DNA of 64,000 nucleotides from positions 1-64,000 of IMG/VR virus record IMGVR_UViG_3300008113_000026. One strand, written 5' to 3'. The notes under the pieces are model-generated. The model was not told where the DNA came from. It ran no database searches and saw nothing but the letters and a program-made list of their open reading frames with translations. Both the position numbers and the translations under genes were made by a program. The DNA is from a virus. Positions within the stretch are counted from its first letter, which is position 1. The number at the start of each line of letters is the position of its first letter. Below are positions 1 through 64,000 of the stretch, piece by piece.

Positions 1-552
1 GCAAGTGCAAAACCAATCGGTCCAAAAGCTATGGCCAACGCTATGGCAGATCCAGCTAAAAAAGCCAAGATAGAAATGAGTGCTAGTAAATGGGCACTGG
101 CTGACTTTATGACAAAAAATGGTTTTAGAACCGACCCAGGAACGCTAACTGTTGAATATACCGCTAGTGGGAAAAGTTTTTCAGTTGACTTGATTATACG
201 TCCAAGAAATGCTTGGCCACTACATACTCATGATTTTGCAACTGATCCAAAAATGCGTGGTGGAGATTTATGGATTAACATGTATCCTGTGTTAGCTAAA
301 CTTGCTAGTAAGACAGTTTTTACTGATCCAAAAACTGGTGAAGAAAAAGGCAATATACAATTTAGTCCTGATAAAGGCTTAGTGGACAGAGATACTAATA
401 AAGTAATTGCCATTGATAAAAATGACATTGCCAAAATTTTATTAGGTCCACAATTTAGTGCAAAGGATTTGTCAAGTATGACAGGTATTAGAAATGCGTT
501 ATCTAAACAACCTGAAAAGTTGTCAAAACTACCACAGCCACAAGAGCAATAA
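1..552 (+). CDS. Uncharacterised phage protein, 5' end off the window
   Basis: The reading frame is open to base 1, so the first in-frame ATG (base 31) is probably internal and the gene starts outside the window. The visible part, about 183 residues, starts Ala/Lys-rich and continues as a soluble mixed alpha/beta sequence with no membrane segment. It ends in a Pro/Gln-rich tail. It lies 8 bases before the ligase/adenylyltransferase fusion gene on the same strand and probably shares its transcript. I do not recognise a family. Because its neighbours look like internal head proteins, it may also be a virion protein, but that rests on context alone. Confidence 0.6.
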   Translation, partial: ASAKPIGPKAMANAMADPAKKAKIEMSASKWALADFMTKNGFRTDPGTLTVEYTASGKSFSVDLIIRPRNAWPLHTHDFATDPKMRGGDLWINMYPVLAKLASKTVFTDPKTGEEKGNIQFSPDKGLVDRDTNKVIAIDKNDIAKILLGPQFSAKDLSSMTGIRNALSKQPEKLSKLPQPQEQ

Positions 553-560
553 ATACAGTT

Positions 561-2969
561 ATGAATTTATTTGAACTTTTTTCACCCACTAAACAAGCTA
601 TTATGGAAGGCATTGACCATCCAGAAGATCTCATTATCTCACAAGGTAGTGCAGGTGCTGACAGGGTATTAAAAGATTTAGCAAGTTTGGAAAAAGATCC
701 AAACACAGTTACAGTCAAGTGGGACGGATTCCCAGCAGTTGTGTTTGGTAGAGACAAGGGCGGAAACTTAGTGTTTATGGATAAACACATGTACGAAAAA
801 GTAGCCTCTGGAAAAATGGACTTTATGTCTATTAAAGATTATGACGAAAGTCGTGGTGCTAATCGTACAAGTTTGATTGATCAAGAAAGTATTATACGTC
901 CGCTATTAAGTAAAATAGTTCCTAACGTCAAAGATCAATATTGGATGGGTGACTTGATGTGGACTGGTACGCCGCCAGTTAGTAATGGCGCATTTGTGTT
1001 TAAACCAAACACTGTAGAATATCAAGTTGATATAGATCAAACTCCAGGCGTTGGAGATTCATTAAGCGATAACATTGCCAGAAGTGGGGCAGGAATTGCA
1101 GTGCATACTTTTATTCCTGGTTTAGGTCAGCCTGATCAACCACTTGTTGGACTTAAAGGTTTGCCAGAAGATGCTGGTATTACTTTCCTAGTTGGAGAGA
1201 TGAAGGACAAGCCACGTGTTGCAATTAATCCTGAACTATTAAATCAAACACAACAAATAATTAATTCTAATAGAAGTGCTGTAGACAAGTTTTTTGTTGA
1301 CTTAACTGCAATGAAGGGCAAGAGCGTTATAACTGCTATGGGTCCGTTCATTACACGTATGTTAGAAGACAATGACATCAAAGGTGACATTGTTCCTAGA
1401 TTCTTAGAGTTTTTAGGCGAACGTTTAACTGACAGTGCTAAACAAAAAATGTTAGGCACAAATAAAGATGGTTGGCTTTACCAAGAACAGGGCGGTGCTC
1501 CTGGACTACTTGGCATTTGGACTATGTGGGCCGCAATTACTGAATTAAAATTAAACGTTAAACAACAAATTGACACACAACAGCAAGGTAGTAAAATACG
1601 TGCTGTTACTGATGGTATCAATGCACATGAAGGTTACGTGTTTGGTGCAGGTAAAGACAAATTAAAACTAGTTGATCGATTAGGATTCAGCAGAGCAAAC
1701 TTTGCTAAACACAAAGTTAGTGATGAAGAAGTAGCTGAAAAAAGTAAAATGCCGCTAGCTGTTTTTTGCTTTGGTCGTATGAACCCGCCAACAATGGGAC
1801 ACGGACTTGTTTTAAATAAAACAGTTGAACTTGGCAAACAAAATGCATTTGTATTTTTAAGCAATAGTGTTGACCCAACAGATAATCCACTATCGCCAGC
1901 AATAAAAGCAAAATTTATTGAACAAATTTATCCTACTACTAAAGGTCATATTGTTACAGATTTTGTACAAAGTCCAATATATGCTGCCAACTGGCTGTAT
2001 AGTAAAGGTTATCGTAACATGGCATTTGTTGCTGGTAGTGACCGACTAGGAAAAGAAAAAGGTAGTATTGAAAAACTACTTAGTAGTTGGAACAGTGGAC
2101 CAGTTAGAAGTACTGATCCAGCTGGCGCTAGAGACTTTGTAAATATGCAGTACATAAGTGCAGGAGATAGAGATCCTGACGGTGAAGGAGTTACTGGCTA
2201 CAGTGGAACTAAAGCTCGTCAAGCAGTGACTGCGAACAATGAACAACAGTTTCAAAATTATACTGGAATTGGTAGCGACATTGTGGTTAACGGAAAAACG
2301 TTATACCAGTCAGTCAAAGAAGGTATGGGCATAAGAGACCAGGCACTAGCGCAACCTGCTGTTGTTAAACAACCTGCAACGCCAAATGTACAAGTAACTA
2401 AAAAGATTCCAGGAAAAGCACCAGCACAGGAGTTGGACACAATGAATGAAACTACCTTAAAAAATAAGGAAGATTTACAAGCAAAACGTAAAGCATTACA
2501 AGATATTCAGATGGATAAACATACACATAAGGATCCACAATTGAGTGCTGAATTAGCTAGACGCAAAGCATCTTTAGAGCGTGAAGCAAAGAAAAAAGGT
2601 ATTGCTGAATCAATTGTTGAGTCAATTGGTATTTTAGAAGAACAACAAAATTTCTTAAGAAGACAAAAGTTAAATGAGGCACCAATTGAAATGGATCCAC
2701 AAAATCCAAATGATCCAATGGTTATGCCTCCTGGACTTAATCCAGGTAAATTAAGTTATCGAAAACAACGAGCTGCCGCACAATTAGCAGATTTAGCTCG
2801 TATGGCTTCGCAGGCAAATGAAAAGAATAGTGCTATAATGTGGGATAGTATTGTTAGACATTTTCCAGAATTGGAAACAAACATTCGTAGCATACAACAT
2901 GGTATGCAAGAATTAGAAAAAGTGCGTCGTGCAGGCGGCAAACGAAGCAAGGGAATTGAAAAAATATGA
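561..2969 (+). CDS. Ligase-like nucleotidyltransferase fused to HxGH-type adenylyltransferase
   Basis: 802 residues with two recognisable enzymatic parts. Residues about 30-375 look like the covalent nucleotidyltransferase (DNA/RNA ligase) fold. There is a KWDG at 53-56 (motif I, K-x-D-G, with Lys53 the expected AMP-binding lysine), an EGYVF at 357-361 (motif IV-like) and KLKLVD at 367-372 (motif V-like). Residues about 398-590 look like a cytidylyl/NMN adenylyltransferase domain, with FGRMNPPTMGH at 404-414 (a T-x-G-H form of HxGH) and a later SGTKAR motif resembling the S-S/T-x-x-R signature. The C-terminal 200 residues are charged and helical. The N-terminus (MNLFELF...AIMEG) resembles a T4 head-targeting peptide with a phi-x-E/G cleavage site. 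Motif recognition is by eye; the substrate is unknown. NAD or RNA-end metabolism is a guess. Confidence 0.6.
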   Translation: MNLFELFSPTKQAIMEGIDHPEDLIISQGSAGADRVLKDLASLEKDPNTVTVKWDGFPAVVFGRDKGGNLVFMDKHMYEKVASGKMDFMSIKDYDESRGANRTSLIDQESIIRPLLSKIVPNVKDQYWMGDLMWTGTPPVSNGAFVFKPNTVEYQVDIDQTPGVGDSLSDNIARSGAGIAVHTFIPGLGQPDQPLVGLKGLPEDAGITFLVGEMKDKPRVAINPELLNQTQQIINSNRSAVDKFFVDLTAMKGKSVITAMGPFITRMLEDNDIKGDIVPRFLEFLGERLTDSAKQKMLGTNKDGWLYQEQGGAPGLLGIWTMWAAITELKLNVKQQIDTQQQGSKIRAVTDGINAHEGYVFGAGKDKLKLVDRLGFSRANFAKHKVSDEEVAEKSKMPLAVFCFGRMNPPTMGHGLVLNKTVELGKQNAFVFLSNSVDPTDNPLSPAIKAKFIEQIYPTTKGHIVTDFVQSPIYAANWLYSKGYRNMAFVAGSDRLGKEKGSIEKLLSSWNSGPVRSTDPAGARDFVNMQYISAGDRDPDGEGVTGYSGTKARQAVTANNEQQFQNYTGIGSDIVVNGKTLYQSVKEGMGIRDQALAQPAVVKQPATPNVQVTKKIPGKAPAQELDTMNETTLKNKEDLQAKRKALQDIQMDKHTHKDPQLSAELARRKASLEREAKKKGIAESIVESIGILEEQQNFLRRQKLNEAPIEMDPQNPNDPMVMPPGLNPGKLSYRKQRAAAQLADLARMASQANEKNSAIMWDSIVRHFPELETNIRSIQHGMQELEKVRRAGGKRSKGIEKI

Positions 2970-4027
2970 AAATTACACAACTTTTAGACGAAGCAAAAAA
3001 AGGTGTTAAGGCACCTAAGCATACTGTCAAACCTAGAAACTTTGTAGCTAAAAACGCTATAGCCACTACTAGTGGTGCTGGCGCACACAAGGATAAAAAG
3101 AAAGCCGCTAAACAAGGCGATGTTAAGCACAAAGGCAAAGAGCTTGCTGAAGATACTCGTGCCGAGTTAGCTTTTAAAGATTTAGATGCAGAAATATCAG
3201 GCGACAGTACCAATGTATCTGATCTAGAACAACGAGCATCAGCATTAAGAAAACAAATGCCTGTGCAAAAACCAACTCGAGTAGCTGACTTACCAGATGT
3301 TGATCAATACGAAAATGCAAAAAGATTTGGAAAATTTAATGGATCATACGGGGATTGGTTAAAAAATAAAGGCATGAAAGAAAATACATTGCAAGGTGTG
3401 GAGGAAGAAAAACAAAAAGGTGTTGATGGCAAGGCCTGTTGGAAAGGCTACAAGCGCATGGGCACCAAGAAGAAAGGTGGCAAGACAGTAGACAACTGTG
3501 TGCCTATGAATGAGAGTTTTGATCCCGAGTATGATGACGAAGCTGGTATGGCAGACAATAACCTTGAAACTTTAAAAAGAGCAGTAGAAGGTTTAGACGA
3601 CATGATTAACGAAGGCGACAACTTGCCTGAATGGTGTCAAGAAAAAATTGCAGTAGCAAAAAGCATGTTAATCTCAGTTTGGGACTATATGCAAAGTGAA
3701 GAAAATAGTATGTCTGAAAATCAAAGAAATCCTGATCTAATGAGTCAAACTGATTATGATCGATATCAACAAGGTCAAATGGACCAACAAAAGCGTGACT
3801 TTAAACGTGACGAACTAGAACATGAACTTGGCCATGAAGAGCAAGGCATGTACTATGTTGTAATTGCAAAGAATGGCAAATGGGAACACACTAAAGCGCA
3901 GCCTAGACAAGAAGGAATGAATGCCGCACAAAGAATTATTAATGCGTTACATTCAAAATATCCTAGTATGCACTTGGGCATGGTTGGTCCAGACGGCAAA
4001 GTATATAATTATGGTAAGGGCAAATAA
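2966..4027 (+). CDS. Lys-rich putative internal head protein
   Basis: 353 residues, overlapping the previous stop by 4 bases (ATGA). It begins MKITQLLDEAKK, which resembles the T4 capsid-targeting sequence with an L-D-E/A site for the prohead protease. The first 60 residues are strongly basic. Around residues 155-180 there is a two-cysteine element (K-A-C-W-K-G-Y ... V-D-N-C-V). The middle is acidic and helical. The C-terminal 60 residues look like a small folded domain (YYVVIAKNGKWEH ...). No enzyme signature is visible. Packaging in the head is inferred from the N-terminus and the neighbours. Confidence 0.55.
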   Translation: MKITQLLDEAKKGVKAPKHTVKPRNFVAKNAIATTSGAGAHKDKKKAAKQGDVKHKGKELAEDTRAELAFKDLDAEISGDSTNVSDLEQRASALRKQMPVQKPTRVADLPDVDQYENAKRFGKFNGSYGDWLKNKGMKENTLQGVEEEKQKGVDGKACWKGYKRMGTKKKGGKTVDNCVPMNESFDPEYDDEAGMADNNLETLKRAVEGLDDMINEGDNLPEWCQEKIAVAKSMLISVWDYMQSEENSMSENQRNPDLMSQTDYDRYQQGQMDQQKRDFKRDELEHELGHEEQGMYYVVIAKNGKWEHTKAQPRQEGMNAAQRIINALHSKYPSMHLGMVGPDGKVYNYGKGK

Positions 4028-4029
4028 AA

Positions 4030-4464
4030 ATGGATAAGCTACAACTAGCATTAAAAACAGCATTTGCAAGTGAATATTCATTTGCCTTAAAAGCACAAAA
4101 TTTCCATTGGAACGTAGAGGGCATGTTCTTTACACAGTTTCATGATTTGTTTGGTGACATTTATACTGAAGTTTATGGAAACATTGATGCGTTTGCAGAA
4201 AATATTAGAAAAGCAAGAGCATACACCCCAGCAAGTTTAACACGCTTTAGTATGTTAAGTGTTATTCAAGATGAAACAGAAATATTAGAAGCACCAGAGA
4301 TGTGTGCAGAACTTTTATCAGATTCTGATAAGATGGCTGAAATTCATAGATTAACTTTCCAGTTGTCTGAAGAAGCAGGTGAACACGGTCTTAGTGATTT
4401 TTTAGCTGGAAGACAAGATGCCTTCCGCAAACACTCTTGGATGTTAAGAGCCACATTGAAATGA
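4030..4464 (+). CDS. Dps/ferritin-like protein
   Basis: 144 residues, about the size of Dps. The N-terminal half has the Dps pattern: a helix ending in N-F-H-W-N-V-E-G, then H-D-L-F-G-D-I-Y and D-A-F-A-E-N-I-R, which supply the His, Asp and Glu residues used for the inter-subunit ferroxidase site in Dps. The C-terminal helix ends in a conserved-looking S-W-M-L-R. Dps family proteins form 12-mer shells that bind DNA and oxidise iron, protecting DNA from peroxide. It starts 2 bases after the preceding gene and lies among putative head-packaged proteins. It carries no MKI-type targeting peptide itself. Its role in the phage (host nucleoid, iron or virion DNA) is open. Confidence 0.75.
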   Translation: MDKLQLALKTAFASEYSFALKAQNFHWNVEGMFFTQFHDLFGDIYTEVYGNIDAFAENIRKARAYTPASLTRFSMLSVIQDETEILEAPEMCAELLSDSDKMAEIHRLTFQLSEEAGEHGLSDFLAGRQDAFRKHSWMLRATLK

Positions 4465-4511
4465 AGATCAAAGAATTATTAGAACATAAACAAACGCATG
4501 AAACAATATAG
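4461..4511 (+). CDS. 16-codon ORF with head-targeting-like peptide
   Basis: This tiny ORF, MKIKELLEHKQTHETI then stop, overlaps the end of the Dps-like gene by ATGA and overlaps the start of the next gene by 14 bases in a different frame. Its first residues match the MKI-x-x-LLE N-terminus of the neighbouring genes at 2966 and 4788. It is either a real leader peptide, or the true N-terminus of the next gene separated from it by a frameshift (real, programmed or a sequence error). Confidence 0.4.
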   Translation: MKIKELLEHKQTHETI

Positions 4512-4791
4512 AATTACTACTGATAATATTGTTAATGACAGTCCTGATGATTGTTATTTAGATCCTACTGACCCTTTGAATGAGATAAAGGCTCTACAAT
4601 ATCTTGGTGGTATCAATTCGTTAAATAGACTACAAGAGTACAAAGGTATGCAAGGTAGTAATATTAGTGCAACTGGCTCAGAGAAGGGAAGGCTACAGCG
4701 AGAAAACAATATTAAACCAGGAACTCCTGAATGGTTTAAATTGTGGTTTAGTTTACCGTATATGACTGGCGAGAGGCCTATTGAAAAATGA
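4498..4791 (+). CDS. Uncharacterised small protein, possibly frameshifted N-terminus
   Basis: 97 residues from an ATG lying inside the preceding 16-codon ORF. The sequence is soluble and rich in Asp, Asn and Gly, with a D-P-T-D-P-L-N segment and an aromatic C-terminus (W-F-K-L-W-F-S-L-P-Y). No good ribosome site precedes this ATG, so it may depend on translation of the short ORF. A +1 shift near 4500 would join the MKIKELLEHKQTH peptide to this protein. Its stop overlaps the start of the GH19-type gene by 4 bases (ATGA). Function unknown. Confidence 0.5.
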   Translation: MKQYRITTDNIVNDSPDDCYLDPTDPLNEIKALQYLGGINSLNRLQEYKGMQGSNISATGSEKGRLQRENNIKPGTPEWFKLWFSLPYMTGERPIEK

Positions 4792-5942
4792 AAATAAGAG
4801 ATTTATTAGAGTTATCAAAATCTAGTCCACTAGGCAAATTCATTGATAAAGTAGATACAGATTATTCTGTAGGGGCAACCACAGATAAGATTGGCAATGC
4901 AATTTCTAACGTTTTTAAAAATTATTCTAATGATAAAACAGATGCACCTACTAAAAGTGAAGTTCCTGTAACAGTAGCAAAACCTGCATCAAGTTCAACT
5001 GCTGTAAGTTCTGAAGTTGTTGCTCAAGAATTAGATAGACAAGGAATCACTGACCCAAATTTAAGAAAATCAATTATGGGGAAATTTGGTCAAGAATCAG
5101 GCGGAAACACTAGAGTCACTGAAATTCCTTATAAGAATACAAGTAATGATATTATTAGATTAAGATTACCGCAACTTAGAAGTATGAGTGATAATGAATT
5201 AAATGATTTAAAACAAGATACAGAAAAATTTTTTAATAGGGCGTATGGATATAAAGGTAATTCGTTAAACAATACCGAACCAGGTGATGGTTACAAATAC
5301 AGGGGCCGTGGTCTAACTGGTATCACTGGTAAAGTAAATTACCAAAGAGCTGATGATGCATTAGGTTTAAAAGGCGAGCTAGTTAAAAATCCTGATCTAC
5401 TATTAGATCCAGAAATTGATAAAAGAGCTTCTGTTTGGTTTTATAAGGCAGCTGGCGCGGATAAAGTAACTTTTGCCAATCAAGAAGATGCTAATAAGTG
5501 GGCTATACACAAGGCTGGTGGGAACATGTATGCTCCTGGCACTGAGTTAGGAAATATCGCATTAAATGATTTGAATAAAAGAACGGCCGTAATTGGTGCG
5601 GTAGCTGCCACTGGGATTGTGGCAGGTCCAACTTTAGTAAGAAAAGCAGACACTGTAATAGATAGGGTTAAAAATCTCTTAGGCAAAACAGCCGACAGTG
5701 CTAAATCAGTTGTAGGACAAACAGTAAACACTGCCAGAAATACTGCTATAGCAACTGCATTGGGTTCAGGATCTAGCAGTGGAAGTGGTGGAGGCTTTTA
5801 TGGCGGAAGTGGATCAGCTCCAGAAGAACAAGAAGTGACATTAATAATTAATGGCAAACGTAAAAAATTTAAAAATAAAAGAGAAGCAAAAATTGCAATG
5901 GACATTGCAAGATCACAAGGGATAGATGCAAGATATGGGTAA
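4788..5942 (+). CDS. GH19-type peptidoglycan hydrolase with head-targeting-like N-terminus
   Basis: 384 residues. After the leader MKIRDLLELSKSS and a Ser/Thr/Lys linker, residues about 78-245 match the glycoside hydrolase 19 (chitinase/lysozyme) fold of phage endolysins. The expected catalytic Glu is about 103 in G-K-F-G-Q-E-S-G-G, and the signature Y-R-G-R-G-L-T-G-I-T-G follows about 70 residues later. The remainder has a hydrophobic Ala/Val segment (about 262-280), a Gly/Ser stretch and a basic C-terminal module. GH19 enzymes of phages cut the glycan of peptidoglycan. No signal peptide or holin is visible nearby. The MKI-LLE leader suggests packaging in the head and use at DNA entry, unlike a free endolysin, but this is inference. 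The gp5 homologue here lacks a lysozyme domain. Confidence 0.7.
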   Translation: MKIRDLLELSKSSPLGKFIDKVDTDYSVGATTDKIGNAISNVFKNYSNDKTDAPTKSEVPVTVAKPASSSTAVSSEVVAQELDRQGITDPNLRKSIMGKFGQESGGNTRVTEIPYKNTSNDIIRLRLPQLRSMSDNELNDLKQDTEKFFNRAYGYKGNSLNNTEPGDGYKYRGRGLTGITGKVNYQRADDALGLKGELVKNPDLLLDPEIDKRASVWFYKAAGADKVTFANQEDANKWAIHKAGGNMYAPGTELGNIALNDLNKRTAVIGAVAATGIVAGPTLVRKADTVIDRVKNLLGKTADSAKSVVGQTVNTARNTAIATALGSGSSSGSGGGFYGGSGSAPEEQEVTLIINGKRKKFKNKREAKIAMDIARSQGIDARYG

Positions 5943-6543
5943 GCCAGAAGTTTATTTAGATATGGACGGAGTTATTGCAGACTTTTTTACAGAGTATGCT
6001 AAACTTGCGGGCATTGAATCAGGGAACTACAGAGATATTCCACCAGCAAAAACAGATCCTACATTAAACAAAATGATAGGTACAGACTTCTTTGCACGTC
6101 TACCAAAATGCAGAAATGCAGATGCACTAGTAGACTTAATAGTAAAAACATTTGGTACTTATAATATTTGTTCAAGTCCTCTGCGTGGTGATCATGCAAA
6201 CAGTGAAAAACAAAAAAAGATTTGGCTTGGCAACAATCTAAAATACCAACCTAAAGATGTTGTAATTACACCAAACAAAGCCAAATGGGCCAAACAAACA
6301 GATGGAACTCCTAACATTTTAATTGATGATAGAGGAAGTAACATTAGTTCATGGGAAGCCGCTGGTGGTATTGGTATCAAATATCAAGCAGACGAAGACA
6401 ACTTACAAGTAATTGTACAAGGTATTAAAAGAGCATTTTCTGTTATAAAAGGTGAAGAGAAACACGACCCTCAAAAGTTAAAAAGTTTAGATCGTAGTAA
6501 TGGTAATTTAATTGCTACTAGTGGTGATAAAGACGCCCATTAA
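5935..6543 (+). CDS. HAD-superfamily 5'(3')-deoxyribonucleotidase-like phosphatase
   Basis: 202 residues from ATG 5935, which overlaps the previous gene by ATGGGTAA. An ATG at 5926 would add three residues, and the AAGGG at about 5918 could serve either. HAD motif I is Y-L-D-M-D-G-V at about 7-13, with Asp9 the expected nucleophile and Asp11 the acid. Motif II is probably the I-C-S-S-P region, and the acidic C-terminal motif is I-L-I-D-D-R-G-S-N. This layout fits the 5' nucleotidase C family that removes phosphate from (d)NMPs. It could balance nucleotide pools or salvage host DNA. The substrate is not shown by the sequence. Confidence 0.7.
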   Translation: MGKPEVYLDMDGVIADFFTEYAKLAGIESGNYRDIPPAKTDPTLNKMIGTDFFARLPKCRNADALVDLIVKTFGTYNICSSPLRGDHANSEKQKKIWLGNNLKYQPKDVVITPNKAKWAKQTDGTPNILIDDRGSNISSWEAAGGIGIKYQADEDNLQVIVQGIKRAFSVIKGEEKHDPQKLKSLDRSNGNLIATSGDKDAH

Positions 6544-6552
6544 GGACATCAT

Positions 6553-6789
6553 ATGAAAATTCAAGAAATTATCACAGAAACTGCTACAGCTGGATCAACA
6601 AGTACTAGTAATATTGCTAGTACTGGAAACAGTCCACACGTTGCAGTTGGAAGCCCTGCAGTGATTAAACGATGGGGCGGAAGTCCTGGTAAAATGGGTA
6701 AAAGTCCAGAACCAGCTAAAACTAAGTCTCAAGACGCCGATGATAACCCTGTCACTAACCCAAGTGTCGGTAATAACCTAGTTGCATAA
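6553..6789 (+). CDS. Small Ser/Thr-rich putative internal head protein
   Basis: 78 residues, preceded by an AAGGA ribosome site. It begins MKIQEIITETATAG, another capsid-targeting-like N-terminus with I-T-E followed by a small residue. The rest is low complexity: Ser, Thr, Gly, Pro and Lys with no predicted fold, ending in N-N-L-V-A. No function beyond possible head packaging can be proposed. Confidence 0.55.
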   Translation: MKIQEIITETATAGSTSTSNIASTGNSPHVAVGSPAVIKRWGGSPGKMGKSPEPAKTKSQDADDNPVTNPSVGNNLVA

Positions 6790-6792
6790 ATA
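6785..6792 (+). promoter_or_regulatory. T4-late-promoter-like box
   Basis: CATAAATA, one base from the T4 late consensus TATAAATA, overlaps the stop of the 78-residue gene and lies 17 bases before the ATG at 6810. A GGAGAA ribosome site follows at 6800-6805. Single-motif evidence only. Confidence 0.3.
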
Positions 6793-6809
6793 TAGTATTG
6801 GAGAACAAA

Positions 6810-8153
6810 ATGCCTTTTAAATCAGCTAAACAGAAAAAAACAATAGATGCGGCAGCACATAATCCTGCTTTTGCAAAAAAAGTAGGAATTAAGACCGGTG
6901 ATGCCAAAAAAATGTCTGCACATGGTAAGGGTCAAACTAAGTTTGAAGAAGCCAAAGATACTGTAGAAAAAGATGAAAAAGGCAACGTTAAATCATGGAA
7001 GCACGAAGGCGACTGGAAAAAAGCTGATAACAAACAAGGACGTGGAAAAGTGACTAATTTAAGCGACAAGGCTCGTAGACAAACAGCAAAGATGAGCAAG
7101 GCTGAAACTGAAATGGCTGAAGCATTTGAACAAGCATTAGAAGGTGCTGGATCTCCAACAGTTACGCATGGTCCAAACAAAGGCAAAAAATGGAGTCCAG
7201 AAACTCCAGGGCCAACAAACCCAAGTTATAAAAGTATAGACAAAGGCATCCCTAGTCCACCAGATGGTGCAACTGCTCCTCCTCCTGGTTACAAGCCTCC
7301 AAAGCCTAGCAAACGTGCAGAAGTTACACCTACAAGTGACAGTGACGACACAGCCATGACAGCAGAAAGTTCTTCTAAGAAAGTAATGAAGAAGTTACGT
7401 GCTAAACACATGATGGAGTCAATTAAAGTGTTAGGAGAATTAATTGCAGAAGCTAAAAAATCTGCAAAAAAGAAAAGTACTAAAGTAAAAGAAGATCCTA
7501 ACGAAGGTAATGCATTTGGTAAAGCAGTGCAAGATGCTAAAAAAGACGGCATACAAAAAGGTGAAAAAGTCAAAGTTGGTGGTAAAGAATATCCAGTAAA
7601 AGAAGCTGCCAATGAAAAATGCAATCATACACCAAAAGGTAAAAAGTGCCCAGTACACGGTTTGAAAGAGTGTGGTTCAATGTATGAAGGCAATGACGGT
7701 AACTTGGCCAATAATGCCAAGCCATATGACAAAGTCACACGTGGTGATGTTATTGCTGGTCGTTTGGGCAAAGACGAAATGGGCGGTAAGAAAAAGAAAG
7801 ATAAAAAGACTACTGAAACATTTATGCCTGTAAACAAGGAAAAGCCACAAGGACCAGTTGATAAGGCAATTGGTAATGTGACCAAGGCAGTTGGTGGTGC
7901 AATTAAAACTGTTGCAGACAAAGTAAAAGGTGCAACTGGAGACACTGACGTAAAAACAGACGAGTCATATACTGTCAATGGTAAGAAAGTGTCCAAAGCT
8001 GCCTATGATAAAGAAATGAAAAAAGCTGGCAAAGGTAAAGAAAAAGTTAAAGAAGGTTGGACACACGATACACTAGCCGCAAGATTATTTGAAAGTGGTG
8101 ACGAGTATATGGTTTCATTACATAACAGATTAAGCCAAAAAATAAAAGGTTAA
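6810..8153 (+). CDS. Lys-rich virion-type protein with Cys/His cluster
   Basis: 447 residues from ATG 6810, which has GGAGAA immediately upstream. A TTG at 6798 would sit inside that ribosome site and is unlikely. The protein is very rich in Lys and largely disordered in appearance. It begins with K-S-A-K-Q-K-K-T-I-D-A-A-A-H-N and has Pro-rich stretches around residues 120-170. A Cys/His cluster lies at about 271-288 (C-N-H, then C-P-V-H, then E-C) and could bind zinc. The extreme basicity would suit DNA condensation in the head. It ends the left gene block and is followed by a hairpin terminator. Confidence 0.55.
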   Translation: MPFKSAKQKKTIDAAAHNPAFAKKVGIKTGDAKKMSAHGKGQTKFEEAKDTVEKDEKGNVKSWKHEGDWKKADNKQGRGKVTNLSDKARRQTAKMSKAETEMAEAFEQALEGAGSPTVTHGPNKGKKWSPETPGPTNPSYKSIDKGIPSPPDGATAPPPGYKPPKPSKRAEVTPTSDSDDTAMTAESSSKKVMKKLRAKHMMESIKVLGELIAEAKKSAKKKSTKVKEDPNEGNAFGKAVQDAKKDGIQKGEKVKVGGKEYPVKEAANEKCNHTPKGKKCPVHGLKECGSMYEGNDGNLANNAKPYDKVTRGDVIAGRLGKDEMGGKKKKDKKTTETFMPVNKEKPQGPVDKAIGNVTKAVGGAIKTVADKVKGATGDTDVKTDESYTVNGKKVSKAAYDKEMKKAGKGKEKVKEGWTHDTLAARLFESGDEYMVSLHNRLSQKIKG

Positions 8154-8165
8154 TCCACTAATACT

Positions 8166-8188
8166 AACAGGGCACAAGTTGCCCTGTT
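8166..8188 (+). terminator. Hairpin terminator after the left block
   Basis: Perfect 9-bp inverted repeat AACAGGGCA / TGCCCTGTT with a 5-base loop, 13 bases after the stop at 8153. It is followed by only a short T run (TTCTT), so termination may be partial. Confidence 0.6.
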
Positions 8189-8202
8189 CTTACGACTGAC
8201 TC

Positions 8203-8230
8203 TTGACTTCTTTATAAATGATAGTATAAT
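8203..8230 (+). promoter_or_regulatory. Sigma70-like promoter with embedded TATAAATG
   Basis: TTGACT (8203-8208), a 16-base spacer, then TATAAT (8225-8230), 23 bases before the DsbA-like gene. The spacer contains TATAAATG (8213-8220), one base from the T4 late box, so early and late start sites may be nested. Confidence 0.65.
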
Positions 8231-8252
8231 TGTATATTATTTAGGAGATAAC

Positions 8253-8588
8253 ATGTCTAAAGTATTTGGTGCGCCAGAACAGGCTAAACTAAAACAACTA
8301 GTAAAAGATGGTTGGCAAGTAATGGATGAAATTAAAAGTCTACAGGAAGGATTGAACGACACAATCAAAGCCGTAGCTGAAGAACTTGATGTTAAACCAA
8401 GTGTAATTAAAAAAGCTATACGTACAGCAATGAAAGACGATTGGGAACAAACTGCTAAAGACTTCAGTGATTTAGAAGACATTGTTCATACAACAGGTCA
8501 TGCTGGTCCATGGAATCAAAACACAACAACAACACCTAAACCACAAGCGCAAGTAATAGATGATACAGACGATTCTGCACCATTCTAA
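8253..8588 (+). CDS. dsbA: DsbA-like double-stranded DNA-binding protein
   Basis: 111 residues after a TTTAGGAG ribosome site. The core (about residues 10-85) is a helical segment with the pattern L-N-D-T-I-K-A-V-A-E-E-L-D-V-K-P followed by I-K-K-A-I-R-T-A. This is the arrangement I associate with the T4 DsbA family, which binds double-stranded DNA near late promoters. The tail is Thr/Pro/Asn-rich and then acidic (D-D-T-D-D-S-A-P-F), a tail style common in phage DNA-binding proteins. It has its own promoter and overlaps the next gene by 29 bases. The family assignment is by memory of sequence pattern. Confidence 0.55.
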   Translation: MSKVFGAPEQAKLKQLVKDGWQVMDEIKSLQEGLNDTIKAVAEELDVKPSVIKKAIRTAMKDDWEQTAKDFSDLEDIVHTTGHAGPWNQNTTTTPKPQAQVIDDTDDSAPF

Positions 8589-8862
8589 AAACGCCAAAGA
8601 GTGGATTAAGGCCGATTGGGATGCCAATCCTTGGCGATTAACAGCAGAAACATATAACGCATTCACAGCGTTAGCTACTGCTATCATTTTTGCCTTTTTG
8701 GCTCCTGATGTGCCTTACGGTATAACATATCCATTATGGTTAAGCGGAACATTTTTAATGATATTCTGCGGTATAAGCCGAGGAAGTTTTGGCATGGTAG
8801 TAATGAGTGTTGTTATGACAATCATAGACACATTTGGTTACATTCGTTTTTTACTACAATAA
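8560..8862 (+). CDS. Small membrane protein, three predicted segments
   Basis: 100 residues. After a polar N-terminus, hydrophobic segments lie at about 33-48, 54-71 and 77-99, so it is an inner-membrane protein if made. It overlaps the preceding gene by 29 bases, which suggests translational coupling. No family recognised. A position just upstream of replication genes would suit an early host-takeover or membrane-stress role, but nothing in the sequence shows this. Confidence 0.55.
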   Translation: MIQTILHHSKNAKEWIKADWDANPWRLTAETYNAFTALATAIIFAFLAPDVPYGITYPLWLSGTFLMIFCGISRGSFGMVVMSVVMTIIDTFGYIRFLLQ

Positions 8863-8865
8863 ATA
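8858..8865 (+). promoter_or_regulatory. Late-promoter-like AATAAATA box upstream of polymerase
   Basis: AATAAATA overlaps the stop of the membrane-protein gene, 72 bases before the polymerase ATG. It is similar to the T4 late box but alone is weak evidence. Confidence 0.25.
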
Positions 8866-8907
8866 TATGTAAGATGGTTGATCCAGCCACAATTGGATAT
8901 ATTGGTT

Positions 8908-8925
8908 TGCAAGCCGTAAGTTGCA
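8908..8925 (+). promoter_or_regulatory. Candidate polymerase autoregulatory RNA hairpin
   Basis: TGCAA, loop GCCGTAAG, TTGCA: an 18-base hairpin with a 5-bp stem and an 8-base loop. It sits directly before the GAGGAG ribosome site (8926-8931) of the DNA polymerase gene. T4 and RB69 polymerase repress their own translation through a hairpin of this same 5 + 8 + 5 geometry overlapping the ribosome site. The loop sequence here differs from that of T4. Confidence 0.45.
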
Positions 8926-8937
8926 GAGGAGAAAAAT

Positions 8938-11613
8938 ATGAGTTATGTAGATGCCTTCTGGGATAGAGAGAAGGATGTGATTCACGTAGTTGAACGTGAT
9001 AACAAAGGTCAAAGACGTTTCGTTGACTATCCAGCGAAATACACATTTTACTACCCTGATAATAAAGGGAAGTTCCACAGCATATTTGGTGAATCATTAT
9101 CCAAAGTCACTGCTAGAAATTTTAAAGAATTTGCAAAAGAACAAAAGATACACAGCAATCATACACTGTATGAAAGCGATATTAATCCAGTATTTCGTGT
9201 TTTAGAAGAACAATATCTAGGACAAGAACCTCCAAAATTACACGTAGCATTTTTTGACATTGAGGTGGACTTTGATCCAGAACGTGGCTACGCATCGCCA
9301 GATGATGCGTTTATGCCAATTACTGCGATTGCTGTTCACCTACAATGGTTAGATACTTTAGTATGTTTAGCTATTCCGCCAAAAACATTAACAATGGAAC
9401 AGGCAAAAGAGCAAATTAAAGAATTTCCAAATACAATACTGTTTGAAACTGAAGCAGAATTATTGGATACCTTTTTAACTTTAATTGAAGATGCTGATGT
9501 TATTACAGGCTGGAACAGTGAAGGCTTTGATATTCCTTATACTGTTAACCGTGTTACTAAAGTTCTAAGCAAAGAGGACACTAAGAGATTCTGTCTATTT
9601 GATCAGTATCCTAAAAAACGTGAATATGAAAAGTTTGGTAGAACTTCAACTACATATGACTTTGTTGGGCGGGTGCATTTAGATAGTTTAGAAGTTTATA
9701 GAAAATACAAATATGAAGAAATGCACAGTTACAGATTGGATGTAATTGGTGAGCTAGAATTGGGTGAGAAGAAAACTCAATACGAAGGAACATTAGATCA
9801 ACTGTATAATCAAGACTTTAAAACATTCATTGAATACAACAGACAAGATACGTCACTGTTAGATAAGATGGATAAGAAATTAAAGTTTTTAGATCTGGCC
9901 AATGTACTAGCACATGGTAATACTGTATTGTTGCAAACAACAATGGGTGCTGTAGCCATGACCGAACAAGCTATTATTAATGAAGCACACCAACAAGGAT
10001 TGATTGTTCCAAGTAGAGCAAGAAAATCTGAACAAGGCGACACTGCGGCAGCAGGTGCGTATGTTGCATATCCTAAAAAAGGATTGCATGGTTGGATTGG
10101 TGCTATTGACATTAACTCACTGTACCCTAGTGCAATTCGAGCATTAAACATGGCTCCAGAAACTATTGTTGGACAATTACGTCAAACAAAAACACAAGAG
10201 TTTATTGAAACACAAATGGCTTTACACAAAAAGTCATTTGCTGGCAGCTGGGAAGATAAATTTGGTAGCTTAGAATACGAGTCAGTTATCAATCAAGACA
10301 AAGCAGAAGAAATTACAATTGATTGGGAAAACGGTGAAGTATCAGTACATAGTGGTGCTGAAATTTATGATATGATTTTCAACAGTCACAAACCGTGGAT
10401 CTTAAGTGCTAATGGTACAATATTCACTTATGAAAAAGAAGGCATTATTCCAGGTCTGTTAAAAAAGTGGTATGCTGAACGTAAGGAAATGCAAAAGAAA
10501 TCTAAGGAAGCAGAATCTGCTGGCAACAAAATTGAAGCTGAATATTGGGACAAGCGACAATTAGTGCGTAAAATTAATCTTAACAGTTTGTATGGTGCGT
10601 TGTTAAATCCTGGTTGCAGATTCTTTGATAAGCGAATTGGACAATCAACTACACTGGTTGGCAGATGTGTTGCTAGACATATGGCAGGAAAGATCAATGA
10701 AATCATTTGCGGCACATATGATTACAAAGGTAAAAGTATTATATATGGCGACACTGACTCTTGTTATTTCTCCGCATATTCAACATTAAAAACTGACATT
10801 GATAAAGGTAACATAGCATGGAATAAAGACACTGTGGTTACTTTGTATGATCAAATTGCAGACGAAGTAAATGACAGTTTTCCACAATTCATGCTTGACT
10901 ACTTCCATGTTCCTAAGTCACGTGGAGAAGTGATTAAGGGTGGTAGAGAATTAGTTGCTATCAGCGGATTGTTTATTACCAAAAAGCGTTATGGTGTTTT
11001 AATTTATGACAAAGAAGGCAAACGTTTAGATGTAAACGACAAGCCAGGAAAAATTAAAGCAATGGGCTTGGATCTTAAACGTTCTGATACACCTGAATAT
11101 ATGCAGACCTTTTTAGAAGAAATTCTAACAAACGTGCTAGAAGGAAAACAAGAAAAAGAAATTCTTGACAAGATCATTGAATTTAGAAACGAATGGAAAA
11201 CCCGTCCTGGCTGGGAAAAAGGAAGTCCAAGACGAGCTAACAATATTTCTCAATATCAAGAAGAAGAACGTAAAAAAGGTAAAGCTAATATGCCAGGTCA
11301 CGTTCGAGCAGCCATTAATTATAATAGAATGCGTGAGATGAACGGCGACAAGTATTCTGTACAAATTGTTGATGGAATGAAAGTTTATGTGTGTAAATTA
11401 AAAAATAACGCAATTGGATACACAAGTATTGCATATCCTGTTGATGAACTTAAAATTCCCAAATGGTTTCAAGAATTACCATTTGACGATGCGGCAATGG
11501 AACAGACAATTATTGACAATAAAATTGACAACTTGATCGGTGTACTTGAATGGGATATTGAAAGTACAACTGGCGCAGGAAATACCTTTAACAAATTGTT
11601 TGATTTTGAGTAA
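8938..11613 (+). CDS. 43: DNA polymerase, family B (T4 gp43-like)
   Basis: 891 residues, close to T4 gp43 (898). The exonuclease motifs are D107-I-E109 (Exo I), G-W-N-S-E-G-F-D-I-P-Y (Exo II) and Y-N-R-Q-D (Exo III). Polymerase motif A is D391-I-N-S-L-Y-P-S, motif B is K-I-N-L-N-S-L-Y-G, and motif C is Y-G-D605-T-D607. All catalytic acids are present, so it should be an active replicative polymerase with proofreading. The C-terminal L-F-D-F-E resembles the short hydrophobic clamp-binding tail of gp43. It is followed after 56 bases by the clamp gene under a separate promoter. A hairpin before the ribosome site may mediate translational self-repression. Confidence 0.97.
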   Translation: MSYVDAFWDREKDVIHVVERDNKGQRRFVDYPAKYTFYYPDNKGKFHSIFGESLSKVTARNFKEFAKEQKIHSNHTLYESDINPVFRVLEEQYLGQEPPKLHVAFFDIEVDFDPERGYASPDDAFMPITAIAVHLQWLDTLVCLAIPPKTLTMEQAKEQIKEFPNTILFETEAELLDTFLTLIEDADVITGWNSEGFDIPYTVNRVTKVLSKEDTKRFCLFDQYPKKREYEKFGRTSTTYDFVGRVHLDSLEVYRKYKYEEMHSYRLDVIGELELGEKKTQYEGTLDQLYNQDFKTFIEYNRQDTSLLDKMDKKLKFLDLANVLAHGNTVLLQTTMGAVAMTEQAIINEAHQQGLIVPSRARKSEQGDTAAAGAYVAYPKKGLHGWIGAIDINSLYPSAIRALNMAPETIVGQLRQTKTQEFIETQMALHKKSFAGSWEDKFGSLEYESVINQDKAEEITIDWENGEVSVHSGAEIYDMIFNSHKPWILSANGTIFTYEKEGIIPGLLKKWYAERKEMQKKSKEAESAGNKIEAEYWDKRQLVRKINLNSLYGALLNPGCRFFDKRIGQSTTLVGRCVARHMAGKINEIICGTYDYKGKSIIYGDTDSCYFSAYSTLKTDIDKGNIAWNKDTVVTLYDQIADEVNDSFPQFMLDYFHVPKSRGEVIKGGRELVAISGLFITKKRYGVLIYDKEGKRLDVNDKPGKIKAMGLDLKRSDTPEYMQTFLEEILTNVLEGKQEKEILDKIIEFRNEWKTRPGWEKGSPRRANNISQYQEEERKKGKANMPGHVRAAINYNRMREMNGDKYSVQIVDGMKVYVCKLKNNAIGYTSIAYPVDELKIPKWFQELPFDDAAMEQTIIDNKIDNLIGVLEWDIESTTGAGNTFNKLFDFE

Positions 11614-11620
11614 GAATAAC

Positions 11621-11649
11621 TTGACTTCAAACCTAAATAATAATACAAT
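11621..11649 (+). promoter_or_regulatory. Sigma70-like promoter for the clamp gene
   Basis: TTGACT (11621-11626), 17-base spacer, TACAAT (11644-11649). The spacer contains CCTAAATAAT, a decamer shared with the promoters at 17442 and 21056. The clamp gene starts 20 bases downstream after ACAGGAG. Confidence 0.65.
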
Positions 11650-11669
11650 TAAAAACAGGAGATTATAAC

Positions 11670-12407
11670 ATGAAAGACATACTTCAAGACATCGTAGGGC
11701 ATACACACAATTTAGGCTTTTTGAACATTGTAAAAATTACAGGGGACAACGAAGGCACTAAAATTGACAGTATGGCCGATGACCGTAGCGTTATTATGCT
11801 AGGTGAAACAAATGCACCCGTTCCAGAGTTGGGTGGCGTTTTTGGAATGCCACAACTTAATAAATTAAAGTATTTGTTAGACTGCACTGAATATAAAGAA
11901 AGTGCCAAAATTGATTTAGTATCAGCAGATAGGAATGGCGCAACTGTTCCAGTAGGTATTCACTTTGAAAATAAAGAAGGCGATTTTAAAAACGACTATC
12001 GCTTTATGAATACAGAAATTATTAATGAAAAATTAAAAAGCGTTAAGTTCAAAGTACCACAATGGGACGTAGAGCTGGAGCCAAGTGTTTCTAGTGTACA
12101 GCGTTTTAACTTTCAAGCAGGTGCTAACACAGAACACACAACGTTTGTTGCAAAAACTGATGGTGATAAACTAAAGTTTGTTTTTGGTGATCAAAGCACA
12201 CACGGTGGCGAATTTGTATTTGCTACAGGTATCAGTGGCACACTAAACAAAGGCTGGACATGGCCCGTTGCACCAATTTTAGCAATTCTAAAAATTGCAG
12301 ACGTTAACAATACTAAGATTAGTTTTTCTAATGGTGTAGGTGCTATGATGATTACTCTTGATAGCGGCATTGCAACTTACAAATACATTGTTCCAGCACA
12401 AGCCTAA
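11670..12407 (+). CDS. 45: Sliding clamp, DNA polymerase processivity factor (gp45-like)
   Basis: 245 residues against 228 in T4 gp45. Features matching the gp45 type include G-G-V-F-G-M-P-Q-L-N-K-L-K-Y-L-L in the first domain, an acidic overall charge and a C-terminal beta-rich domain. T4 gp45 forms a trimeric ring that tethers the polymerase and also activates late transcription. The position right after the polymerase gene, as one replication unit with its own promoter and ribosome site, supports the call. The clamp-loader genes (44/62) are not in this window. Confidence 0.75.
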   Translation: MKDILQDIVGHTHNLGFLNIVKITGDNEGTKIDSMADDRSVIMLGETNAPVPELGGVFGMPQLNKLKYLLDCTEYKESAKIDLVSADRNGATVPVGIHFENKEGDFKNDYRFMNTEIINEKLKSVKFKVPQWDVELEPSVSSVQRFNFQAGANTEHTTFVAKTDGDKLKFVFGDQSTHGGEFVFATGISGTLNKGWTWPVAPILAILKIADVNNTKISFSNGVGAMMITLDSGIATYKYIVPAQA

Positions 12408-12409
12408 AT

Positions 12410-12763
12410 ATGATTAAAGGACTTCAGGGCATAACAGGAGTATCAGTAGGAGCTGGCAATACCAGCTTGCCTTATGTTAATCCAAATCCCAATAACCCTA
12501 TGACAGGTATGCTACGTATTAATGGCACTGAGATGGAAGTGTTTAATGGCTCTAGCTGGCAAATACTATCCACTAGCTATGCTACTGTAGGGTTAGATCA
12601 AGAAGTGCTTGATATCATACAATGGGCACGTAAGAAGCGTGATGAAGAAAAAGAAATGTTGGTTCTTGCCCAAACTAACTCAGCTGTTAAAAATGCGTTA
12701 GATGCTGTTGAACGAGCAAAAGAACAATTAAAAATAATAAAGGATCTATCAATTGAGCACTAA
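12410..12763 (+). CDS. Small fibre-module protein, uncharacterised
   Basis: 117 residues, two bases after the clamp gene. The N-terminal half is Gly/Asn-rich and contains G-M-L-R-I-N-G-T-E-M-E-V-F-N-G-S-S-W. This resembles the G-x-L-W-y-n-t ... V-F-D-G-x-x-W module repeated in the tail-fibre genes at 30250-39235. The C-terminal half is a charged helix (about residues 65-117), probably a coiled coil. A small fibre-like protein between replication genes is odd; it may be a virion accessory protein or reuse of the module. It overlaps the next gene by 11 bases. Confidence 0.55.
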   Translation: MIKGLQGITGVSVGAGNTSLPYVNPNPNNPMTGMLRINGTEMEVFNGSSWQILSTSYATVGLDQEVLDIIQWARKKRDEEKEMLVLAQTNSAVKNALDAVERAKEQLKIIKDLSIEH

Positions 12764-14282
12764 TAGAATCAATTACACAGAAACACAACGAGACTACGCT
12801 GTTTACTTGCCAGCTATTAGTAGTTTTTATACTAAAATGGTCAGTGATACTAGGCATAATCACAAGAGTGGGGTAGTGTCAGAAAGACTGCCTAAAGGTT
12901 TTGAGCATGGGATTGAATCCATGAACTTTTTAGATGCTGAACGAGGTGCATTTACATACAAGTATGGTCTATATTCAGCAGGTCATGCGCAACTTGACTT
13001 AGATAAAACTATGCTTCGAGATGCAATGGTGCAAGAGCGAGATCGAGACAATACTATTATCTTAGGTGACTCAGGTGGTTTCCAAATTGGTAAAGGTGTT
13101 TTAAAGTTTGATTGGCAAGACTTTAAAGGTAAAGGTGCTAATAAAACTCGTGATCAGATTCTAAATTGGTTAGAGCTTACTGCTAACTGGAGTATGGTGC
13201 TCGACGTTCCCACATGGGCTAGTAATGACTTGCATCGTGACAAAACTGGATTGAATAATTTCCAAGATTGCTTAGATGCAACTATTTGGAACAACAATTA
13301 TTTTGCACAAAATCGTCTAGGCAATACAAAATTTTTAAATGTCTTACAAGGTAACAGTTTAGAAGAAGCTGACATTTGGTATGATGCAGTTAAACATTTG
13401 CCATTTGAAGGATGGGCAATGGGTTCACAAAATATGTGTAATATGCCAATTATTCTACATAGACTAATAACAATGCGTGATGAAGGCATGTTAGAAGGTA
13501 AGAACTGGATGCACTTTTTGGGCACTGCTCCTTTAGACTGGGCTTGTTATTTGACAAGCATCCAACGTGTATTGCGTAAGCATTGTAATCCTAATATGAC
13601 AATCAGTTTTGACTGTGCAAGTCCGTATATTGCAGTAGCATATGGTCTTTCATATACAGATCCAAGTTTCCGTAGAGATAAATGGTCTATTTTGATGGAA
13701 AAGGCTCCGGACAATAAAGTTTGGGCTGGTGATAATATTCCATTCCCTTGGCGTAGTGCTATCGGTGATCGTTTAACAATGGGCGATGTTTGTTATTATA
13801 AACCAGGCGACTTAAACAAGATTGGTAAAGAAGGCAAAACTAGTTGGGATAGTTTTAGTTATGGGCTATATATGGCGCATAATACTGAAGTACATATCCA
13901 AGCTGTGCAACGTGCCAACCAATTGATGGATATGGAAACAGCAAGGTATAAACCAGACTGGAGATATTGGCGCAAACTTAACGAGAGAGAAGAAAAAAGT
14001 GATAGCCCAAGCGAATGGGTTCCACGTAATATTCTATACTTTGATAGATTTGTTCAAGAATTATTTGAAAGTGATGATCCACGCACAATGCTCAAACACG
14101 CACACAATTTCTTAACTGAATTGCAAGGCGGATTACAGCGAGGAAAAACTGGCAACGATGTTAAGAATCGTGTTATCAATGCTGTGTTCGATTTTGGTGA
14201 AGATACATTCCCATCAAATGAAGAACTAACTGATATGAACGATGAAAAAATTGTTGCACTTGAAAACACTTTGGATGATTGA
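12753..14282 (+). CDS. dpdA: DpdA-like 7-deazaguanine DNA transglycosylase (TGT superfamily)
   Basis: 509 residues from a TTG start with AAAGGA 8 bases upstream. It carries the tRNA-guanine transglycosylase hallmark D106-S-G-G-F-Q, a L-D151-V-P-T-W-A segment, and F-D287-C-A-S-P-Y in the place of the TGT nucleophile motif F-D-C-V-x-P-T-R. The TGT zinc site (C-x-C-x2-C ... H) is not obvious. DpdA proteins swap guanine in DNA for a 7-deazaguanine base, and known phage cases protect DNA from restriction. QueD-like, FolE and QueE-like genes within 10 kb downstream make a DNA rather than a tRNA role likely, though a tRNA TGT cannot be excluded from sequence alone. Confidence 0.75.
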   Translation: MSTNRINYTETQRDYAVYLPAISSFYTKMVSDTRHNHKSGVVSERLPKGFEHGIESMNFLDAERGAFTYKYGLYSAGHAQLDLDKTMLRDAMVQERDRDNTIILGDSGGFQIGKGVLKFDWQDFKGKGANKTRDQILNWLELTANWSMVLDVPTWASNDLHRDKTGLNNFQDCLDATIWNNNYFAQNRLGNTKFLNVLQGNSLEEADIWYDAVKHLPFEGWAMGSQNMCNMPIILHRLITMRDEGMLEGKNWMHFLGTAPLDWACYLTSIQRVLRKHCNPNMTISFDCASPYIAVAYGLSYTDPSFRRDKWSILMEKAPDNKVWAGDNIPFPWRSAIGDRLTMGDVCYYKPGDLNKIGKEGKTSWDSFSYGLYMAHNTEVHIQAVQRANQLMDMETARYKPDWRYWRKLNEREEKSDSPSEWVPRNILYFDRFVQELFESDDPRTMLKHAHNFLTELQGGLQRGKTGNDVKNRVINAVFDFGEDTFPSNEELTDMNDEKIVALENTLDD

Positions 14283-14297
14283 TTTATCCAATTTCCA

Positions 14298-14326
14298 TTG
14301 ACTTTACCAATCGTATAGTTTATACT
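14298..14326 (+). promoter_or_regulatory. Sigma70-like promoter, possibly leaderless
   Basis: TTGACT (14298-14303), 17-base spacer, TATACT (14321-14326). A start about 7 bases downstream would fall at the ATG at 14333, and no ribosome site is visible before that ATG. Confidence 0.5.
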
Positions 14327-14332
14327 AGTTTT

Positions 14333-14845
14333 ATGCTTAACACACAAGAACGTCAAGAAGTAACATATTTTACTGGATACGAAGTTGAACATACTATTTG
14401 TCATGGTATGAAGACTTTGTTCGTAGTTGGAACTCCGCCACTCGATGATATCCTATACAAGGCAATTCAAACTGACTGTAAACATATCTACTTTGGCACA
14501 AGTCAAAGTTTTAATCCTAAATCAATTAGCCACGAAGAATATAAAGCGTGGGATGATGTTATTATTGGATGTCTAAAAGCTGACTACTGGGTAACGCTAG
14601 ACTTTGGCGTTGAACACGTCGAGGGTGTTTTAGAATCTGCTTATAATGAGTATCCTCGCTTTGTACCAATGATTAGTGTTAAACTACCTTACATTAATCA
14701 ACTCAACTACAATGCCACACTTAAACTGGATGACCGAACTTGGGGTGCTACTAATCCAGGTGTGTGGACACATCAACTACATGACCTAATGAGTAAAGAC
14801 AAGTATACTTACTGGGATCAGTACACTCAAGATACACCAACATGA
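14333..14845 (+). CDS. Conserved-type phage protein linked to deazaguanine genes
   Basis: 170 residues from ATG 14333. An alternative ATG at 14279 overlaps the dpdA stop (ATGA) and would add 18 residues that look unlike a folded start. The protein has Y-F-T-G-Y-E-V-E-H-T near the N-terminus, T-L-F-V-V-G-T, and a C-terminal I-S-V-K-L-P-Y-I ... Y-N-A-T-L-K-L-D region, a soluble alpha/beta pattern. I recall similar uncharacterised phage proteins beside QueD-type genes but cannot name a family. It is coupled to the next gene by ATGA overlap, so a role in base synthesis or use is plausible. Confidence 0.6.
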   Translation: MLNTQERQEVTYFTGYEVEHTICHGMKTLFVVGTPPLDDILYKAIQTDCKHIYFGTSQSFNPKSISHEEYKAWDDVIIGCLKADYWVTLDFGVEHVEGVLESAYNEYPRFVPMISVKLPYINQLNYNATLKLDDRTWGATNPGVWTHQLHDLMSKDKYTYWDQYTQDTPT

Positions 14846-15231
14846 TTATCCGACAAGATCAACGTCCTAACAAAATGATTTGGGTTACCTTTCGCAAAGA
14901 AGGTATTCACAAATATCCAGCCGCACTTACAGATACAGCACTTGCTACAGGTGACGAGTATGATGTAAGTTTCCTAGGATATCCGCATCGTCACATCTTC
15001 CATTTTAAAGTATGGATTGGTGTTACCCACGATGATCGCGATATTGAATTTATCCAGTTTAAACGCTGGTTGGAAAAACTGTACGCAGAAGGTACACTCC
15101 AACTAGATTACAAGAGTTGCGAGATGATGTCAGGCGATTTATATGACGCCATCTCCAATAAGTATCCTAACCGTGAGGTTTGGATTGAGGTCTCCGAAGA
15201 TGGAGAAAATGGTTCTTTTATCAAGTATTAA
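14842..15231 (+). CDS. QueD-like T-fold protein (6-carboxytetrahydropterin synthase-like)
   Basis: 129 residues, the size of QueD. The order of features fits the 6-pyruvoyl-tetrahydropterin synthase fold: F-R-K-E-G-I-H23-K for the first zinc histidine, then H49-R-H51-I-F-H-F-K-V-W-I for the H-G-H strand. Next comes D-I-E-F-I-Q-F-K-R-W-L for the D-F-x-x-L-K helix, then L-D-Y-K-S and a V-W-I-E-V-S-E end strand. QueD converts dihydroneopterin triphosphate, made by FolE, to 6-carboxytetrahydropterin. The catalytic Cys usually found before the H-G-H motif is missing, so activity may be altered. This is a pattern-level assignment. Confidence 0.5.
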   Translation: MIIRQDQRPNKMIWVTFRKEGIHKYPAALTDTALATGDEYDVSFLGYPHRHIFHFKVWIGVTHDDRDIEFIQFKRWLEKLYAEGTLQLDYKSCEMMSGDLYDAISNKYPNREVWIEVSEDGENGSFIKY

Positions 15232-15251
15232 CATTTTAAGGAAATTGTAAA

Positions 15252-15491
15252 ATGGCACAACCTGCATGGCTTAACAAATATCTAACAATGAAGCCTGAAG
15301 TAAACAAGATTTTTGATGATCTTGAAGCCTGGCACGATCATTGCCGATTGGAGCTGATTAATTTTAACCCAGCAGACTTGTACAAGTCTGATGTTTATCG
15401 CGACTGGAATCGTCGTAAAAATAGCAAGCCACGTCATTTTAAAAATGACTTTAACCGCAACAGCAACTATAAAAAGCCTTATCGTCAATGA
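15252..15491 (+). CDS. Small uncharacterised protein
   Basis: 79 residues after an AAGGAAA ribosome site. The first half is an acidic helix (V-N-K-I-F-D-D-L-E-A-W-H) with N-P-A-D-L-Y, and the last 30 residues are strongly basic (Arg, Lys, Asn, Tyr), a likely nucleic-acid-binding tail. It ends in an ATGA overlap with the glycosyltransferase gene and so is co-translated with it. Function unknown. Confidence 0.55.
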   Translation: MAQPAWLNKYLTMKPEVNKIFDDLEAWHDHCRLELINFNPADLYKSDVYRDWNRRKNSKPRHFKNDFNRNSNYKKPYRQ

Positions 15492-16579
15492 TTTACATTG
15501 TTGATTTAGAAGCAGTTGAAACAAGGTACACTGGACAGTGGAAGTCCCACGTACCTAACATTTTACGAAAGGCAGGACACAATGTTCAAATTATATCTGG
15601 CCCTACGGATATCCCTACTGCAACCACTCCTGGCGCTTTTCTTAATTTTGGTGGTACCAATATATACAAAGCTAGCCAAGTGGAGCAACTGGGCCGTTTA
15701 TTTTGTAACGGAGCCATTCATCCCGGCGATCACTTTATTTTTACTGACGCTTGGCATCCGGGCATCATCAATCTAAAGTACATGAGCGAGTTGCTGGGTA
15801 TTCCAATAACTACACACGGCTTGTGGCATGCTGGCAGTTATGATCCACAAGACTTCTTAGGACGTCTTGTTGGCGATAAGCCTTGGGTTAGGCATGCTGA
15901 GAAGAGTTTCTATCATGCGTTTGACCACAACTACTTTGCCACAGACTTTCACATTCATATGTTTTACGAAAACTTGATCCAAGCAGATCCAGATCGTAGA
16001 CAAACAATGTATAAGATTGTGATAGAAGATACAGTATTCAATAACAAGGTTGTGCGTACAGGATGGCCTATGGAGTATATGGATTCAACTTTGACCATGT
16101 ACAAAAATATGCCCAAGCGTGATCTTATTTTGTTTCCACATCGTATTGCTCCAGAGAAACAAGTTGAGATCTTCCGTGACTTAAAGGAACATTTACCGCA
16201 GTATGAATTTGTTGTATGTCAGGATCAACAACTAACAAAGAATGAGTATCATAATTTGTTAGGTGAGGCAAAGATAGTGTTTAGTGCTAACTTACAAGAA
16301 ACGCTTGGCATTAGCTGTTATGAAGGTGCAGTAGTTGATGCTATTCCTATGGTGCCAGATAGATTAAGTTATACCGAAATGTACTACGACAATTTTAAAT
16401 ATCCAAGTGAATGGACTGAAAGTTGGGATTCGTATACTGCACATCGTCCGCTGTTATGTAATAAGATTATACAATACATGGATAATTATGAAAAATTTTT
16501 ACCCAAGTTAAAGAATCAAACTATTGATTTAACCAACAACTTTTTTAGTGCAGGTAAATTAATTGAGCAACTCAAATAA
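15488..16579 (+). CDS. GT4-type (GT-B fold) glycosyltransferase
   Basis: 363 residues. The C-terminal half has the GT-B retaining-glycosyltransferase signs: L-I-L-F-P-H-R-I-A-P-E-K-Q at about 213-225, then K-I-V-F-S-A-N-L-Q before E271-x7-E279 (E-T-L-G-I-S-C-Y-E), and G-A-V-V-D-A-I-P-M-V-P. The Glu pair holds the nucleotide sugar in GT4 enzymes. The N-terminal half is the acceptor domain and has no close match that I know. It is coupled by ATGA overlap to the gene before and overlaps the one after. Being inside the deazaguanine cluster, it may glucosylate the modified base, as T4 glucosylates hydroxymethylcytosine. Host surface glycan change is the alternative. Confidence 0.65.
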   Translation: MIYIVDLEAVETRYTGQWKSHVPNILRKAGHNVQIISGPTDIPTATTPGAFLNFGGTNIYKASQVEQLGRLFCNGAIHPGDHFIFTDAWHPGIINLKYMSELLGIPITTHGLWHAGSYDPQDFLGRLVGDKPWVRHAEKSFYHAFDHNYFATDFHIHMFYENLIQADPDRRQTMYKIVIEDTVFNNKVVRTGWPMEYMDSTLTMYKNMPKRDLILFPHRIAPEKQVEIFRDLKEHLPQYEFVVCQDQQLTKNEYHNLLGEAKIVFSANLQETLGISCYEGAVVDAIPMVPDRLSYTEMYYDNFKYPSEWTESWDSYTAHRPLLCNKIIQYMDNYEKFLPKLKNQTIDLTNNFFSAGKLIEQLK

Positions 16580-17141
16580 TAGAACAATTATAGAAGAAAA
16601 TGACGTATTTAGAAAATATAATTTTTCTTCTATAATCTCTCCGCAAGATGAATCTCTTGCAAAAACAGATATCAAAACAATAATTGAAAATGGGAACTAT
16701 TTTAAAAATAGTCCAAAATTTCAAACATCTGAAAACTTGTTTTCTAGACACGAACCACATTGGTTAAAATTTAGAATGAGTTTTATTTTTAGTTGTTTCA
16801 TGCATATAGGGCGTGAAGTACAAATTAAAAATATGCAAGCGTGGAGTTTTATGACTAATAATGATATTGTTGAAGATCGTGAAGATCTTTGGCATACTCA
16901 TCATTTAACAAAACAAAATAATTCAATTTCAGGAATTTATTATTTGCATATTCCTGAAGATGCTGTTTATATGTTAAGCGGCACAGAATTTGCTCCTAAT
17001 GGAATTACCTCTCCTGAACGAGTAGTAGTTACTCCAGGAAAGCAAAGTTGGATAGTTTATCCAAGTGACCAATGGCATAGACCAATGCCTACACAAAGCA
17101 ATGGCTATAGATTTATTATAGCCGCAGATATGGAGTATTAA
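16563..17141 (+). CDS. Putative Fe(II)/2-oxoglutarate-dependent oxygenase
   Basis: 192 residues from TTG 16563, inside the end of the glycosyltransferase gene; no ATG lies near. The core W-H111-T-H113-H-L ... S-I-S-G-I-Y-Y-L, then Y-P-S-D-Q-W-H172 and a G-Y-R183-F-I-I strand, fits the phage/bacterial 2OG-Fe(II) oxygenase group with a W-x-x-H-x-H ... S-G-x-Y-Y pattern (Pfam 2OG-FeII_Oxy_5 type). The histidines would bind iron and Arg183 the 2-oxoglutarate. Such enzymes hydroxylate bases, proteins or small molecules. Its place between the glycosyltransferase and FolE suggests action on the modified base, by inference only. Confidence 0.55.
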   Translation: MSNSNNRTIIEENDVFRKYNFSSIISPQDESLAKTDIKTIIENGNYFKNSPKFQTSENLFSRHEPHWLKFRMSFIFSCFMHIGREVQIKNMQAWSFMTNNDIVEDREDLWHTHHLTKQNNSISGIYYLHIPEDAVYMLSGTEFAPNGITSPERVVVTPGKQSWIVYPSDQWHRPMPTQSNGYRFIIAADMEY

Positions 17142-17142
17142 A

Positions 17143-17445
17143 ATGAAATGGTATGACAAGTGGATCATGAATCGTGCTGAAAGAATCATGTACAAACAAA
17201 GAGAGGAAAAAGAAATGAGTTATGGTCAAGTGGCTGTTAAATCAGCAAGATTGAGTGATGGTGGCTTAGACAGCCCCGCAGTGCGTTTTAAAATGTTCAA
17301 AGCTAGCGGTGGTACTATCATTGAAACTCAAGTTTATGATGAAAGAAAAGATAGACACGTAAACGGACTGTATGTCATAACCAATGACAAAAACTTAGGT
17401 GAAGAAATTGGTAAAATTTTGACACTGGAAAGTTTGAAAGTTTGA
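17143..17445 (+). CDS. Uncharacterised 100-residue protein
   Basis: Start at 17143 has GGAG seven bases upstream. A second ATG at 17215 also has a good site (AGAGGA), so a shorter 76-residue form is possible. The first 25 residues are basic and aromatic. The rest looks like a small beta-rich domain (V-R-F-K-M-F-K-A-S-G-G-T-I-I-E-T-Q-V) ending in a helix. The folE promoter overlaps its last codons. Function unknown. Confidence 0.55.
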   Translation: MKWYDKWIMNRAERIMYKQREEKEMSYGQVAVKSARLSDGGLDSPAVRFKMFKASGGTIIETQVYDERKDRHVNGLYVITNDKNLGEEIGKILTLESLKV

Positions 17446-17471
17446 CAAATGATCCTAAATAATGTTATAAT
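17442..17471 (+). promoter_or_regulatory. Sigma70-like promoter for folE
   Basis: TTGACA (17442-17447), 18-base spacer, TATAAT (17466-17471). The spacer contains CCTAAATAAT. The gene starts 27 bases downstream after ATAGGA. Confidence 0.7.
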
Positions 17472-17497
17472 TAACTTGTTTAGTATAGGAATCGATA

Positions 17498-18247
17498 ATG
17501 ATATCAAAAAGTAATGAAACAGGATTGGACGCAATGGCTGGCGATGGTGGCTACAAAGAAGCATACCTAGGCGATCATATTCGCTTTAAAATGAAACGTG
17601 AAGGCAAACGTTTTTGGGCTGGCGACAACATTAGTGACTACTTACACGAAGGTGATATAGAAAAACTGATTGACGAAGCAACTCCGGCATTTGAACAAGT
17701 GCTCGATCGTTTGCTGATTGATCGTGAAAGCGATCCTAATTCACATGGCACAGCTCGTAGGCTTGCTAAAATGTACTTTAACGAAATAATGGCAGGACGT
17801 TATGACCCAGCACCAGATTGTACAGCATTTCCAAATGACTCGGCGGATCGTTACGAAGGTATGTTGGTTGTTCGTAGTGAGTTGCGTAGTATGTGTAGCC
17901 ATCATCACCAACCCGTTGCTGGCGTTGCTTATATTGGTATTATTGCTGCCGAGAAACTCATTGGACTCTCAAAGTACACCCGAATCGCACAGTGGTGTGC
18001 AAGACGAGGTACTCTCCAGGAGGAACTTTGTAATGACATTGCTAGGGAAATCAGCAAAGCAACAAACTCTAAAAACGTAGCAGTCTATATTCAAGCAACA
18101 CATGGTTGTTGTGAGAATCGCGGCATTATGGCACACAGTAGTCTTACACAAACTACAGTACTTACAGGATCATTTAAAACTGATCCTGGTGCAAAGAAAG
18201 AGTTCTTTGACAACATCAAATTGCAACAAGAGTTTGCTCCACGATGA
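17498..18247 (+). CDS. folE: GTP cyclohydrolase I (FolE)
   Basis: 249 residues against 222 in E. coli. The zinc and active-site residues are in place: M-C133-S-H-H136-H-Q-P for the first pair and T-H-G-C-C for the second cysteine (204 or 205). G-L-S-K-Y-T-R-I and R-G-I-M-A-H also match the family. The N-terminal 60 residues are longer than in bacterial FolE. The reaction converts GTP to 7,8-dihydroneopterin triphosphate, the first step towards 7-deazaguanine bases and folate. With QueD-like and QueE-like genes nearby, the deazaguanine route is favoured, though DHFR and ThyA also make folate supply relevant. Its stop overlaps the next start (ATGA). Confidence 0.9.
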   Translation: MISKSNETGLDAMAGDGGYKEAYLGDHIRFKMKREGKRFWAGDNISDYLHEGDIEKLIDEATPAFEQVLDRLLIDRESDPNSHGTARRLAKMYFNEIMAGRYDPAPDCTAFPNDSADRYEGMLVVRSELRSMCSHHHQPVAGVAYIGIIAAEKLIGLSKYTRIAQWCARRGTLQEELCNDIAREISKATNSKNVAVYIQATHGCCENRGIMAHSSLTQTTVLTGSFKTDPGAKKEFFDNIKLQQEFAPR

Positions 18248-18420
18248 ATTTAGACTTTGATCAGCAACACCAGTATTATTTAGAGTACAACATTAAAGCC
18301 GTAGAGTTGGGTAAAATGTGTAATCAGTATCCTGCGCTTCAAAAAGCGTGGGATCAATTTAAAACTGTTTACGAACTTTGTAAGGAAGAAAACGATGAAG
18401 ATTACCAGTCATTTCCTTAA
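18244..18420 (+). CDS. 58-residue uncharacterised protein
   Basis: A small gene starting in an ATGA overlap with the folE stop and ending 26 bases inside the cupin gene. The product is helical and Gln/Tyr-rich at the start (M-N-L-D-F-D-Q-Q-H-Q-Y-Y), with two cysteines, and acidic at the end. Coupled start, sensible composition and a filled gap support it as real. Function unknown. Confidence 0.55.
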   Translation: MNLDFDQQHQYYLEYNIKAVELGKMCNQYPALQKAWDQFKTVYELCKEENDEDYQSFP

Positions 18421-18877
18421 TTGGCTCGAATCTAAAGACCGTAAACGTGTTATTATGGACCGTACTTGCGATGAGCCTTTACTTACACGTTACTACTTGT
18501 TCTTAAAGGATCGTAAAACATTTCCGTTTAACGTATTCTTGCACAAGTTCCATAAGGGTGATCCAGGCGATGTACACGATCATCCTTGGCCGTATGCTAC
18601 ACTGATACTAGCAGGCGGTTACTATGAATACACACCTAATTTTGAATATGGCAAAATGGTTGGTGAAACTAAACATTGGCGTGGCCCTGGACATTTTAGA
18701 CTTTGTAGTGCTAACAGTTATCACCGTATTGAATTAAAAGAGGGTGTAACACCCTGGACTTTGTTTATGCCAGGCCCACAACGACAAGAATGGGGATTCT
18801 GGGTAAACAACAAATGGATACATAACAATCAATACTTAAAGGACAAGTATGAACAAGCGCATAATAACATACACTGA
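18395..18877 (+). CDS. Cupin-fold protein
   Basis: 160 residues after an AAGGAAG ribosome site. Cupin motif 1 is visible as G-D-V-H61-D-H63-P ... with L-A-G-G-Y-Y-E, and motif 2 as N-S-Y-H-R-I-E-L, giving two or three histidines for a metal. W-T-L-F-M-P-G-P near the end is the last strand. Cupins cover isomerases, dioxygenases and sugar-binding proteins, so the reaction is not given by sequence. The place beside folE, an oxygenase and a glycosyltransferase suggests nucleotide-sugar or base chemistry. It overlaps genes on both sides. Confidence 0.6.
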   Translation: MKITSHFLNWLESKDRKRVIMDRTCDEPLLTRYYLFLKDRKTFPFNVFLHKFHKGDPGDVHDHPWPYATLILAGGYYEYTPNFEYGKMVGETKHWRGPGHFRLCSANSYHRIELKEGVTPWTLFMPGPQRQEWGFWVNNKWIHNNQYLKDKYEQAHNNIH

Positions 18878-19403
18878 ATTTAAAAATTTAGTCAGCAGTC
18901 TGTGTAGACAGATAACTCTTAGTGACTGGAAACCAGATTACATTGTTGGTATTAGCAGAGGCGGTCTTTTACCAGCAGTTATGATTAGTCATTACTTGAA
19001 TGTTCCAATGCGCCCATTGCAAGTAAGTTTGCGAGATGGTGGCGAGTGTGTTAGCGACCTTGGCATGGCAGAAGATGCATACGGTTATGTCAATATAGAA
19101 GACAGAGAATTTAATGATGGTGAAACTAGTAATGTTTTATCTAGAAAAAATATATTAATAGTAGATGATATTAATGATCAAGGTAACACAGTTAATTGGA
19201 TATTAGATGATTGGCCAAGTGGATGTATGCCCAATGATAAATCTTGGGAAACTGTTTGGAACAACAATGTAAAGTTTGCTGTATTATTTGATAATCTAGC
19301 CAGTAAAGCATCTGTTAAAATGGACTTTGCAGGTGAGGAAATTAATAAAGCAGAGAATGATGTTTGGATTGAATTTCCTTACGAGGAGTGGTGGACAAAA
19401 TGA
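18849..19403 (+). CDS. Phosphoribosyltransferase family protein
   Basis: 184 residues. The PRPP-binding signature is N-I-L-I-V-D-D-I-N-D-Q-G-N-T at 101-114, and Y-I-V-G-I-S-R-G-G-L-L-P at 31-42 forms the usual N-terminal strand and loop. This is the type I (hypoxanthine/xanthine) phosphoribosyltransferase layout. These enzymes join a purine base to PRPP. A phage could use it to salvage guanine or handle a modified base. It overlaps the cupin gene by 29 bases and the HIT gene by ATGA. Confidence 0.75.
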   Translation: MNKRIITYTEFKNLVSSLCRQITLSDWKPDYIVGISRGGLLPAVMISHYLNVPMRPLQVSLRDGGECVSDLGMAEDAYGYVNIEDREFNDGETSNVLSRKNILIVDDINDQGNTVNWILDDWPSGCMPNDKSWETVWNNNVKFAVLFDNLASKASVKMDFAGEEINKAENDVWIEFPYEEWWTK

Positions 19404-19798
19404 CAGACTTATATAAAATAGTTCCAACTGAACCACCATTTATAGAAGATTCAAAAAATGCTCCGTGGGACAATTTAATTGAAGAAGACTTCCACGTTAA
19501 AGTATTTGCAGACAAATATCCAGTTACAGAAGGACATTTGTTATTTGTACCAAAGTACAACACTACACATGTTTTAGCAGACGCTATGAACGATGCTGTT
19601 CAGTTAGGAATAAAAAAAGTACAAGCAGGCGAGTGGGACGGATTTAATGTAGGTATTAATATTGGGTTATCTGCAGGACAAACAGTAGATTGGCCACATG
19701 TACATTTAATCCCAAGACGTAAAGGAGACATGGAAGATCCAACAGGCGGAGTAAGGCATGTCATTCCAGAAAAAGGTAACTATAGGAAATCAAAATGA
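19400..19798 (+). CDS. HIT-family nucleotide hydrolase-like protein
   Basis: 132 residues from ATG 19400 in an ATGA overlap; a GTG at 19388 in the same frame is less likely. The HIT region reads Q-T-V-D-W98-P-H100-V-H102-L-I-P-R-R, against the usual Q-T-V-x-H-x-H-x-H-x-x-P-R. The first histidine is replaced by Trp, while the last two, including the nucleophile, remain. Upstream, G-H-L-L-F-V-P-K-Y and N-V-G-I-N-I-G-L-S-A-G-Q match the family. HIT proteins hydrolyse or transfer nucleoside phosphate groups, such as AMP-lysine or dinucleoside polyphosphates. Substrate unknown. Confidence 0.75.
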   Translation: MTDLYKIVPTEPPFIEDSKNAPWDNLIEEDFHVKVFADKYPVTEGHLLFVPKYNTTHVLADAMNDAVQLGIKKVQAGEWDGFNVGINIGLSAGQTVDWPHVHLIPRRKGDMEDPTGGVRHVIPEKGNYRKSK

Positions 19799-19998
19799 GA
19801 CAACAAATTGTAGGCACATTAAAACAACACTTTGAAGCACACATTCTTAAACACAAAATGAATGTCGATATCATGCTAGCGAATCCAATGGCTATTCACG
19901 ATCACACAGATTTAATGGATGCTATTGAAAAAGAAGTTGCGCAAATTGCAGAGTATATGGACAAACTAGAAGTAATGGAAAAATACTTTAAGGATTAA
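19795..19998 (+). CDS. Small helical uncharacterised protein
   Basis: 67 residues, coupled to the HIT gene by an ATGA overlap. The product is predicted to be two helices with an N-P-M-A-I-H-D-H-T-D turn and an acidic second helix. It resembles the small helical proteins often seen in T4-like phage early regions, but no function can be assigned. Confidence 0.55.
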   Translation: MRQQIVGTLKQHFEAHILKHKMNVDIMLANPMAIHDHTDLMDAIEKEVAQIAEYMDKLEVMEKYFKD

Positions 19999-20000
19999 TT

Positions 20001-20174
20001 ATGAAATGTCAGACTTGTGGTAACGAATATAGTGCAACTTGTGATTATAGACAAGGCAGATGTCCGCATCATACACCAATTCTAACAAACTATCATTTTA
20101 GATATGTTAATCTATGGCAATCAATCAAAAACTTTTTTACAAAAGGCGACTGCGACTGCGGTCATAAACATTGA
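20001..20174 (+). CDS. Small zinc-ribbon-like protein
   Basis: 57 residues, starting two bases after the previous stop. C-Q-T-C at 3-6, C-D-Y ... C-P-H-H in the next 20 residues, and C-D-C-G-H-K-H at the C-terminus give six cysteines and several histidines, enough for one or two zinc sites. The sequence is too short for most gene cutoffs. Possibly nucleic-acid binding or an adaptor. A longer frame beginning at 20104 for the next gene would overlap it and is rejected. Confidence 0.55.
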   Translation: MKCQTCGNEYSATCDYRQGRCPHHTPILTNYHFRYVNLWQSIKNFFTKGDCDCGHKH

Positions 20175-20175
20175 T

Positions 20176-20694
20176 ATGGCACAACTATATAAGATTACTC
20201 CTTTAGAAAAGAAAAACATAGAATTTTATGTTGACGTTTACGAAACACTACCTAACGGTGATGTTAGAGGTTTTATAGTAAGCGAGTGGTATCGATGGGG
20301 TCAAGGGTTCCGTGAATTAGATGATCCTGTATTAGACTACGGTCATGGTGTAAATTCTATATATTGTAATACTAGTATTGGTTGGGGCTGTGAACTAGAT
20401 GACTTATGTTCAGTACATATTGAATTTCAAGGCGAGTTTACTGACGAAGAAAAAGAAGAAATTGAAAATCGATGCCGTGGAGATTTAGAAGACGATGAAG
20501 GTCGATGGGGCACGGCTTGGATCTATGATGGTGACCACGCATGGCAAGTTGAAGATGATGGCGTTCTCATTTATGGACCAGTAAAAATTGACCTTGTTGA
20601 TGAGGATTCATATAACGAAGTTATTAAAGAAGATATTGGTATTGAAAAATATCAAGCTACTTCTTGGCCATTTGATACTAAAAAAGATGAGTGA
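20176..20694 (+). CDS. Acidic uncharacterised protein
   Basis: 172 residues from ATG 20176, just after the zinc-ribbon stop; an upstream ATG at 20104 would add 24 residues overlapping that gene. The protein is strongly acidic, with long Asp/Glu runs around F-T-D-E-E-K-E-E-I-E and D-L-E-D-D-E-G, and is rich in Trp and Gly. Such highly acidic phage proteins are sometimes DNA mimics that block host enzymes; that is only a possibility here. Its end overlaps the next start by 8 bases. Confidence 0.55.
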   Translation: MAQLYKITPLEKKNIEFYVDVYETLPNGDVRGFIVSEWYRWGQGFRELDDPVLDYGHGVNSIYCNTSIGWGCELDDLCSVHIEFQGEFTDEEKEEIENRCRGDLEDDEGRWGTAWIYDGDHAWQVEDDGVLIYGPVKIDLVDEDSYNEVIKEDIGIEKYQATSWPFDTKKDE

Positions 20695-20887
20695 CACAAC
20701 CGTAAAAGTTACATGGGATAATCAAAACGGGTTTTGGTGGAACGAAACTTGTTCTATGGTATTAGAAGTATTTGGTCTACCTGGAGGACGTTATACTAGT
20801 CATCCTGACCAAGATGCCATGTTTTTCATTTTTAATAATGTAAAGGATGCAAATCTATGTCGAATACTACTAAGCGAGAGATTGTAA
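20687..20887 (+). CDS. 66-residue uncharacterised protein
   Basis: Starts at ATG 20687, overlapping the acidic-protein gene by 8 bases. The product begins M-S-D-T-T-V-K-V-T-W-D and includes G-F-W-W-N-E-T-C, G-L-P-G-G-R-Y-T and M-F-F-I-F-N-N, a compact alpha/beta pattern. It is similar in style to small phage proteins of unknown role. It overlaps the next gene by 31 bases. Confidence 0.5.
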   Translation: MSDTTVKVTWDNQNGFWWNETCSMVLEVFGLPGGRYTSHPDQDAMFFIFNNVKDANLCRILLSERL

Positions 20888-21075
20888 AAATATCACTATT
20901 GTTTATTGTAGCCATTTTTGCTTTAGGTGCAACAATGTATTACAGTATTCCAAAAAAGGGAGATGTGATCATAATTGATTGTAGACTATCTGAAATAAGT
21001 CCAGATATTCCAATTTGGGCAAAACAAGAATGTCGTAAAAAACAATTAGAATCATTTGACAAATATCCTAAATAA
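20857..21075 (+). CDS. Single-pass membrane or secreted small protein
   Basis: 72 residues with a basic start (T-T-K-R-E-I-V-K) and one hydrophobic segment at about 10-31, then a polar region with two cysteines (D-C-R-L ... E-C-R-K-K). This fits an N-in signal anchor with the C-terminal 40 residues outside the membrane, where the cysteines could pair. The queE promoter lies in its last codons. Function unknown. Confidence 0.55.
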   Translation: MSNTTKREIVKISLLFIVAIFALGATMYYSIPKKGDVIIIDCRLSEISPDIPIWAKQECRKKQLESFDKYPK

Positions 21076-21084
21076 TAGTATAAT
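21056..21084 (+). promoter_or_regulatory. Sigma70-like promoter for queE
   Basis: TTGACA (21056-21061), 17-base spacer, TATAAT (21079-21084): both hexamers match the consensus fully. The spacer contains CCTAAATAAT. The gene starts 22 bases downstream. Confidence 0.75.
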
Positions 21085-21106
21085 AAATTATAAATTGGAA
21101 TCATAT

Positions 21107-22012
21107 ATGGAAAAAATTAGATACAGCGAAATGTTTTATAGTGTACAAGGCGAAGGTCGCTTTGTAGGAGTGCCCAGTGTTTTCTTTAGAACATTTGGTT
21201 GCAATTTTGAATGTAGAGGCTTTGGTCAGCCACGTGATAACTTTATCCCAATTGATCAAATGCCACACAACAACGATCCAAGAGCAAATCCAGATCATCC
21301 AAATGCATATAAGAGTTTTGAAGAATTACCAGTTAGTAACATTGGTTGTGATACAAGCGCCAGCTGGAGTGCAAAATACAAACATTTAGCCACTTGGGAC
21401 ACTGTAGATATCATTGCTGAAAAACTAACCGCAATGACTCCAGAAGGTAAGTGGACTTGTGATAATGGTCAAGATGTACATCTTGTTATTACAGGTGGCG
21501 AGCCATTAATGTGGCAAAAGCAAATAGCGGCTTTGCTAAAACAGCCGCAATTTAAAGATATTAAAAACGTAACATTTGAGACAAACACTACGCATGAACT
21601 AAAGCAAGACTTTATTCAAATGATGCTAGACCTTAGTTTTGGTCCTTCTAGAGATCCAAACTACTTTGTTAAATTTACATGGAGTTGCAGTCCTAAGTTA
21701 ACTAGTTCAGGTGAAGCGTGGGAAGAAGCAATTAAGCCAGAAGTTGCGGCTCAATATTACGGTCTTCCTGGTAGAAACTTTTATTTTAAATTTGTTGTAA
21801 CTGATGAACAAGATGTTTTAGAAGTTGAAAAAGCTATTGCACTTTATAAGGAAAAAGAAATATTCTGTGATGTTTATTTGATGCCTTGTGGTGCAACTCA
21901 AGAAGGACAGGCTAAGACTGCACGCCAAGTTGCAGAACTTTGTTTACAAAAAGGTTTTAAATTTAGTCCTAGATTGCATGTGGACTTGTTTGGAAACGCA
22001 TGGGGAACTTAA
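21107..22012 (+). CDS. queE: QueE-like 7-carboxy-7-deazaguanine synthase (radical SAM)
   Basis: 301 residues from ATG 21107; a frame from 21056 would begin inside the promoter. The N-terminus Y-S-E-M-F-Y-S-V-Q-G-E-G-R-F-V-G and F-R-T-F-G-C32-N-F-E-C36 match QueE. The third cluster cysteine appears to be C81 in G-C-D-T-S-A-S-W, giving C-x3-C-x44-C where the usual form is C-x3-C-x2-C. V-I-T-G-G-E-P-L is the SAM-binding GGE motif. QueE turns 6-carboxytetrahydropterin into 7-carboxy-7-deazaguanine. No QueC, which would make preQ0, is seen in the window, so the inserted base may be the carboxy form or host QueC may help. Confidence 0.85.
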   Translation: MEKIRYSEMFYSVQGEGRFVGVPSVFFRTFGCNFECRGFGQPRDNFIPIDQMPHNNDPRANPDHPNAYKSFEELPVSNIGCDTSASWSAKYKHLATWDTVDIIAEKLTAMTPEGKWTCDNGQDVHLVITGGEPLMWQKQIAALLKQPQFKDIKNVTFETNTTHELKQDFIQMMLDLSFGPSRDPNYFVKFTWSCSPKLTSSGEAWEEAIKPEVAAQYYGLPGRNFYFKFVVTDEQDVLEVEKAIALYKEKEIFCDVYLMPCGATQEGQAKTARQVAELCLQKGFKFSPRLHVDLFGNAWGT

Positions 22013-22013
22013 T

Positions 22014-22460
22014 ATGGTAACTAGAAAAACAACTGTAGTAAAAGAAGAGCCAGTTAAAAAAACTACTCGAAAAAGAACAGTGGCTGCTGAAGATAAGACT
22101 ATTGCAAAATCTTATAAAGAAAAGCCAGCAACAAAACCTAGAGCTAAAAAAGAAACTAGTCAATCTATTTCAAAAGCAGAAGCTACTAGAAAAAAATTGC
22201 CGTGGGTAGCAGTACTAGAAACACACGTCAATCCTGACAATCCGTCAAATGGATTCTTTGAACTTGACTGGAACGAGTACTTTATAGTACAATTAAAAGG
22301 TCACGGTTACGATGGTCCAACTGAAGAAAGCATCGTTGATGTTTGGTTCCAAAATTTATGTAGGAACATTGGCAGTGAAGAAGGTGTAAACATGGAACGT
22401 AGAGGAAGTGGTTACATCAATATAAACAATTTAGGCAACGGCAAATCGGAAGTAAGTTAA
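22014..22460 (+). CDS. Conserved-type phage protein with basic N-terminus
   Basis: 148 residues from ATG 22014, one base after the queE stop. The first 60 residues are Lys/Arg/Thr-rich and probably unstructured. The rest is a compact domain with W-V-A-V-L-E-T-H-V-N-P, G-F-F-E-L-D-W-N-E-Y-F and V-D-V-W-F-Q-N-L-C-R-N-I. It precedes the Rnh-type nuclease with a 1-base overlap, and I associate this neighbour pair with T4-like marine phages, but the function is unknown. The basic tail suggests nucleic-acid binding. Confidence 0.55.
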   Translation: MVTRKTTVVKEEPVKKTTRKRTVAAEDKTIAKSYKEKPATKPRAKKETSQSISKAEATRKKLPWVAVLETHVNPDNPSNGFFELDWNEYFIVQLKGHGYDGPTEESIVDVWFQNLCRNIGSEEGVNMERRGSGYININNLGNGKSEVS

Positions 22461-23443
22461 TGTCATATATACTCGTAGATACTGCAAACACGTTTTTTCG
22501 TGCTAGGCATGCAATTAAAGGTGATCTTGAAACTAAGATTGGAATGAGTTTACACGTCACTTTTAACAGTGTCAGAAAAGCATGGAATGACTTTAATGGC
22601 AGTCATGTTATCTTCTGCCTCGAAGGTCGCTCGTGGCGCAAAGATCACTACGGGCCATATAAACGTAATAGGTCAGATGCAAGAGCCGCTCATAACGAAA
22701 AAGAAGCAGAAGAAGAAAGAGTCTTTTGGGAAACGTTTGATCAGTTTAAGCAGTTTGTTACTGAAAAGACTAACTGTACAGTATTACAAAATCCACAGCT
22801 TGAAGCAGACGATTTGATTGCTGGTTGGGTGCAAAGTCATCCAAATGACAACCACGTTATTATTTCAACTGATGGCGATTTTGCACAACTAATTGCCCCA
22901 AATGTTAAACAATATAACGGAGTAAGTGAAGTTACAACTACTCACGAAGGTTATTTTGATTCAAAAGGTAAACGAGTTAAAGACAAAAAAACAGGAGAAG
23001 AAAAACCTGCTCCTAATCCAGAGTGGTTACTTTTTGAGAAATGTATGCGTGGCGATACGAGTGATAATATCTTCTCAGCATATCCTGGTGTAAGGACTAA
23101 AGGAACAAAAAGTAAAGTTGGTCTTATTGAAGCGTTTGAAGATCGCAGTACTAAAGGCTATGCTTGGAATAATCTCATGCTCCAAAAGTGGGTTGATCAT
23201 GAAGGTGCAGAGCATAGAGTTTTGGACGACTATCAACGTAATCGACTACTTTGTGATTTGTCTGCACAGCCAGAAGCTATTAGACAAATAATTGACGAAA
23301 CAATTAAGACTAATGCTGTTTCAAAAGAAGTAGGTCAAGTAGGTGTTAAAATGTTAAAATTTTGTGCCAGTTATGAACTTACCAAAATTAGTGAAAACAT
23401 TCAAACTTATGCTGACCCATTTAATGCTAGATACCAAAAATAA
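22460..23443 (+). CDS. rnh: Rnh-type 5'-3' exonuclease / RNase H (FEN family)
   Basis: 327 residues against 305 in T4 Rnh. It has the FEN/PIN active-site acids in order: L-V-D-T-A-N at 4-9, L-E-A-D-D-L-I-A-G, S-T-D-G-D-F-A-Q-L and R-G-D-T-S-D-N-I. The helical C-terminal half is typical. T4 Rnh removes RNA primers and short DNA from lagging-strand fragments. With gp43 and gp45 here, it completes part of the phage replisome. The gene is downstream of queE and likely in the same transcript. Confidence 0.85.
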   Translation: MSYILVDTANTFFRARHAIKGDLETKIGMSLHVTFNSVRKAWNDFNGSHVIFCLEGRSWRKDHYGPYKRNRSDARAAHNEKEAEEERVFWETFDQFKQFVTEKTNCTVLQNPQLEADDLIAGWVQSHPNDNHVIISTDGDFAQLIAPNVKQYNGVSEVTTTHEGYFDSKGKRVKDKKTGEEKPAPNPEWLLFEKCMRGDTSDNIFSAYPGVRTKGTKSKVGLIEAFEDRSTKGYAWNNLMLQKWVDHEGAEHRVLDDYQRNRLLCDLSAQPEAIRQIIDETIKTNAVSKEVGQVGVKMLKFCASYELTKISENIQTYADPFNARYQK

Positions 23444-23458
23444 AAAAAGGGGAGTTAT

Positions 23459-23932
23459 ATGACATTACCATGTGCTAAACCATTAATCCCAAATAAAGAG
23501 TGGATAGTTGAAACTAACGGAATTAAATTAGGAACGTTAAGTAAAGAAAAATCAGGTTATGTATTTTTTGCTAACGGAACTAAAATTGAATTTCATGACT
23601 TGAAAGAAGTAGAACAGGCTATGGACTTAATTGTTGAAACTCCATACTCTGTCAAAGCAAGTAAGACCAAAGATGTTTACGGTTACGAAACTAAAACATT
23701 TCCACACAATCCATTATATGATGTACAACGTAAACTTCCAATTTATACAAAAAGTGCAAAGAGTATTAGTAGACATTGTGCTGGTCATTATTTGATTAAA
23801 TTTCCAAAAGGCTGGGTCAAAAGTCATTGTCCAAAATTAATTACTTTGGAAAGATATCCTTATCGTGGACCATTTCATACAGACGCAGAAGTAAGACTTG
23901 AACTTTCAAAGGCACATCGTGAACGAGATTAA
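23459..23932 (+). CDS. Conserved-type phage protein, unknown function
   Basis: 157 residues following an AAAGGGGAG ribosome site. Recognisable stretches include G-Y-V-F-F-A-N-G-T-K-I-E-F and, later, G-Y-E-T-K-T-F-P-H-N-P-L-Y-D-V, K-S-I-S-R-H-C-A-G-H-Y and Y-P-Y-R-G-P-F. The C-terminal half is rich in aromatic and basic residues and has Cys/His pairs that could bind metal or RNA. I recall relatives in T4-like phages without a known role. Confidence 0.6.
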   Translation: MTLPCAKPLIPNKEWIVETNGIKLGTLSKEKSGYVFFANGTKIEFHDLKEVEQAMDLIVETPYSVKASKTKDVYGYETKTFPHNPLYDVQRKLPIYTKSAKSISRHCAGHYLIKFPKGWVKSHCPKLITLERYPYRGPFHTDAEVRLELSKAHRERD

Positions 23933-24140
23933 TAACTATATAATTGAAGATTTTGCTAGTAAAGTTTATACCGCTAAAAAGACAAATCAAAAACAAATTG
24001 TGCTAGATATTAAAGAAGCACAGATATTGGTAGAAAATCTTACATTAGTACTAGCAAGGGCAGTTGGTAACCTTGATAAAGCCGTCAAAACAAGCGATGA
24101 CGGGGTAATTTCAGTGTCGATGGATGGCGGTACTTTTTAA
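23919..24140 (+). CDS. Small uncharacterised protein, GTG start
   Basis: 73 residues from GTG 23919, which has AAAGG seven bases upstream and overlaps the end of the preceding gene. A TTG at 23898 would be an alternative giving 80 residues. The product is helical with I-K-E-A-Q-I-L-V-E-N-L-T and ends in V-S-M-D-G-G-T-F. Function unknown. It is followed by the 24146-24177 hairpin. Confidence 0.45.
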   Translation: MNEINNYIIEDFASKVYTAKKTNQKQIVLDIKEAQILVENLTLVLARAVGNLDKAVKTSDDGVISVSMDGGTF

Positions 24141-24145
24141 TAAAT

Positions 24146-24177
24146 AAACTACGTATATAAACAAGGATACGTAGTTT
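24146..24177 (+). promoter_or_regulatory. Perfect 11-bp hairpin abutting a start codon
   Basis: AAACTACGTAT, a 10-base loop ATAAACAAGG, then ATACGTAGTTT, ending on the base before the ATG at 24178. The AAGG of the ribosome site lies in the loop with its next base in the stem. This arrangement could gate translation of the 97-residue protein, or be a protein-binding site. There is no T run to make it a normal terminator. Confidence 0.6.
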
Positions 24178-24471
24178 ATGAGTAGACCAAAGCCAAAAAT
24201 ACTATTAGAAAGTACAAATAAAAAGAACTACAAAACTGAACAGGTTTTAGAGAGTGATGCCATTTGGGCTGTTTTTTATAAAGGTCAACCAGTCAATTTA
24301 AAAACCACTAGTATGGTTAGTAGTTATCCTGGACCTAAATATAAAAAAGTATCTTTTAGTAATCCTGGTCATGCACACAATCTTTCTAACAAATTGAACA
24401 AAATGTTTGAATGCAAAGATTTTTGTGTGTACAAATTAACAACTGGTGAACCAGTTAATGAACAAGACTGA
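24178..24471 (+). CDS. Conserved-type phage protein, unknown function
   Basis: 97 residues, basic. It begins M-S-R-P-K-P-K-I-L-L-E and contains E-S-D-A-I-W-A-V-F-Y-K-G-Q-P, Y-P-G-P-K-Y-K-K-V-S-F and G-H-A-H-N-L-S-N-K-L-N-K-M-F. This pattern is familiar from many T4-like phages but has no assigned function. Translation may be controlled by the hairpin touching its start. It overlaps the next gene by 14 bases. Confidence 0.6.
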   Translation: MSRPKPKILLESTNKKNYKTEQVLESDAIWAVFYKGQPVNLKTTSMVSSYPGPKYKKVSFSNPGHAHNLSNKLNKMFECKDFCVYKLTTGEPVNEQD

Positions 24472-24850
24472 TATCACTAAAGCATTAATTTCAAACGACG
24501 AAAATTATAGCAGTGACCCAAAATATTTTAATATGCTTTATAGAGCATGGTGGGTAAACTGGCGTTCTGCTGAAGATAGAAGATTTAGACTATCAGACAA
24601 GGGATACAAATACTTTAACACCAATGCTGAAATAAAATTTTACCAAATTAGATTTCCAATTGGGTTAGTAATCACTAACAAAATGATCATTGATTTGGAC
24701 AGATTTATTGATTGTCCCTACTACTTGACCAATGAAGAAATTTTGGTAACCCATGAAAAAACTGCACTACAACTAGTGTTATTTGATGGTGATCTCACCA
24801 AATTTGGGCGAGCAAAACGAGCAACACGACAAAGAAACTTGAAGAAGTAG
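24458..24850 (+). CDS. Uncharacterised 130-residue protein
   Basis: Starts at ATG 24458 within the end of the previous gene; a GTG at 24446 is an alternative. The product is rich in aromatic and basic residues (Y-R-A-W-W-V-N-W-R-S, K-G-Y-K-Y-F-N-T) and ends in a strongly basic tail (K-R-A-T-R-Q-R-N-L-K-K), suggesting nucleic-acid binding. No family recognised. It is the last gene before the MoxR promoter. Confidence 0.55.
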   Translation: MNKTDITKALISNDENYSSDPKYFNMLYRAWWVNWRSAEDRRFRLSDKGYKYFNTNAEIKFYQIRFPIGLVITNKMIIDLDRFIDCPYYLTNEEILVTHEKTALQLVLFDGDLTKFGRAKRATRQRNLKK

Positions 24851-24879
24851 TTGACTTTTTGTCCTACTGGCATTACAAT
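24851..24879 (+). promoter_or_regulatory. Sigma70-like promoter for the MoxR gene
   Basis: TTGACT (24851-24856), 17-base spacer, TACAAT (24874-24879), starting one base after the preceding stop. The gene begins 44 bases downstream after AGAAAGG. Confidence 0.65.
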
Positions 24880-24923
24880 ATAAAGACAGTAAACATTTAA
24901 TTCTGTTTTTAGAAAGGTAACAA

Positions 24924-26009
24924 ATGGCAAAGAGCGAAATTAGTGCAAATCGTACAGTCACCCCTAACGAGGCTAAAAAGTCAATACGTAGAGCTATTAA
25001 GAAACAACGTCCTATTTTTATGTGGGGTGCGCCTGGTATTGGCAAGTCGGACATTGTTCGACAGATTGCAAATGAAAATGGACGTAACGTAATTGACGTT
25101 CGTTTACCTCTTTGGGAACCTACCGATATTAAAGGTATTCCATATTACAACGCTGTTGAAAATACTATGAGTTGGGCTCCTCCAGCTGAACTTCCTAGTG
25201 ACCCAGAATGCACCGACGTATTGTTTTTGGACGAACTTAATGCGGCTCCTCCTAGTGTACAAGCGGCGGCTTATCAGCTTATTTTGAATCGTCGTGTAGG
25301 TACTTATGTACTGCCAAAAGGTGTTAGCATTGTTGCCGCAGGTAACCGTGAAACTGATAAAGGTGTTACTTATCGTATGCCAGCTCCGTTGGCTAACCGT
25401 TTTGTTCACTTGGAATTGCGTGTAGACTTTGATGACTGGAATCAGTGGGCCACTTCAAACAAAATACACAAGGACGTTGCTGGTTATCTAAACTATGCAA
25501 AACAAGACTTGTACGACTTTGATCCTAAATCCGCAAGTCGTTCATTTGCTACTCCACGCACTTGGTCATTTGTTAGCGAATTGTTAGACGAAGATGATGA
25601 CGATATTGGTACATTGACTGATTTGGTTGCAGGATGTGTTGGTGAAGGTCTTGCTGTTAAGTTTATGGCACACCGTAAGATTTCTGGTCAGTTGCCTAAC
25701 CCATCTGAAATCCTCGATGGCAAAGTAAAAGAGTTGAAAATTAAAGAAATTTCAGCGATGTATTCTTTGACTATTGGCATGTGCTATGAGCTTGATGAGC
25801 GTCATAATAAGAAAGCCAAAGATTGGGATAGCATGGCAGACAACTTCTTCCGTTTTATGATGGACAATTTCCCAACTGAGATTGTTGTTATGGGCGCAAA
25901 AACTGCTCTTACTAACTTCCAACTGCCATTTGATCCAGCTGAAATGAAGAACTTTGATGAGTTCCATGATCGTTTTGGCAAGTATGTTATTACTGCCCTT
26001 GAAAAATAA
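24924..26009 (+). CDS. MoxR-type AAA+ ATPase
   Basis: 361 residues. Walker A is G35-A-P-G-I-G-K41-S-D and Walker B is V-L-F-L-D-E-L-N-A-A-P. A G-N-R-E-T sensor-like segment and an A-N-R-F-V-H-L arginine region follow, as in MoxR/RavA ATPases. These act as chaperones with VWA-domain partners, inserting cofactors or remodelling complexes. The next gene encodes exactly such a VWA partner. It has its own promoter and is followed by a strong hairpin terminator, so the two genes can be expressed separately. The target in phage infection is unknown. Confidence 0.85.
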   Translation: MAKSEISANRTVTPNEAKKSIRRAIKKQRPIFMWGAPGIGKSDIVRQIANENGRNVIDVRLPLWEPTDIKGIPYYNAVENTMSWAPPAELPSDPECTDVLFLDELNAAPPSVQAAAYQLILNRRVGTYVLPKGVSIVAAGNRETDKGVTYRMPAPLANRFVHLELRVDFDDWNQWATSNKIHKDVAGYLNYAKQDLYDFDPKSASRSFATPRTWSFVSELLDEDDDDIGTLTDLVAGCVGEGLAVKFMAHRKISGQLPNPSEILDGKVKELKIKEISAMYSLTIGMCYELDERHNKKAKDWDSMADNFFRFMMDNFPTEIVVMGAKTALTNFQLPFDPAEMKNFDEFHDRFGKYVITALEK

Positions 26010-26023
26010 AGTGCAAAAATAAC

Positions 26024-26051
26024 AAAGAAGGGGCTGAAAAGCCCTTTCTTT
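26024..26051 (+). terminator. Strong hairpin terminator after the MoxR gene
   Basis: AAAGAAGGGGCT, GAAA tetraloop, AGCCCTTTCTTT: a 12-bp stem with one G-U pair, with T-rich 3' side running into TTTTAT. A rho-independent terminator 15 bases after the stop. Confidence 0.8.
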
Positions 26052-26053
26052 TA

Positions 26054-26082
26054 TAGACTTTTTCATATTTTTATGCTAAAAT
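26054..26082 (+). promoter_or_regulatory. Sigma70-like promoter for the VWA gene
   Basis: TAGACT (26054-26059), 17-base spacer, TAAAAT (26077-26082), directly after the terminator and 29 bases before the gene. The match is weaker than for the other promoters. Confidence 0.5.
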
Positions 26083-26111
26083 ATACTATATAAACGTAAG
26101 AAAGGTAACAC

Positions 26112-27383
26112 ATGTCCGCTACTGTAATGAAAGACGAGAACAATAAGAAAGTTCTTGAAAAGCGAGAATACACTACTAAAGAGAAAAATGATGCAATTGA
26201 AAAGCTCATTACAGCTCGTGTAGGATTACTTCTACGCCAACCTTTCTTTGGCAATTTAGCTACTCGTTTACAACTTATTGATGCTAGTGAATGGTGTCCT
26301 ACTGCCGCCACTGATGGGCGTAATTTTTATTACAACATTGACTTTGTTAAAAAGCTCAGTGCAAAACAATGCGAGTTTCTTTTTGGTCATGAAACATTGC
26401 ACAATGTATTTGATCACCTTACACGTCGATTAGACAGAGATCCAAGATTTTTTAACTATGCTTGTGACTTTGCTGTTAACCAAATTTTAGTTGACGAACG
26501 CATTGGTGAAAAAATTGACCAAGTGCAAATTTGCTTGGACTCTAAATACCGTGGCAAAAGCGCAGAAGAAATTTATGATGACTTGATGAAGAATGTTAAG
26601 TTTGTTGATGCTGATGAGTTCCTAAAACAACTTGGCGAACTTCTTGATGACCATATGGACTGGGATGAAGAAGGCGATCCCAGAGATGGTGAAGGCGGAG
26701 ACAAAGATAGCAACGGTGCTCCCAAATATAGTAAAGAAGAATTGAAAAAAATTCGAGATGAATTAAAGGAAGCAATGGTTGCGGCTGCTCAGGCGGCTGG
26801 TGCAGGTCGAGTCCCTGTAGGTGTTCAACGTCTTCTTAAAGATCTCACAGAACCAAAAATGGATTGGCGTCAATTGTTACGTATGAATATTCAAAGTATT
26901 CTTCGTAGCAATTATAGTTTTATGCGTCCAAGCCGAAAAGGTTGGCATACTGGTGCAGTTTTGCCAGGTATGCTAAATGATGAAACTATCGATATCTGTA
27001 TTGGTATTGATATGTCTGGTTCAATTGGTGATGCTCAAGCCAAAGACTTCTTAAGTGAAGTTAAGGGAATTATGGACGAGTATGTTGACTATAATATCCA
27101 ACTTTGGTGCTTTGATACTGAAGTATATAACTATGCCAAATTTAGTGCTGATAATGGTCAGGATTTAGATTCTTACGAAATTAAAGGTGGCGGCGGTACT
27201 GATTTTGACTGTAATTATAACTTCATGAAAGAGCAAGGGATTGAACCTAAGAAATTTGTAATGTTTACTGACGGATATCCATGCGGAAGCTGGGGAGATG
27301 AAGACTACTGTGATACATTGTTCATTATTCACGGACCAGAAGAAATAAAATCTCCATTCGGTCAGTACGCACATTATAAATAA
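26112..27383 (+). CDS. VWA-domain protein with HEXXH metallopeptidase-like domain
   Basis: 423 residues after AGAAAGG. The N-terminal domain has G-H93-E94-T-L-H97-N-V-F-D-H102, a zinc-peptidase HEXXH motif, in the layout of the bacterial VWA-like family with a putative metallopeptidase N-terminus (DUF2201 type). An acidic linker follows at about 175-220. The C-terminal VWA-like domain carries a D300-M-S-G-S MIDAS motif, G-G-G-G-T-D and a late V-M-F-T-D-G. It should pair with the MoxR ATPase upstream. The complete HEXXH and MIDAS suggest an active metal site in each domain. Role in infection unknown. Confidence 0.8.
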   Translation: MSATVMKDENNKKVLEKREYTTKEKNDAIEKLITARVGLLLRQPFFGNLATRLQLIDASEWCPTAATDGRNFYYNIDFVKKLSAKQCEFLFGHETLHNVFDHLTRRLDRDPRFFNYACDFAVNQILVDERIGEKIDQVQICLDSKYRGKSAEEIYDDLMKNVKFVDADEFLKQLGELLDDHMDWDEEGDPRDGEGGDKDSNGAPKYSKEELKKIRDELKEAMVAAAQAAGAGRVPVGVQRLLKDLTEPKMDWRQLLRMNIQSILRSNYSFMRPSRKGWHTGAVLPGMLNDETIDICIGIDMSGSIGDAQAKDFLSEVKGIMDEYVDYNIQLWCFDTEVYNYAKFSADNGQDLDSYEIKGGGGTDFDCNYNFMKEQGIEPKKFVMFTDGYPCGSWGDEDYCDTLFIIHGPEEIKSPFGQYAHYK

Positions 27384-27398
27384 ACTGCGTAGATTATT

Positions 27399-27689
27399 AT
27401 GCCACTGAAAAATGGTACACTGAATCCTTTAAACGTTTTGGACTATCGAGTAGTACATCGTATTCCAAAGCATTTTGAAAGTGTCTATGTTGATGTAGAT
27501 TGTGATAAACCTACATTAACAAGATGGATTTATACAAACCTAAATAGTAGGTTTTGTGTGCAATCAGAGCTTAATATATCTAATGGAAATTTTATGACAG
27601 AGTCAACTAAAATTGGATTTGAAGATCCAAGAGAATTGACAATGTTCATGCTTACATGCCCATATTTAGAAAATAGGAGAAATAAATGA
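27399..27689 (+). CDS. Uncharacterised 96-residue protein
   Basis: Follows the VWA gene by 15 bases and overlaps the next start by ATGA. The sequence has V-H-R-I-P-K-H-F-E-S-V-Y-V-D-V-D-C-D, T-R-W-I-Y-T-N-L-N-S-R-F and E-D-P-R-E-L-T-M-F, a small alpha/beta protein without known motif. I have no functional assignment. Confidence 0.55.
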   Translation: MPLKNGTLNPLNVLDYRVVHRIPKHFESVYVDVDCDKPTLTRWIYTNLNSRFCVQSELNISNGNFMTESTKIGFEDPRELTMFMLTCPYLENRRNK

Positions 27690-27946
27690 GTGAGCAAACT
27701 GAAGTACAAGCAACAGAAACTGTAGCAACAACCGCTGAAGCAACACCAGCACCAGCAGCCGCACCTGATCTAACTGTTAACGATCTGCAAGCACTACGTA
27801 CTATTATTGACGTTGCAAGTCAACGTGGTACATTCAAAGCAGGCGAACTAGCAAGTGTTGGTCAAGTGTACAATCGTTTAGAAGCTTTTCTAAACCATAT
27901 TGCACCTGCTAAAACTGACGGCGCCGCTGAAGCGCCAAAACAATAA
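27686..27946 (+). CDS. Small Ala/Thr-rich helical protein
   Basis: 86 residues, coupled by ATGA. The first 30 residues are a low-complexity Ala/Thr/Pro/Glu stretch. Residues about 33-75 (L-T-V-N-D-L-Q-A-L-R-T-I-I-D-V-A-S-Q-R-G) form a two-helix domain with a Q-V-Y-N-R-L motif. It looks like a small phage protein common near replication genes. Function unknown. Confidence 0.55.
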   Translation: MSEQTEVQATETVATTAEATPAPAAAPDLTVNDLQALRTIIDVASQRGTFKAGELASVGQVYNRLEAFLNHIAPAKTDGAAEAPKQ

Positions 27947-27956
27947 GGAAAATAAA

Positions 27957-28541
27957 ATGAAACACGTCGGAAAAATGAAAAATAATGACGCCCCAGTTGT
28001 CATTGTTTTTCGAACTATTCCGGGTGATCCACACAATTGTCTTGTGGTGGGTACCCAAGGGCTGGGGCCCACCCATCACGATGCATTGATGACCGAGATA
28101 CAAACTCCAGAATCACAAGGTGCATTCGAGTTAGCTACAATTCTTGCAACACGTAGATTCCCAGATAACAGCGAGATGTTGGCTTGGTTGCATTTTAATA
28201 AGAAACTTAGAAAAATAGCAACTAAAGATGTTATTGTAACTCCAACACCAAGTCAGTCAATTTCTTTAGATGAATTGAACAAACTTATTGCGGAACAAAA
28301 AGGTATATCTTTAGAAGAGCTAGCTGGTGGTAAGAAGACTGAAATTACTGAAATTGCACAAATTACAGAAACTCCAGTTGCCAATATTGCTGGCGAAGTT
28401 GAAGTGTTAGATGATACTAAGTTAGCCAAAAGTCTACGTAGTCAAGCAGATTCTTTGTTTAAGGAAGCACAAACTTTACGTAAACAAGCAGACGATTTAG
28501 ATCCTCCAAAGAAGAAAACTGCCAAAGCTGTAGAAGCTTAA
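27957..28541 (+). CDS. Uncharacterised protein with small N-terminal domain and coiled coil
   Basis: 194 residues from ATG 27957, with AAGGAAA upstream; an upstream ATG at 27900 lies inside the previous gene. The N-terminal 85 residues form a compact domain (V-V-I-V-F-R-T-I-P-G-D-P-H, L-V-V-G-T-Q, A-W-L-H-F). A linker follows, then a charged coiled-coil-like end (L-R-S-Q-A-D-S-L-F-K-E-A-Q-T-L-R-K-Q-A-D) finishing in a Lys-rich tail. A GC-rich palindrome lies within the codons at 28044-28079. Function unknown. Confidence 0.55.
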   Translation: MKHVGKMKNNDAPVVIVFRTIPGDPHNCLVVGTQGLGPTHHDALMTEIQTPESQGAFELATILATRRFPDNSEMLAWLHFNKKLRKIATKDVIVTPTPSQSISLDELNKLIAEQKGISLEELAGGKKTEITEIAQITETPVANIAGEVEVLDDTKLAKSLRSQADSLFKEAQTLRKQADDLDPPKKKTAKAVEA

Positions 28542-28552
28542 AGGGGGCAGTT

Positions 28553-28906
28553 ATTTCTAATACTTTTCCTAGAAGAGTTAGGATAGTATCTGGCTTGGAT
28601 GCAAATTGGCGGGAGATTTTGGAAGACGTGTCGTTACGTGCTATCCCGATTAAATACATTGCAAGCGTAGAACTTGAACTCAAAAACCAAGATACCTGCT
28701 CTATAGATGTGGCATCTAAGTTACGTGACGACTGGTCAGGAAACTTAGAAACTGCTTCAGTAGAACTGGAGAAACTAATTGGCGATGTCCATGAACTACA
28801 CGGCGTTAGCATGGTCGAATACCTGCTAGATTTTGACATGATAAGGAGTGAGGTAAGTTTTACCTCAGCAAAATTAGGAAATGACAACAACAGCAATCGT
28901 AATTAG
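28553..28906 (+). CDS. Uncharacterised protein with non-ATG start
   Basis: No ATG or GTG gives a full protein here. The frame is open from the preceding stop region through 28906. AAGGGGG at 28541-28547 sits just before an ATT at 28553, giving a product that starts S-N-T-F-P-R-R-V-R-I-V-S-G (117 residues). A TTG at 28595 would give 103 residues but has no ribosome site. The ATT start is an inference from spacing. The product is soluble and acidic and overlaps the DHFR gene by 26 bases. Function unknown. Confidence 0.45.
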   Translation: MSNTFPRRVRIVSGLDANWREILEDVSLRAIPIKYIASVELELKNQDTCSIDVASKLRDDWSGNLETASVELEKLIGDVHELHGVSMVEYLLDFDMIRSEVSFTSAKLGNDNNSNRN

Positions 28907-29381
28907 TACAGAAGTAGGAGGCATCGGTATTAATGGCCGTATGCCTTGGCTTGAATTATTTTCAGCTAAAGATGCCTACCAAGAACTTGCCGAAAATAAT
29001 ATAGTATTAGTTGGTCGAAAATCTTTTGATTCACATCATCACTTACGTGGCGAAGTAACTTATGTTTATTCTAACAATGTAGACTTTGTAGAAAGTGATA
29101 ATGTAAAAAGAGTTTCAGGATCTGCTGATGATATCATTAGCATGATTAAAGAAACACACCCAGATAAAAATATTATTATTGCAGGCGGTGTTAATGTGTT
29201 CAAAGAATTTTGGGATCACATTGACGATTGGCGTGTAACTATTGTTAAAGAGTTTGTGGTCTACGAAGAAGATATTGATTTAACATCTATTCAATACCAC
29301 TGGAATGATAGACGTCTGCTTGGTGAAGGTGTAGATAACAATCAAAATTTTGAAATTTGGCATTACCGTAAGAAGGTCTAA
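28881..29381 (+). CDS. Dihydrofolate reductase (divergent)
   Basis: 166 residues. DHFR features are G-I-G-I-N-G-R-M-P-W at about 13-22, N-I-V-L-V-G-R-K-S-F-D-S in the nucleotide-binding region and N-I-I-I-A-G-G-V-N-V-F-K near 97-108. The usual active-site Asp/Glu after the P-W is replaced in an altered L-E-L-F-S-A-K-D stretch, so substrate contacts differ. It regenerates tetrahydrofolate used by thymidylate synthase, which is the next gene with a 1-base overlap. The pairing supports the call. Confidence 0.75.
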   Translation: MTTTAIVISTEVGGIGINGRMPWLELFSAKDAYQELAENNIVLVGRKSFDSHHHLRGEVTYVYSNNVDFVESDNVKRVSGSADDIISMIKETHPDKNIIIAGGVNVFKEFWDHIDDWRVTIVKEFVVYEEDIDLTSIQYHWNDRRLLGEGVDNNQNFEIWHYRKKV

Positions 29382-30253
29382 TGGATAATTATCACAGTCT
29401 AATATCAAAAATAATCAACGAAGGTTCACTAAAAGAAGATCGAACTGGAGTAGGTACAATTAGTTTATTTGGGGAGCAACTTAGATTTGATTTAAACAAA
29501 GGCTTCCCTGCAATTACAACCAAAAAGTTAGCATGGAAAGCAGTAGTTAGCGAACTGCTTTGGTTTATTTTAGGTAGTGGTGACGAACGTAAACTTAAAG
29601 AAATTTTACACGGTGACGCAAATAGTGATAAGAAGACTATCTGGTCTGAAAATGCTAGCGCAGATTATTGGGTCAACAAACATCAAAAGAAACATAAAGA
29701 CGACTTAGGTAGGATTTATGGAGTACAGTGGCGTACTTGGAGATCTCCAGTCTTTGGAGTTAACAAGATGGGCATTCGACACATTGACCAACTGCAACAA
29801 TTGCTCAAGGGCATCAAAGAAGATCCAAACGGTCGTAGACACATTATCACAGCATGGAATCCAGGAGAGCTTGATTCAATGGCGCTACCGCCTTGCCATT
29901 GCTTTGCACAATTTTATGTAAACAACGGCAAACTGAGTTGTCAAATGTATCAACGTAGTGCTGACATTTTTCTAGGAGTGCCTTTTAACATCGCATCGTA
30001 TGCTTTATTCACTCACATGATTGCTCAATGTTGTGATTTAGAAGTAGGCGAGTTAATCATTACGTTTGGTGATGTGCATTTGTATAATAATCATTTAGAG
30101 CAAGCACAACAGCAACTAGAAAGAGAAGCATTTGATTGTCCTAAACTGGTGTTAAACCCACAAATAAAGGACATTACAAAATTTGCAATGTCCGATATTA
30201 GTTTAGAAAACTATCAAAGTCACGACGCAATTTCAGCGCCAATGGCTGTTTAA
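29381..30253 (+). CDS. td: Thymidylate synthase (ThyA)
   Basis: 290 residues, as in T4 td (286). Catalytic Cys is C172 in L-P-P-C-H-C-F-A-Q-F. R-T-G-V-G-T and Y-Q-R-S-A-D-I-F-L-G-V-P-F-N-I-A-S-Y hold the dUMP phosphate and base, and F-G-D-V-H-L-Y-N-N-H is intact. It methylates dUMP to dTMP with methylenetetrahydrofolate. No intron is present, unlike T4 td. The stop overlaps the stop of the first late gene on the other strand by 4 bases, ending the early block. Confidence 0.95.
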   Translation: MDNYHSLISKIINEGSLKEDRTGVGTISLFGEQLRFDLNKGFPAITTKKLAWKAVVSELLWFILGSGDERKLKEILHGDANSDKKTIWSENASADYWVNKHQKKHKDDLGRIYGVQWRTWRSPVFGVNKMGIRHIDQLQQLLKGIKEDPNGRRHIITAWNPGELDSMALPPCHCFAQFYVNNGKLSCQMYQRSADIFLGVPFNIASYALFTHMIAQCCDLEVGELIITFGDVHLYNNHLEQAQQQLEREAFDCPKLVLNPQIKDITKFAMSDISLENYQSHDAISAPMAV

Positions 30254-32304
30254 AGAATCACACACTCCACAAGTTTAACACCTGTATCACTATTAGTTTC
30301 TAAAGCAATAGCAAATACACCGTTAGCATGTGGAACTGACATAACAGCACAACCATTATCAGAGGCGATTAGTTCATCGCCTTTCTTAATGGATCCAATT
30401 ACTTTAACTGGAATACGGCCTTTTAGTGCAACAATGGTTCCGCCTTCTAAACTATCGTTCATTAGATATGCAGGTTTATTACTAACTGCACCAATTGCAC
30501 GTTTACCCCACTTACTGGCAGTAACTTCTTTTTCTCCGCCAATCATTAAGACTGTGCCAACTTCGTATTCTGCATCTGCAAGATATTTTTCTGCCAAGTC
30601 AGCATAATTAGCACTAGTAGCAGTACCATGCACAATGTTTACAAATATGTCTGCTGCCGCATCACGTGCAACAATTGTACTTGGAGTGTTTAATACAGAC
30701 GGAACTAATCCACCAAGTCTATCTGCGTTAGTGGCAGTACCAGCGATATTTCCTACTTGAATAGATCCGTTAGAATCTCTAACTACAATTGTAAACGGAG
30801 TGTTACTTATCGAAGCAACTCTAGGAACTTGGTTTTGATCTAAAATAGATATTGATTGTTGTGCAGTTCCTAAGAATTGTACAGCTGATAAATTTCCGTC
30901 TGCATCACGCACTGCTACAGTATTTCTATATGGTGTTGGATTAACACTGGAAACTAGTCCTGTATAGTCTGTACTACCAATTCTTAGTTTAGCGGCTGTT
31001 TCAGATACACCAGAAAACGCACCTCTAAAAACTGTACTAGCACCACTCACATCAACTGCTATTTGTTGGTCAACAGGAGCATTTAAATTAACTACATTAC
31101 CATAATGGCTACCGTTAGTTCTTCCATTGAACACTGGTGTTAGGCCACTGATTGTTAAAACTTCTGTGTTGTCATTTTTTACTATATTACCATTTACATT
31201 ACCTACTAGTCTACCAACAAATCCAGCACTAGCAGATACAGTTGTTCCTTCTACTTTTCCTCTAAATGCCGCATTTCCAACGGGCAATCCAGGGTCATCA
31301 ACTGCAACAAAATTGTTTGCAATAACGTTTTTAATTTTTTTGGTGTTTGTTCCAAGACTAAATGCACTATCAATATCTGGTACTAGACCAGTATTATCAA
31401 GAGCAATAACTTTTCTAAGTGTTCCAGAAACAGTTACACTTAAACTGAAATTAGATCCAGTTATATTATTAAGATACGCTGTTCCAGCATTGTATCCTAA
31501 AAAGAAATTATCAGAACTTCCTAAAAATAAACCTTTAACATTTGAGAATGAACCGTTTGGATTAAGCGATGGTTCAACTCTAATGGATAAGCTGGTATTC
31601 ATAATTTGATTACCAGATCCTGTATTTTGTACAAAATTAGCCGCAGGAATTTCTATATTGTTTACCAATAATGATTCTGAAGTTTTTGCTACACCGCCAA
31701 ATTTAATGTTAGGATAACTTGTTCTTGAAGGTAGCGTGATTCCTTTAAAAATTTTACCAAACCCCGTTATAGGAGTCTGAGTTGAATCAATATCAAATTC
31801 GTCTTTAGAGAATACAGTAGAAATTGTGTCCTCAAACTGAGAAGCCAATACAGTATGTCTATTACCGCCAGTGTCAATTAATACTTTAGATACAAGTTGA
31901 GCCGCATTAGGATTAACTAATAATGGTCCAATTAACTTGTGTTCAGTGCCGTTATAAGCAAATAGCTGACTTGTTGTAGTATTGAACCATAAGTCGCCTG
32001 CTAATTGTCCTGTTGGAGCTGTTGCACTATGTTCTATAGTACCTAAGGGTTTAAATTCAACTCCATTGTAAATCTTGATCTTTTTAACACTGGTGTCAAA
32101 CCAAAGTTGACCAGTTATTTTATTTGTTGGTTCTACAGAATTAGCAAAATTTTCTAGTAGATATACTAAACTCTCATTTAATGATTTTCCGTATCCAGAA
32201 TAGTTTTTTCCAGGCAAATTTAAGTCTGTAGAAATGTTATCTACAGAACCATCCTGTATTACAGCTATTGTTTGACCGTTAAATTTCTTTATTGTATATG
32301 GCAT
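30250..32304 (-). CDS. Tail-fibre protein, paralogue 1
   Basis: 684 residues. The N-terminal module, about 100 residues, is shared with the genes at 33278, 35207 and 36986. It reads M-P-Y-T-I-K-K, D-G-S-V-D-N-I-S-T, L-L-E-N-F-A-N and then G-Q-L-W-F-D-T and G-D-L-W-F-N-T, each followed by a Y-N-G step. The middle is beta-rich with many G-N-x-x-G turns. The C-terminal domain (A-E-K-Y-L-A-D-A-E-Y-E-V-G-T-V and later Y-L-M-N-D-S-L-E-G-G) looks like a fibre-tip or assembly domain seen in other phage fibres. It is preceded by a late-promoter-like box. Receptor binding is inferred. Confidence 0.75.
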   Translation of the reverse strand: MPYTIKKFNGQTIAVIQDGSVDNISTDLNLPGKNYSGYGKSLNESLVYLLENFANSVEPTNKITGQLWFDTSVKKIKIYNGVEFKPLGTIEHSATAPTGQLAGDLWFNTTTSQLFAYNGTEHKLIGPLLVNPNAAQLVSKVLIDTGGNRHTVLASQFEDTISTVFSKDEFDIDSTQTPITGFGKIFKGITLPSRTSYPNIKFGGVAKTSESLLVNNIEIPAANFVQNTGSGNQIMNTSLSIRVEPSLNPNGSFSNVKGLFLGSSDNFFLGYNAGTAYLNNITGSNFSLSVTVSGTLRKVIALDNTGLVPDIDSAFSLGTNTKKIKNVIANNFVAVDDPGLPVGNAAFRGKVEGTTVSASAGFVGRLVGNVNGNIVKNDNTEVLTISGLTPVFNGRTNGSHYGNVVNLNAPVDQQIAVDVSGASTVFRGAFSGVSETAAKLRIGSTDYTGLVSSVNPTPYRNTVAVRDADGNLSAVQFLGTAQQSISILDQNQVPRVASISNTPFTIVVRDSNGSIQVGNIAGTATNADRLGGLVPSVLNTPSTIVARDAAADIFVNIVHGTATSANYADLAEKYLADAEYEVGTVLMIGGEKEVTASKWGKRAIGAVSNKPAYLMNDSLEGGTIVALKGRIPVKVIGSIKKGDELIASDNGCAVMSVPHANGVFAIALETNSDTGVKLVECVIL

Positions 32305-32326
32305 GTCAACTCTCAGTTATTTCTAA

Positions 32327-32334
32327 TATTTACC
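32327..32334 (-). promoter_or_regulatory. Late-promoter-like box upstream of the fibre gene
   Basis: On the minus strand reads GGTAAATA followed by TTAG, 22 bases before the start at 32304. It shares TAAATA with the T4 late consensus. Confidence 0.45.
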
Positions 32335-32335
32335 A

Positions 32336-32800
32336 TTAAACTACTTTCTTAGAAAGCATGGCTGCTTCTTGCTCTTTTGATACCCAAGTATATGCTTCTG
32401 AATTGCCTGAATATGCTTGAACTTTTTGTAAATGTTCTTGTCTAACTGCCTTTAAAAAGTCTCTCATGGCCACAAATTCTGGGGTTTTTTCACTAGCATT
32501 TTTATCTAGCATGTCTACTAAAATATTCATTTGCTTGTGTATTGAATAAGTTTCTAAAACTTTTAGGTTAGTAGCGTAATTTAATGTAGATTCAGTAATG
32601 ACTGGCTTGTCTAGTCTAGACATAATTTGTCCAGTTGCATAGTCCCCGCTCCAATATTCTTGATTTGCAGTATCAATGCTCACATCTCTGATATAAAACT
32701 TAGTCAAATCTAATATTGACTCATCAGTGTCAGCAGTGATCTCGCCAATAAGAACCCCTGTAGATTTTAAAAACAATAATTTTCTATTTTCTTTTGCCAT
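32336..32800 (-). CDS. Small protein between fibre genes
   Basis: 154 residues from ATG at 32800, which overlaps the stop of the upstream oxygenase gene (TAATG) and has GGGGA before it; an upstream TTG start is not needed. The product is soluble and helical, with L-D-L-T-K-F-Y-I-R-D-V-S and Y-W-S-G-D-Y-A-T-G in the first half and long helices after. It may be a fibre chaperone or a fibre-attached protein by place alone. Family unknown. Confidence 0.55.
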   Translation of the reverse strand: MAKENRKLLFLKSTGVLIGEITADTDESILDLTKFYIRDVSIDTANQEYWSGDYATGQIMSRLDKPVITESTLNYATNLKVLETYSIHKQMNILVDMLDKNASEKTPEFVAMRDFLKAVRQEHLQKVQAYSGNSEAYTWVSKEQEAAMLSKKVV

Positions 32801-33315
32801 TATATTCCCCAACTTAATACAAGACTATACTTTGATTGTTCGTCTTGTCCTATTTCTGTTACTTCGTGTTCAATATGAATAGGCATTTCTAAATATGCTC
32901 CAGGTTCTTCTTCAACAAAATTCCCGTTGCCTTCTTTATCGTACCAAACAAAATGAGGCTTATCACTTCTTAAAAATATCAACTTAAACTTCCAATATGC
33001 TCCTTGAGAATCTTTATGTCTTTTTAAAAAGTCCCCTGAATCATACCTATTAATTACAAAGCTAGTAGCAGTTTTATCTTCATCACTTAACGTTTTAAAA
33101 ATAGCTGCCTTTAATTCATCACTCATATTAAAATAAAAAAGAGATTTCATTTGACTATCTCCGTACACAGTAGAAAAATTATATTTTTCATTTGTTTGTC
33201 TTAGAGAAAAATTATGAGTTTCTTTTTCTGCTATCTCTATAATTTCACTTGGATTAGTCAAATAATTCTTAATTAAGTTAACCTGATACATATTCCCAAC
33301 TTGTTCTTCCTGCAT
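32800..33315 (-). CDS. 2OG-Fe(II) oxygenase (prolyl-4-hydroxylase-like)
   Basis: 171 residues. The iron triad H100-x-D102 ... H150 is visible (F-L-K-R-H-K-D-S-Q-G, then H-I-E-H-E-V), followed by a Lys162 for 2-oxoglutarate in S-K-Y-S-L-V-L-S-W. F-V-I-N-R-Y-D-S-G-D is the usual strand before the HxD. The start at 33315 has AGGG upstream; an ATG at 33291 is possible. These enzymes hydroxylate proline or other residues. It lies between two tail-fibre genes, overlapping both neighbours, so fibre hydroxylation is a natural but unproven guess. The phage has a second oxygenase-like gene at 16563. Confidence 0.75.
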   Translation of the reverse strand: MQEEQVGNMYQVNLIKNYLTNPSEIIEIAEKETHNFSLRQTNEKYNFSTVYGDSQMKSLFYFNMSDELKAAIFKTLSDEDKTATSFVINRYDSGDFLKRHKDSQGAYWKFKLIFLRSDKPHFVWYDKEGNGNFVEEEPGAYLEMPIHIEHEVTEIGQDEQSKYSLVLSWGI

Positions 33316-35194
33316 TAACCCTATATACTAGGTCATTATTTCTTGTAGGATTATTGACGGTGGTCACTACATTCACATTACTAACATAATGTATACTAAT
33401 AAAACTTCCATAAGAGGTTGTTGTAGTAGTAGAAATGTTTTGTATTGTTGAAGAAACTCTACATATTGTTAATGGAGCTATATTTGTGACAGGAGCTAAT
33501 GCATTTAAAATTTCAACAACAGACCCCGCGCCTGAACCAGTTTCATTTAATCCTTTAGTATCTATACTAAAAAATAATGGTCTACTTTCTATTAGATTGT
33601 CAACATATTGTTTTGTAACAGCATGTCTTACATCAATTGGGTCAGCTGCCAATGTCAACGGACCAGCAAGTGTTCCACCTAATACTGATAATCTAGTAGT
33701 ATCTGTTATTACAATACTTTGACTGCCGTCAAATGCCACGCCATTTATAGTTCTTGCAACAGCCAATGCTGATGCTGAACTTGCATTTCCAGTTAATGAG
33801 CCAATAAACTCTCTAGTAGAGTTATTAATTACCACTTGTCCGTTTGATGCAAGTACATTACCTGTAATATTTCCAGTTACGTTGCCAGTAACATTACCTA
33901 TTACGTTGCCAGTAACATTACCTATTACGTTACCTGTTAGGTCACCTGTAACATCGCCTATAACATTGCCTGTTAGGTCACCTGTAATATCGCCAGTTGT
34001 GTTGCCTTGCAAATTACCAATAAATTTACCGTAAAATTCAGTTGTTGGCTTAGTTAAATCTGTTACAGTAGTCAGTCCGTCTCTTGTAAAAATCTTATCA
34101 AGTTTAGCATTGTCGCCATTTATATTACCAACAACATTACCAGTAACTGTTCCAGTTAAATTTCCGTTTAATGCTGTGGAATAGATTGCGTTGAAGGGTG
34201 CTGCCGCAGAGCCAATGTCAACAGTACTTAATGGTTTAACTATTGTTTTATTTGATAATCCACTGTCAAAAGATAAAATATCTCTAATTGGTTCTAAAGG
34301 TTCAGCACAAGTAACTACTAATCGTGTGCCAGTATAAACTATATGGCCATCTAAATCTTCGTCAGCGTTTGACCCAACGTAATTGCCAATTTTAACTAGG
34401 TATTGTGTATTATCATTATCTCTAATGCCTGCGTGTAAGTGCTCTTTAGTCCAAACACTAGACTGCATTTCTTGTACTGAAGAACTGTCAGTTCTAACAA
34501 AACTTTCTGAAGCAAGTGGGCCATCAGTAGGATCAATTAGCGTATATGACTGATCCACTTTTCCATTAATTAATGCTGAACCAATTAAATTTAAACCAAT
34601 TGTCACAGTTCCAGTTGAGCCACTGTTTTCATGTAGCCCTAAGATAGGTGTTGTAGGATCAAAAATATATTTTGACACTATTCCAATTAATGCATCATCA
34701 ACAAATAATTTTAAGACTGGGTTGCTTGATTCAACTGACTCGCCATCTTTGGTACCTAATATAACATCGCCTTCTAATCTACTAGTTCCAAACCCTGGAA
34801 TACTTGTAGTAACTAGATCATAATCAGTGCCATCAAAAACTTTCAATTCATTTGTACTAGAGTTAAACCAAAAATCACCTTTTTTAGATGATGACAATGA
34901 CGGTTTAGTAGTTGCAGATTCAATTCTACTAATGCCTTTCCAAGTTCCAGCTGTACTATAGATTTTTAACTGTGTTGCTGTGGTATCGTACCACAGTTGT
35001 CCAACTAAAGGACTATCAGGCGGAGAATTTTTAGAAAAGTTTTCTAACAAATGTACAAAATTTTCATTTTGATAAAACCCATAACCAGCAACGTTTCTGC
35101 CAACTAAGTTTAAAGATACGGTTGAGCTGTCTATTGCACCATCTGGTACATCAACTAATACGTTGTTGTTTGAAAGTTTAATTGAATATGTCAT
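33278..35194 (-). CDS. Tail-fibre protein, paralogue 2
   Basis: 638 residues. The N-terminal module matches the other three paralogues: M-T-Y-S-I-K-L, D-G-A-I-D-S-S-T-V, L-L-E-N-F-S-K, G-Q-L-W-Y-D-T and G-D-F-W-F-N-S. The middle has G-N-V-T/I-G-N repeats of 4-residue period (about residues 393-445) typical of a trimeric shaft. The C-terminal 130 residues form a separate beta-rich tip. The stop overlaps the oxygenase gene. No late-promoter box was seen directly before it, so it is probably read from upstream. Confidence 0.75.
   Translation of the reverse strand: MTYSIKLSNNNVLVDVPDGAIDSSTVSLNLVGRNVAGYGFYQNENFVHLLENFSKNSPPDSPLVGQLWYDTTATQLKIYSTAGTWKGISRIESATTKPSLSSSKKGDFWFNSSTNELKVFDGTDYDLVTTSIPGFGTSRLEGDVILGTKDGESVESSNPVLKLFVDDALIGIVSKYIFDPTTPILGLHENSGSTGTVTIGLNLIGSALINGKVDQSYTLIDPTDGPLASESFVRTDSSSVQEMQSSVWTKEHLHAGIRDNDNTQYLVKIGNYVGSNADEDLDGHIVYTGTRLVVTCAEPLEPIRDILSFDSGLSNKTIVKPLSTVDIGSAAAPFNAIYSTALNGNLTGTVTGNVVGNINGDNAKLDKIFTRDGLTTVTDLTKPTTEFYGKFIGNLQGNTTGDITGDLTGNVIGDVTGDLTGNVIGNVTGNVIGNVTGNVTGNITGNVLASNGQVVINNSTREFIGSLTGNASSASALAVARTINGVAFDGSQSIVITDTTRLSVLGGTLAGPLTLAADPIDVRHAVTKQYVDNLIESRPLFFSIDTKGLNETGSGAGSVVEILNALAPVTNIAPLTICRVSSTIQNISTTTTTSYGSFISIHYVSNVNVVTTVNNPTRNNDLVYRVNAGRTSWEYVSG
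33859..34018 (-). repeat. Tandem 12-base repeats encoding G-N-V-T shaft
   Basis: About 13 units of 12 bases encode variants of G-N/D-V/I/L-T/I. Two exact 24-base copies lie side by side at 33877-33924. Such slippage-prone repeats allow fibre length change. Confidence 0.8.
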
Positions 35195-35206
35195 CTAATC
35201 GCTCCG

Positions 35207-36976
35207 TTATACTGCAATGTCCTGTCCAGTTTGGTATACCCATGTTCTTGTTCCTACAACAAGTTCGCATTGATAAATTCTCACTACTCTTGTAACTGTT
35301 GGTGTTGATACACCGTTTGTGTATGATAAGCATAGCACTCGAACAACGTCGTTAACATTAACAGACAATGCTGGTATTAGTGCATCAATCTGTGCAATTG
35401 CATCATCTGCAGGGCTTGCAAGACCAGTTGTATCAACTGTTAAGTAATTGATAGAAGTTTTAACATCGTCAACATATTCTTTATTTGCCGCATCAAACTG
35501 TAAGGACGGTGCATCTACGTTTGCAATTCTAGCTCTAGTGCCGAGTTCAATTATTCTTCCAGTTCCTACTGTAATAATAAGATTAGAAGCAGGATCTATA
35601 GTTATCTCATTATCAGTAAACGTGAATTCAGCCGCTTGCAAGTTTGTTAAATGTCCAACATTTGTTAAACTGCTGTTTATTATTGTTGAGCCCAGTGTTG
35701 TAGAACTTAATACTTGATTGTTTCCAATATATAGACTGTTTGTTGAAGGTATTTTAAAGTTATCATTAACTTCCCACGCTGACAGTGTAGTTAAAGGAGA
35801 TATTGAAACTGTAATTCCAGTTTTCAACCATCTCAATAACTTGGTTGTAGTTCCATAAACGGTTAAGCCTGCACCATCTGCGGTTGTATCTGTTGGTGTT
35901 GAGACTACTGCAAGTTCAATATTTTTATCAGTAATCTGCAAGGTAGTTGAATTAGTAAACTGCGTTTCACCTACAACAGTTAAACTGCCTTCTATAGTAA
36001 CATCTCCGTTGACGTTCATCTGTGGAGTGTCACCTGGCAATGTTTTCCAAGTGTCATCTGGATAGATATTGATTGATTTATTGGTTGGATCAACCATTAA
36101 TGAATTTTGAAATCCATTAGATGTTCGAGTTTGTATTGTAAACTTATTGTTAACACCGTTATTGGTTAGATAAGTGTGATAGTTATTACTTTCTGGCTCT
36201 ATATATAAAGCTATTCCAGTGTCTGTTGCTGAAATAATTAAACCATTAAGACTTGTTAGTGTTAGACTTCCGTCAATACTAGAATTTTTATCACTTCTAA
36301 CAAATTTAGAAGATATTAAGTTGCCATCAACTGGATCAATTAGTGCAGTTGCTGACTGTGAAGGTGCATTTATGTTATTATCAACTACACTAGTGCTAAA
36401 TGAAAGTCCTGCTTTGAGCTCACCAACACCGATAGTAAATCCTGCGATTGCAATTAAAGGTATGAATGAGCTAGGATTCAATATGGCCATTTTTATGTTT
36501 GACACATACATCACTGCTACTACTCTAGAATTTCCTCTAGTATCAATAATTTCTTCTACTATCCATCCTGTTTTTCCTTGACTTGATGTATAAATTGGTC
36601 CTGCCGTTACTAGATTAGAGCCGTCAAAAAACTTTAGTTGTTGACTAGCATTATCAATCCATAGGTCACCTTCAACTAAATTAGCAGGTCTACTAGTGCT
36701 AACAAAAGGACTACCAACTGGTCTCCAATTTGTTCCATCAAAAACGTTTAACTTACTTGTGTTAGAGTTAAACCACAACTGACCTTTAATTTGATTATTT
36801 GGTGGGCTTGAATTTGAAAAATTTTCTAATAGATATACAAGATTAGAATTATAAATCTCACCAATACCTTTAAAATTCTTACCAATTAATTTTAAAGAGG
36901 TACTAGAATTATCAACTGTTCCGTCTGTTACAGTTGCTACTATATTACCGTCTGTTTTTTTTATTACGTATGGCAT
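35207..36976 (-). CDS. Tail-fibre protein, paralogue 3
   Basis: 589 residues. It shares the N-terminal module (M-P-Y-V-I-K-K-T-D-G, D-G-T-V-D-N-S-S-T-S-L, L-L-E-N-F-S-N, G-Q-L-W-F-N-S and G-D-L-W-I-D-N). The centre is a beta-rich shaft with a G-D-V-T-I-E-G-S-L-T-V turn, and the end (R-V-V-R-I-Y-Q-C-E-L) resembles that of paralogue 2. It is spaced 12 bases from the next gene in transcription order. Likely a receptor-binding or connecting fibre. Confidence 0.75.
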   Translation of the reverse strand: MPYVIKKTDGNIVATVTDGTVDNSSTSLKLIGKNFKGIGEIYNSNLVYLLENFSNSSPPNNQIKGQLWFNSNTSKLNVFDGTNWRPVGSPFVSTSRPANLVEGDLWIDNASQQLKFFDGSNLVTAGPIYTSSQGKTGWIVEEIIDTRGNSRVVAVMYVSNIKMAILNPSSFIPLIAIAGFTIGVGELKAGLSFSTSVVDNNINAPSQSATALIDPVDGNLISSKFVRSDKNSSIDGSLTLTSLNGLIISATDTGIALYIEPESNNYHTYLTNNGVNNKFTIQTRTSNGFQNSLMVDPTNKSINIYPDDTWKTLPGDTPQMNVNGDVTIEGSLTVVGETQFTNSTTLQITDKNIELAVVSTPTDTTADGAGLTVYGTTTKLLRWLKTGITVSISPLTTLSAWEVNDNFKIPSTNSLYIGNNQVLSSTTLGSTIINSSLTNVGHLTNLQAAEFTFTDNEITIDPASNLIITVGTGRIIELGTRARIANVDAPSLQFDAANKEYVDDVKTSINYLTVDTTGLASPADDAIAQIDALIPALSVNVNDVVRVLCLSYTNGVSTPTVTRVVRIYQCELVVGTRTWVYQTGQDIAV

Positions 36977-36985
36977 CGTCTATCC

Positions 36986-39235
36986 TTAACCTATTTGAGA
37001 TGAACCAACACCCGCCCTAATAATATAGTTAATTGTTAAGTATGGGTTAGTGATAGGAATATTAAAGTTCCTGTTTAAAGTTTGTCCTGATCCTGGTGAA
37101 AATTGAATTTGATCTGATCCAGATGAAAATGTATTCAATGTATGTTGACTTGATCCACCTTCTCCACCATTTGAAGATGCTGTAAAGTTTCCAGTTCTAT
37201 TTGCAATTCTATCTGTAGAATTTAGTGGAACACTTTCTCTCAACACCACTAGTGTAAATGTTAGTGTGGCATTAGCATTGGCAGTAATTTGATTGTTTAA
37301 AATTACTGTATTTGAATTTGGAATACTCGTAACTATTGTTCCTGGGGCAATGCTTGTATCAGTACTTGTCACTTGCATACCAATTGAAATATTATCAGTG
37401 TTAGAAACCGTAACTGATGTTTGGGTAGTTTGTCCAACAACCACTGTCTTTTGTACTACAGAATTAGCAAATGAGTTTGCCATACCAACGTTGCCAAGAG
37501 GGAATCTGCCTCGTAAGTCAGGAAGTCTAAAGTACGTTCCGCCAGCGCCGCTACCGTAGGTAGTTCCAATAGTTTGATAAAGAGTAGGGTATTCTGTTCT
37601 ACTAACTAATGCACCGTCGCATAGTAAGTATCCTAAAGGAACTGCGGTTGCCGCAAACGGAAAAATACTTCCAATTGGAACAAATGCTTCGCCTAATAAG
37701 AAACTTGTACGTGTCACTCTACGCAATCCAACGTTAGATCTATGTATTAAGATAGTGTCGTCTGTTCTGTTGTCTAATACTTCTGGTTTTCCTCTAATTG
37801 CAGAGTCAGCAAGTGTAGCACCAATTGTTAGTGTTCCGCCTGTTCCGTTGAAGCTTACAGGAGCAGGACTTGTTAAGTCGCCACCAAGTTGAAAATTCGT
37901 TGATGCCGCTAAAGAGCTGGCTGCACCAATTACTGTACCAGTAACTGTACCTGTGAACGCACCGCTAAATGCACCGCTAAATGTGTTTGCATATATAGTT
38001 TTAAATCTATTAGTAGGTGTACCAATATCATAGAGATTATTTGCTTGCGGTATAATTGCTGGACCAGTAATTGTTCCACCAAATTCATCTAACTCACCTA
38101 CACGCAAGTGTCCGCTGGAAGTAATATTTTTACCAACATATAAATTTTTTGCAATACCAGCGCCGCCTCTAATTTGTAAGGAGCCGCTGGTAGCACTTGT
38201 ACTATCCAATATGCCAGTTGTAATTAAATGTCCACTAATGAATGCATCACCATTAACATCCAATTCTGCATTTGGTAACGGGTGATTAATACCAACTCGT
38301 TTGTTCTTTCCGTCAATTTTTAAAATGACGTTGTTAGATCCTTGATATGCAATTACCATATCAATTGAGCCGCCGTCTGAAGTATTCTTAATTACTCCAG
38401 CTCCTTGAACAACTGCTAAACTTAAATTATTTGCAGTTCCAATTGTAACTCCTGCATCATTTAATATAGATTGTTGGCCATAAAATAAGTTTGACGTATC
38501 TCTTCGAGCAAAATTATCAGCTGACACTGTTTCTAAACTTGGTGTTAGAACGTTTAATGCGTCTGCTGAAGTTGATGTTCCATGAATTTTTGCACCTGTT
38601 GTAGGTGTTATAGTGTCTCCAGGACCTATAAATTTTTTGCTAGTAATATTGATACCAGGATTTAATTGATTAAATCCTTCAATTGTTTTTTGCGGAATAA
38701 AACTTTCAGTTGCAATAATTTTTATAGCACTATCATTGTTGTATTCAATAGTTACAAAATGTTCAACTCCTGAACTATCTAATATAGCTTCAACGTACAC
38801 TCCAGATTTTTTACCTGACAGTGCTGATGGACCAACTAGTACCCAATCTGTACCGTTGTACAAGTTTAATTGTTGAGTTAATGTGTCAACCCAAAGATCA
38901 CCTAATAGTGCATTAGTTGGTCTACCTAGAGTAGGGGCAACGTGAGTTCCCCCTGCAGGTCTCCAATTATTTGTGCCACCTGTGGAGTCGTTAATATACA
39001 ATCTTTTAGTACTGTTGTTATACCATAGCTGACCTTCAATACTGTTACTAGGGGACAGTGGGCTAGCAAAATTTTCTAAAAGATGTACAAAATTCTTTGC
39101 AACAGCAACGCCATAATTAGAATAATTTCTACCAACAAGACTTAGACTGGTACTGGTATTATTTTCAGTTAAATCATTAACTGTTATAGGATTAGAACTC
39201 TTCCCTGGATCACTAAAAGAAATTGAATACGGCAT
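36986..39235 (-). CDS. Tail-fibre protein with tail-collar domain, paralogue 4
   Basis: 749 residues. The N-terminal module is shared with the other paralogues. The C-terminal part has a phage tail-collar domain: P-L-G-Y-L-L-C-D-G, then Y-P-T-L-Y-Q-T-I-G and F-R-L-P-D-L-R-G-R-F-P-L-G. T4 gp12 short tail fibre carries this domain. About 60 residues (V-V-V-G-Q-T-T-Q-T-S-V ...) are inserted inside the collar region. It ends in a short Gly-rich tip. The first of the four fibre genes in transcription order, possibly the short tail fibre. Confidence 0.8.
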   Translation of the reverse strand: MPYSISFSDPGKSSNPITVNDLTENNTSTSLSLVGRNYSNYGVAVAKNFVHLLENFASPLSPSNSIEGQLWYNNSTKRLYINDSTGGTNNWRPAGGTHVAPTLGRPTNALLGDLWVDTLTQQLNLYNGTDWVLVGPSALSGKKSGVYVEAILDSSGVEHFVTIEYNNDSAIKIIATESFIPQKTIEGFNQLNPGINITSKKFIGPGDTITPTTGAKIHGTSTSADALNVLTPSLETVSADNFARRDTSNLFYGQQSILNDAGVTIGTANNLSLAVVQGAGVIKNTSDGGSIDMVIAYQGSNNVILKIDGKNKRVGINHPLPNAELDVNGDAFISGHLITTGILDSTSATSGSLQIRGGAGIAKNLYVGKNITSSGHLRVGELDEFGGTITGPAIIPQANNLYDIGTPTNRFKTIYANTFSGAFSGAFTGTVTGTVIGAASSLAASTNFQLGGDLTSPAPVSFNGTGGTLTIGATLADSAIRGKPEVLDNRTDDTILIHRSNVGLRRVTRTSFLLGEAFVPIGSIFPFAATAVPLGYLLCDGALVSRTEYPTLYQTIGTTYGSGAGGTYFRLPDLRGRFPLGNVGMANSFANSVVQKTVVVGQTTQTSVTVSNTDNISIGMQVTSTDTSIAPGTIVTSIPNSNTVILNNQITANANATLTFTLVVLRESVPLNSTDRIANRTGNFTASSNGGEGGSSQHTLNTFSSGSDQIQFSPGSGQTLNRNFNIPITNPYLTINYIIRAGVGSSQIG

Positions 39236-39236
39236 C

Positions 39237-39887
39237 TTATGTCTCGCTAAATGTTGTTAGTGTCTGAATTCTAACTGTATAATCAATTTGAATCAACCTA
39301 TTCAGACTCTTTTGAACTGGGTGAAAAATAACATGAGTTAATAATCTACCGTTTCCAGCGATCCCATCTTCGCTACTGGCTCTAAGACCAATTTCATCAA
39401 ATACGAAATCACTGTTCATATCTTGTGCGTTATCATAAGCGGCTTGTCCGTTAGGCTCGCCGTAATCTAATAATACACTACAAAAAATGTCAGTATAAAC
39501 TGTTCCACGTACATGACGGATTTCTAAGAAATTTCTAGTAGGATCAATATTTGACAAGTTTTTTGGATCAATAATCTTATAATATGTTTGGCTATAAAGC
39601 CCTGAATTTACCCCTATATTATTAGGAGTAAGATATGTTATAAGACCATTAGGATCTACAGTGCTACCACCGTTACCAAAACTCATGCCTTCAATAATTC
39701 CATAGCCTTGATTTGCTAGACTAGCGGCAAGAGCAACACTCATATTTTCATAGTGAATAGCATTTCTTTTGTCCTCAAATACTTCATTTGTTTCAGGATC
39801 AAAAATTTTAATATGACCTTCAATATGGAAGCCTGCATTTTCTTTTATGCCTGATTCTTGAGCATTTTCTTGGGTATTTTCGTTCAT
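39237..39887 (-). CDS. Uncharacterised baseplate-linked structural protein
   Basis: 216 residues from ATG 39887, which has AAGG 8 bases upstream and leaves room for the promoter box at 39917-39924. An ATG at 39911 is open in frame but has no ribosome site and would put the start only 5 bases after the box. After an acidic Asn/Glu-rich start, the protein is beta-rich with G-H-I-K-I-F-D-P-E-T-N, E-G-M-S-F-G-N-G-G and F-V-F-D-E-I-G-L-R. Similar proteins occur between baseplate and fibre genes in T4-like phages. Role unknown. Confidence 0.6.
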   Translation of the reverse strand: MNENTQENAQESGIKENAGFHIEGHIKIFDPETNEVFEDKRNAIHYENMSVALAASLANQGYGIIEGMSFGNGGSTVDPNGLITYLTPNNIGVNSGLYSQTYYKIIDPKNLSNIDPTRNFLEIRHVRGTVYTDIFCSVLLDYGEPNGQAAYDNAQDMNSDFVFDEIGLRASSEDGIAGNGRLLTHVIFHPVQKSLNRLIQIDYTVRIQTLTTFSET

Positions 39888-39916
39888 TTCCTCAACCTTA
39901 TTATTTTCCATAGTAA

Positions 39917-39924
39917 TATTTATC
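39917..39924 (-). promoter_or_regulatory. Late-promoter-like GATAAATA box
   Basis: On the minus strand GATAAATA then TT, six of the eight T4 late consensus positions in the core TAAATA plus A at position 2. It lies in the 23-base gap between the giant gene and the 39237 gene and supports the downstream start at 39887. Confidence 0.5.
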
Positions 39925-39934
39925 CAGTGCTTAA

Positions 39935-42900
39935 TTAAGACAGTTTGCCATAGTAATACTTATCGGGCAACTCTGCTGTGAACTCTTGCAGGAATCTAGC
40001 CTGTGGAGTCGACTCTTGTTGTATTGTAGTTGTTCCGCCAAGGGTATACCAAATTTTACCAATTTTTTGTACTACTTTGATGTCAACATTTGATATCACT
40101 GTAGAATCATCGGCCAAGTTTAGCACACTAGGATTTACCGTTAGCACATAGTTATTACCAACTTTTGTAATGGTAAAATCTGGCGCAACTATTAAATCTC
40201 CAGTTTGATTTTGGCTGTTCACTTCGTTCGAATTATGAGTAATGCTAAAATCATGTCTGATCAGCTGGTTAGTTCCTCTAACTGGTTTAGTTAGAATCTT
40301 GCCTGCCATGTAGACCGTTACTTGATCTTCAAGACCAATCGCTTCATTGAAGCTGAAATCAGTTAAAGTATAAGAAGCTACTGTGGTTACGTTTACCCAA
40401 TTACCGTTTACATATTGCTGATATCTGTTGGTAGTTTGATTAAATTTGTAATTTTCAGGAGTTTTATACGTTTTTATAGTATATCCTTCTCTGTAAGGGA
40501 TAGTTTCATTATTTCCAACGTTGAATACTTTTGTCCCAATAGGATAGCTATCAGCTACCCCTGTTCCAAGTGTTCCTCGAGTTAGATTTGTTAGTTTATT
40601 ACCAACAATAGATCTGAATTCAATTCTTTCTCCAGCAACAAAGATTGAGCTAGGTTTTGGATTATTAACATTAACCACACCAAATATACTTGTATCGCTG
40701 ACTTCAATTTCTCTATCAGTTGATAAGAGAGCCTTTGTTAAAGTCACTGTGCTGTTCTTTGATAATCTCTTAAATTGTACAGCGTTAGTCATATCTTTGA
40801 ACATTCTATAAGAAACTGCTTCGCTTGATACAATGTCACTAATGCTTGTCACAACAACCCTGTCATTGTTTCCTAAATTAAATCTGTTTGATATTTGTAT
40901 GTAGTCACGATCAACCACTTGATAATCGTAATTTGGAATTAGTGGACGGCCGTTAACATCGACCCAAACGTTATTAATGTTATAAACAGGTCTGCTAAGT
41001 TTATATTCATTCCTATTAGGATTAGTTTTGAATACTTCTCTTCTAATTAAATTCTCATCATGATTTGTATAGGTAACTACAGATACTCTTTGACCAGCTT
41101 GTATTTTAGAAGGAGATCTAAATGTTATTTGATTTCCAAAAATTACATAGTCTGAATCACGCAGTATACATACTGCAATTACATCGCCCACTTGTGCAAC
41201 TCCTGAGCTCATTGTAACTGTGTTATCAATTGTATCAAATTCGTAATCTCGTCCCACTACTATGATTTTTCCGTTCTTATATACTTCAATATCAGATATT
41301 GATAACGTTCTTGTCAAGTAAGGAATATTTTCACCTAGTCTAAATGTTTGAGAGTTTTGTGTAACTTCATAATATTCAGTTTCAGGCGGCATCATTCTTT
41401 GCGTTGGAGCAAGACCCCAATAAATTCTAGCTGTATCTTCATCAGGACGGTTAGTAATATGCGCACCCCAATATACAATATTATCAGGAGTTAATGTTGT
41501 TGTATTTGAAGTGTGTGTAACTTTACAAATATAATATTGACCACTGAAAGAAACAATGTCATTAACGTCATAAGAAGTTGTGCTTGCCCATGCTGAGAAT
41601 TCTAAGTTTGAATTAGTTTGCGTACTCGTATGTCCAATTTTACAAATATAGGAAACATTGTTGTACAAAACAGTGTCATTTATTACATAGTAGACATTTT
41701 CTTCCCAAGGACCTTTCCAGTCTTCTGTAGAAGAAGTTAGTCTAGTTACTGCTGCCATAACGTGTAATGGCGCAATGTTGCCAGGTGGCTTCGTTAGAGT
41801 ATATGTTGTATTATTATCAATTACGATTTCTTGATTATAAATTTCACTATAAGTTTTAACTGTAGATCCAAATAACAATATGTTGATCACTGTTCCTGCT
41901 GTTAAAGTAGGCGTGTTAGTGATAATAATCTTAGCACGTTTTGATCTACCTGCTACTTTTGTTAAAGAACTAGTATTTGAAATTGAAATATAATAGCTAC
42001 CAATATCTTGATAATTAACTTCTGATAATATTTCAAAAGAACTTGCGCCTGCATTTGCACTAGTCACAGTGTAACTAAATCTACTTAAAATACTATTTCC
42101 ACCAATTGTTGTCTTTTGAACTGTAAGAGCAAGTGTATTAGTGGTTGACAGCTGGTCAACTCCATATTCAGTAGTAATAATTTCAACAGTGGTTGTTCCA
42201 TTACTGTTTGCTGTTAATGTGTAATCAGTATTTTCTTTAGCAACAAAGTTACCAATTAAAACAAATATTTCTTGCCCGCTACCAATTGTATCTTGGATCA
42301 CAAATTGCATTGTAGACCCATCCATTATAAACTGTTTAGTAGAAATCAAATTACTGCCAGCACCAGGACTGTTAAACACTGTCATTGACAACGTGTCAAA
42401 AATCTCACCTTTGACTAATTCTTCTGTTGAAGGGCTGTGTTCAACAGATAAAAATTCGCCACCGTCTAGACTAATATCAGTTGCACTTAGTCCAGTTGCA
42501 GTTCTAAATCGTATTTCACCCGCATCTGAAATTGTTGAGAAATCACCGCCTGTAATATTTGTATCAAGAACGATATCATCAGTTGGTAGGTTTACTCCGT
42601 CACTTAATTCTTGACGTATTTCAATTTTTGTACCAGTAACTGGAACTTGTGGAAGAGTCAATGTACTAGTAGATCCGTTAGTTGTAATCGTATTGAACAA
42701 TGCGTCATTGTTAGTTTGATTTACAGTACCATAGTTTTCATCATCAACTCTAACGCCGTCAAAATAAACGTTAATTTTTGTTCCTAATAAAGGAGTATAC
42801 CCTAATTCATATGTAGATGTAGTTCCGTTTGAAATTACTAACAAGTCTTTGTAGCTATTGACAAACGTATCCCATCCTTGTGTGAACCAAGGTAGGCCGT

Positions 42901-45900
42901 CCCAACCTGAACTAACTGAGAAGTTAAGTCCTTGTATTTCAACTCCACCAAACTCCACACCCTTTATTAGTTGGGTGACATCTTTTCCTGGCATATTTGC
43001 AGTTGGGTAGTAACTGGTAATAATTCTATCAACTGCATTTTGTATGTTAATATTTTTAGCATACTGAACTGTAATTGTTGATCCCGGAGTTGGTATGTTT
43101 TTAAAGTTAATGTATCCAACATACTTTGTAAATCCAGTTTCAACAACTTGTCTTAGTTGAATCAAATAGTCGCTAGTTATGATTTCTGAACCAGTATTGG
43201 TACTTGAATTTAATTCACGTACAATGATTTTATCAGTATCTAACTCTGGAGGGAAAGTTAATTTGAACGTGTCAGTATAGCTTTCTCCAGAAGATTGAGT
43301 AAACGTATCAACAGTATACAATGTGTTTTTAATATATTGTATTCTTAAATTCTGTCTTGCAGGCAGTGCAAGATTAAATGTAATCACTGTTGACAAATCA
43401 TTTCTAAAAGTTATTCTGTAATTATCAGCACTAATTTCTGCATCATTTAAAAACAACTTAATAGTTGATTCATCCTGTAATGCAGGATAGTTTGTGTCTG
43501 TACTAGTAGATGGATAAGCCAATACATAATTTAATGTTATTCCATCTGTGTCAAGATTTCTGTTAAGAATTTCCCCAGTGTATAGACCTTTATCTGAAGT
43601 TCTATCAAACTTCATCTGTATTTGATTAGTTCTTACCTTGCTGTTTGATAACACAGCATACGCAGAACCATTTACAAAATTTGTTAAGTAGTTTGATCCG
43701 CCAGTTAAAATAACTCTAGGAGTTGTTAAATATCCGCTTCCAGGATTTGTAACAATGATGCTTGATAGTTTTCCATTACTAATTTTAGCAATTGCTGTAG
43801 CACCAGTACCAGTGTCGCCACTAACAGGCACAATTGTAACTATTGGAGGAGTTATATAATTTTCTCCAGCCAATCCAACTCTAATATCTGATACAGTAAA
43901 TCCATAATTTTCACCCCAGTGCTTGTATGGATAAACATTGTTAATCATAGAGCTAGTTGGCAATTTAATCTTACCAGTTACACTATCAACATACGCAGGC
44001 AAATCAAAATCAGTTACGCCTACACCCATCTTTTCAGTAGTGTTATAGCTAACTGTTGATTCTCTAAATTTAGATTTATATGGTTTAATTTCTTTAATAA
44101 AATCTTCAACGTAGCTGAAGTCATTAAAACGATAAACATCATCTTGATCTAGTGTGCCGGCATCCACAAGAGGTGTAATAAAACTAGTCTTGTATACCCA
44201 ATCTACAAACAACTGCTCACTTAAAACATGTCTTACAGCAACAAATACAAACTTTTTCCAATAGGACGCTAGGTCACCTGTAAAAATATTGTCTTTAATT
44301 GCATTCAAAATAATACGTAATTCAGTAGTATTTGTTTCATCAAATCCACCTTGGTCATATCTAGTTACGTTGTCAAATCCAAGTCCGGCAGCGGCCTTAT
44401 CATACAACTTGTTGTTAAATTGTACAGTTCCGTTTTCTCTAAACACTAGATCATAGTCATCAAGATAATTGCCAATACCTGGTGCTGTCTTACGTAGAAT
44501 AATTTTTCTACCGTCTCCTGGTGTTCTAATTTCAACTGTTGACCCTGTTTCAAAAATAAACGATTCTAAATCTGAAATAAAATTAATTGCGTATGTGGCA
44601 GGAACATCAACTGCATAAGAGGGATCAACCCAATCAATATAACTCCAGTATTTGGGTACATTAACTGTTTGCGTAGACTCTCTAACAAATGCTTTGTTTT
44701 TGTATTGATAGATTGCCCACTTGTCAATTTCTGTATCAAGTATAGTTAATACTGCGTATGGTCGAGCTATTAATTTTGGTATTTGAGTATATCCATAACC
44801 TTGATTTACAATTCTAACAGAAACAACACGGCCATTTAAGTCAATAGCAGTTTGTATTGTTGCTCCTTGCCCATCACCATAAATTCTAACTGTAGGGGCA
44901 ACTTTATAACCATTACCAGGGTCGTCAATGTTTACGCTAACAATCCTACCGTTGATTACTTCAGCACTTAATTTAGTTTGTGCTTTTCCGTTGGTGCCTA
45001 TCAGTGATATTTCATCACTTAATTCAATGACTTCATCATAATGTCCTAAACTAATAGACGGGTAATCTTCAACTTCTTCTAAACTGGTTATATTAGACTT
45101 GCCAACAATATCATGTTTACGTAACACTTCATTGACATACTCAATCATAATTTTTAATGCCAAGTCTCTATCTTTAAACCAAGACTGTCTTGGTCTATAT
45201 GAAGTACCGTAACGTAATTTTGGAGACAATGTTGGATCAGGTACTGGATTTCCAGCAACATCTTGACCAACAAGACTATCAATAAGTTTATTTTCAATGC
45301 TAGGATCTAAATTTAAATAGGTAACATTTTCATTCACTAGCTGCCAATGACTGTGACGATTAATTTCTTTTTCAGATGTTTGATAGTACACATCAATATT
45401 AATTTTATCACCATTCAAAGACTTTTTAGCATTGGTTAAACTCAGTGAGTTTGTTGCTAAGAAGCTAGCAAATTTAATACCTTGACCTTTAGGATCCTCA
45501 ATTATTCTTGCACAATCAAAAGAACTTAAATTTCTAAATGCTAAATCTGGAAGAGTAATTTTGTTTCTGACCCAAAAGTAATAAACGTTAACAAAGTCAT
45601 TGACAACAGGATCATAGTATTGATTAATTGAAAGGACCGTATTATCTGGATTTAGTGGCTGACCACTTACTCCTAATGCTAATCCATCAGTGGTGTCAGC
45701 TAACTGTGCCCACTCGCTTGGTCTAAAATCACTCTTAACCCATTCGTATACATCAACAGTTGATCCTGGGAACAACTTGCCCCAGTTGTTTGCTCTAAAC
45801 TCATTATTTCCTTGTTCATACCAAACAAATCTTAAGGTGCTAGTATCAAGCCAAACCTCACCAACATGGTCGTCTAACCAAGTTGTTTTATTATCAACTC

Positions 45901-48900
45901 TTACTTTTGCTGAAGTTTCTAATGCAACAGTATAAACTGCTGGGTCGAATGGTTGAATGTATTTGATTTCATTCAATACCTTAGATGGCAACTTACCTTT
46001 TATTGGATCGTAAATTTCGTAATGATCAATAATTTCTAATGTACTGTTGTTATAGCTGATAACTTTTTTAATTTTATCAACATCAATTATTGCTTCCTGC
46101 ACTCTAACTTTTGACCATGACCAAGAAGAGCCGCAGCCACATGCCTGATCTATATCACGCTTTTTGTCAAAAATTACAACCGTTCCAGAATCTGTATATG
46201 TTGTCAACTGATTAGAATCTTCTAAAGTTCCAATAACTTTTAAATCATATTTTGGTGCGCCAACAAGCATGAACTCACCGTCTGTTGCAATTCCAGTACC
46301 ATATCCGTCAAAGGACGCACTGTCGCCACTAATTAACGATTCACCAAAAACATATTTGTTTCCTAATTTTTGATACAAATAAACTGCTCCACTAGATTGT
46401 GCTTTGCTTACAAATCTAGTGCTGCCAGTATCAAATGTTGTTCTTAAGGGCGCAGCCGCAGATGTTGGGTTCAATACATATTCTGATCCATATCTTTGTG
46501 CAGAGTCAGTATATCGTTCAGTGTAAGTGTCAAATGCAACAGGTGTTGCTTGACCACCGCCAATAGCAGTGACTAATAATGTTTTACCGTCATCACTTAA
46601 CGCTAGATTACTTCCAAATAGTTCGCCTGTTTCAGTTGCTGGTGAAGTAATTTTTTGATCCAAGGCGTATGAAGCGTTTGTTTGTAATTTTAATACATAG
46701 ACCAAACCTGCATCTAATTTCTCTGTAGAAGAATGATCGCTAGATATTAGTAGTGCTGTGCCATCTGCTGACATAGCTAGTTTGTCACCAAATCTATCGT
46801 TTCTAATTGTACCTTGACCTGTGATAGTAATAGTTGTTGTAGCAGTTTCGTCTGTTAGTGAACGCAATGGTTTAAATGCCATACGTAATACACTCAATTC
46901 ACTGATTACAAATTCTCCACTATTACCTGCATTTGTTGATCCAGCAATAATAACAGATTGTCCAATTCTAAAACCATCTGCAATAAAACTTCCATTGTTT
47001 CTAACTATTGAATTATCTGATGCTTGGAATGAAATAATTTGCGCAATAGTGTTGTAGGATTTTATTACCCCTTTTAACAACAAGTCATTTGATTCTAAAT
47101 AGTCATCTGCATATATTGTTTGTGTTAATTGATAGCTGTAAGAACCTGGATCTTTTCTAAAAATAAACACTGCACCTGAGTGAACTTGTGTTCTATCTTT
47201 TAAGTGTCCAGGTGCTGATACTGCCAACACTGTTCCATTTTTATTAGATACAATGTCACTACCAAAGTTAGACTTTGAATTTACATCAGTGACTGCAGAG
47301 CGTAGATTGTATGGATTTCCGCCAACAGTATACACTTGCCACACATTGCTACTGTCCAAATAATAAACAAATATTGCGCCAATGCCGCCATCTTGTCCTG
47401 GTGATGATACCAATAAGGTTGGTTTGTCAGATCCTACAAATTTTACTTTGTGACCAAAGTTTGCACCTTCTTGTGCTATAGGACTAGCTAAAACAACTTC
47501 AGTTCTATACTCATCAAGATCATTATTAAATTTAACAATCTTAATTGCACCCTCGTCAAACAACTCGGACGAAGACTTATTAAAGTCTAAAACTTTTTTA
47601 ATTGGATCTAATGCCTGACCTAAAACTTTCCATTTTGCATTAGAAGAATTTGGAGCTCCTGAAACAATATATCGTATAGTAAGAGATGTATTTTCCCAGC
47701 AATCTAAACTTGCCCCGTGGAGTCTTTGTATTTCTGGTATTGCAACTCCATTTTTTACATCTTGTATAGTTAATATATCACTGAAGTTTTCTTCTAACAA
47801 ATAGCTTTGATGTAAGATAACATCTTCAGATCCAAGTGCGTTTCTTTCATATACATACACTCTGCCACGTTCTAATTCTGTAGCAGAAACAATAATATTT
47901 TTAGACACTGGAGCAATTATTGTAGTATTACCAAATTTTTGTCCAGACTGATTAATTCTTGGTCGTATTGGTAATGCTTTTGTGTTTGCTTCTTTTTCTA
48001 AAACTGCCCATGTGCCGTCACCAACATTATCAACCCAAACAAACTCGCAATTTTGCCATCTTGCAAGTCCTGGAATAGATGCTAAATCATCTAGGTTAGC
48101 AAATCTTGATGAAGCAAAATAATACATTGACCCGTTTAGTATTTCACCAGCAGTTGGTATATCGTTAAATGCTGTTTTGACTACAAATGTTGTTCCATCA
48201 GGAATACCTAATACTTCGTAAACACCATTTAGTGGATCATCTAGTCTAGAAATTGATACAAAATCACGCAATTTTAGTTTATGCGCAACGTCAGTATTAA
48301 AACTGATTAAATTATTTGCGTTATCAACTGTATAATTAATAATTGTCACAGGGGACAGCGTGTATCTTTTAACTCCCCAATTTCCTGAATTATCAATTGC
48401 TAACCAAACAGTATCACCTTCTCTCAAAGAAGCAGAAGAAGACAATGTTAGTATGTTGTTTTCATATAATCCAGTGAATACAACATCATCTAATCTTACA
48501 TAGCCCGCAGTTGGTATTTTTTGATATTGGCTGTATCCATTACCATTAACTGGAGATACATCAAGAGTTGGCCAAGGTTGTCCATTATAATCAGCTGGAC
48601 GAATCTGCATATCAGATAATGAAACTTTGTATGCTTTATCTAAAGATGACTTTAGATTGTTATATTCAAATTCAAAGATTTGAGGATCTTGATTAATTTT
48701 ATTTTGGTCTAGAGTAAATTCTATTTCTTCATAAGAATTTTCTCCACCAAATGTTCCTAATCTAATAGCCCACTCTTCTTGTAAACTAATATGTGCGCCT
48801 GTTGCAGTATTATTAGCAACTGCAAACTTCTCTAATGGAAGTGTAGTTCCTTTTTCTCTAATAAATCCTTGATAAAATTTATACTGACTTGACTCGTCAG

Positions 48901-51900
48901 GTATCAAAGAATTTAAATATGTTCTTGGAACATAACCTATTAATTTTTGTGCGTATTTTTGTTGACTGTTATCAAAGTTAACACTATCTAAACTATAGAA
49001 TTCTTCAAACTGACTAATCTTATATTCAAAGTTAGGCAACAACTGTGCAACTGGTTGCTTGCCTAGTAGTGTCCAATCTTCATAATTAAAAAGTTCTCTA
49101 GCTAATGTGCGAGCTTTAGCTTGATAATATTTTGTTTGGTATCTAACAACATTTCCAATTTCATAATCAATGTTAGGTTCCCAATCATTAATCTTGGCGC
49201 TGTCATATACAAATCCTGGAATGTAAAAATCACCCTTCCAGCCGTCTGTCATGAACCCTTTAATTTTGAATCTCTTCTGTCTATATCCAGAAGTTGGTTC
49301 GTAAATTAGATCATTAAAAATTGTTTTATTGTCAAAAACTACAACGTGTTCTTTTTGTACTAGACTAATTTTTACAAAATAAACACCATCAGCCGTGCCA
49401 GCAGTATCAATAACAAAAGAACCTTCTTGTCTAGAAATTCTTACTTTGGTTCTATCAATAGTAGTACCATCTGCTTTTAGTAGAGTATAATCATAAAAAC
49501 TATCGTATAGATCATCAACGACAGAATCTTCACTTGTAAAATAAATCTTTTCTGCAAAAGGAGAAAGACTGATTACTGAACTGGTAGACCAATTTTGTAG
49601 ACTCCAGAATAAAAACTCTTTTCCTGCTAATTTCCAATCTGCAATTACATCTAGCTCTGGTAAAAGATTTTCAAATTTAAATCCTAAGGATTTAACTTGT
49701 TCGCCGTAACCAAGTATAAAATCAAATACATCTTGTATAGAATTATATTTTGTTCCATAAGGCACAATTGTATCAACGTCTTCAAAAGAATTTGGTACAA
49801 ATGCTTCAACACCACCAATTGCTGGAAGGTAAGGAAGTGGATAATATAATCCTGGATCAAATGCCTGCTTAGTCAAGTGAGTTGAAATTGCTCTATAATA
49901 TTGTTGGCCGTTAGCAACTACTAGTCCAGCATTTACAGTGGCGTTTGCAGACCAATATATAAATGGTTCAGTTGTTCCGCCTACAGATATTACAGGATCA
50001 TTAGTAGCATGGATTGCTTTTTTAATTGTAAAATAAGGAGAGTTAGAATCATATCCTCTCACCATATATCCAGCTTCTGTTCTTTCAACAATAATACCAG
50101 ACATTGTTAAAGTTTTAGTAGGAGACCCTGTAGAAAGAACTAATTGATAGTTTTCTTCTGGGACATACACTTTGTCAACTGTTTTATAAGATGTTACTGT
50201 TTCCAATGCAACTCTAAACTTATCCTTACTTGTAAATCCGCCAACTTTATAAATTAAGTTTGATTGAATTCTATTTAGGTAGTTTTGTAATCTAAATGCT
50301 GGATTAGAAAATCTCTGTCTTAAATTTTCAACAATGTAAGGATGATAACCTGTTGCATAAACAAAATTATTATCTATTGTATTTGAAAAAACCTTTAGTG
50401 CAGACGGACTCAGTCTTTCTAAAGAATCTTTATATACGATCTGATTAGCAATATTAAAGACATTTCGTGAAGTGTCAAATCCTAAAGTTGCATACTTAGC
50501 TGGCATTATTAGCGCCATTGCTATTTGCACTGCAAAAGGATAGATATCACTTCTTCTCCAAGCAGTTTCTGCAGGACCCATATCACCAAATGACCAGTTA
50601 GTATATCTTGCAGAATAATCAAAATCTTTTACAGCATTGACTTGTAAAGGATCTTTTAAACTGCCGTATGAATCTACAGGGATAATATTAGACAGTCCTG
50701 GTCTTGCATATTTTTCATCATAGCCTTTTCTAACTCCATTTCGAATATATCCATATTCCAAATCTTTCCACATAACATCATTACCAGATGTATAAGGAGC
50801 AGGGCCGTATTCAGTTTCCCACCAAGTTGGCTTTTTATAGAAGCCTAACATTTCCCAAGGGCAGGTATGTGGTCTATCTGTATCGTAATGCTGTTTGTAA
50901 ATTTTTCTCCAAGAGCCGGTGATAAATGCATTTCTATCAATTATGCCATTTGAATTTACGTATTTGAATCCAAAGTTGTTTAGGTAAATTTCATTTTCGT
51001 TTGCTGTATAGTCAATACTATAGATACCAACCCATTTTAAAAATTCATCTTCAATAGATTGGTCAAATTGCTCAGACGTGTATCCAGTTTTTCTAAATAT
51101 GCTAGGCAAAATTTCATTTACATCTAAAATTCTTGGATCGTATTCAACTTTTAAATTGTTGTAAATTCGTTTTTCTAACTCTAATAATAGTTGATCTCTG
51201 TCATCGCCAAAGCAAACTGTAACTGACCCGTCATGTCCTTGTATAACTGACGTTGGTTCAATATACGTGTCATCTAAGTAAATTGCTGGCTCAAAACTAG
51301 GATATAGTCCTAGTTTTGTTGGTGACATAGGCATCACTGCACCATGAATATTATTAAAAACTCTAATTAAAATCTCATCACTTACTGATAGTGTATTAAC
51401 GAATCTAACTAACGGATTGTTTACATCAAAAGAATAATCTTTATCAATGGTCAACTGCTCTCCGTTAACATATACTAATATTGCCTTTTTGCCAAACAAA
51501 AATCTATCGTAAATTTCTGATCCATATGCATACGCCTTAATATTTGTATCGTTAACAGTGTATGTATAATCTCGCTTGTTTAAGCCATACGGCAACATAT
51601 CACTATAATAAAACATAGAAGCAGGAGTTTTATCTTTAGCAATACTTAAAATTATCTTATCTAATGCATCTGGAATATTAGCATACTCTGCTAATTCTGT
51701 AAATTTTTGTAATACTAAAATTTTATATCTTTGATATTCCAATGCAGACCAACGAATAGAATGTATTAGATTATAATCTTTATTAGCTATTAGTGCGCCT
51801 GCCATTGCAACCAGACCGTCGTGTTGAACAAATCTTCTTCCGTATTTGTCCAAGTTTTCTAAATCACGTAAATTATTTCTATCAATGGCAGTGTTTAAAT

Positions 51901-54178
51901 CTTTTGATGCATTTAAAATAATAGAGTTTAAATGATCATTGATTTCAGCATAGCTTAAAAATCCTGGGAATTCATTGGTTGGATTGTTTACTAAATTTAT
52001 TGGGGTTTCATAATACCCATCTTCTTTTTTGTCGTACGTTGGTAGAGCTTTGACTACTATAACATCGTTTTTGACTAATACAGTTGCTAACGTGATAAAG
52101 AAAGAGTCAAATGCTGTATCAATTCTAACGTCAAATTCAGTAGCGGTTAGTTTTTTTCCGTTCTTAAAAACTCGTACATTCTCTTTGGGAGTTCTAATAT
52201 CAATACTGTCAAACTCAAATGCATCTTCGCCGCCAATTGCAATACGTTGATCGATAATTTCTTGGATTGATAGTTTATTACACTTTACCCAACCATTAAC
52301 ATAGTTGTTGTTTTCTTTTAAAAATCCGTTTTTAGTATTGCCTACTACCACTTGTCCATCAACAAAATATTCAAACGCATCTTCTGATAAACAATTTTCA
52401 AATGTGTAACCGCCAACGTTTGACACAGTTTTGTAAACAAGAGGAAAGCCTAAAATACTGTCATTGTTACCAACACCAATTTGATAGCCAAATACTCTAG
52501 AACCAGAAAAGTTTGTATCTTTATAGATATCGCTATTGGAGAAACTTGCACCATTTGAATCAAAGATATCAAACAATGGTGATTGATTAATATGTTCTTT
52601 TTGTTGTGACTTTATCCATTCACCATTTTTAAAAACCCAAGATGTTCTACCATTTTTAATACCGCTAATAACAAGTAGTCCATCATCTAAATTTGGTAGT
52701 GAGTCTTCTGCCTCTTCTAAGTGAAGTTTCTTAACTCCGTTGATGTCAATAAACTGTACTTGATAAATTTTATTCTTTACATCTAAGTCAGTGTCTGAAA
52801 GAAATACAATTCTATTGCCGTCTTCTAGTGCTTTTCCGTCAATATAATAGCCTAAAGAGCCTTCAATATTGCTAAAAGCGTCAGTAACTGTGTCATCTAA
52901 AAAATTAACATACTTTGTTATTTTAGAAAAATTAAACAGTTGCATATTTGGACGAAACTCAATAATAGGACGTTGAGCTCTATCAAATGATGTAAATGTT
53001 GGATCAGTATTATTCAATAGGGAACTAGTGTTCACCACATCAATGTGGAACCATCTATTATATCTACTCCATGGGTTTTTATCTTCACTTGCTCGATTAA
53101 TCAAGATATAATCAGGGTTAACAGGATATTCTGAAACCTCATCAAAAGGTAACTCATCAAATCCAGTATCATCAAAAGATGTTTCAACGATTGTTGAATA
53201 GCCTTCGATTGTAAGTAGACTATTGTAGTCAACCAGAGTGATACTGTTTCCTACTCCCTCAACAATATAAGTTTTATCTCGATATTTTTCAGGAAACACT
53301 GTGTCTGAAAAAACAATCTTCATTCCATTTGACAAGTGTATTCCGTCTTTAATTTCGTAGGTCTTTTTACCTATAATTTCATTTTCAACATCTAGCTCTG
53401 TATTCTCTTTTTGGTCTCTAATTAAAAATCTGCCAAAAAGAGTGTTGTCATTTCCGTTGACATAAAACAGTGTACTTGGTGTGCTTTCTACTACATTGAA
53501 AATAACTGAACCTGATGTTGCTCCGTTATTTTGTACTCCATCCCAAGAATCAACATCTCCACTGCTTCTTTTATTTTTAATATAGAAAGACTGATCAACT
53601 GTATCAACTTCAAAGATGTAAGTAAATCCTCTGTACAAAGTAATTGTAGGATTAACTGCAATTTCATTTGTGCTAAAATTCCAATTGTCATCAACAATTT
53701 TTACTTTAATTGTACTAGTAACTTCTTTTTCTTTTCCGCTAATTCTAACTGTCGCTGGACCGCTAGGTAACCAAACATAATTTCTAAAATTAACAAACTT
53801 GTCTAAATCAATAAAGGTATTCCAAGTATAACTCTGTTGTCTAAACAACTTATCTTGGTTACGAATATCTGCACCAAAGTACTTTAAACTATTGATAATG
53901 TCTTCAAAAGTTTTGTTAAACTCTACTTGATCTGTTACTGAATTTTTTATTACAATACCTGGTTCTAACTCATAGCGGTTTCTTAAATCAGTACCCTCAT
54001 TGATATAGGAGTCACTAGCTGGCTTATAGTTTCCAATAATTTTATCACCAATAAATCCGTCAACCTTCTTTAATGTTGGTTTCTCAATTAATTGGTCTAT
54101 CGTTCCAGTTAAGAATTTTTTGTTTGCATCTGTTCTAAAGATTACTGGAAGTAAGTCTACTGATTTTCTTTTACTCAT
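39935..54178 (-). CDS. Giant baseplate-linked protein of 4,747 residues
   Basis: One uninterrupted 14.2-kb gene in the place of T4 gene 7 (1,032 residues), just after gp6 and before the fibres. By eye it is modular. Residues 1-2200 are mixed beta-rich with W-E-P-N-I-D-Y-E-I-G-N-V-V-R-Y (about 1665), a carbohydrate-binding-module-like turn. About 2240-2670 has FG-GAP-like repeats (F-G-S-D-I-V-S-N-K-N-G ... A-P-G), a beta-propeller pattern. Near 3085 and 3435 are G-x-G-Y ... P-P/T-V-x-I repeats. About 4153-4240 has two tandem CBM5/12-like modules. No protease or transmembrane part was seen. It is probably a baseplate wedge or a long fibre-like arm with sugar contacts. Confidence 0.75.
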   Translation of the reverse strand: MSKRKSVDLLPVIFRTDANKKFLTGTIDQLIEKPTLKKVDGFIGDKIIGNYKPASDSYINEGTDLRNRYELEPGIVIKNSVTDQVEFNKTFEDIINSLKYFGADIRNQDKLFRQQSYTWNTFIDLDKFVNFRNYVWLPSGPATVRISGKEKEVTSTIKVKIVDDNWNFSTNEIAVNPTITLYRGFTYIFEVDTVDQSFYIKNKRSSGDVDSWDGVQNNGATSGSVIFNVVESTPSTLFYVNGNDNTLFGRFLIRDQKENTELDVENEIIGKKTYEIKDGIHLSNGMKIVFSDTVFPEKYRDKTYIVEGVGNSITLVDYNSLLTIEGYSTIVETSFDDTGFDELPFDEVSEYPVNPDYILINRASEDKNPWSRYNRWFHIDVVNTSSLLNNTDPTFTSFDRAQRPIIEFRPNMQLFNFSKITKYVNFLDDTVTDAFSNIEGSLGYYIDGKALEDGNRIVFLSDTDLDVKNKIYQVQFIDINGVKKLHLEEAEDSLPNLDDGLLVISGIKNGRTSWVFKNGEWIKSQQKEHINQSPLFDIFDSNGASFSNSDIYKDTNFSGSRVFGYQIGVGNNDSILGFPLVYKTVSNVGGYTFENCLSEDAFEYFVDGQVVVGNTKNGFLKENNNYVNGWVKCNKLSIQEIIDQRIAIGGEDAFEFDSIDIRTPKENVRVFKNGKKLTATEFDVRIDTAFDSFFITLATVLVKNDVIVVKALPTYDKKEDGYYETPINLVNNPTNEFPGFLSYAEINDHLNSIILNASKDLNTAIDRNNLRDLENLDKYGRRFVQHDGLVAMAGALIANKDYNLIHSIRWSALEYQRYKILVLQKFTELAEYANIPDALDKIILSIAKDKTPASMFYYSDMLPYGLNKRDYTYTVNDTNIKAYAYGSEIYDRFLFGKKAILVYVNGEQLTIDKDYSFDVNNPLVRFVNTLSVSDEILIRVFNNIHGAVMPMSPTKLGLYPSFEPAIYLDDTYIEPTSVIQGHDGSVTVCFGDDRDQLLLELEKRIYNNLKVEYDPRILDVNEILPSIFRKTGYTSEQFDQSIEDEFLKWVGIYSIDYTANENEIYLNNFGFKYVNSNGIIDRNAFITGSWRKIYKQHYDTDRPHTCPWEMLGFYKKPTWWETEYGPAPYTSGNDVMWKDLEYGYIRNGVRKGYDEKYARPGLSNIIPVDSYGSLKDPLQVNAVKDFDYSARYTNWSFGDMGPAETAWRRSDIYPFAVQIAMALIMPAKYATLGFDTSRNVFNIANQIVYKDSLERLSPSALKVFSNTIDNNFVYATGYHPYIVENLRQRFSNPAFRLQNYLNRIQSNLIYKVGGFTSKDKFRVALETVTSYKTVDKVYVPEENYQLVLSTGSPTKTLTMSGIIVERTEAGYMVRGYDSNSPYFTIKKAIHATNDPVISVGGTTEPFIYWSANATVNAGLVVANGQQYYRAISTHLTKQAFDPGLYYPLPYLPAIGGVEAFVPNSFEDVDTIVPYGTKYNSIQDVFDFILGYGEQVKSLGFKFENLLPELDVIADWKLAGKEFLFWSLQNWSTSSVISLSPFAEKIYFTSEDSVVDDLYDSFYDYTLLKADGTTIDRTKVRISRQEGSFVIDTAGTADGVYFVKISLVQKEHVVVFDNKTIFNDLIYEPTSGYRQKRFKIKGFMTDGWKGDFYIPGFVYDSAKINDWEPNIDYEIGNVVRYQTKYYQAKARTLARELFNYEDWTLLGKQPVAQLLPNFEYKISQFEEFYSLDSVNFDNSQQKYAQKLIGYVPRTYLNSLIPDESSQYKFYQGFIREKGTTLPLEKFAVANNTATGAHISLQEEWAIRLGTFGGENSYEEIEFTLDQNKINQDPQIFEFEYNNLKSSLDKAYKVSLSDMQIRPADYNGQPWPTLDVSPVNGNGYSQYQKIPTAGYVRLDDVVFTGLYENNILTLSSSASLREGDTVWLAIDNSGNWGVKRYTLSPVTIINYTVDNANNLISFNTDVAHKLKLRDFVSISRLDDPLNGVYEVLGIPDGTTFVVKTAFNDIPTAGEILNGSMYYFASSRFANLDDLASIPGLARWQNCEFVWVDNVGDGTWAVLEKEANTKALPIRPRINQSGQKFGNTTIIAPVSKNIIVSATELERGRVYVYERNALGSEDVILHQSYLLEENFSDILTIQDVKNGVAIPEIQRLHGASLDCWENTSLTIRYIVSGAPNSSNAKWKVLGQALDPIKKVLDFNKSSSELFDEGAIKIVKFNNDLDEYRTEVVLASPIAQEGANFGHKVKFVGSDKPTLLVSSPGQDGGIGAIFVYYLDSSNVWQVYTVGGNPYNLRSAVTDVNSKSNFGSDIVSNKNGTVLAVSAPGHLKDRTQVHSGAVFIFRKDPGSYSYQLTQTIYADDYLESNDLLLKGVIKSYNTIAQIISFQASDNSIVRNNGSFIADGFRIGQSVIIAGSTNAGNSGEFVISELSVLRMAFKPLRSLTDETATTTITITGQGTIRNDRFGDKLAMSADGTALLISSDHSSTEKLDAGLVYVLKLQTNASYALDQKITSPATETGELFGSNLALSDDGKTLLVTAIGGGQATPVAFDTYTERYTDSAQRYGSEYVLNPTSAAAPLRTTFDTGSTRFVSKAQSSGAVYLYQKLGNKYVFGESLISGDSASFDGYGTGIATDGEFMLVGAPKYDLKVIGTLEDSNQLTTYTDSGTVVIFDKKRDIDQACGCGSSWSWSKVRVQEAIIDVDKIKKVISYNNSTLEIIDHYEIYDPIKGKLPSKVLNEIKYIQPFDPAVYTVALETSAKVRVDNKTTWLDDHVGEVWLDTSTLRFVWYEQGNNEFRANNWGKLFPGSTVDVYEWVKSDFRPSEWAQLADTTDGLALGVSGQPLNPDNTVLSINQYYDPVVNDFVNVYYFWVRNKITLPDLAFRNLSSFDCARIIEDPKGQGIKFASFLATNSLSLTNAKKSLNGDKINIDVYYQTSEKEINRHSHWQLVNENVTYLNLDPSIENKLIDSLVGQDVAGNPVPDPTLSPKLRYGTSYRPRQSWFKDRDLALKIMIEYVNEVLRKHDIVGKSNITSLEEVEDYPSISLGHYDEVIELSDEISLIGTNGKAQTKLSAEVINGRIVSVNIDDPGNGYKVAPTVRIYGDGQGATIQTAIDLNGRVVSVRIVNQGYGYTQIPKLIARPYAVLTILDTEIDKWAIYQYKNKAFVRESTQTVNVPKYWSYIDWVDPSYAVDVPATYAINFISDLESFIFETGSTVEIRTPGDGRKIILRKTAPGIGNYLDDYDLVFRENGTVQFNNKLYDKAAAGLGFDNVTRYDQGGFDETNTTELRIILNAIKDNIFTGDLASYWKKFVFVAVRHVLSEQLFVDWVYKTSFITPLVDAGTLDQDDVYRFNDFSYVEDFIKEIKPYKSKFRESTVSYNTTEKMGVGVTDFDLPAYVDSVTGKIKLPTSSMINNVYPYKHWGENYGFTVSDIRVGLAGENYITPPIVTIVPVSGDTGTGATAIAKISNGKLSSIIVTNPGSGYLTTPRVILTGGSNYLTNFVNGSAYAVLSNSKVRTNQIQMKFDRTSDKGLYTGEILNRNLDTDGITLNYVLAYPSTSTDTNYPALQDESTIKLFLNDAEISADNYRITFRNDLSTVITFNLALPARQNLRIQYIKNTLYTVDTFTQSSGESYTDTFKLTFPPELDTDKIIVRELNSSTNTGSEIITSDYLIQLRQVVETGFTKYVGYINFKNIPTPGSTITVQYAKNINIQNAVDRIITSYYPTANMPGKDVTQLIKGVEFGGVEIQGLNFSVSSGWDGLPWFTQGWDTFVNSYKDLLVISNGTTSTYELGYTPLLGTKINVYFDGVRVDDENYGTVNQTNNDALFNTITTNGSTSTLTLPQVPVTGTKIEIRQELSDGVNLPTDDIVLDTNITGGDFSTISDAGEIRFRTATGLSATDISLDGGEFLSVEHSPSTEELVKGEIFDTLSMTVFNSPGAGSNLISTKQFIMDGSTMQFVIQDTIGSGQEIFVLIGNFVAKENTDYTLTANSNGTTTVEIITTEYGVDQLSTTNTLALTVQKTTIGGNSILSRFSYTVTSANAGASSFEILSEVNYQDIGSYYISISNTSSLTKVAGRSKRAKIIITNTPTLTAGTVINILLFGSTVKTYSEIYNQEIVIDNNTTYTLTKPPGNIAPLHVMAAVTRLTSSTEDWKGPWEENVYYVINDTVLYNNVSYICKIGHTSTQTNSNLEFSAWASTTSYDVNDIVSFSGQYYICKVTHTSNTTTLTPDNIVYWGAHITNRPDEDTARIYWGLAPTQRMMPPETEYYEVTQNSQTFRLGENIPYLTRTLSISDIEVYKNGKIIVVGRDYEFDTIDNTVTMSSGVAQVGDVIAVCILRDSDYVIFGNQITFRSPSKIQAGQRVSVVTYTNHDENLIRREVFKTNPNRNEYKLSRPVYNINNVWVDVNGRPLIPNYDYQVVDRDYIQISNRFNLGNNDRVVVTSISDIVSSEAVSYRMFKDMTNAVQFKRLSKNSTVTLTKALLSTDREIEVSDTSIFGVVNVNNPKPSSIFVAGERIEFRSIVGNKLTNLTRGTLGTGVADSYPIGTKVFNVGNNETIPYREGYTIKTYKTPENYKFNQTTNRYQQYVNGNWVNVTTVASYTLTDFSFNEAIGLEDQVTVYMAGKILTKPVRGTNQLIRHDFSITHNSNEVNSQNQTGDLIVAPDFTITKVGNNYVLTVNPSVLNLADDSTVISNVDIKVVQKIGKIWYTLGGTTTIQQESTPQARFLQEFTAELPDKYYYGKLS

Positions 54179-54181
54179 TTT

Positions 54182-57100
54182 TTATCCATTACTAGAAACG
54201 ACAATTGGGCCATTAGTTTTAATAAGTCCTGATGTTACTGTATTAATTATTTCTAATTCACCTACGTCAGCTGTACTTAAGAATATTTCATCAGCTTGAC
54301 AAAATACTTGAAATAAACTACCAAAATATTTTTCTGGGGCACTTGGTACGATTAAAAAGTTAACCACATCTGGGCTTAATTGTTTAATAACGTATGCGCT
54401 CAATTCACCAAAGTTAAATGTATCTCCAAAATCCCAGTTGTCTAAACTGAAGTATTCATTGATTGCAACAATAACTCTAGACTTTATATCGTTGTCATTA
54501 GTTACAGATCTTGGATTTTTAACGATGAAAAATTTTGCTTGCAAATCTACGTTAGCGCCAGTACCAAACAATAACTTGTATTTGGCTGGATGATAAACTA
54601 CCTCGTCACTGATTGACTTAACTGAGTTTATACCTGAACTAAACTGTTCAAATAATTCGTTTGAACTAGGAGCTTTTGGTGGCTCGCCATCTTGAGTTAG
54701 CAACCAAGAACGTAATAGATCATCATAATTTTTTGTTAGCAAATATACATCAATAATGTTGGTCTTACAAGGATCAATTCTAAAATCTTGACTTGCAGTG
54801 TGTACATATTGGAATGTTAATCCTGATCGTCCTGGATAAGCAACTATACTATTATCTAATACTAAGCTGTAAGAGCTATCTAAAACTTTAACAACATTTT
54901 CTGTAATAGAATAGAAATAAAACACTTGTCCTGGTTGATAATTGTTTAAATTAGCAACATCTAATTCACTATTAAATGTTGCAACTAACGAACTATCAAG
55001 AATTTTTTTGTAAATTTGATCATTAAGTTGTACACTTTGGATAAACACAAAAGAGCGTTTAGTTCCAATAATTGGGTCAATTAGATCAGGTTTAACAACA
55101 TTATCAAAGGAATCTGGATCATCAACAATTCCGTCTCCAGTTTCATCTGAAAAGGAAATATTGATTCGATTGTTATCTAAATATCCATCAGCATTTGAAA
55201 TCATATTAGTAATTTCAAATTTAAAATCTGAACCCAATGCTAAGCCTGTTTCAAGATCTTCATTGATTGACATCACTGAAATATAATCAGTTGCATTGCC
55301 GCCCAACTTACTGGTATATTTTTTATCCTGTTCATTGAAATAAAAACTTATTTCTTTTTCACTTTGAAATATGTATTCTAATCCTCGGTAATATACAATT
55401 ACGTTATCACCATCATTTTTAAAAGCAATTAACCAACTAGCATCTAAACCTAAATTACTAATGTCGCCTGAGTAAGTTGGGCTAAAAGTGCTAGAGTAAT
55501 CAAGATTATTAGAATTAATAATTTTCCACTCACCAAGAGTTCTATCATATCTTAATCCAAAATCTCTTCTTAAAGAAATTTGATTAACTATTTCAGTTTC
55601 AAAAGCAAACGGAATATCTGTAACAAATACAGGAATGACTTCTACGGGAATAGCACCACTTGGTACTGGCGTAGTAATTCCAATAAGTCCTACTCCAAGA
55701 TCATCAGTGCCTGTGCCTAAATTGCTACCGTCACCAGATGTATAAGATACTTCAGTCCAAATATAATCTTTAGTATTCTTAGTCTTAATTGATGTTATAG
55801 TATTATTAGGGGCAAAATATTTTCCTGTTGGAGGGGCAAATTTTACAAGTGCTTCTGATTTAATATAACGCAATGTTGATTGTGTGTATTGTCCAATACC
55901 AACTGCTTGTAATGTTGCATTGCTTTTAAAATAACCTGTTGCAAGGTTAGGCAACACTGACACGTTCTGCCAGCTGGCTCCAATCTCACCTATTTGTAAT
56001 CTATCAAATTGTTGATAATAGAAATCTCTTGTTGACTCTTTTGCAAGCAACGGTTCAATAACAGTTTTCATAATACCAAACACTTCGTTTTTAGTATTAA
56101 ATTTAAAGTTGAAGCTTGTTGTATAATCATTCCTATACAGTGCGCCATCTGTACCAAACAAATTAATTGAGCTAGAACGACCTGTTGGATCAGTTAATTC
56201 AAAATATCTACTGATGCCAGAAGATGTTCTGTTAACTGCTTTGACTTTAACAACTTGTTGGTTGTTTGTTAAAGGAACAATATTATAATCTTCCCCAGTA
56301 ATCATTCTATTTTGTGTATAGTATACTTGTGGAGCCTTTTGTTTAATACTGTCATTAGTTTCTGATGCGGCGCTATTTGATACACTGCCCTTCAGTCCTA
56401 AATTCATAGTCAATGTTTGTGCTTGACCATCTCTGTTTATAAAAGGGAATCTAATTTGTACATTGTCTAAATCTTGTGGACTAATCACATAACTTAAACC
56501 ATTACTTGTTCTATAATAGAGTCTAAAATTTCCGTTAGGAAGTTTACCAAAAACGCCATCGCTGAAGTTTAGATCAATTTGATCGTTTTCTCTTGTATTA
56601 ACACTATAAAAACTTTTAACTTTATTTTTTACACTGTTGTAAATTGCATTAGTGCCTGTAACGCTATCTAATTTTGTCCACAAATTTGACAAAGTATTAT
56701 TGGCATCAATTTCATATAGCCAAACATCTGTATCGTTAATATTTTGAATATCAACGCCCACTATTTCATTAGCTACTGGGTTTGTTAAAGAGAAGTCAGA
56801 ATTTTGTAGTGTACCTTCTTTAAACATAACAAACCAACCACTGTTGGCACTAGAGCTTCCTTTGTTATCATTTCTGTACATTACACCAAACGTCCCGCCT
56901 AATGTTGGGGGCTCTTCTCCAATGTCAGTTCTATTAATAATGCTAGAACTTACAAGTTCAAATGACATTGGAATTCCTCCAATTGTTTTACTAAATGTAA
57001 ACAATGGCACATCTGTTGTATTTGTTCTTAAATTATATTGTTCTGTAGGGATACTATTAATTGATCTGCTAGCATTTGGCTTTCCAAAAACAGCAGTATC

Positions 57101-57592
57101 CATTGCAGAGTTCATCACTAATGTAAACTGTGAATACCAATCTCTGTTTGTTGTGTCGTTCCAAGAAATAACTCTATTTGCAAGGTTTGTTCCGTTAGAA
57201 TCAACAAGATTATCTGTTGTACTTACAGAGTTGACTTTTAATAATCCCTTAGCAGATTGCGTTCTTTTAGGATTATAACTAATCAACTTTGCCAGTTTTA
57301 AAATACTGTCTCGTCTTTGTGCAGTGTCTAAAAAGTTTTCACGTGCATTTAAGTCAATGCGGAAGCTCAAACTTTGCGCTAGAAACGCAATCATGTCTAT
57401 TAGAGCAACATATTCACTGCTGTCAATGTAGTCGTTAAAACTTTCAGGGAAGTTTTGACGAAGGTACTCAATCATACTACGACGAATCGTCTCAAAATCG
57501 TAGGATTTAAAGTCGGCATTTTGGAACGTTTGATAAATCTTCGTCCAATCCTCGCCAACTAATAAATTATTTTGTCTTTCTGTGCTAGCCAT
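54182..57592 (-). CDS. 6: Baseplate wedge protein gp6
   Basis: 1,136 residues, longer than T4 gp6 (660). The N-terminal 120 residues have the gp6/baseplate-J pattern: F-E-T-I-R-R-S-M-I-E-Y-L-R, S-S-E-Y-V-A-L-I-D-M-I-A-F-L and F-L-D-T-A-Q-R-R-D-S-I-L. Further beta-rich domains follow and the end resembles V-I-K-Q-L-S-P-D-V-V-N-F. gp6 forms the wedge ring that changes shape at infection. It has its own late-promoter-like box and a GGAG site, and is followed 3 bases later by the giant gene. Confidence 0.85.
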   Translation of the reverse strand: MASTERQNNLLVGEDWTKIYQTFQNADFKSYDFETIRRSMIEYLRQNFPESFNDYIDSSEYVALIDMIAFLAQSLSFRIDLNARENFLDTAQRRDSILKLAKLISYNPKRTQSAKGLLKVNSVSTTDNLVDSNGTNLANRVISWNDTTNRDWYSQFTLVMNSAMDTAVFGKPNASRSINSIPTEQYNLRTNTTDVPLFTFSKTIGGIPMSFELVSSSIINRTDIGEEPPTLGGTFGVMYRNDNKGSSSANSGWFVMFKEGTLQNSDFSLTNPVANEIVGVDIQNINDTDVWLYEIDANNTLSNLWTKLDSVTGTNAIYNSVKNKVKSFYSVNTRENDQIDLNFSDGVFGKLPNGNFRLYYRTSNGLSYVISPQDLDNVQIRFPFINRDGQAQTLTMNLGLKGSVSNSAASETNDSIKQKAPQVYYTQNRMITGEDYNIVPLTNNQQVVKVKAVNRTSSGISRYFELTDPTGRSSSINLFGTDGALYRNDYTTSFNFKFNTKNEVFGIMKTVIEPLLAKESTRDFYYQQFDRLQIGEIGASWQNVSVLPNLATGYFKSNATLQAVGIGQYTQSTLRYIKSEALVKFAPPTGKYFAPNNTITSIKTKNTKDYIWTEVSYTSGDGSNLGTGTDDLGVGLIGITTPVPSGAIPVEVIPVFVTDIPFAFETEIVNQISLRRDFGLRYDRTLGEWKIINSNNLDYSSTFSPTYSGDISNLGLDASWLIAFKNDGDNVIVYYRGLEYIFQSEKEISFYFNEQDKKYTSKLGGNATDYISVMSINEDLETGLALGSDFKFEITNMISNADGYLDNNRINISFSDETGDGIVDDPDSFDNVVKPDLIDPIIGTKRSFVFIQSVQLNDQIYKKILDSSLVATFNSELDVANLNNYQPGQVFYFYSITENVVKVLDSSYSLVLDNSIVAYPGRSGLTFQYVHTASQDFRIDPCKTNIIDVYLLTKNYDDLLRSWLLTQDGEPPKAPSSNELFEQFSSGINSVKSISDEVVYHPAKYKLLFGTGANVDLQAKFFIVKNPRSVTNDNDIKSRVIVAINEYFSLDNWDFGDTFNFGELSAYVIKQLSPDVVNFLIVPSAPEKYFGSLFQVFCQADEIFLSTADVGELEIINTVTSGLIKTNGPIVVSSNG

Positions 57593-57615
57593 TCTTCGTC
57601 AATCTCCGATATTCA

Positions 57616-57623
57616 TATTTATC
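57616..57623 (-). promoter_or_regulatory. Late-promoter-like GATAAATA box before gp6
   Basis: On the minus strand GATAAATA, 23 bases before the gp6 start, with GGAG between. Same sequence as the box at 39917-39924. Confidence 0.55.
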
Positions 57624-57646
57624 GTAATTAAAATATGCTTACTTAA

Positions 57647-58081
57647 TTACTCAGTGATCAAACCTAATTCTTTGTCAAAGGTCAGTTTAAGAACAGATGA
57701 CAAATTATTTGTTTGATATCTCAATGTTATTTCTAATAATATTCCACTTTGAAACTCATCAACCTTGATATCTTCAGCAATGACTCTCGGATCGCTTTGA
57801 ATAATCTGTTTGATATCATCTGATATTGAATTTCTAAGGTCTTCAGTTAATGGTTCAAAAATGGCGTCCCATATGATAGTACCGTAGTTTGGGTTCATCA
57901 CTCGTTCACCTTTTCTTGTATTAAAATGATTTATGATGTCCTGTCTAATACATTCAATGTCGTAAGTTTTAAAATTTTGTGAAGCTTTTGCACTGCTGAA
58001 TCCTTTATAAATGTGTGCAGTACGCACCCCATAATTCATAGTTGTAGCAGTTGGTTTTATTACTAATTTTTTAATAGCCAT
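57647..58081 (-). CDS. 25: Baseplate wedge protein gp25
   Basis: 144 residues against 132 in T4. Matches the gp25/GpW family: Y-D-I-E-C-I-R-Q-D-I-I-N-H-F-N-T-R-K-G-E-R, then M-N-P-N-Y-G-T-I-I-W-D and a late L-L-E-I-T-L-R-Y. It is a small core wedge protein that initiates sheath assembly together with gp53 and gp6. It overlaps gp5 by one base. Confidence 0.92.
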   Translation of the reverse strand: MAIKKLVIKPTATTMNYGVRTAHIYKGFSSAKASQNFKTYDIECIRQDIINHFNTRKGERVMNPNYGTIIWDAIFEPLTEDLRNSISDDIKQIIQSDPRVIAEDIKVDEFQSGILLEITLRYQTNNLSSVLKLTFDKELGLITE

Positions 58082-59850
58082 TATATTGGTCCATCCCTTC
58101 CTGTTTTTTCAGGCTTATAAGCCGTTGGGTTAATATTTTCATGATCGTCCCATGGTTCATGTGTTGGAACACGACGCATTATACTACTAATCTTAGTGCC
58201 AGCATAAAAATTATTATTTTCCCAACCCTTTTGCATGTCACTGGTTGCGTTCTTATCAGCAGTTCTTCCTGAAAGAGAAAATCTATCCAGCGTGACCACA
58301 CTGGTTGCCGCCTCTGGCAGTATTGATAGCGCATCTAAAGCAAATGCTAAATCAGTTGCGGCAGAAGGAGATATTGGGGCAGGCGTTGGACCGTTCATAT
58401 CTATCAACGTAGCTCTTTCAATGTGACTGCCAATTGCGGTGAACACGTTTGCTCCGCCAGCGTTAATAAAGTTACCACCAACAGTGTCCACGTTAAAAGA
58501 TCCTGCTGTCTTAAATGTTGTACTTGCACCAGAAATAAAATTAGTTGCTACTCCTGATTTTACATCAAACTCGGTGAGTGTCTGCATCTTAAGTTCAGTC
58601 GTTGCATACATGTTGATATTACCAAGTACTGAATATAAATCAATGCCTGATAATGGTCCAGCTTGTGTTGGATTAGTACTTGCGCCAGTTGAAGTTAAAC
58701 GAACACGTCCTAGCGCACTAGCATTGAAGTGATTAGCCGCTGTCCAGTTACAATCTAATCCAGCAAACCCTTCAATCAATCCTGATGCTTCAAAATGCAT
58801 AGAGCCTTGTGCCGCAACTATGTTAACATTACTGCCTGCCTCAAAGTTGATATCTCTGTCAGCTCTAAAATTAAAATCATTTTCACTGTGTATGCTTATA
58901 CTATCGGCAGCATAGATATCAATTTTTCCATCACTAGTAAATTCTAACCAAGCAGTTCCTCTACTATTACAAATGTAAATTAAATCACTAGAATTGTGTA
59001 AAAGTATTTGATGTCCAGTACGGGTTCTAAGTCTAACTAACTCGTCAATAATACCTTCTTTTTTAGTTTTTTCATCTTTACCAATGTATCCGTCATCCAT
59101 TACAAACTGTGTTCCGCCTTCACGTTCAACGTAGGCGGGTATTGGATCTTTTTCAGTTCCAAATCGATACTGTTTACCACCCACTACAACAGGTCCTGGT
59201 GTTGAAATTCCGTATACATTGCTGATTGTACTGCGTCTTGCACTGCTAGTTGTTGTTCCTCTTATAGGATCTTTTAATAAACCTTGTGTAGCAAGTCGAA
59301 GTGTAAAAGGATGCATAGCCTTTTTTACAATATCAGGCTTAGAATTGTCTCTACCTTGAACACGTTTGTTAACTTCAACTACAGGAACGATTGCGGTGTC
59401 ACTAGTAAAACCTAACTTAGTTTTTTCTTGTGGCGTTAATTCTGCGTACTGACTTGCGGCAATGCCTGGAACCATTTGATTAACGCCTGGCTCAGGAACA
59501 CATGCTAGCCAAAAACATTGTTCCCTGTCACCTTCAATAAAAATAATAATGACCTTTGTACCAATGTCTGGCGGCACAAACCACATGCCATAACTTTGTT
59601 GTGAGCTTGAAGCGTTACGTAGATTTCCATCTGTTGCTTCATACGCAGTATAGCCAAAAAAGTGTGGGGCATATCTAGGATACACCCTAACAGAGTCTGC
59701 TATTTCTTGGCCGGCTCCACCTTTTCGCAAAATCACACACTCTAATGTTCCCATTCGAGTACTATCATTGTGACCTACTACACGAGCAATATATGGTCCA
59801 TTACTTAAACCAGATATTGAAGGTTGTTGCGTACTATTTTTTAGTTCCAT
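58081..59850 (-). CDS. 5: Baseplate central spike protein gp5-like, no lysozyme domain
   Basis: 589 residues. The N-terminal OB-fold region is present (Y-I-A-R-V-V-G-H-N-D, V-R-V-Y-P-R-Y, M-W-F-V-P-P-D-I-G-T-K-V). The C-terminal half is a repetitive Ser/Thr/Asn/Asp beta-helix style stretch (I-D-I-Y-A-A-D-S-I-S-I-H, F-N-F-R-A-D-R-D-I-N-F-E-A) like the gp5 needle. The T4 lysozyme-type domain that sits between these parts in T4 is absent, which is usual in cyanophage-type relatives. It forms the spike that pierces the outer membrane. Confidence 0.8.
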   Translation of the reverse strand: MELKNSTQQPSISGLSNGPYIARVVGHNDSTRMGTLECVILRKGGAGQEIADSVRVYPRYAPHFFGYTAYEATDGNLRNASSSQQSYGMWFVPPDIGTKVIIIFIEGDREQCFWLACVPEPGVNQMVPGIAASQYAELTPQEKTKLGFTSDTAIVPVVEVNKRVQGRDNSKPDIVKKAMHPFTLRLATQGLLKDPIRGTTTSSARRSTISNVYGISTPGPVVVGGKQYRFGTEKDPIPAYVEREGGTQFVMDDGYIGKDEKTKKEGIIDELVRLRTRTGHQILLHNSSDLIYICNSRGTAWLEFTSDGKIDIYAADSISIHSENDFNFRADRDINFEAGSNVNIVAAQGSMHFEASGLIEGFAGLDCNWTAANHFNASALGRVRLTSTGASTNPTQAGPLSGIDLYSVLGNINMYATTELKMQTLTEFDVKSGVATNFISGASTTFKTAGSFNVDTVGGNFINAGGANVFTAIGSHIERATLIDMNGPTPAPISPSAATDLAFALDALSILPEAATSVVTLDRFSLSGRTADKNATSDMQKGWENNNFYAGTKISSIMRRVPTHEPWDDHENINPTAYKPEKTGRDGPI

Positions 59851-60965
59851 TATCTACCACTTTCTCCTGGAGCACACAGCAAGTCATCTAACGGACTAGG
59901 TCTTGGTATAAATCCTGCTCTAGATAAATCTTTGTTCAGTACTGTGATGTCATTTGCAACTTTATTACTTGCAGAAATTAACTGATCCTGAACTTGTCTT
60001 GTAGCAGAATTATTTGAAGTTTGAGTTGGAAAGTTTACCACATTCAAACCTGAGTCAAGTTCAACTGCTGGTATTCCTGCCGTAAACAAATTATAAGGAT
60101 CATATCCTCCTAATAAATTTTGTACTTGGTCTTCTGTTAATGCTAGGTCTGGATTTCCTCCTGGGCCGACATCAAGTGCAAATGTTGGAACATTCAAATT
60201 AATTTTAGACGTAAACCCATTAGGAGTAGTAATTGTCTGTGGCTGTACTTGCACATCAATTGGTTCTTGATTTAACAACGACAACGGTGGTCTTCCTGAA
60301 TAGAATGCAGGACTACATCCAGGTATGAATGGAATAAACGGTAACAATATTGGTGGTGGGAATTTAAATTTCAAATACTCAACCAATCTTTTTATGTACT
60401 CAGCCAACGGATTGTAAATTATTAAATTTAATCCTAAAATTTTATTAATGGCATCTCTTGCCGCAATCAGTGCTTTCTTAATTGGTTCAGGAAACGGTAT
60501 CCAACCTTGTCTAATAATTTTTGCTAGGAGTGCCGCAGCCAGTAAAGGATTCTTTAAAACACACTGTATTAAATTTTGTATACTAGTAACTGCTGATTCA
60601 ACATAATTTTTAATTGCCTGTATCTTGCCTTTTAAAATTTGTACTAGTATATTAACTCCTTGACTTGCTCCAAAAAGTGTTGCCAATGTCACGCCTGGAT
60701 CAATTGTGATGGTTTTTAATTGTGGTGCTGGTTCTGGTCTGTCTGTTTCTAAACCAAATATTCCTAATATGCCTTGTATAATTGCCGCAACTTGCGCCAA
60801 CTGCGGCACAATTGCTGCCGCGCCGTTAACGTTAATTGCAAAGTTGCCATCTGCTTGTATAGAAAAATTTAAAAATTTTCCAACGTTAGCTCGTTGATAT
60901 GATGCAGAATATAATGATGCACGATCATCAACTCTCCATTCAAATAATTTATTTGGACCTACCAT
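59850..60965 (-). CDS. Uncharacterised baseplate protein
   Basis: 371 residues, overlapping gp5 by one base. It has a hydrophobic Ala/Leu/Ile helical middle (about 95-185, including A-A-A-L-L-A-K-I-I-R-Q) and a Pro-rich stretch F-P-P-P-I-L-L-P-F-I-P-F-I-P. It is then polar to the end (L-C-A-P-G-E-S-G-R). This amphipathic part may be in the tube lumen or membrane-active, but I know no family. It is co-transcribed with gp5 and gp53. Confidence 0.6.
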   Translation of the reverse strand: MVGPNKLFEWRVDDRASLYSASYQRANVGKFLNFSIQADGNFAINVNGAAAIVPQLAQVAAIIQGILGIFGLETDRPEPAPQLKTITIDPGVTLATLFGASQGVNILVQILKGKIQAIKNYVESAVTSIQNLIQCVLKNPLLAAALLAKIIRQGWIPFPEPIKKALIAARDAINKILGLNLIIYNPLAEYIKRLVEYLKFKFPPPILLPFIPFIPGCSPAFYSGRPPLSLLNQEPIDVQVQPQTITTPNGFTSKINLNVPTFALDVGPGGNPDLALTEDQVQNLLGGYDPYNLFTAGIPAVELDSGLNVVNFPTQTSNNSATRQVQDQLISASNKVANDITVLNKDLSRAGFIPRPSPLDDLLCAPGESGR

Positions 60966-60974
60966 TGTATTTCC

Positions 60975-62987
60975 TTATATTGTCAAGTTAATTTGGTTCA
61001 ACGTGAACCTATCTGTAAAAGACTGTATTTTTTGTGATGCAGCCAAGTCTTGTGAAACGTTCCTTGTACCAATTAATTTTTGTTTAAAGATTCCATTTGA
61101 AAAAGTACTTTCTACTTCTCTCACAGTGTAGTATGCACTTAATCTTGATAGAGCCTTGTCTTCGTTGGCTTCTCCCGATGTTAAAAATCCTTGAGAATTA
61201 AAATCTTTTGGTGCGTAAGCAATAACTCGCAAAACAGGATCTACTGATCGTAACGCAATTCCGCCATCAACAGTAAACAATGTGCTTTCACCATCTATTT
61301 TGTTTCCATCATCAATGTATTGTGTTCCTAACCACATTGGGTCTCCTAATATTTCCATATTAAGTTCAACGTTCTCATACGGATTATTCATCAAGGAGTT
61401 TATATCTCTTGCCAAAGTAAACAAAGGATCAGGCTGATTAGCACCTTTAACTGCAATCTCTTGTCTATCACTATTTGGATTTGGTGTTGTATTGCTGGAA
61501 ATTCCATCAGCAGGGGTTGGAACTAACGTACCAGTAGCGATAGCAACAGGACTAACTACTTTTTGCTCAGTTTGCTGTCCGCCAGCGGCACCTGGTACGT
61601 CTGTACTTACATAATTACCTGTAATAATTTTTGTCCACATTTGATTAAAATTTAAATTGAAAGACAATATGTCTTTATTTTTACCAGTATACTGCCATTC
61701 ATATCTTCTAGCAGTCATACCTTCATAATCAGATGCAGGCGGCTTGTATGTTGGAACAAAGATTGATGACAGTTTTGTGTAGTGTACTTTCCTAGGAATT
61801 ATTTGAAATGTTATTATCTTAGGAGTGATATTTCTAGCAGTGTCATGCCGATCATCCGGTTGATTTTCTACTTTAGTCACTACTCTCCACCAGTTAATCC
61901 ATCCGCCTTTATTAAAGTCACCTTGGAATTGAGTTTTAATTTTTTCAGTAACGTATAAACTATCTTGAATAATTGCATCAATTATTTTTGTTAAGCCTAA
62001 GGACCCTGGTATGGTCAATGTTGCTTTAAGATTTTCAGGTTGTTCTCCTACTTGCACAGTGCCAGTTATATATGATGTTTTAGTAAATTCTTTATTTGCC
62101 GCATCTTTAAAAATGTCAAACATTTGGGCTTTGGCGAACTCACTATTGTCAGTTACGTTTCCTTTTTCATCATGAAATACAATTTTATATCGATTGAGTT
62201 TGTACTTAGTTTTTTCTTCGGCTGATTTTTGTATATTCTCTAATGAAAGTTCTAAGTCTTTTATAACTTCCCCAACAGTTACTCCTTGCACATTTATTTC
62301 TTGATTTATTTTATTAGAATCGTCATAAGTTCCTGTTTGATTGACTGGAACTCCTTTAATCTCCCACGTGGTACCTTGCTGTGTTAGCTTGGCTTCCATG
62401 TGTGTAATAATCATTGGATAATATCTTGTTGTATAAGGTATTAATTCTGGTTGTGTAGAATCTTCGTGATATCCAACAAAATCAATTTTTAAAACAAAAG
62501 CATTTGATTTGTCAAAATTCTTATATCCTTTAACAGTTAACGCGGTAATAATATTTGTTAAAAAAGTGTCAAGACTATATGGCTCAACAATTTTTAATCG
62601 TATTTCAGTAGTCCAATCTCTTGACTTGCCTACAAAGTTTTTAATATACAAGTCTTCTAAATAATAATCATAGTTTGCATTAGCAGATTGATTAAGCGTG
62701 TTAATAATATTTTGCAAATTATTAAGTGTTTGAGACTTTGAACCTTTTGGTGCACCGGTTCCTTTTCCGTGGCTAGAAAATATAACATTAGTAAATCCAG
62801 CAGTCTTGTAAGATCCTGATTTTAATTCTTCAGGACTTACTACTGCAAATGTTACTCTATAATTAAACGTTCTATAATCATGCAGTATATTTTCTCCTGG
62901 ATAGGATGCGCTTCTAATTATATTGTTTAAAAGATTGGTGCCAAGCTCTTTTAGTGTTGAACCAGTTGTTGCTCGTTGAAGAGACAT
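60975..62987 (-). CDS. Uncharacterised baseplate/hub protein
   Basis: 670 residues. The N-terminal region reads Y-R-V-T-F-A-V-V-S-P-E-E-L and contains a loop S-S-H-G-K-G-T-G-A-P-K-G. The rest is mixed alpha/beta, with P-Y-E-N-V-E-L-N-M-E-I-L-G-D-P and W-L-G-T-Q-Y-I-D near the end, wording typical of hub proteins. It could be a gp27-like hub or a distal baseplate piece by place, but the evidence does not settle which. It overlaps gp53 by one base. Confidence 0.55.
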   Translation of the reverse strand: MSLQRATTGSTLKELGTNLLNNIIRSASYPGENILHDYRTFNYRVTFAVVSPEELKSGSYKTAGFTNVIFSSHGKGTGAPKGSKSQTLNNLQNIINTLNQSANANYDYYLEDLYIKNFVGKSRDWTTEIRLKIVEPYSLDTFLTNIITALTVKGYKNFDKSNAFVLKIDFVGYHEDSTQPELIPYTTRYYPMIITHMEAKLTQQGTTWEIKGVPVNQTGTYDDSNKINQEINVQGVTVGEVIKDLELSLENIQKSAEEKTKYKLNRYKIVFHDEKGNVTDNSEFAKAQMFDIFKDAANKEFTKTSYITGTVQVGEQPENLKATLTIPGSLGLTKIIDAIIQDSLYVTEKIKTQFQGDFNKGGWINWWRVVTKVENQPDDRHDTARNITPKIITFQIIPRKVHYTKLSSIFVPTYKPPASDYEGMTARRYEWQYTGKNKDILSFNLNFNQMWTKIITGNYVSTDVPGAAGGQQTEQKVVSPVAIATGTLVPTPADGISSNTTPNPNSDRQEIAVKGANQPDPLFTLARDINSLMNNPYENVELNMEILGDPMWLGTQYIDDGNKIDGESTLFTVDGGIALRSVDPVLRVIAYAPKDFNSQGFLTSGEANEDKALSRLSAYYTVREVESTFSNGIFKQKLIGTRNVSQDLAASQKIQSFTDRFTLNQINLTI

Positions 62988-63295
62988 TATGCAACTCCTA
63001 AGTCTTTGAACAGTTGTGATCTTTGTGGAATATAAATTTTTATTCCAGCAACTAAATCGTAAATTGGATCTTTAATTACTTCAGGGTTCCTCATGGCAAA
63101 CACCCACCACAACTTAGGATCCCCGTATGCATCATTAGCCAACAAGTCTGGACGATACTCGTACTGAGATGGCAGTTCAACCAGTGTATCGTCAAGTGCC
63201 ATTGTTATTTCCCTTGGTGTCCAAACATCAAGATAAAAATCAGTTAGCTGTGTATTTTTATATGGTGAATATTCACCATATTTGTATTCATTCAT
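62987..63295 (-). CDS. 53: Baseplate wedge protein gp53-like
   Basis: 102 residues, shorter than T4 gp53 (196). Typical features are R-P-D-L-L-A-N-D-A-Y-G-D-P-K-L-W-W-V-F and the end A-G-I-K-I-Y-I-P-Q, a LysM-like pattern that I associate with the gp53 family of T4-like marine phages. gp53 joins wedges into the ring. One-base overlaps with the genes on both sides show a tight operon. Confidence 0.8.
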   Translation of the reverse strand: MNEYKYGEYSPYKNTQLTDFYLDVWTPREITMALDDTLVELPSQYEYRPDLLANDAYGDPKLWWVFAMRNPEVIKDPIYDLVAGIKIYIPQRSQLFKDLGVA

Positions 63296-64000
63296 TATAG
63301 ATATCCTCTTCCATCCAACGCTCCAGATATAAACTGGTCCACACTAAAGTTGGACATTTCTCGTCTACTATAAACAGGAATTAATGTCATTGATATTGTA
63401 CTTAATGTAGGAACTTTGTTAACTCTATTGCCAAAGTTAAATCCAGTAATATAATCTACATCATTGGGTAAGTCAATACTAAATCCACCTACTACCACAG
63501 GAATGTTTTCATAAACGTTTGCTCCGTATGCATTAAATCGACAAACTGGAGGTGGTGATCCAGATAGTGAGTCATTGCCTGTACGCATTTTTGTAATAGC
63601 TCTCAAGGCATGCACAGTTGCTAGCCAATAAACTGCTTCTTGTCTATTTTGTACTGGAAATTGTCCAGACACACTTATGGTTCCAACATCTGTGTTCTGA
63701 TAAGAATAAACTGCATAATTACTATGTTGTATGGTAGCTGGATTCCAATTTACTTTGGTGTCTTGTTTTACAGTAGGAGTTACTGGAAAATAAATTCCTG
63801 CCCATGCACCTGGATTTGACCCTGTTGGGTTACTATCTAAAACTTGAGTAATAGATCCGACAGGCCAATACTGATTAGGAATTTTCAAATATACTCTACT
63901 TTCTAAACTCGCTTGTCTTTCTTGGGAGGTAAAACTAACTTTGACCGTAGAGTTCAACACCTTATCTGCCGCGGCAGTCCTAATAATAGACTGTCCGTTA
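63295..64000 (-). CDS. Baseplate tail-tube-cap-like protein, 5' end off the window
   Basis: The frame is open beyond the GTG at 63960 to the window edge (N-G-Q-S-I-I-R-T-A-A-A-D-K-V), so the start lies outside. At least 234 residues are visible. Features include L-K-I-P-N-Q-Y-W, Y-F-P-V-T-P-T, V-Y-S-Y-Q-N-T-D-V-G-T-I-S-V-S-G-Q-F-P and a late G-F-S-I-D-L-P-N-D-V. This beta-rich sequence fits a tube or tube-cap subunit (gp48/gp54 type) by place next to gp53, but the exact match is uncertain. Confidence 0.65.
   Translation of the reverse strand, partial: NGQSIIRTAAADKVLNSTVKVSFTSQERQASLESRVYLKIPNQYWPVGSITQVLDSNPTGSNPGAWAGIYFPVTPTVKQDTKVNWNPATIQHSNYAVYSYQNTDVGTISVSGQFPVQNRQEAVYWLATVHALRAITKMRTGNDSLSGSPPPVCRFNAYGANVYENIPVVVGGFSIDLPNDVDYITGFNFGNRVNKVPTLSTISMTLIPVYSRREMSNFSVDQFISGALDGRGYL

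Follow-up and report, generated by a model that had tools for sequence, protein, structure and literature searches.

This locus raises the question of whether a glycosyltransferase gene lying inside a phage deazaguanine cluster serves to put a sugar on the modified base. The window, that is, the whole stretch of 64,000 nucleotides analysed here, is part of a 79-kb IMG/VR record of a large lake virus; a 214,617-bp contig (L008) carries the same genes at 99-100% identity. An earlier note on the window had proposed from gene order that a glycosyltransferase (GT) and an oxygenase-like protein (OX) might give a deazaguanine a sugar or a hydroxyl. Our analysis indicates that the cluster probably makes a sugar-decorated 7-deazaguanine in phage DNA, by UDP-sugar glycosylation through GT, with OX in an accessory role.

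The gene cluster and its enzymes

From 12753 to 18247 the genes are co-directional, with gaps that are mostly short or replaced by overlaps. GT and OX are part of a compact operon that also encodes a DpdA-like transglycosylase, the small QueD paralogue and FolE/QueE. The features are as follows.

12753-14282, plus strand: DpdA-like (TGT-superfamily) predicted base-exchange enzyme, 509 aa, from TGT-type motifs and an hhalign match to DpdA2
14333-14845, plus strand: p188, conserved protein, noted for its recurrence at GT loci
14842-15231, plus strand: small QueD (PTPS-type) paralogue, 129 aa, candidate DpdL (7-carboxy-7-deazaguanine, or CDG, decarboxylase), phrog_17812 E 2e-31
15252-15491, plus strand: p79, small, with a basic C-terminus and a stop overlapping the GT start, recurrent upstream of GT
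15488-16579, plus strand: GT, putative GT-B (GT4-like) glycosyltransferase, 363 aa, ATG start, from structure, catalytic positions and linkage
16563-17141, plus strand: OX, putative Fe(II)/2OG oxygenase (PF13759-like), 192 aa, TTG start, accessory, weak profile scores
17498-18247, plus strand: FolE, GTP cyclohydrolase I, PF01227 E 5.6e-39
18395-18877, plus strand: small cupin-like protein labelled 'cysteine dioxygenase', phrog_4786 E 2.4e-34
18849-19403, plus strand: xanthine/guanine phosphoribosyltransferase-like protein, NCBIfam PRK09177 E 1.1e-8, under its cut-off
21056-22012, plus strand: QueE-like radical SAM enzyme (CDG synthase), phrog_2076 E 5.8e-57

A 100-aa ORF sits between OX and FolE. 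On the minus strand, 39935-54178 is a single ORF of 4747 aa.

The coordinates given earlier for the GT and OX ORFs are exact, and so is their translational coupling: the two overlap by 17 nt, and the GT start codon (ATG, 15488) shares bases with the TGA that ends the 79-aa ORF before it. The pair does lie between the DpdA/QueD-like genes and folE as described, although 'QueD-like' does not hold as an identity. As the QueD of the pathway, 14842-15231 was rejected, being a divergent paralogue, with a genuine PTPS-family QueD encoded elsewhere in the near-identical 214-kb relative. The paralogue aligns with phage QueD by hhalign at E 1.5e-4 (prob 52) over 44 columns only. Its invariant residues are H23, H49, H51, C93, E94 and E119, a set of His plus Cys-Glu like that of a PTPS-type protein. 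In Vibrio phage Bakedbeans (L090:7212-8363) and Chryseobacterium phage MA9V-3 (L095:7395-8276) the 129-aa domain follows an unrelated N-terminal region in a fusion protein.

DpdA belongs to the TGT superfamily, and the DpdA2 family was defined in, and tied to DNA modification of, phage nt-1 (PMC6884629). The window's DpdA-like family keeps D106-SGG-Q, D151, H254-x-LG and D287 invariant, including both catalytic Asp residues (D106 and D287), and matches the DpdA2 family by hhalign (prob 93.4, E 2.5e-7). By these sequence comparisons it is a separate branch, related to DpdA2 and predicted to perform base exchange. The QueE-like protein conserves C49, C53 and C98; the third Cys is shifted by an insertion of ~40 residues relative to usual radical-SAM spacing.

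The p188 ORF may start at TTG 14279, while homologue starts cluster near ATG 14333. Its model (pLDDT 84.7) is compact alpha/beta, with no confident PDB match, and gives a faint hint of a QueE-like half barrel in which the Fe-S cysteines are missing. A kinship with QueE is tentative at most: VIA-align gives Z 6.3 across 130 residues, while the hhalign probability is 0.3. Profile searches of the PDB, run with alignments of DpdA, the QueD paralogue, the cupin, the oxygenase and p188, returned nothing significant.

For GT, the scans of Pfam, PHROG and NCBIfam yielded no usable family and no Pfam glycosyltransferase hit over cut-off, so that the 'GT4' label rests on fold and motif. An AlphaFold2 model built with 44 sequences (pLDDT 83.8, pTM 0.82) superposes over its whole length on solved retaining GT-B enzymes, and the structural match list is filled by GT4 enzymes: sucrose-phosphate synthase 6kih_A (VIA-align Z 25.7, 3.1 A over 316 residues), BshA 3mbo_D (Z 24.5, 2.6 A over 296 residues) and MshA 3c4q_B (Z 24.2, 3.4 A over 315 residues). 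Invariant across 44 homologues are G274, R219 and K224 as the presumed donor-phosphate residues, and E271 and E279, which bear out the E271-x7-E279 motif reported before. A 388-aa homologue in cyanophage BUCT-ZZ01 scores over cut-off for PF13692 and PF00534 and has D in place of the first Glu of E-x7-E. An N-terminal ExxExRYT is common to the GTs, including the X1 and BUCT-ZZ01 homologues, and reads LExxExRYT in the deazaguanine-linked family. Judged from model and motifs, GT is an active-looking GT-B, GT4-like enzyme, predicted to be active and retaining.

Linkage across phages and bacteria

GT relatives occur in 19 of 50,697 GenBank phage records and the 129-aa QueD paralogue in 26; the two are found together in 15, against ~0.01 expected by chance, and several phages have the paralogue without this GT. 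Megablast against GenBank phages found no close relative, and a scan seeded with ACP17 alone recovered only ACP17 itself. Cultured phages bearing GT include Paride, PA5oct, ACP17 and BUCT-ZZ01. Gene order varies among GT phages: DpdA then GT with a 1-nt overlap in Paride; the 129-aa gene then GT in Phosso; DpdA2 then GT in ACP17; GT then DpdA2 in X1; and FolE, QueD, QueE, a GT-like gene, DpdA2, the 129-aa gene and a GT homologue (23% identity) in BUCT-ZZ01. In X1 and ACP17, and likewise in the BUCT-ZZ01 cluster, GT thus recurs beside a different DpdA family, the DpdA2 of nt-1/KVP40; the ACP17 DpdA is homologous to a protein of these two Vibrio phages.

Three IMG/VR scans with different seeds supplied 240 loci (set A, L008-L087; set B, L106-L185; set C, L186-L265), whose GTs range down to ~24% identity. 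Confirmed GT relatives per scan numbered from at least 263 to at least 596 among the matches listed (600 each), so that the family is common there. Loci in which GT has flanks of 5 kb or more in both directions (34 in A, 44 in B and 56 in C, 134 in total) contain the QueD paralogue in 34/34, 44/44 and 55/56 cases (133 of 134), DpdA in 34/34, 40/44 and 55/56 (129 of 134), FolE in 31/34, 40/44 and 49/56, and p188 in 34/34, 37/44 and 47/56. Relatedness inflates these counts: single linkage at 70% leaves 29 GT clusters, 28 of them with the QueD paralogue, and at 60% only seven, so the loci are far from independent. That GT is better conserved than DpdA in set A is not evidence, because loci were chosen by GT similarity. 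The case for a link to deazaguanine genes is much stronger than the single gene order from which it had been read: in phages that diverge widely, and with different DpdA families, GT keeps near-constant company with DpdA and the QueD paralogue.

Other neighbours recur as well. p79 precedes GT at almost every set-A locus and is seen in sets A, B and C. The phrog_4786 protein is present in 69 of 80 set-A loci and directly follows GT in 12 of 71, and the family also occurs in many phages without GT; members of this 'cysteine dioxygenase' cupin-like family are found in BcepNazgul, MiCath, and Mycobacterium and Gordonia phages. Each of the three samples has homologues of the phosphoribosyltransferase no more than 5 kb from GT. 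A GMP reductase is encoded at 15 set-C loci.

The gene directly after GT is often one of sugar supply. In set C it is GalE at 64 of 76 loci, with a median gap of -4 nt (a 4-nt overlap); the representative is a TIGR01179 equivalog at 321.5 bits against a cut-off of 262.3. The position holds a short (265-aa) UDPG_MGDP_dh-family gene at 11 of 71 loci in set A, and GalE (8/68) or a DegT-family gene (7/68) in set B; single loci have an SDR epimerase (L110) or a PF13759 oxygenase (L014, E 1.3e-20). Upstream of GT, Gfo/Idh-type and ADH-type oxidoreductases occur at 19 set-A and 16-18 set-B loci. The slot after GT is probably exchangeable between GalE, UDP-glucose-dehydrogenase-like, DegT aminotransferase, SDR and 2OG oxygenase genes, and would set the sugar or its tailoring.

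In the window this slot is filled by OX, for which the likeness to Fe(II)/2OG oxygenases claimed earlier stands but is weak: PF13759 scores E 1.3e-4 and 22.8 bits, under the cut-off of 27, phrog_81 scores E 1.1e-5, and the HxH...H...R positions (putative Fe/2OG ligands) are conserved in seven homologues. OX adjoins GT only in L008, the window's virus, and its close relative L010; similar genes lie kilobases from GT in seven other set-A loci, often near QueE, and none was found in the 160 loci of sets B and C. GT therefore needs no OX. By its sequence OX is a probable Fe(II)/2OG oxygenase acting as an accessory tailoring enzyme outside the core, and is unlikely to be an obligate partner of GT. 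The genome of the window's own virus was tested for sugar-nucleotide genes, and neither an epimerase nor a UDP-glucose dehydrogenase nor a sugar nucleotidyltransferase was found; its sugar donor would then be host-derived.

Further cases come from bacteria and a distant phage. In a bacterial collection of 84,980 genomes there are nine GT loci, six with DpdA within 6 kb. The remaining three are L273, which combines FolE/QueD/QueE with the 129-aa gene, L270, where FolE is encoded, and the short fragment L274. On Devosia (L269:4081-7041) and Azospirillum (L271:5490-8691) scaffolds the order is Vut_1-GT-DpdA, with the Vut_1-family gene directly 5' of GT, DpdA nearby, an integrase or resolvase in the region and the biosynthesis genes absent; the Vut_1 score is over cut-off in Azospirillum and just under it in Devosia. 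The Vut_1 family contains queuosine-precursor transporters, and these loci are possibly salvage-type bacterial or prophage DNA modification systems. Xanthomonas phage PhiXhv-12 has a distantly related GT (25%) that comes after a Gat-QueC and a PIG-L deacetylase and before a Gfo/Idh gene; the Gat-QueC (L005:7669-9192; PF06508 E 2.3e-49 plus GATase_7) is annotated as glucosamine-fructose-6-phosphate aminotransferase. The region, which also has a Leu/Phe-tRNA transferase-family gene and a GNAT protein, is possibly a separate hypermodification operon.

Probable modified base and sugar, and rival acceptors

FolE and QueE are encoded in the window, and the PTPS-family QueD in the near-identical 214-kb relative. 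Eight GT-bearing genomes, four of them (G001-G004) maybe incomplete, gave no PF06508 match over cut-off for QueC, with positive controls, and QueD is present in all eight. The known path should hence end at CDG, not preQ0, and the modified base is probably CDG or 7-deazaguanine. Cui et al. (2023, NAR) reportedly predicted a DpdL that decarboxylates CDG, in dDG/dCDG systems. The 129-aa paralogue is, we presume, probably DpdL.

Linkage, sugar-supply coupling, the independent cases, the absence of QueC and the active-looking GT-B fold together argue for GT as a deazaguanine decorator. FolE, QueD and QueE would convert GTP to CDG, and the 129-aa paralogue would then probably act on CDG, perhaps decarboxylating it to 7-deazaguanine. 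DpdA would swap DNA guanine for the deazaguanine base, and the phosphoribosyltransferase at 18849-19403 may recycle the guanine so expelled. GT would move a sugar from a nucleotide-sugar, most likely a UDP-hexose, onto the deazaguanine, probably in DNA, and the likely purpose would be evasion of host nucleases. Gene content, linkage, fold, motif conservation and QueC absence were observed directly; from them we infer the chemistry at every step past CDG, which atom accepts which sugar, that the substrate is DNA and not the free base, and what the modification is for.

The main difficulty is chemical. A CDG that keeps its carboxyl has a possible sugar acceptor there, whereas 7-deazaguanine with H at C7 offers no obvious O or N at that position; either the decarboxylation idea is wrong, or the sugar goes to N2 or O6, or C7 itself is C-glycosylated. 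A bolder version, with a minor chance of being right, has the paralogue decarboxylating CDG and GT C-glycosylating C7 in DNA, with galactosyl, uronosyl, amino-sugar or oxidised variants set by the next gene and mobile, salvage-type forms in bacteria.

The usual acceptors of GT4 enzymes are of the LPS, capsule or teichoic acid type, and GalE and UGD are also used in polysaccharide pathways. GT could accordingly be a modifier of host or phage surface glycans that entered the cluster by chance or co-regulation; a jumbo-phage survey that reports a deazaguanine system in PA5oct discusses GTs solely as surface-polysaccharide enzymes (PMC7824862). That GT stays with DpdA and the QueD paralogue in phages unrelated to one another, across varied DpdA families and gene orders, makes this distinctly improbable, as do the bacterial hits, where DpdA or, at two more loci, other deazaguanine genes accompany GT. 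Action on the free base or on tRNA instead of DNA would suit the membership of DpdA in the TGT superfamily, a gene order that also fits base-level modification before insertion, and the precedent of queuosine glycosylation in animal tRNA. We consider it unlikely, since the pathway has no QueC, the window has no tRNA genes, and DpdA2, the family next to GT in ACP17 and X1, is linked in nt-1 to modification of DNA (PMC6884629).

Two further readings we hold to be very improbable. 5-Hydroxymethylpyrimidine is the classical acceptor of phage DNA glucosyltransferases, and a thymidylate-synthase-family (PF00303) gene is present in G001-G004, Paride and Phosso; the hits in G001-G004 and Phosso (349-419 bits) are, however, such as would be expected of ordinary ThyA, and GT tracks DpdA and the QueD paralogue. 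T4-type glucosylation of hydroxymethylcytosine was rejected as the general case, ACP17, X1 and BUCT-ZZ01 carrying GT without a PF00303 gene. OX might alternatively be the key enzyme, hydroxylating the deazaguanine or making the acceptor hydroxyl for GT, with which it would form a fixed pair. Their overlap in the window, the scattered OX-like genes of set A and, in L014, a different PF13759 oxygenase following GT, to which ORFs of L060, L062 and L078 are related, are in its favour, and the rarity of GT-adjacent OX and its absence from sets B and C weigh against it. Of the roles first proposed for GT and OX, then, the GT half is upheld by linkage, sugar-nucleotide coupling and the Gat-QueC and Vut_1 cases, and OX is dropped from the core.

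Comparison with known systems

Sugars on phage DNA are known from hydroxymethylated pyrimidines. If the preferred reading of GT as a deazaguanine decorator is true, a sugar carried by a purine analogue would amount to a DNA hypermodification of a new class, and new anti-restriction properties, type IV restriction targets and DNA-active glycosyltransferases would be predicted. A literature search, which missed the DpdL work, found no report of a sugar on DNA deazaguanine or of a glycosyltransferase tied to it, and the Paride paper does not mention deazaguanine (PMC10761892); we provisionally regard the modification as new.

The phage deazaguanine systems of 9g, CAjan and nt-1 likewise combine FolE, QueD and QueE with a DpdA-superfamily enzyme (PMC6884629). 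They also have QueC, whereas the GT phages tested do not, and add the QueD paralogue, p188, GT and often sugar-nucleotide enzymes; ACP17, X1 and BUCT-ZZ01 share a homologous DpdA2 with nt-1. Among dDG/dCDG systems, Cellulophaga phage phiST has the 129-aa family beside FolE, QueD and QueE; phiST, Ahp1, D479 and RHph_I1_18 are without this GT and have their own, mutually related TGT-like protein nearby.

The T-even glucosyltransferases that act on 5-hydroxymethylcytosine resemble the present proposal in that a nucleotide-sugar enzyme arms a non-canonical base against restriction. Here the proposed acceptor is a deazaguanine from base exchange, and the enzyme is GT4-like (BshA/MshA/sucrose-phosphate synthase) and tracks DpdA, not dCMP hydroxymethylase. 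Glycosylated queuosine (mannosyl- and galactosyl-Q) occurs in tRNA, with the sugar on the cyclopentenediol; it too bears a sugar on a 7-deazaguanine nucleoside, but the Q side chain needs preQ0, and QueC was not found in the eight genomes. BshA and MshA, finally, are among the best structural matches to GT yet share only ~10-12% identity with it, and the N-terminal LExxExRYT is conserved in the deazaguanine-linked family by contrast with them.
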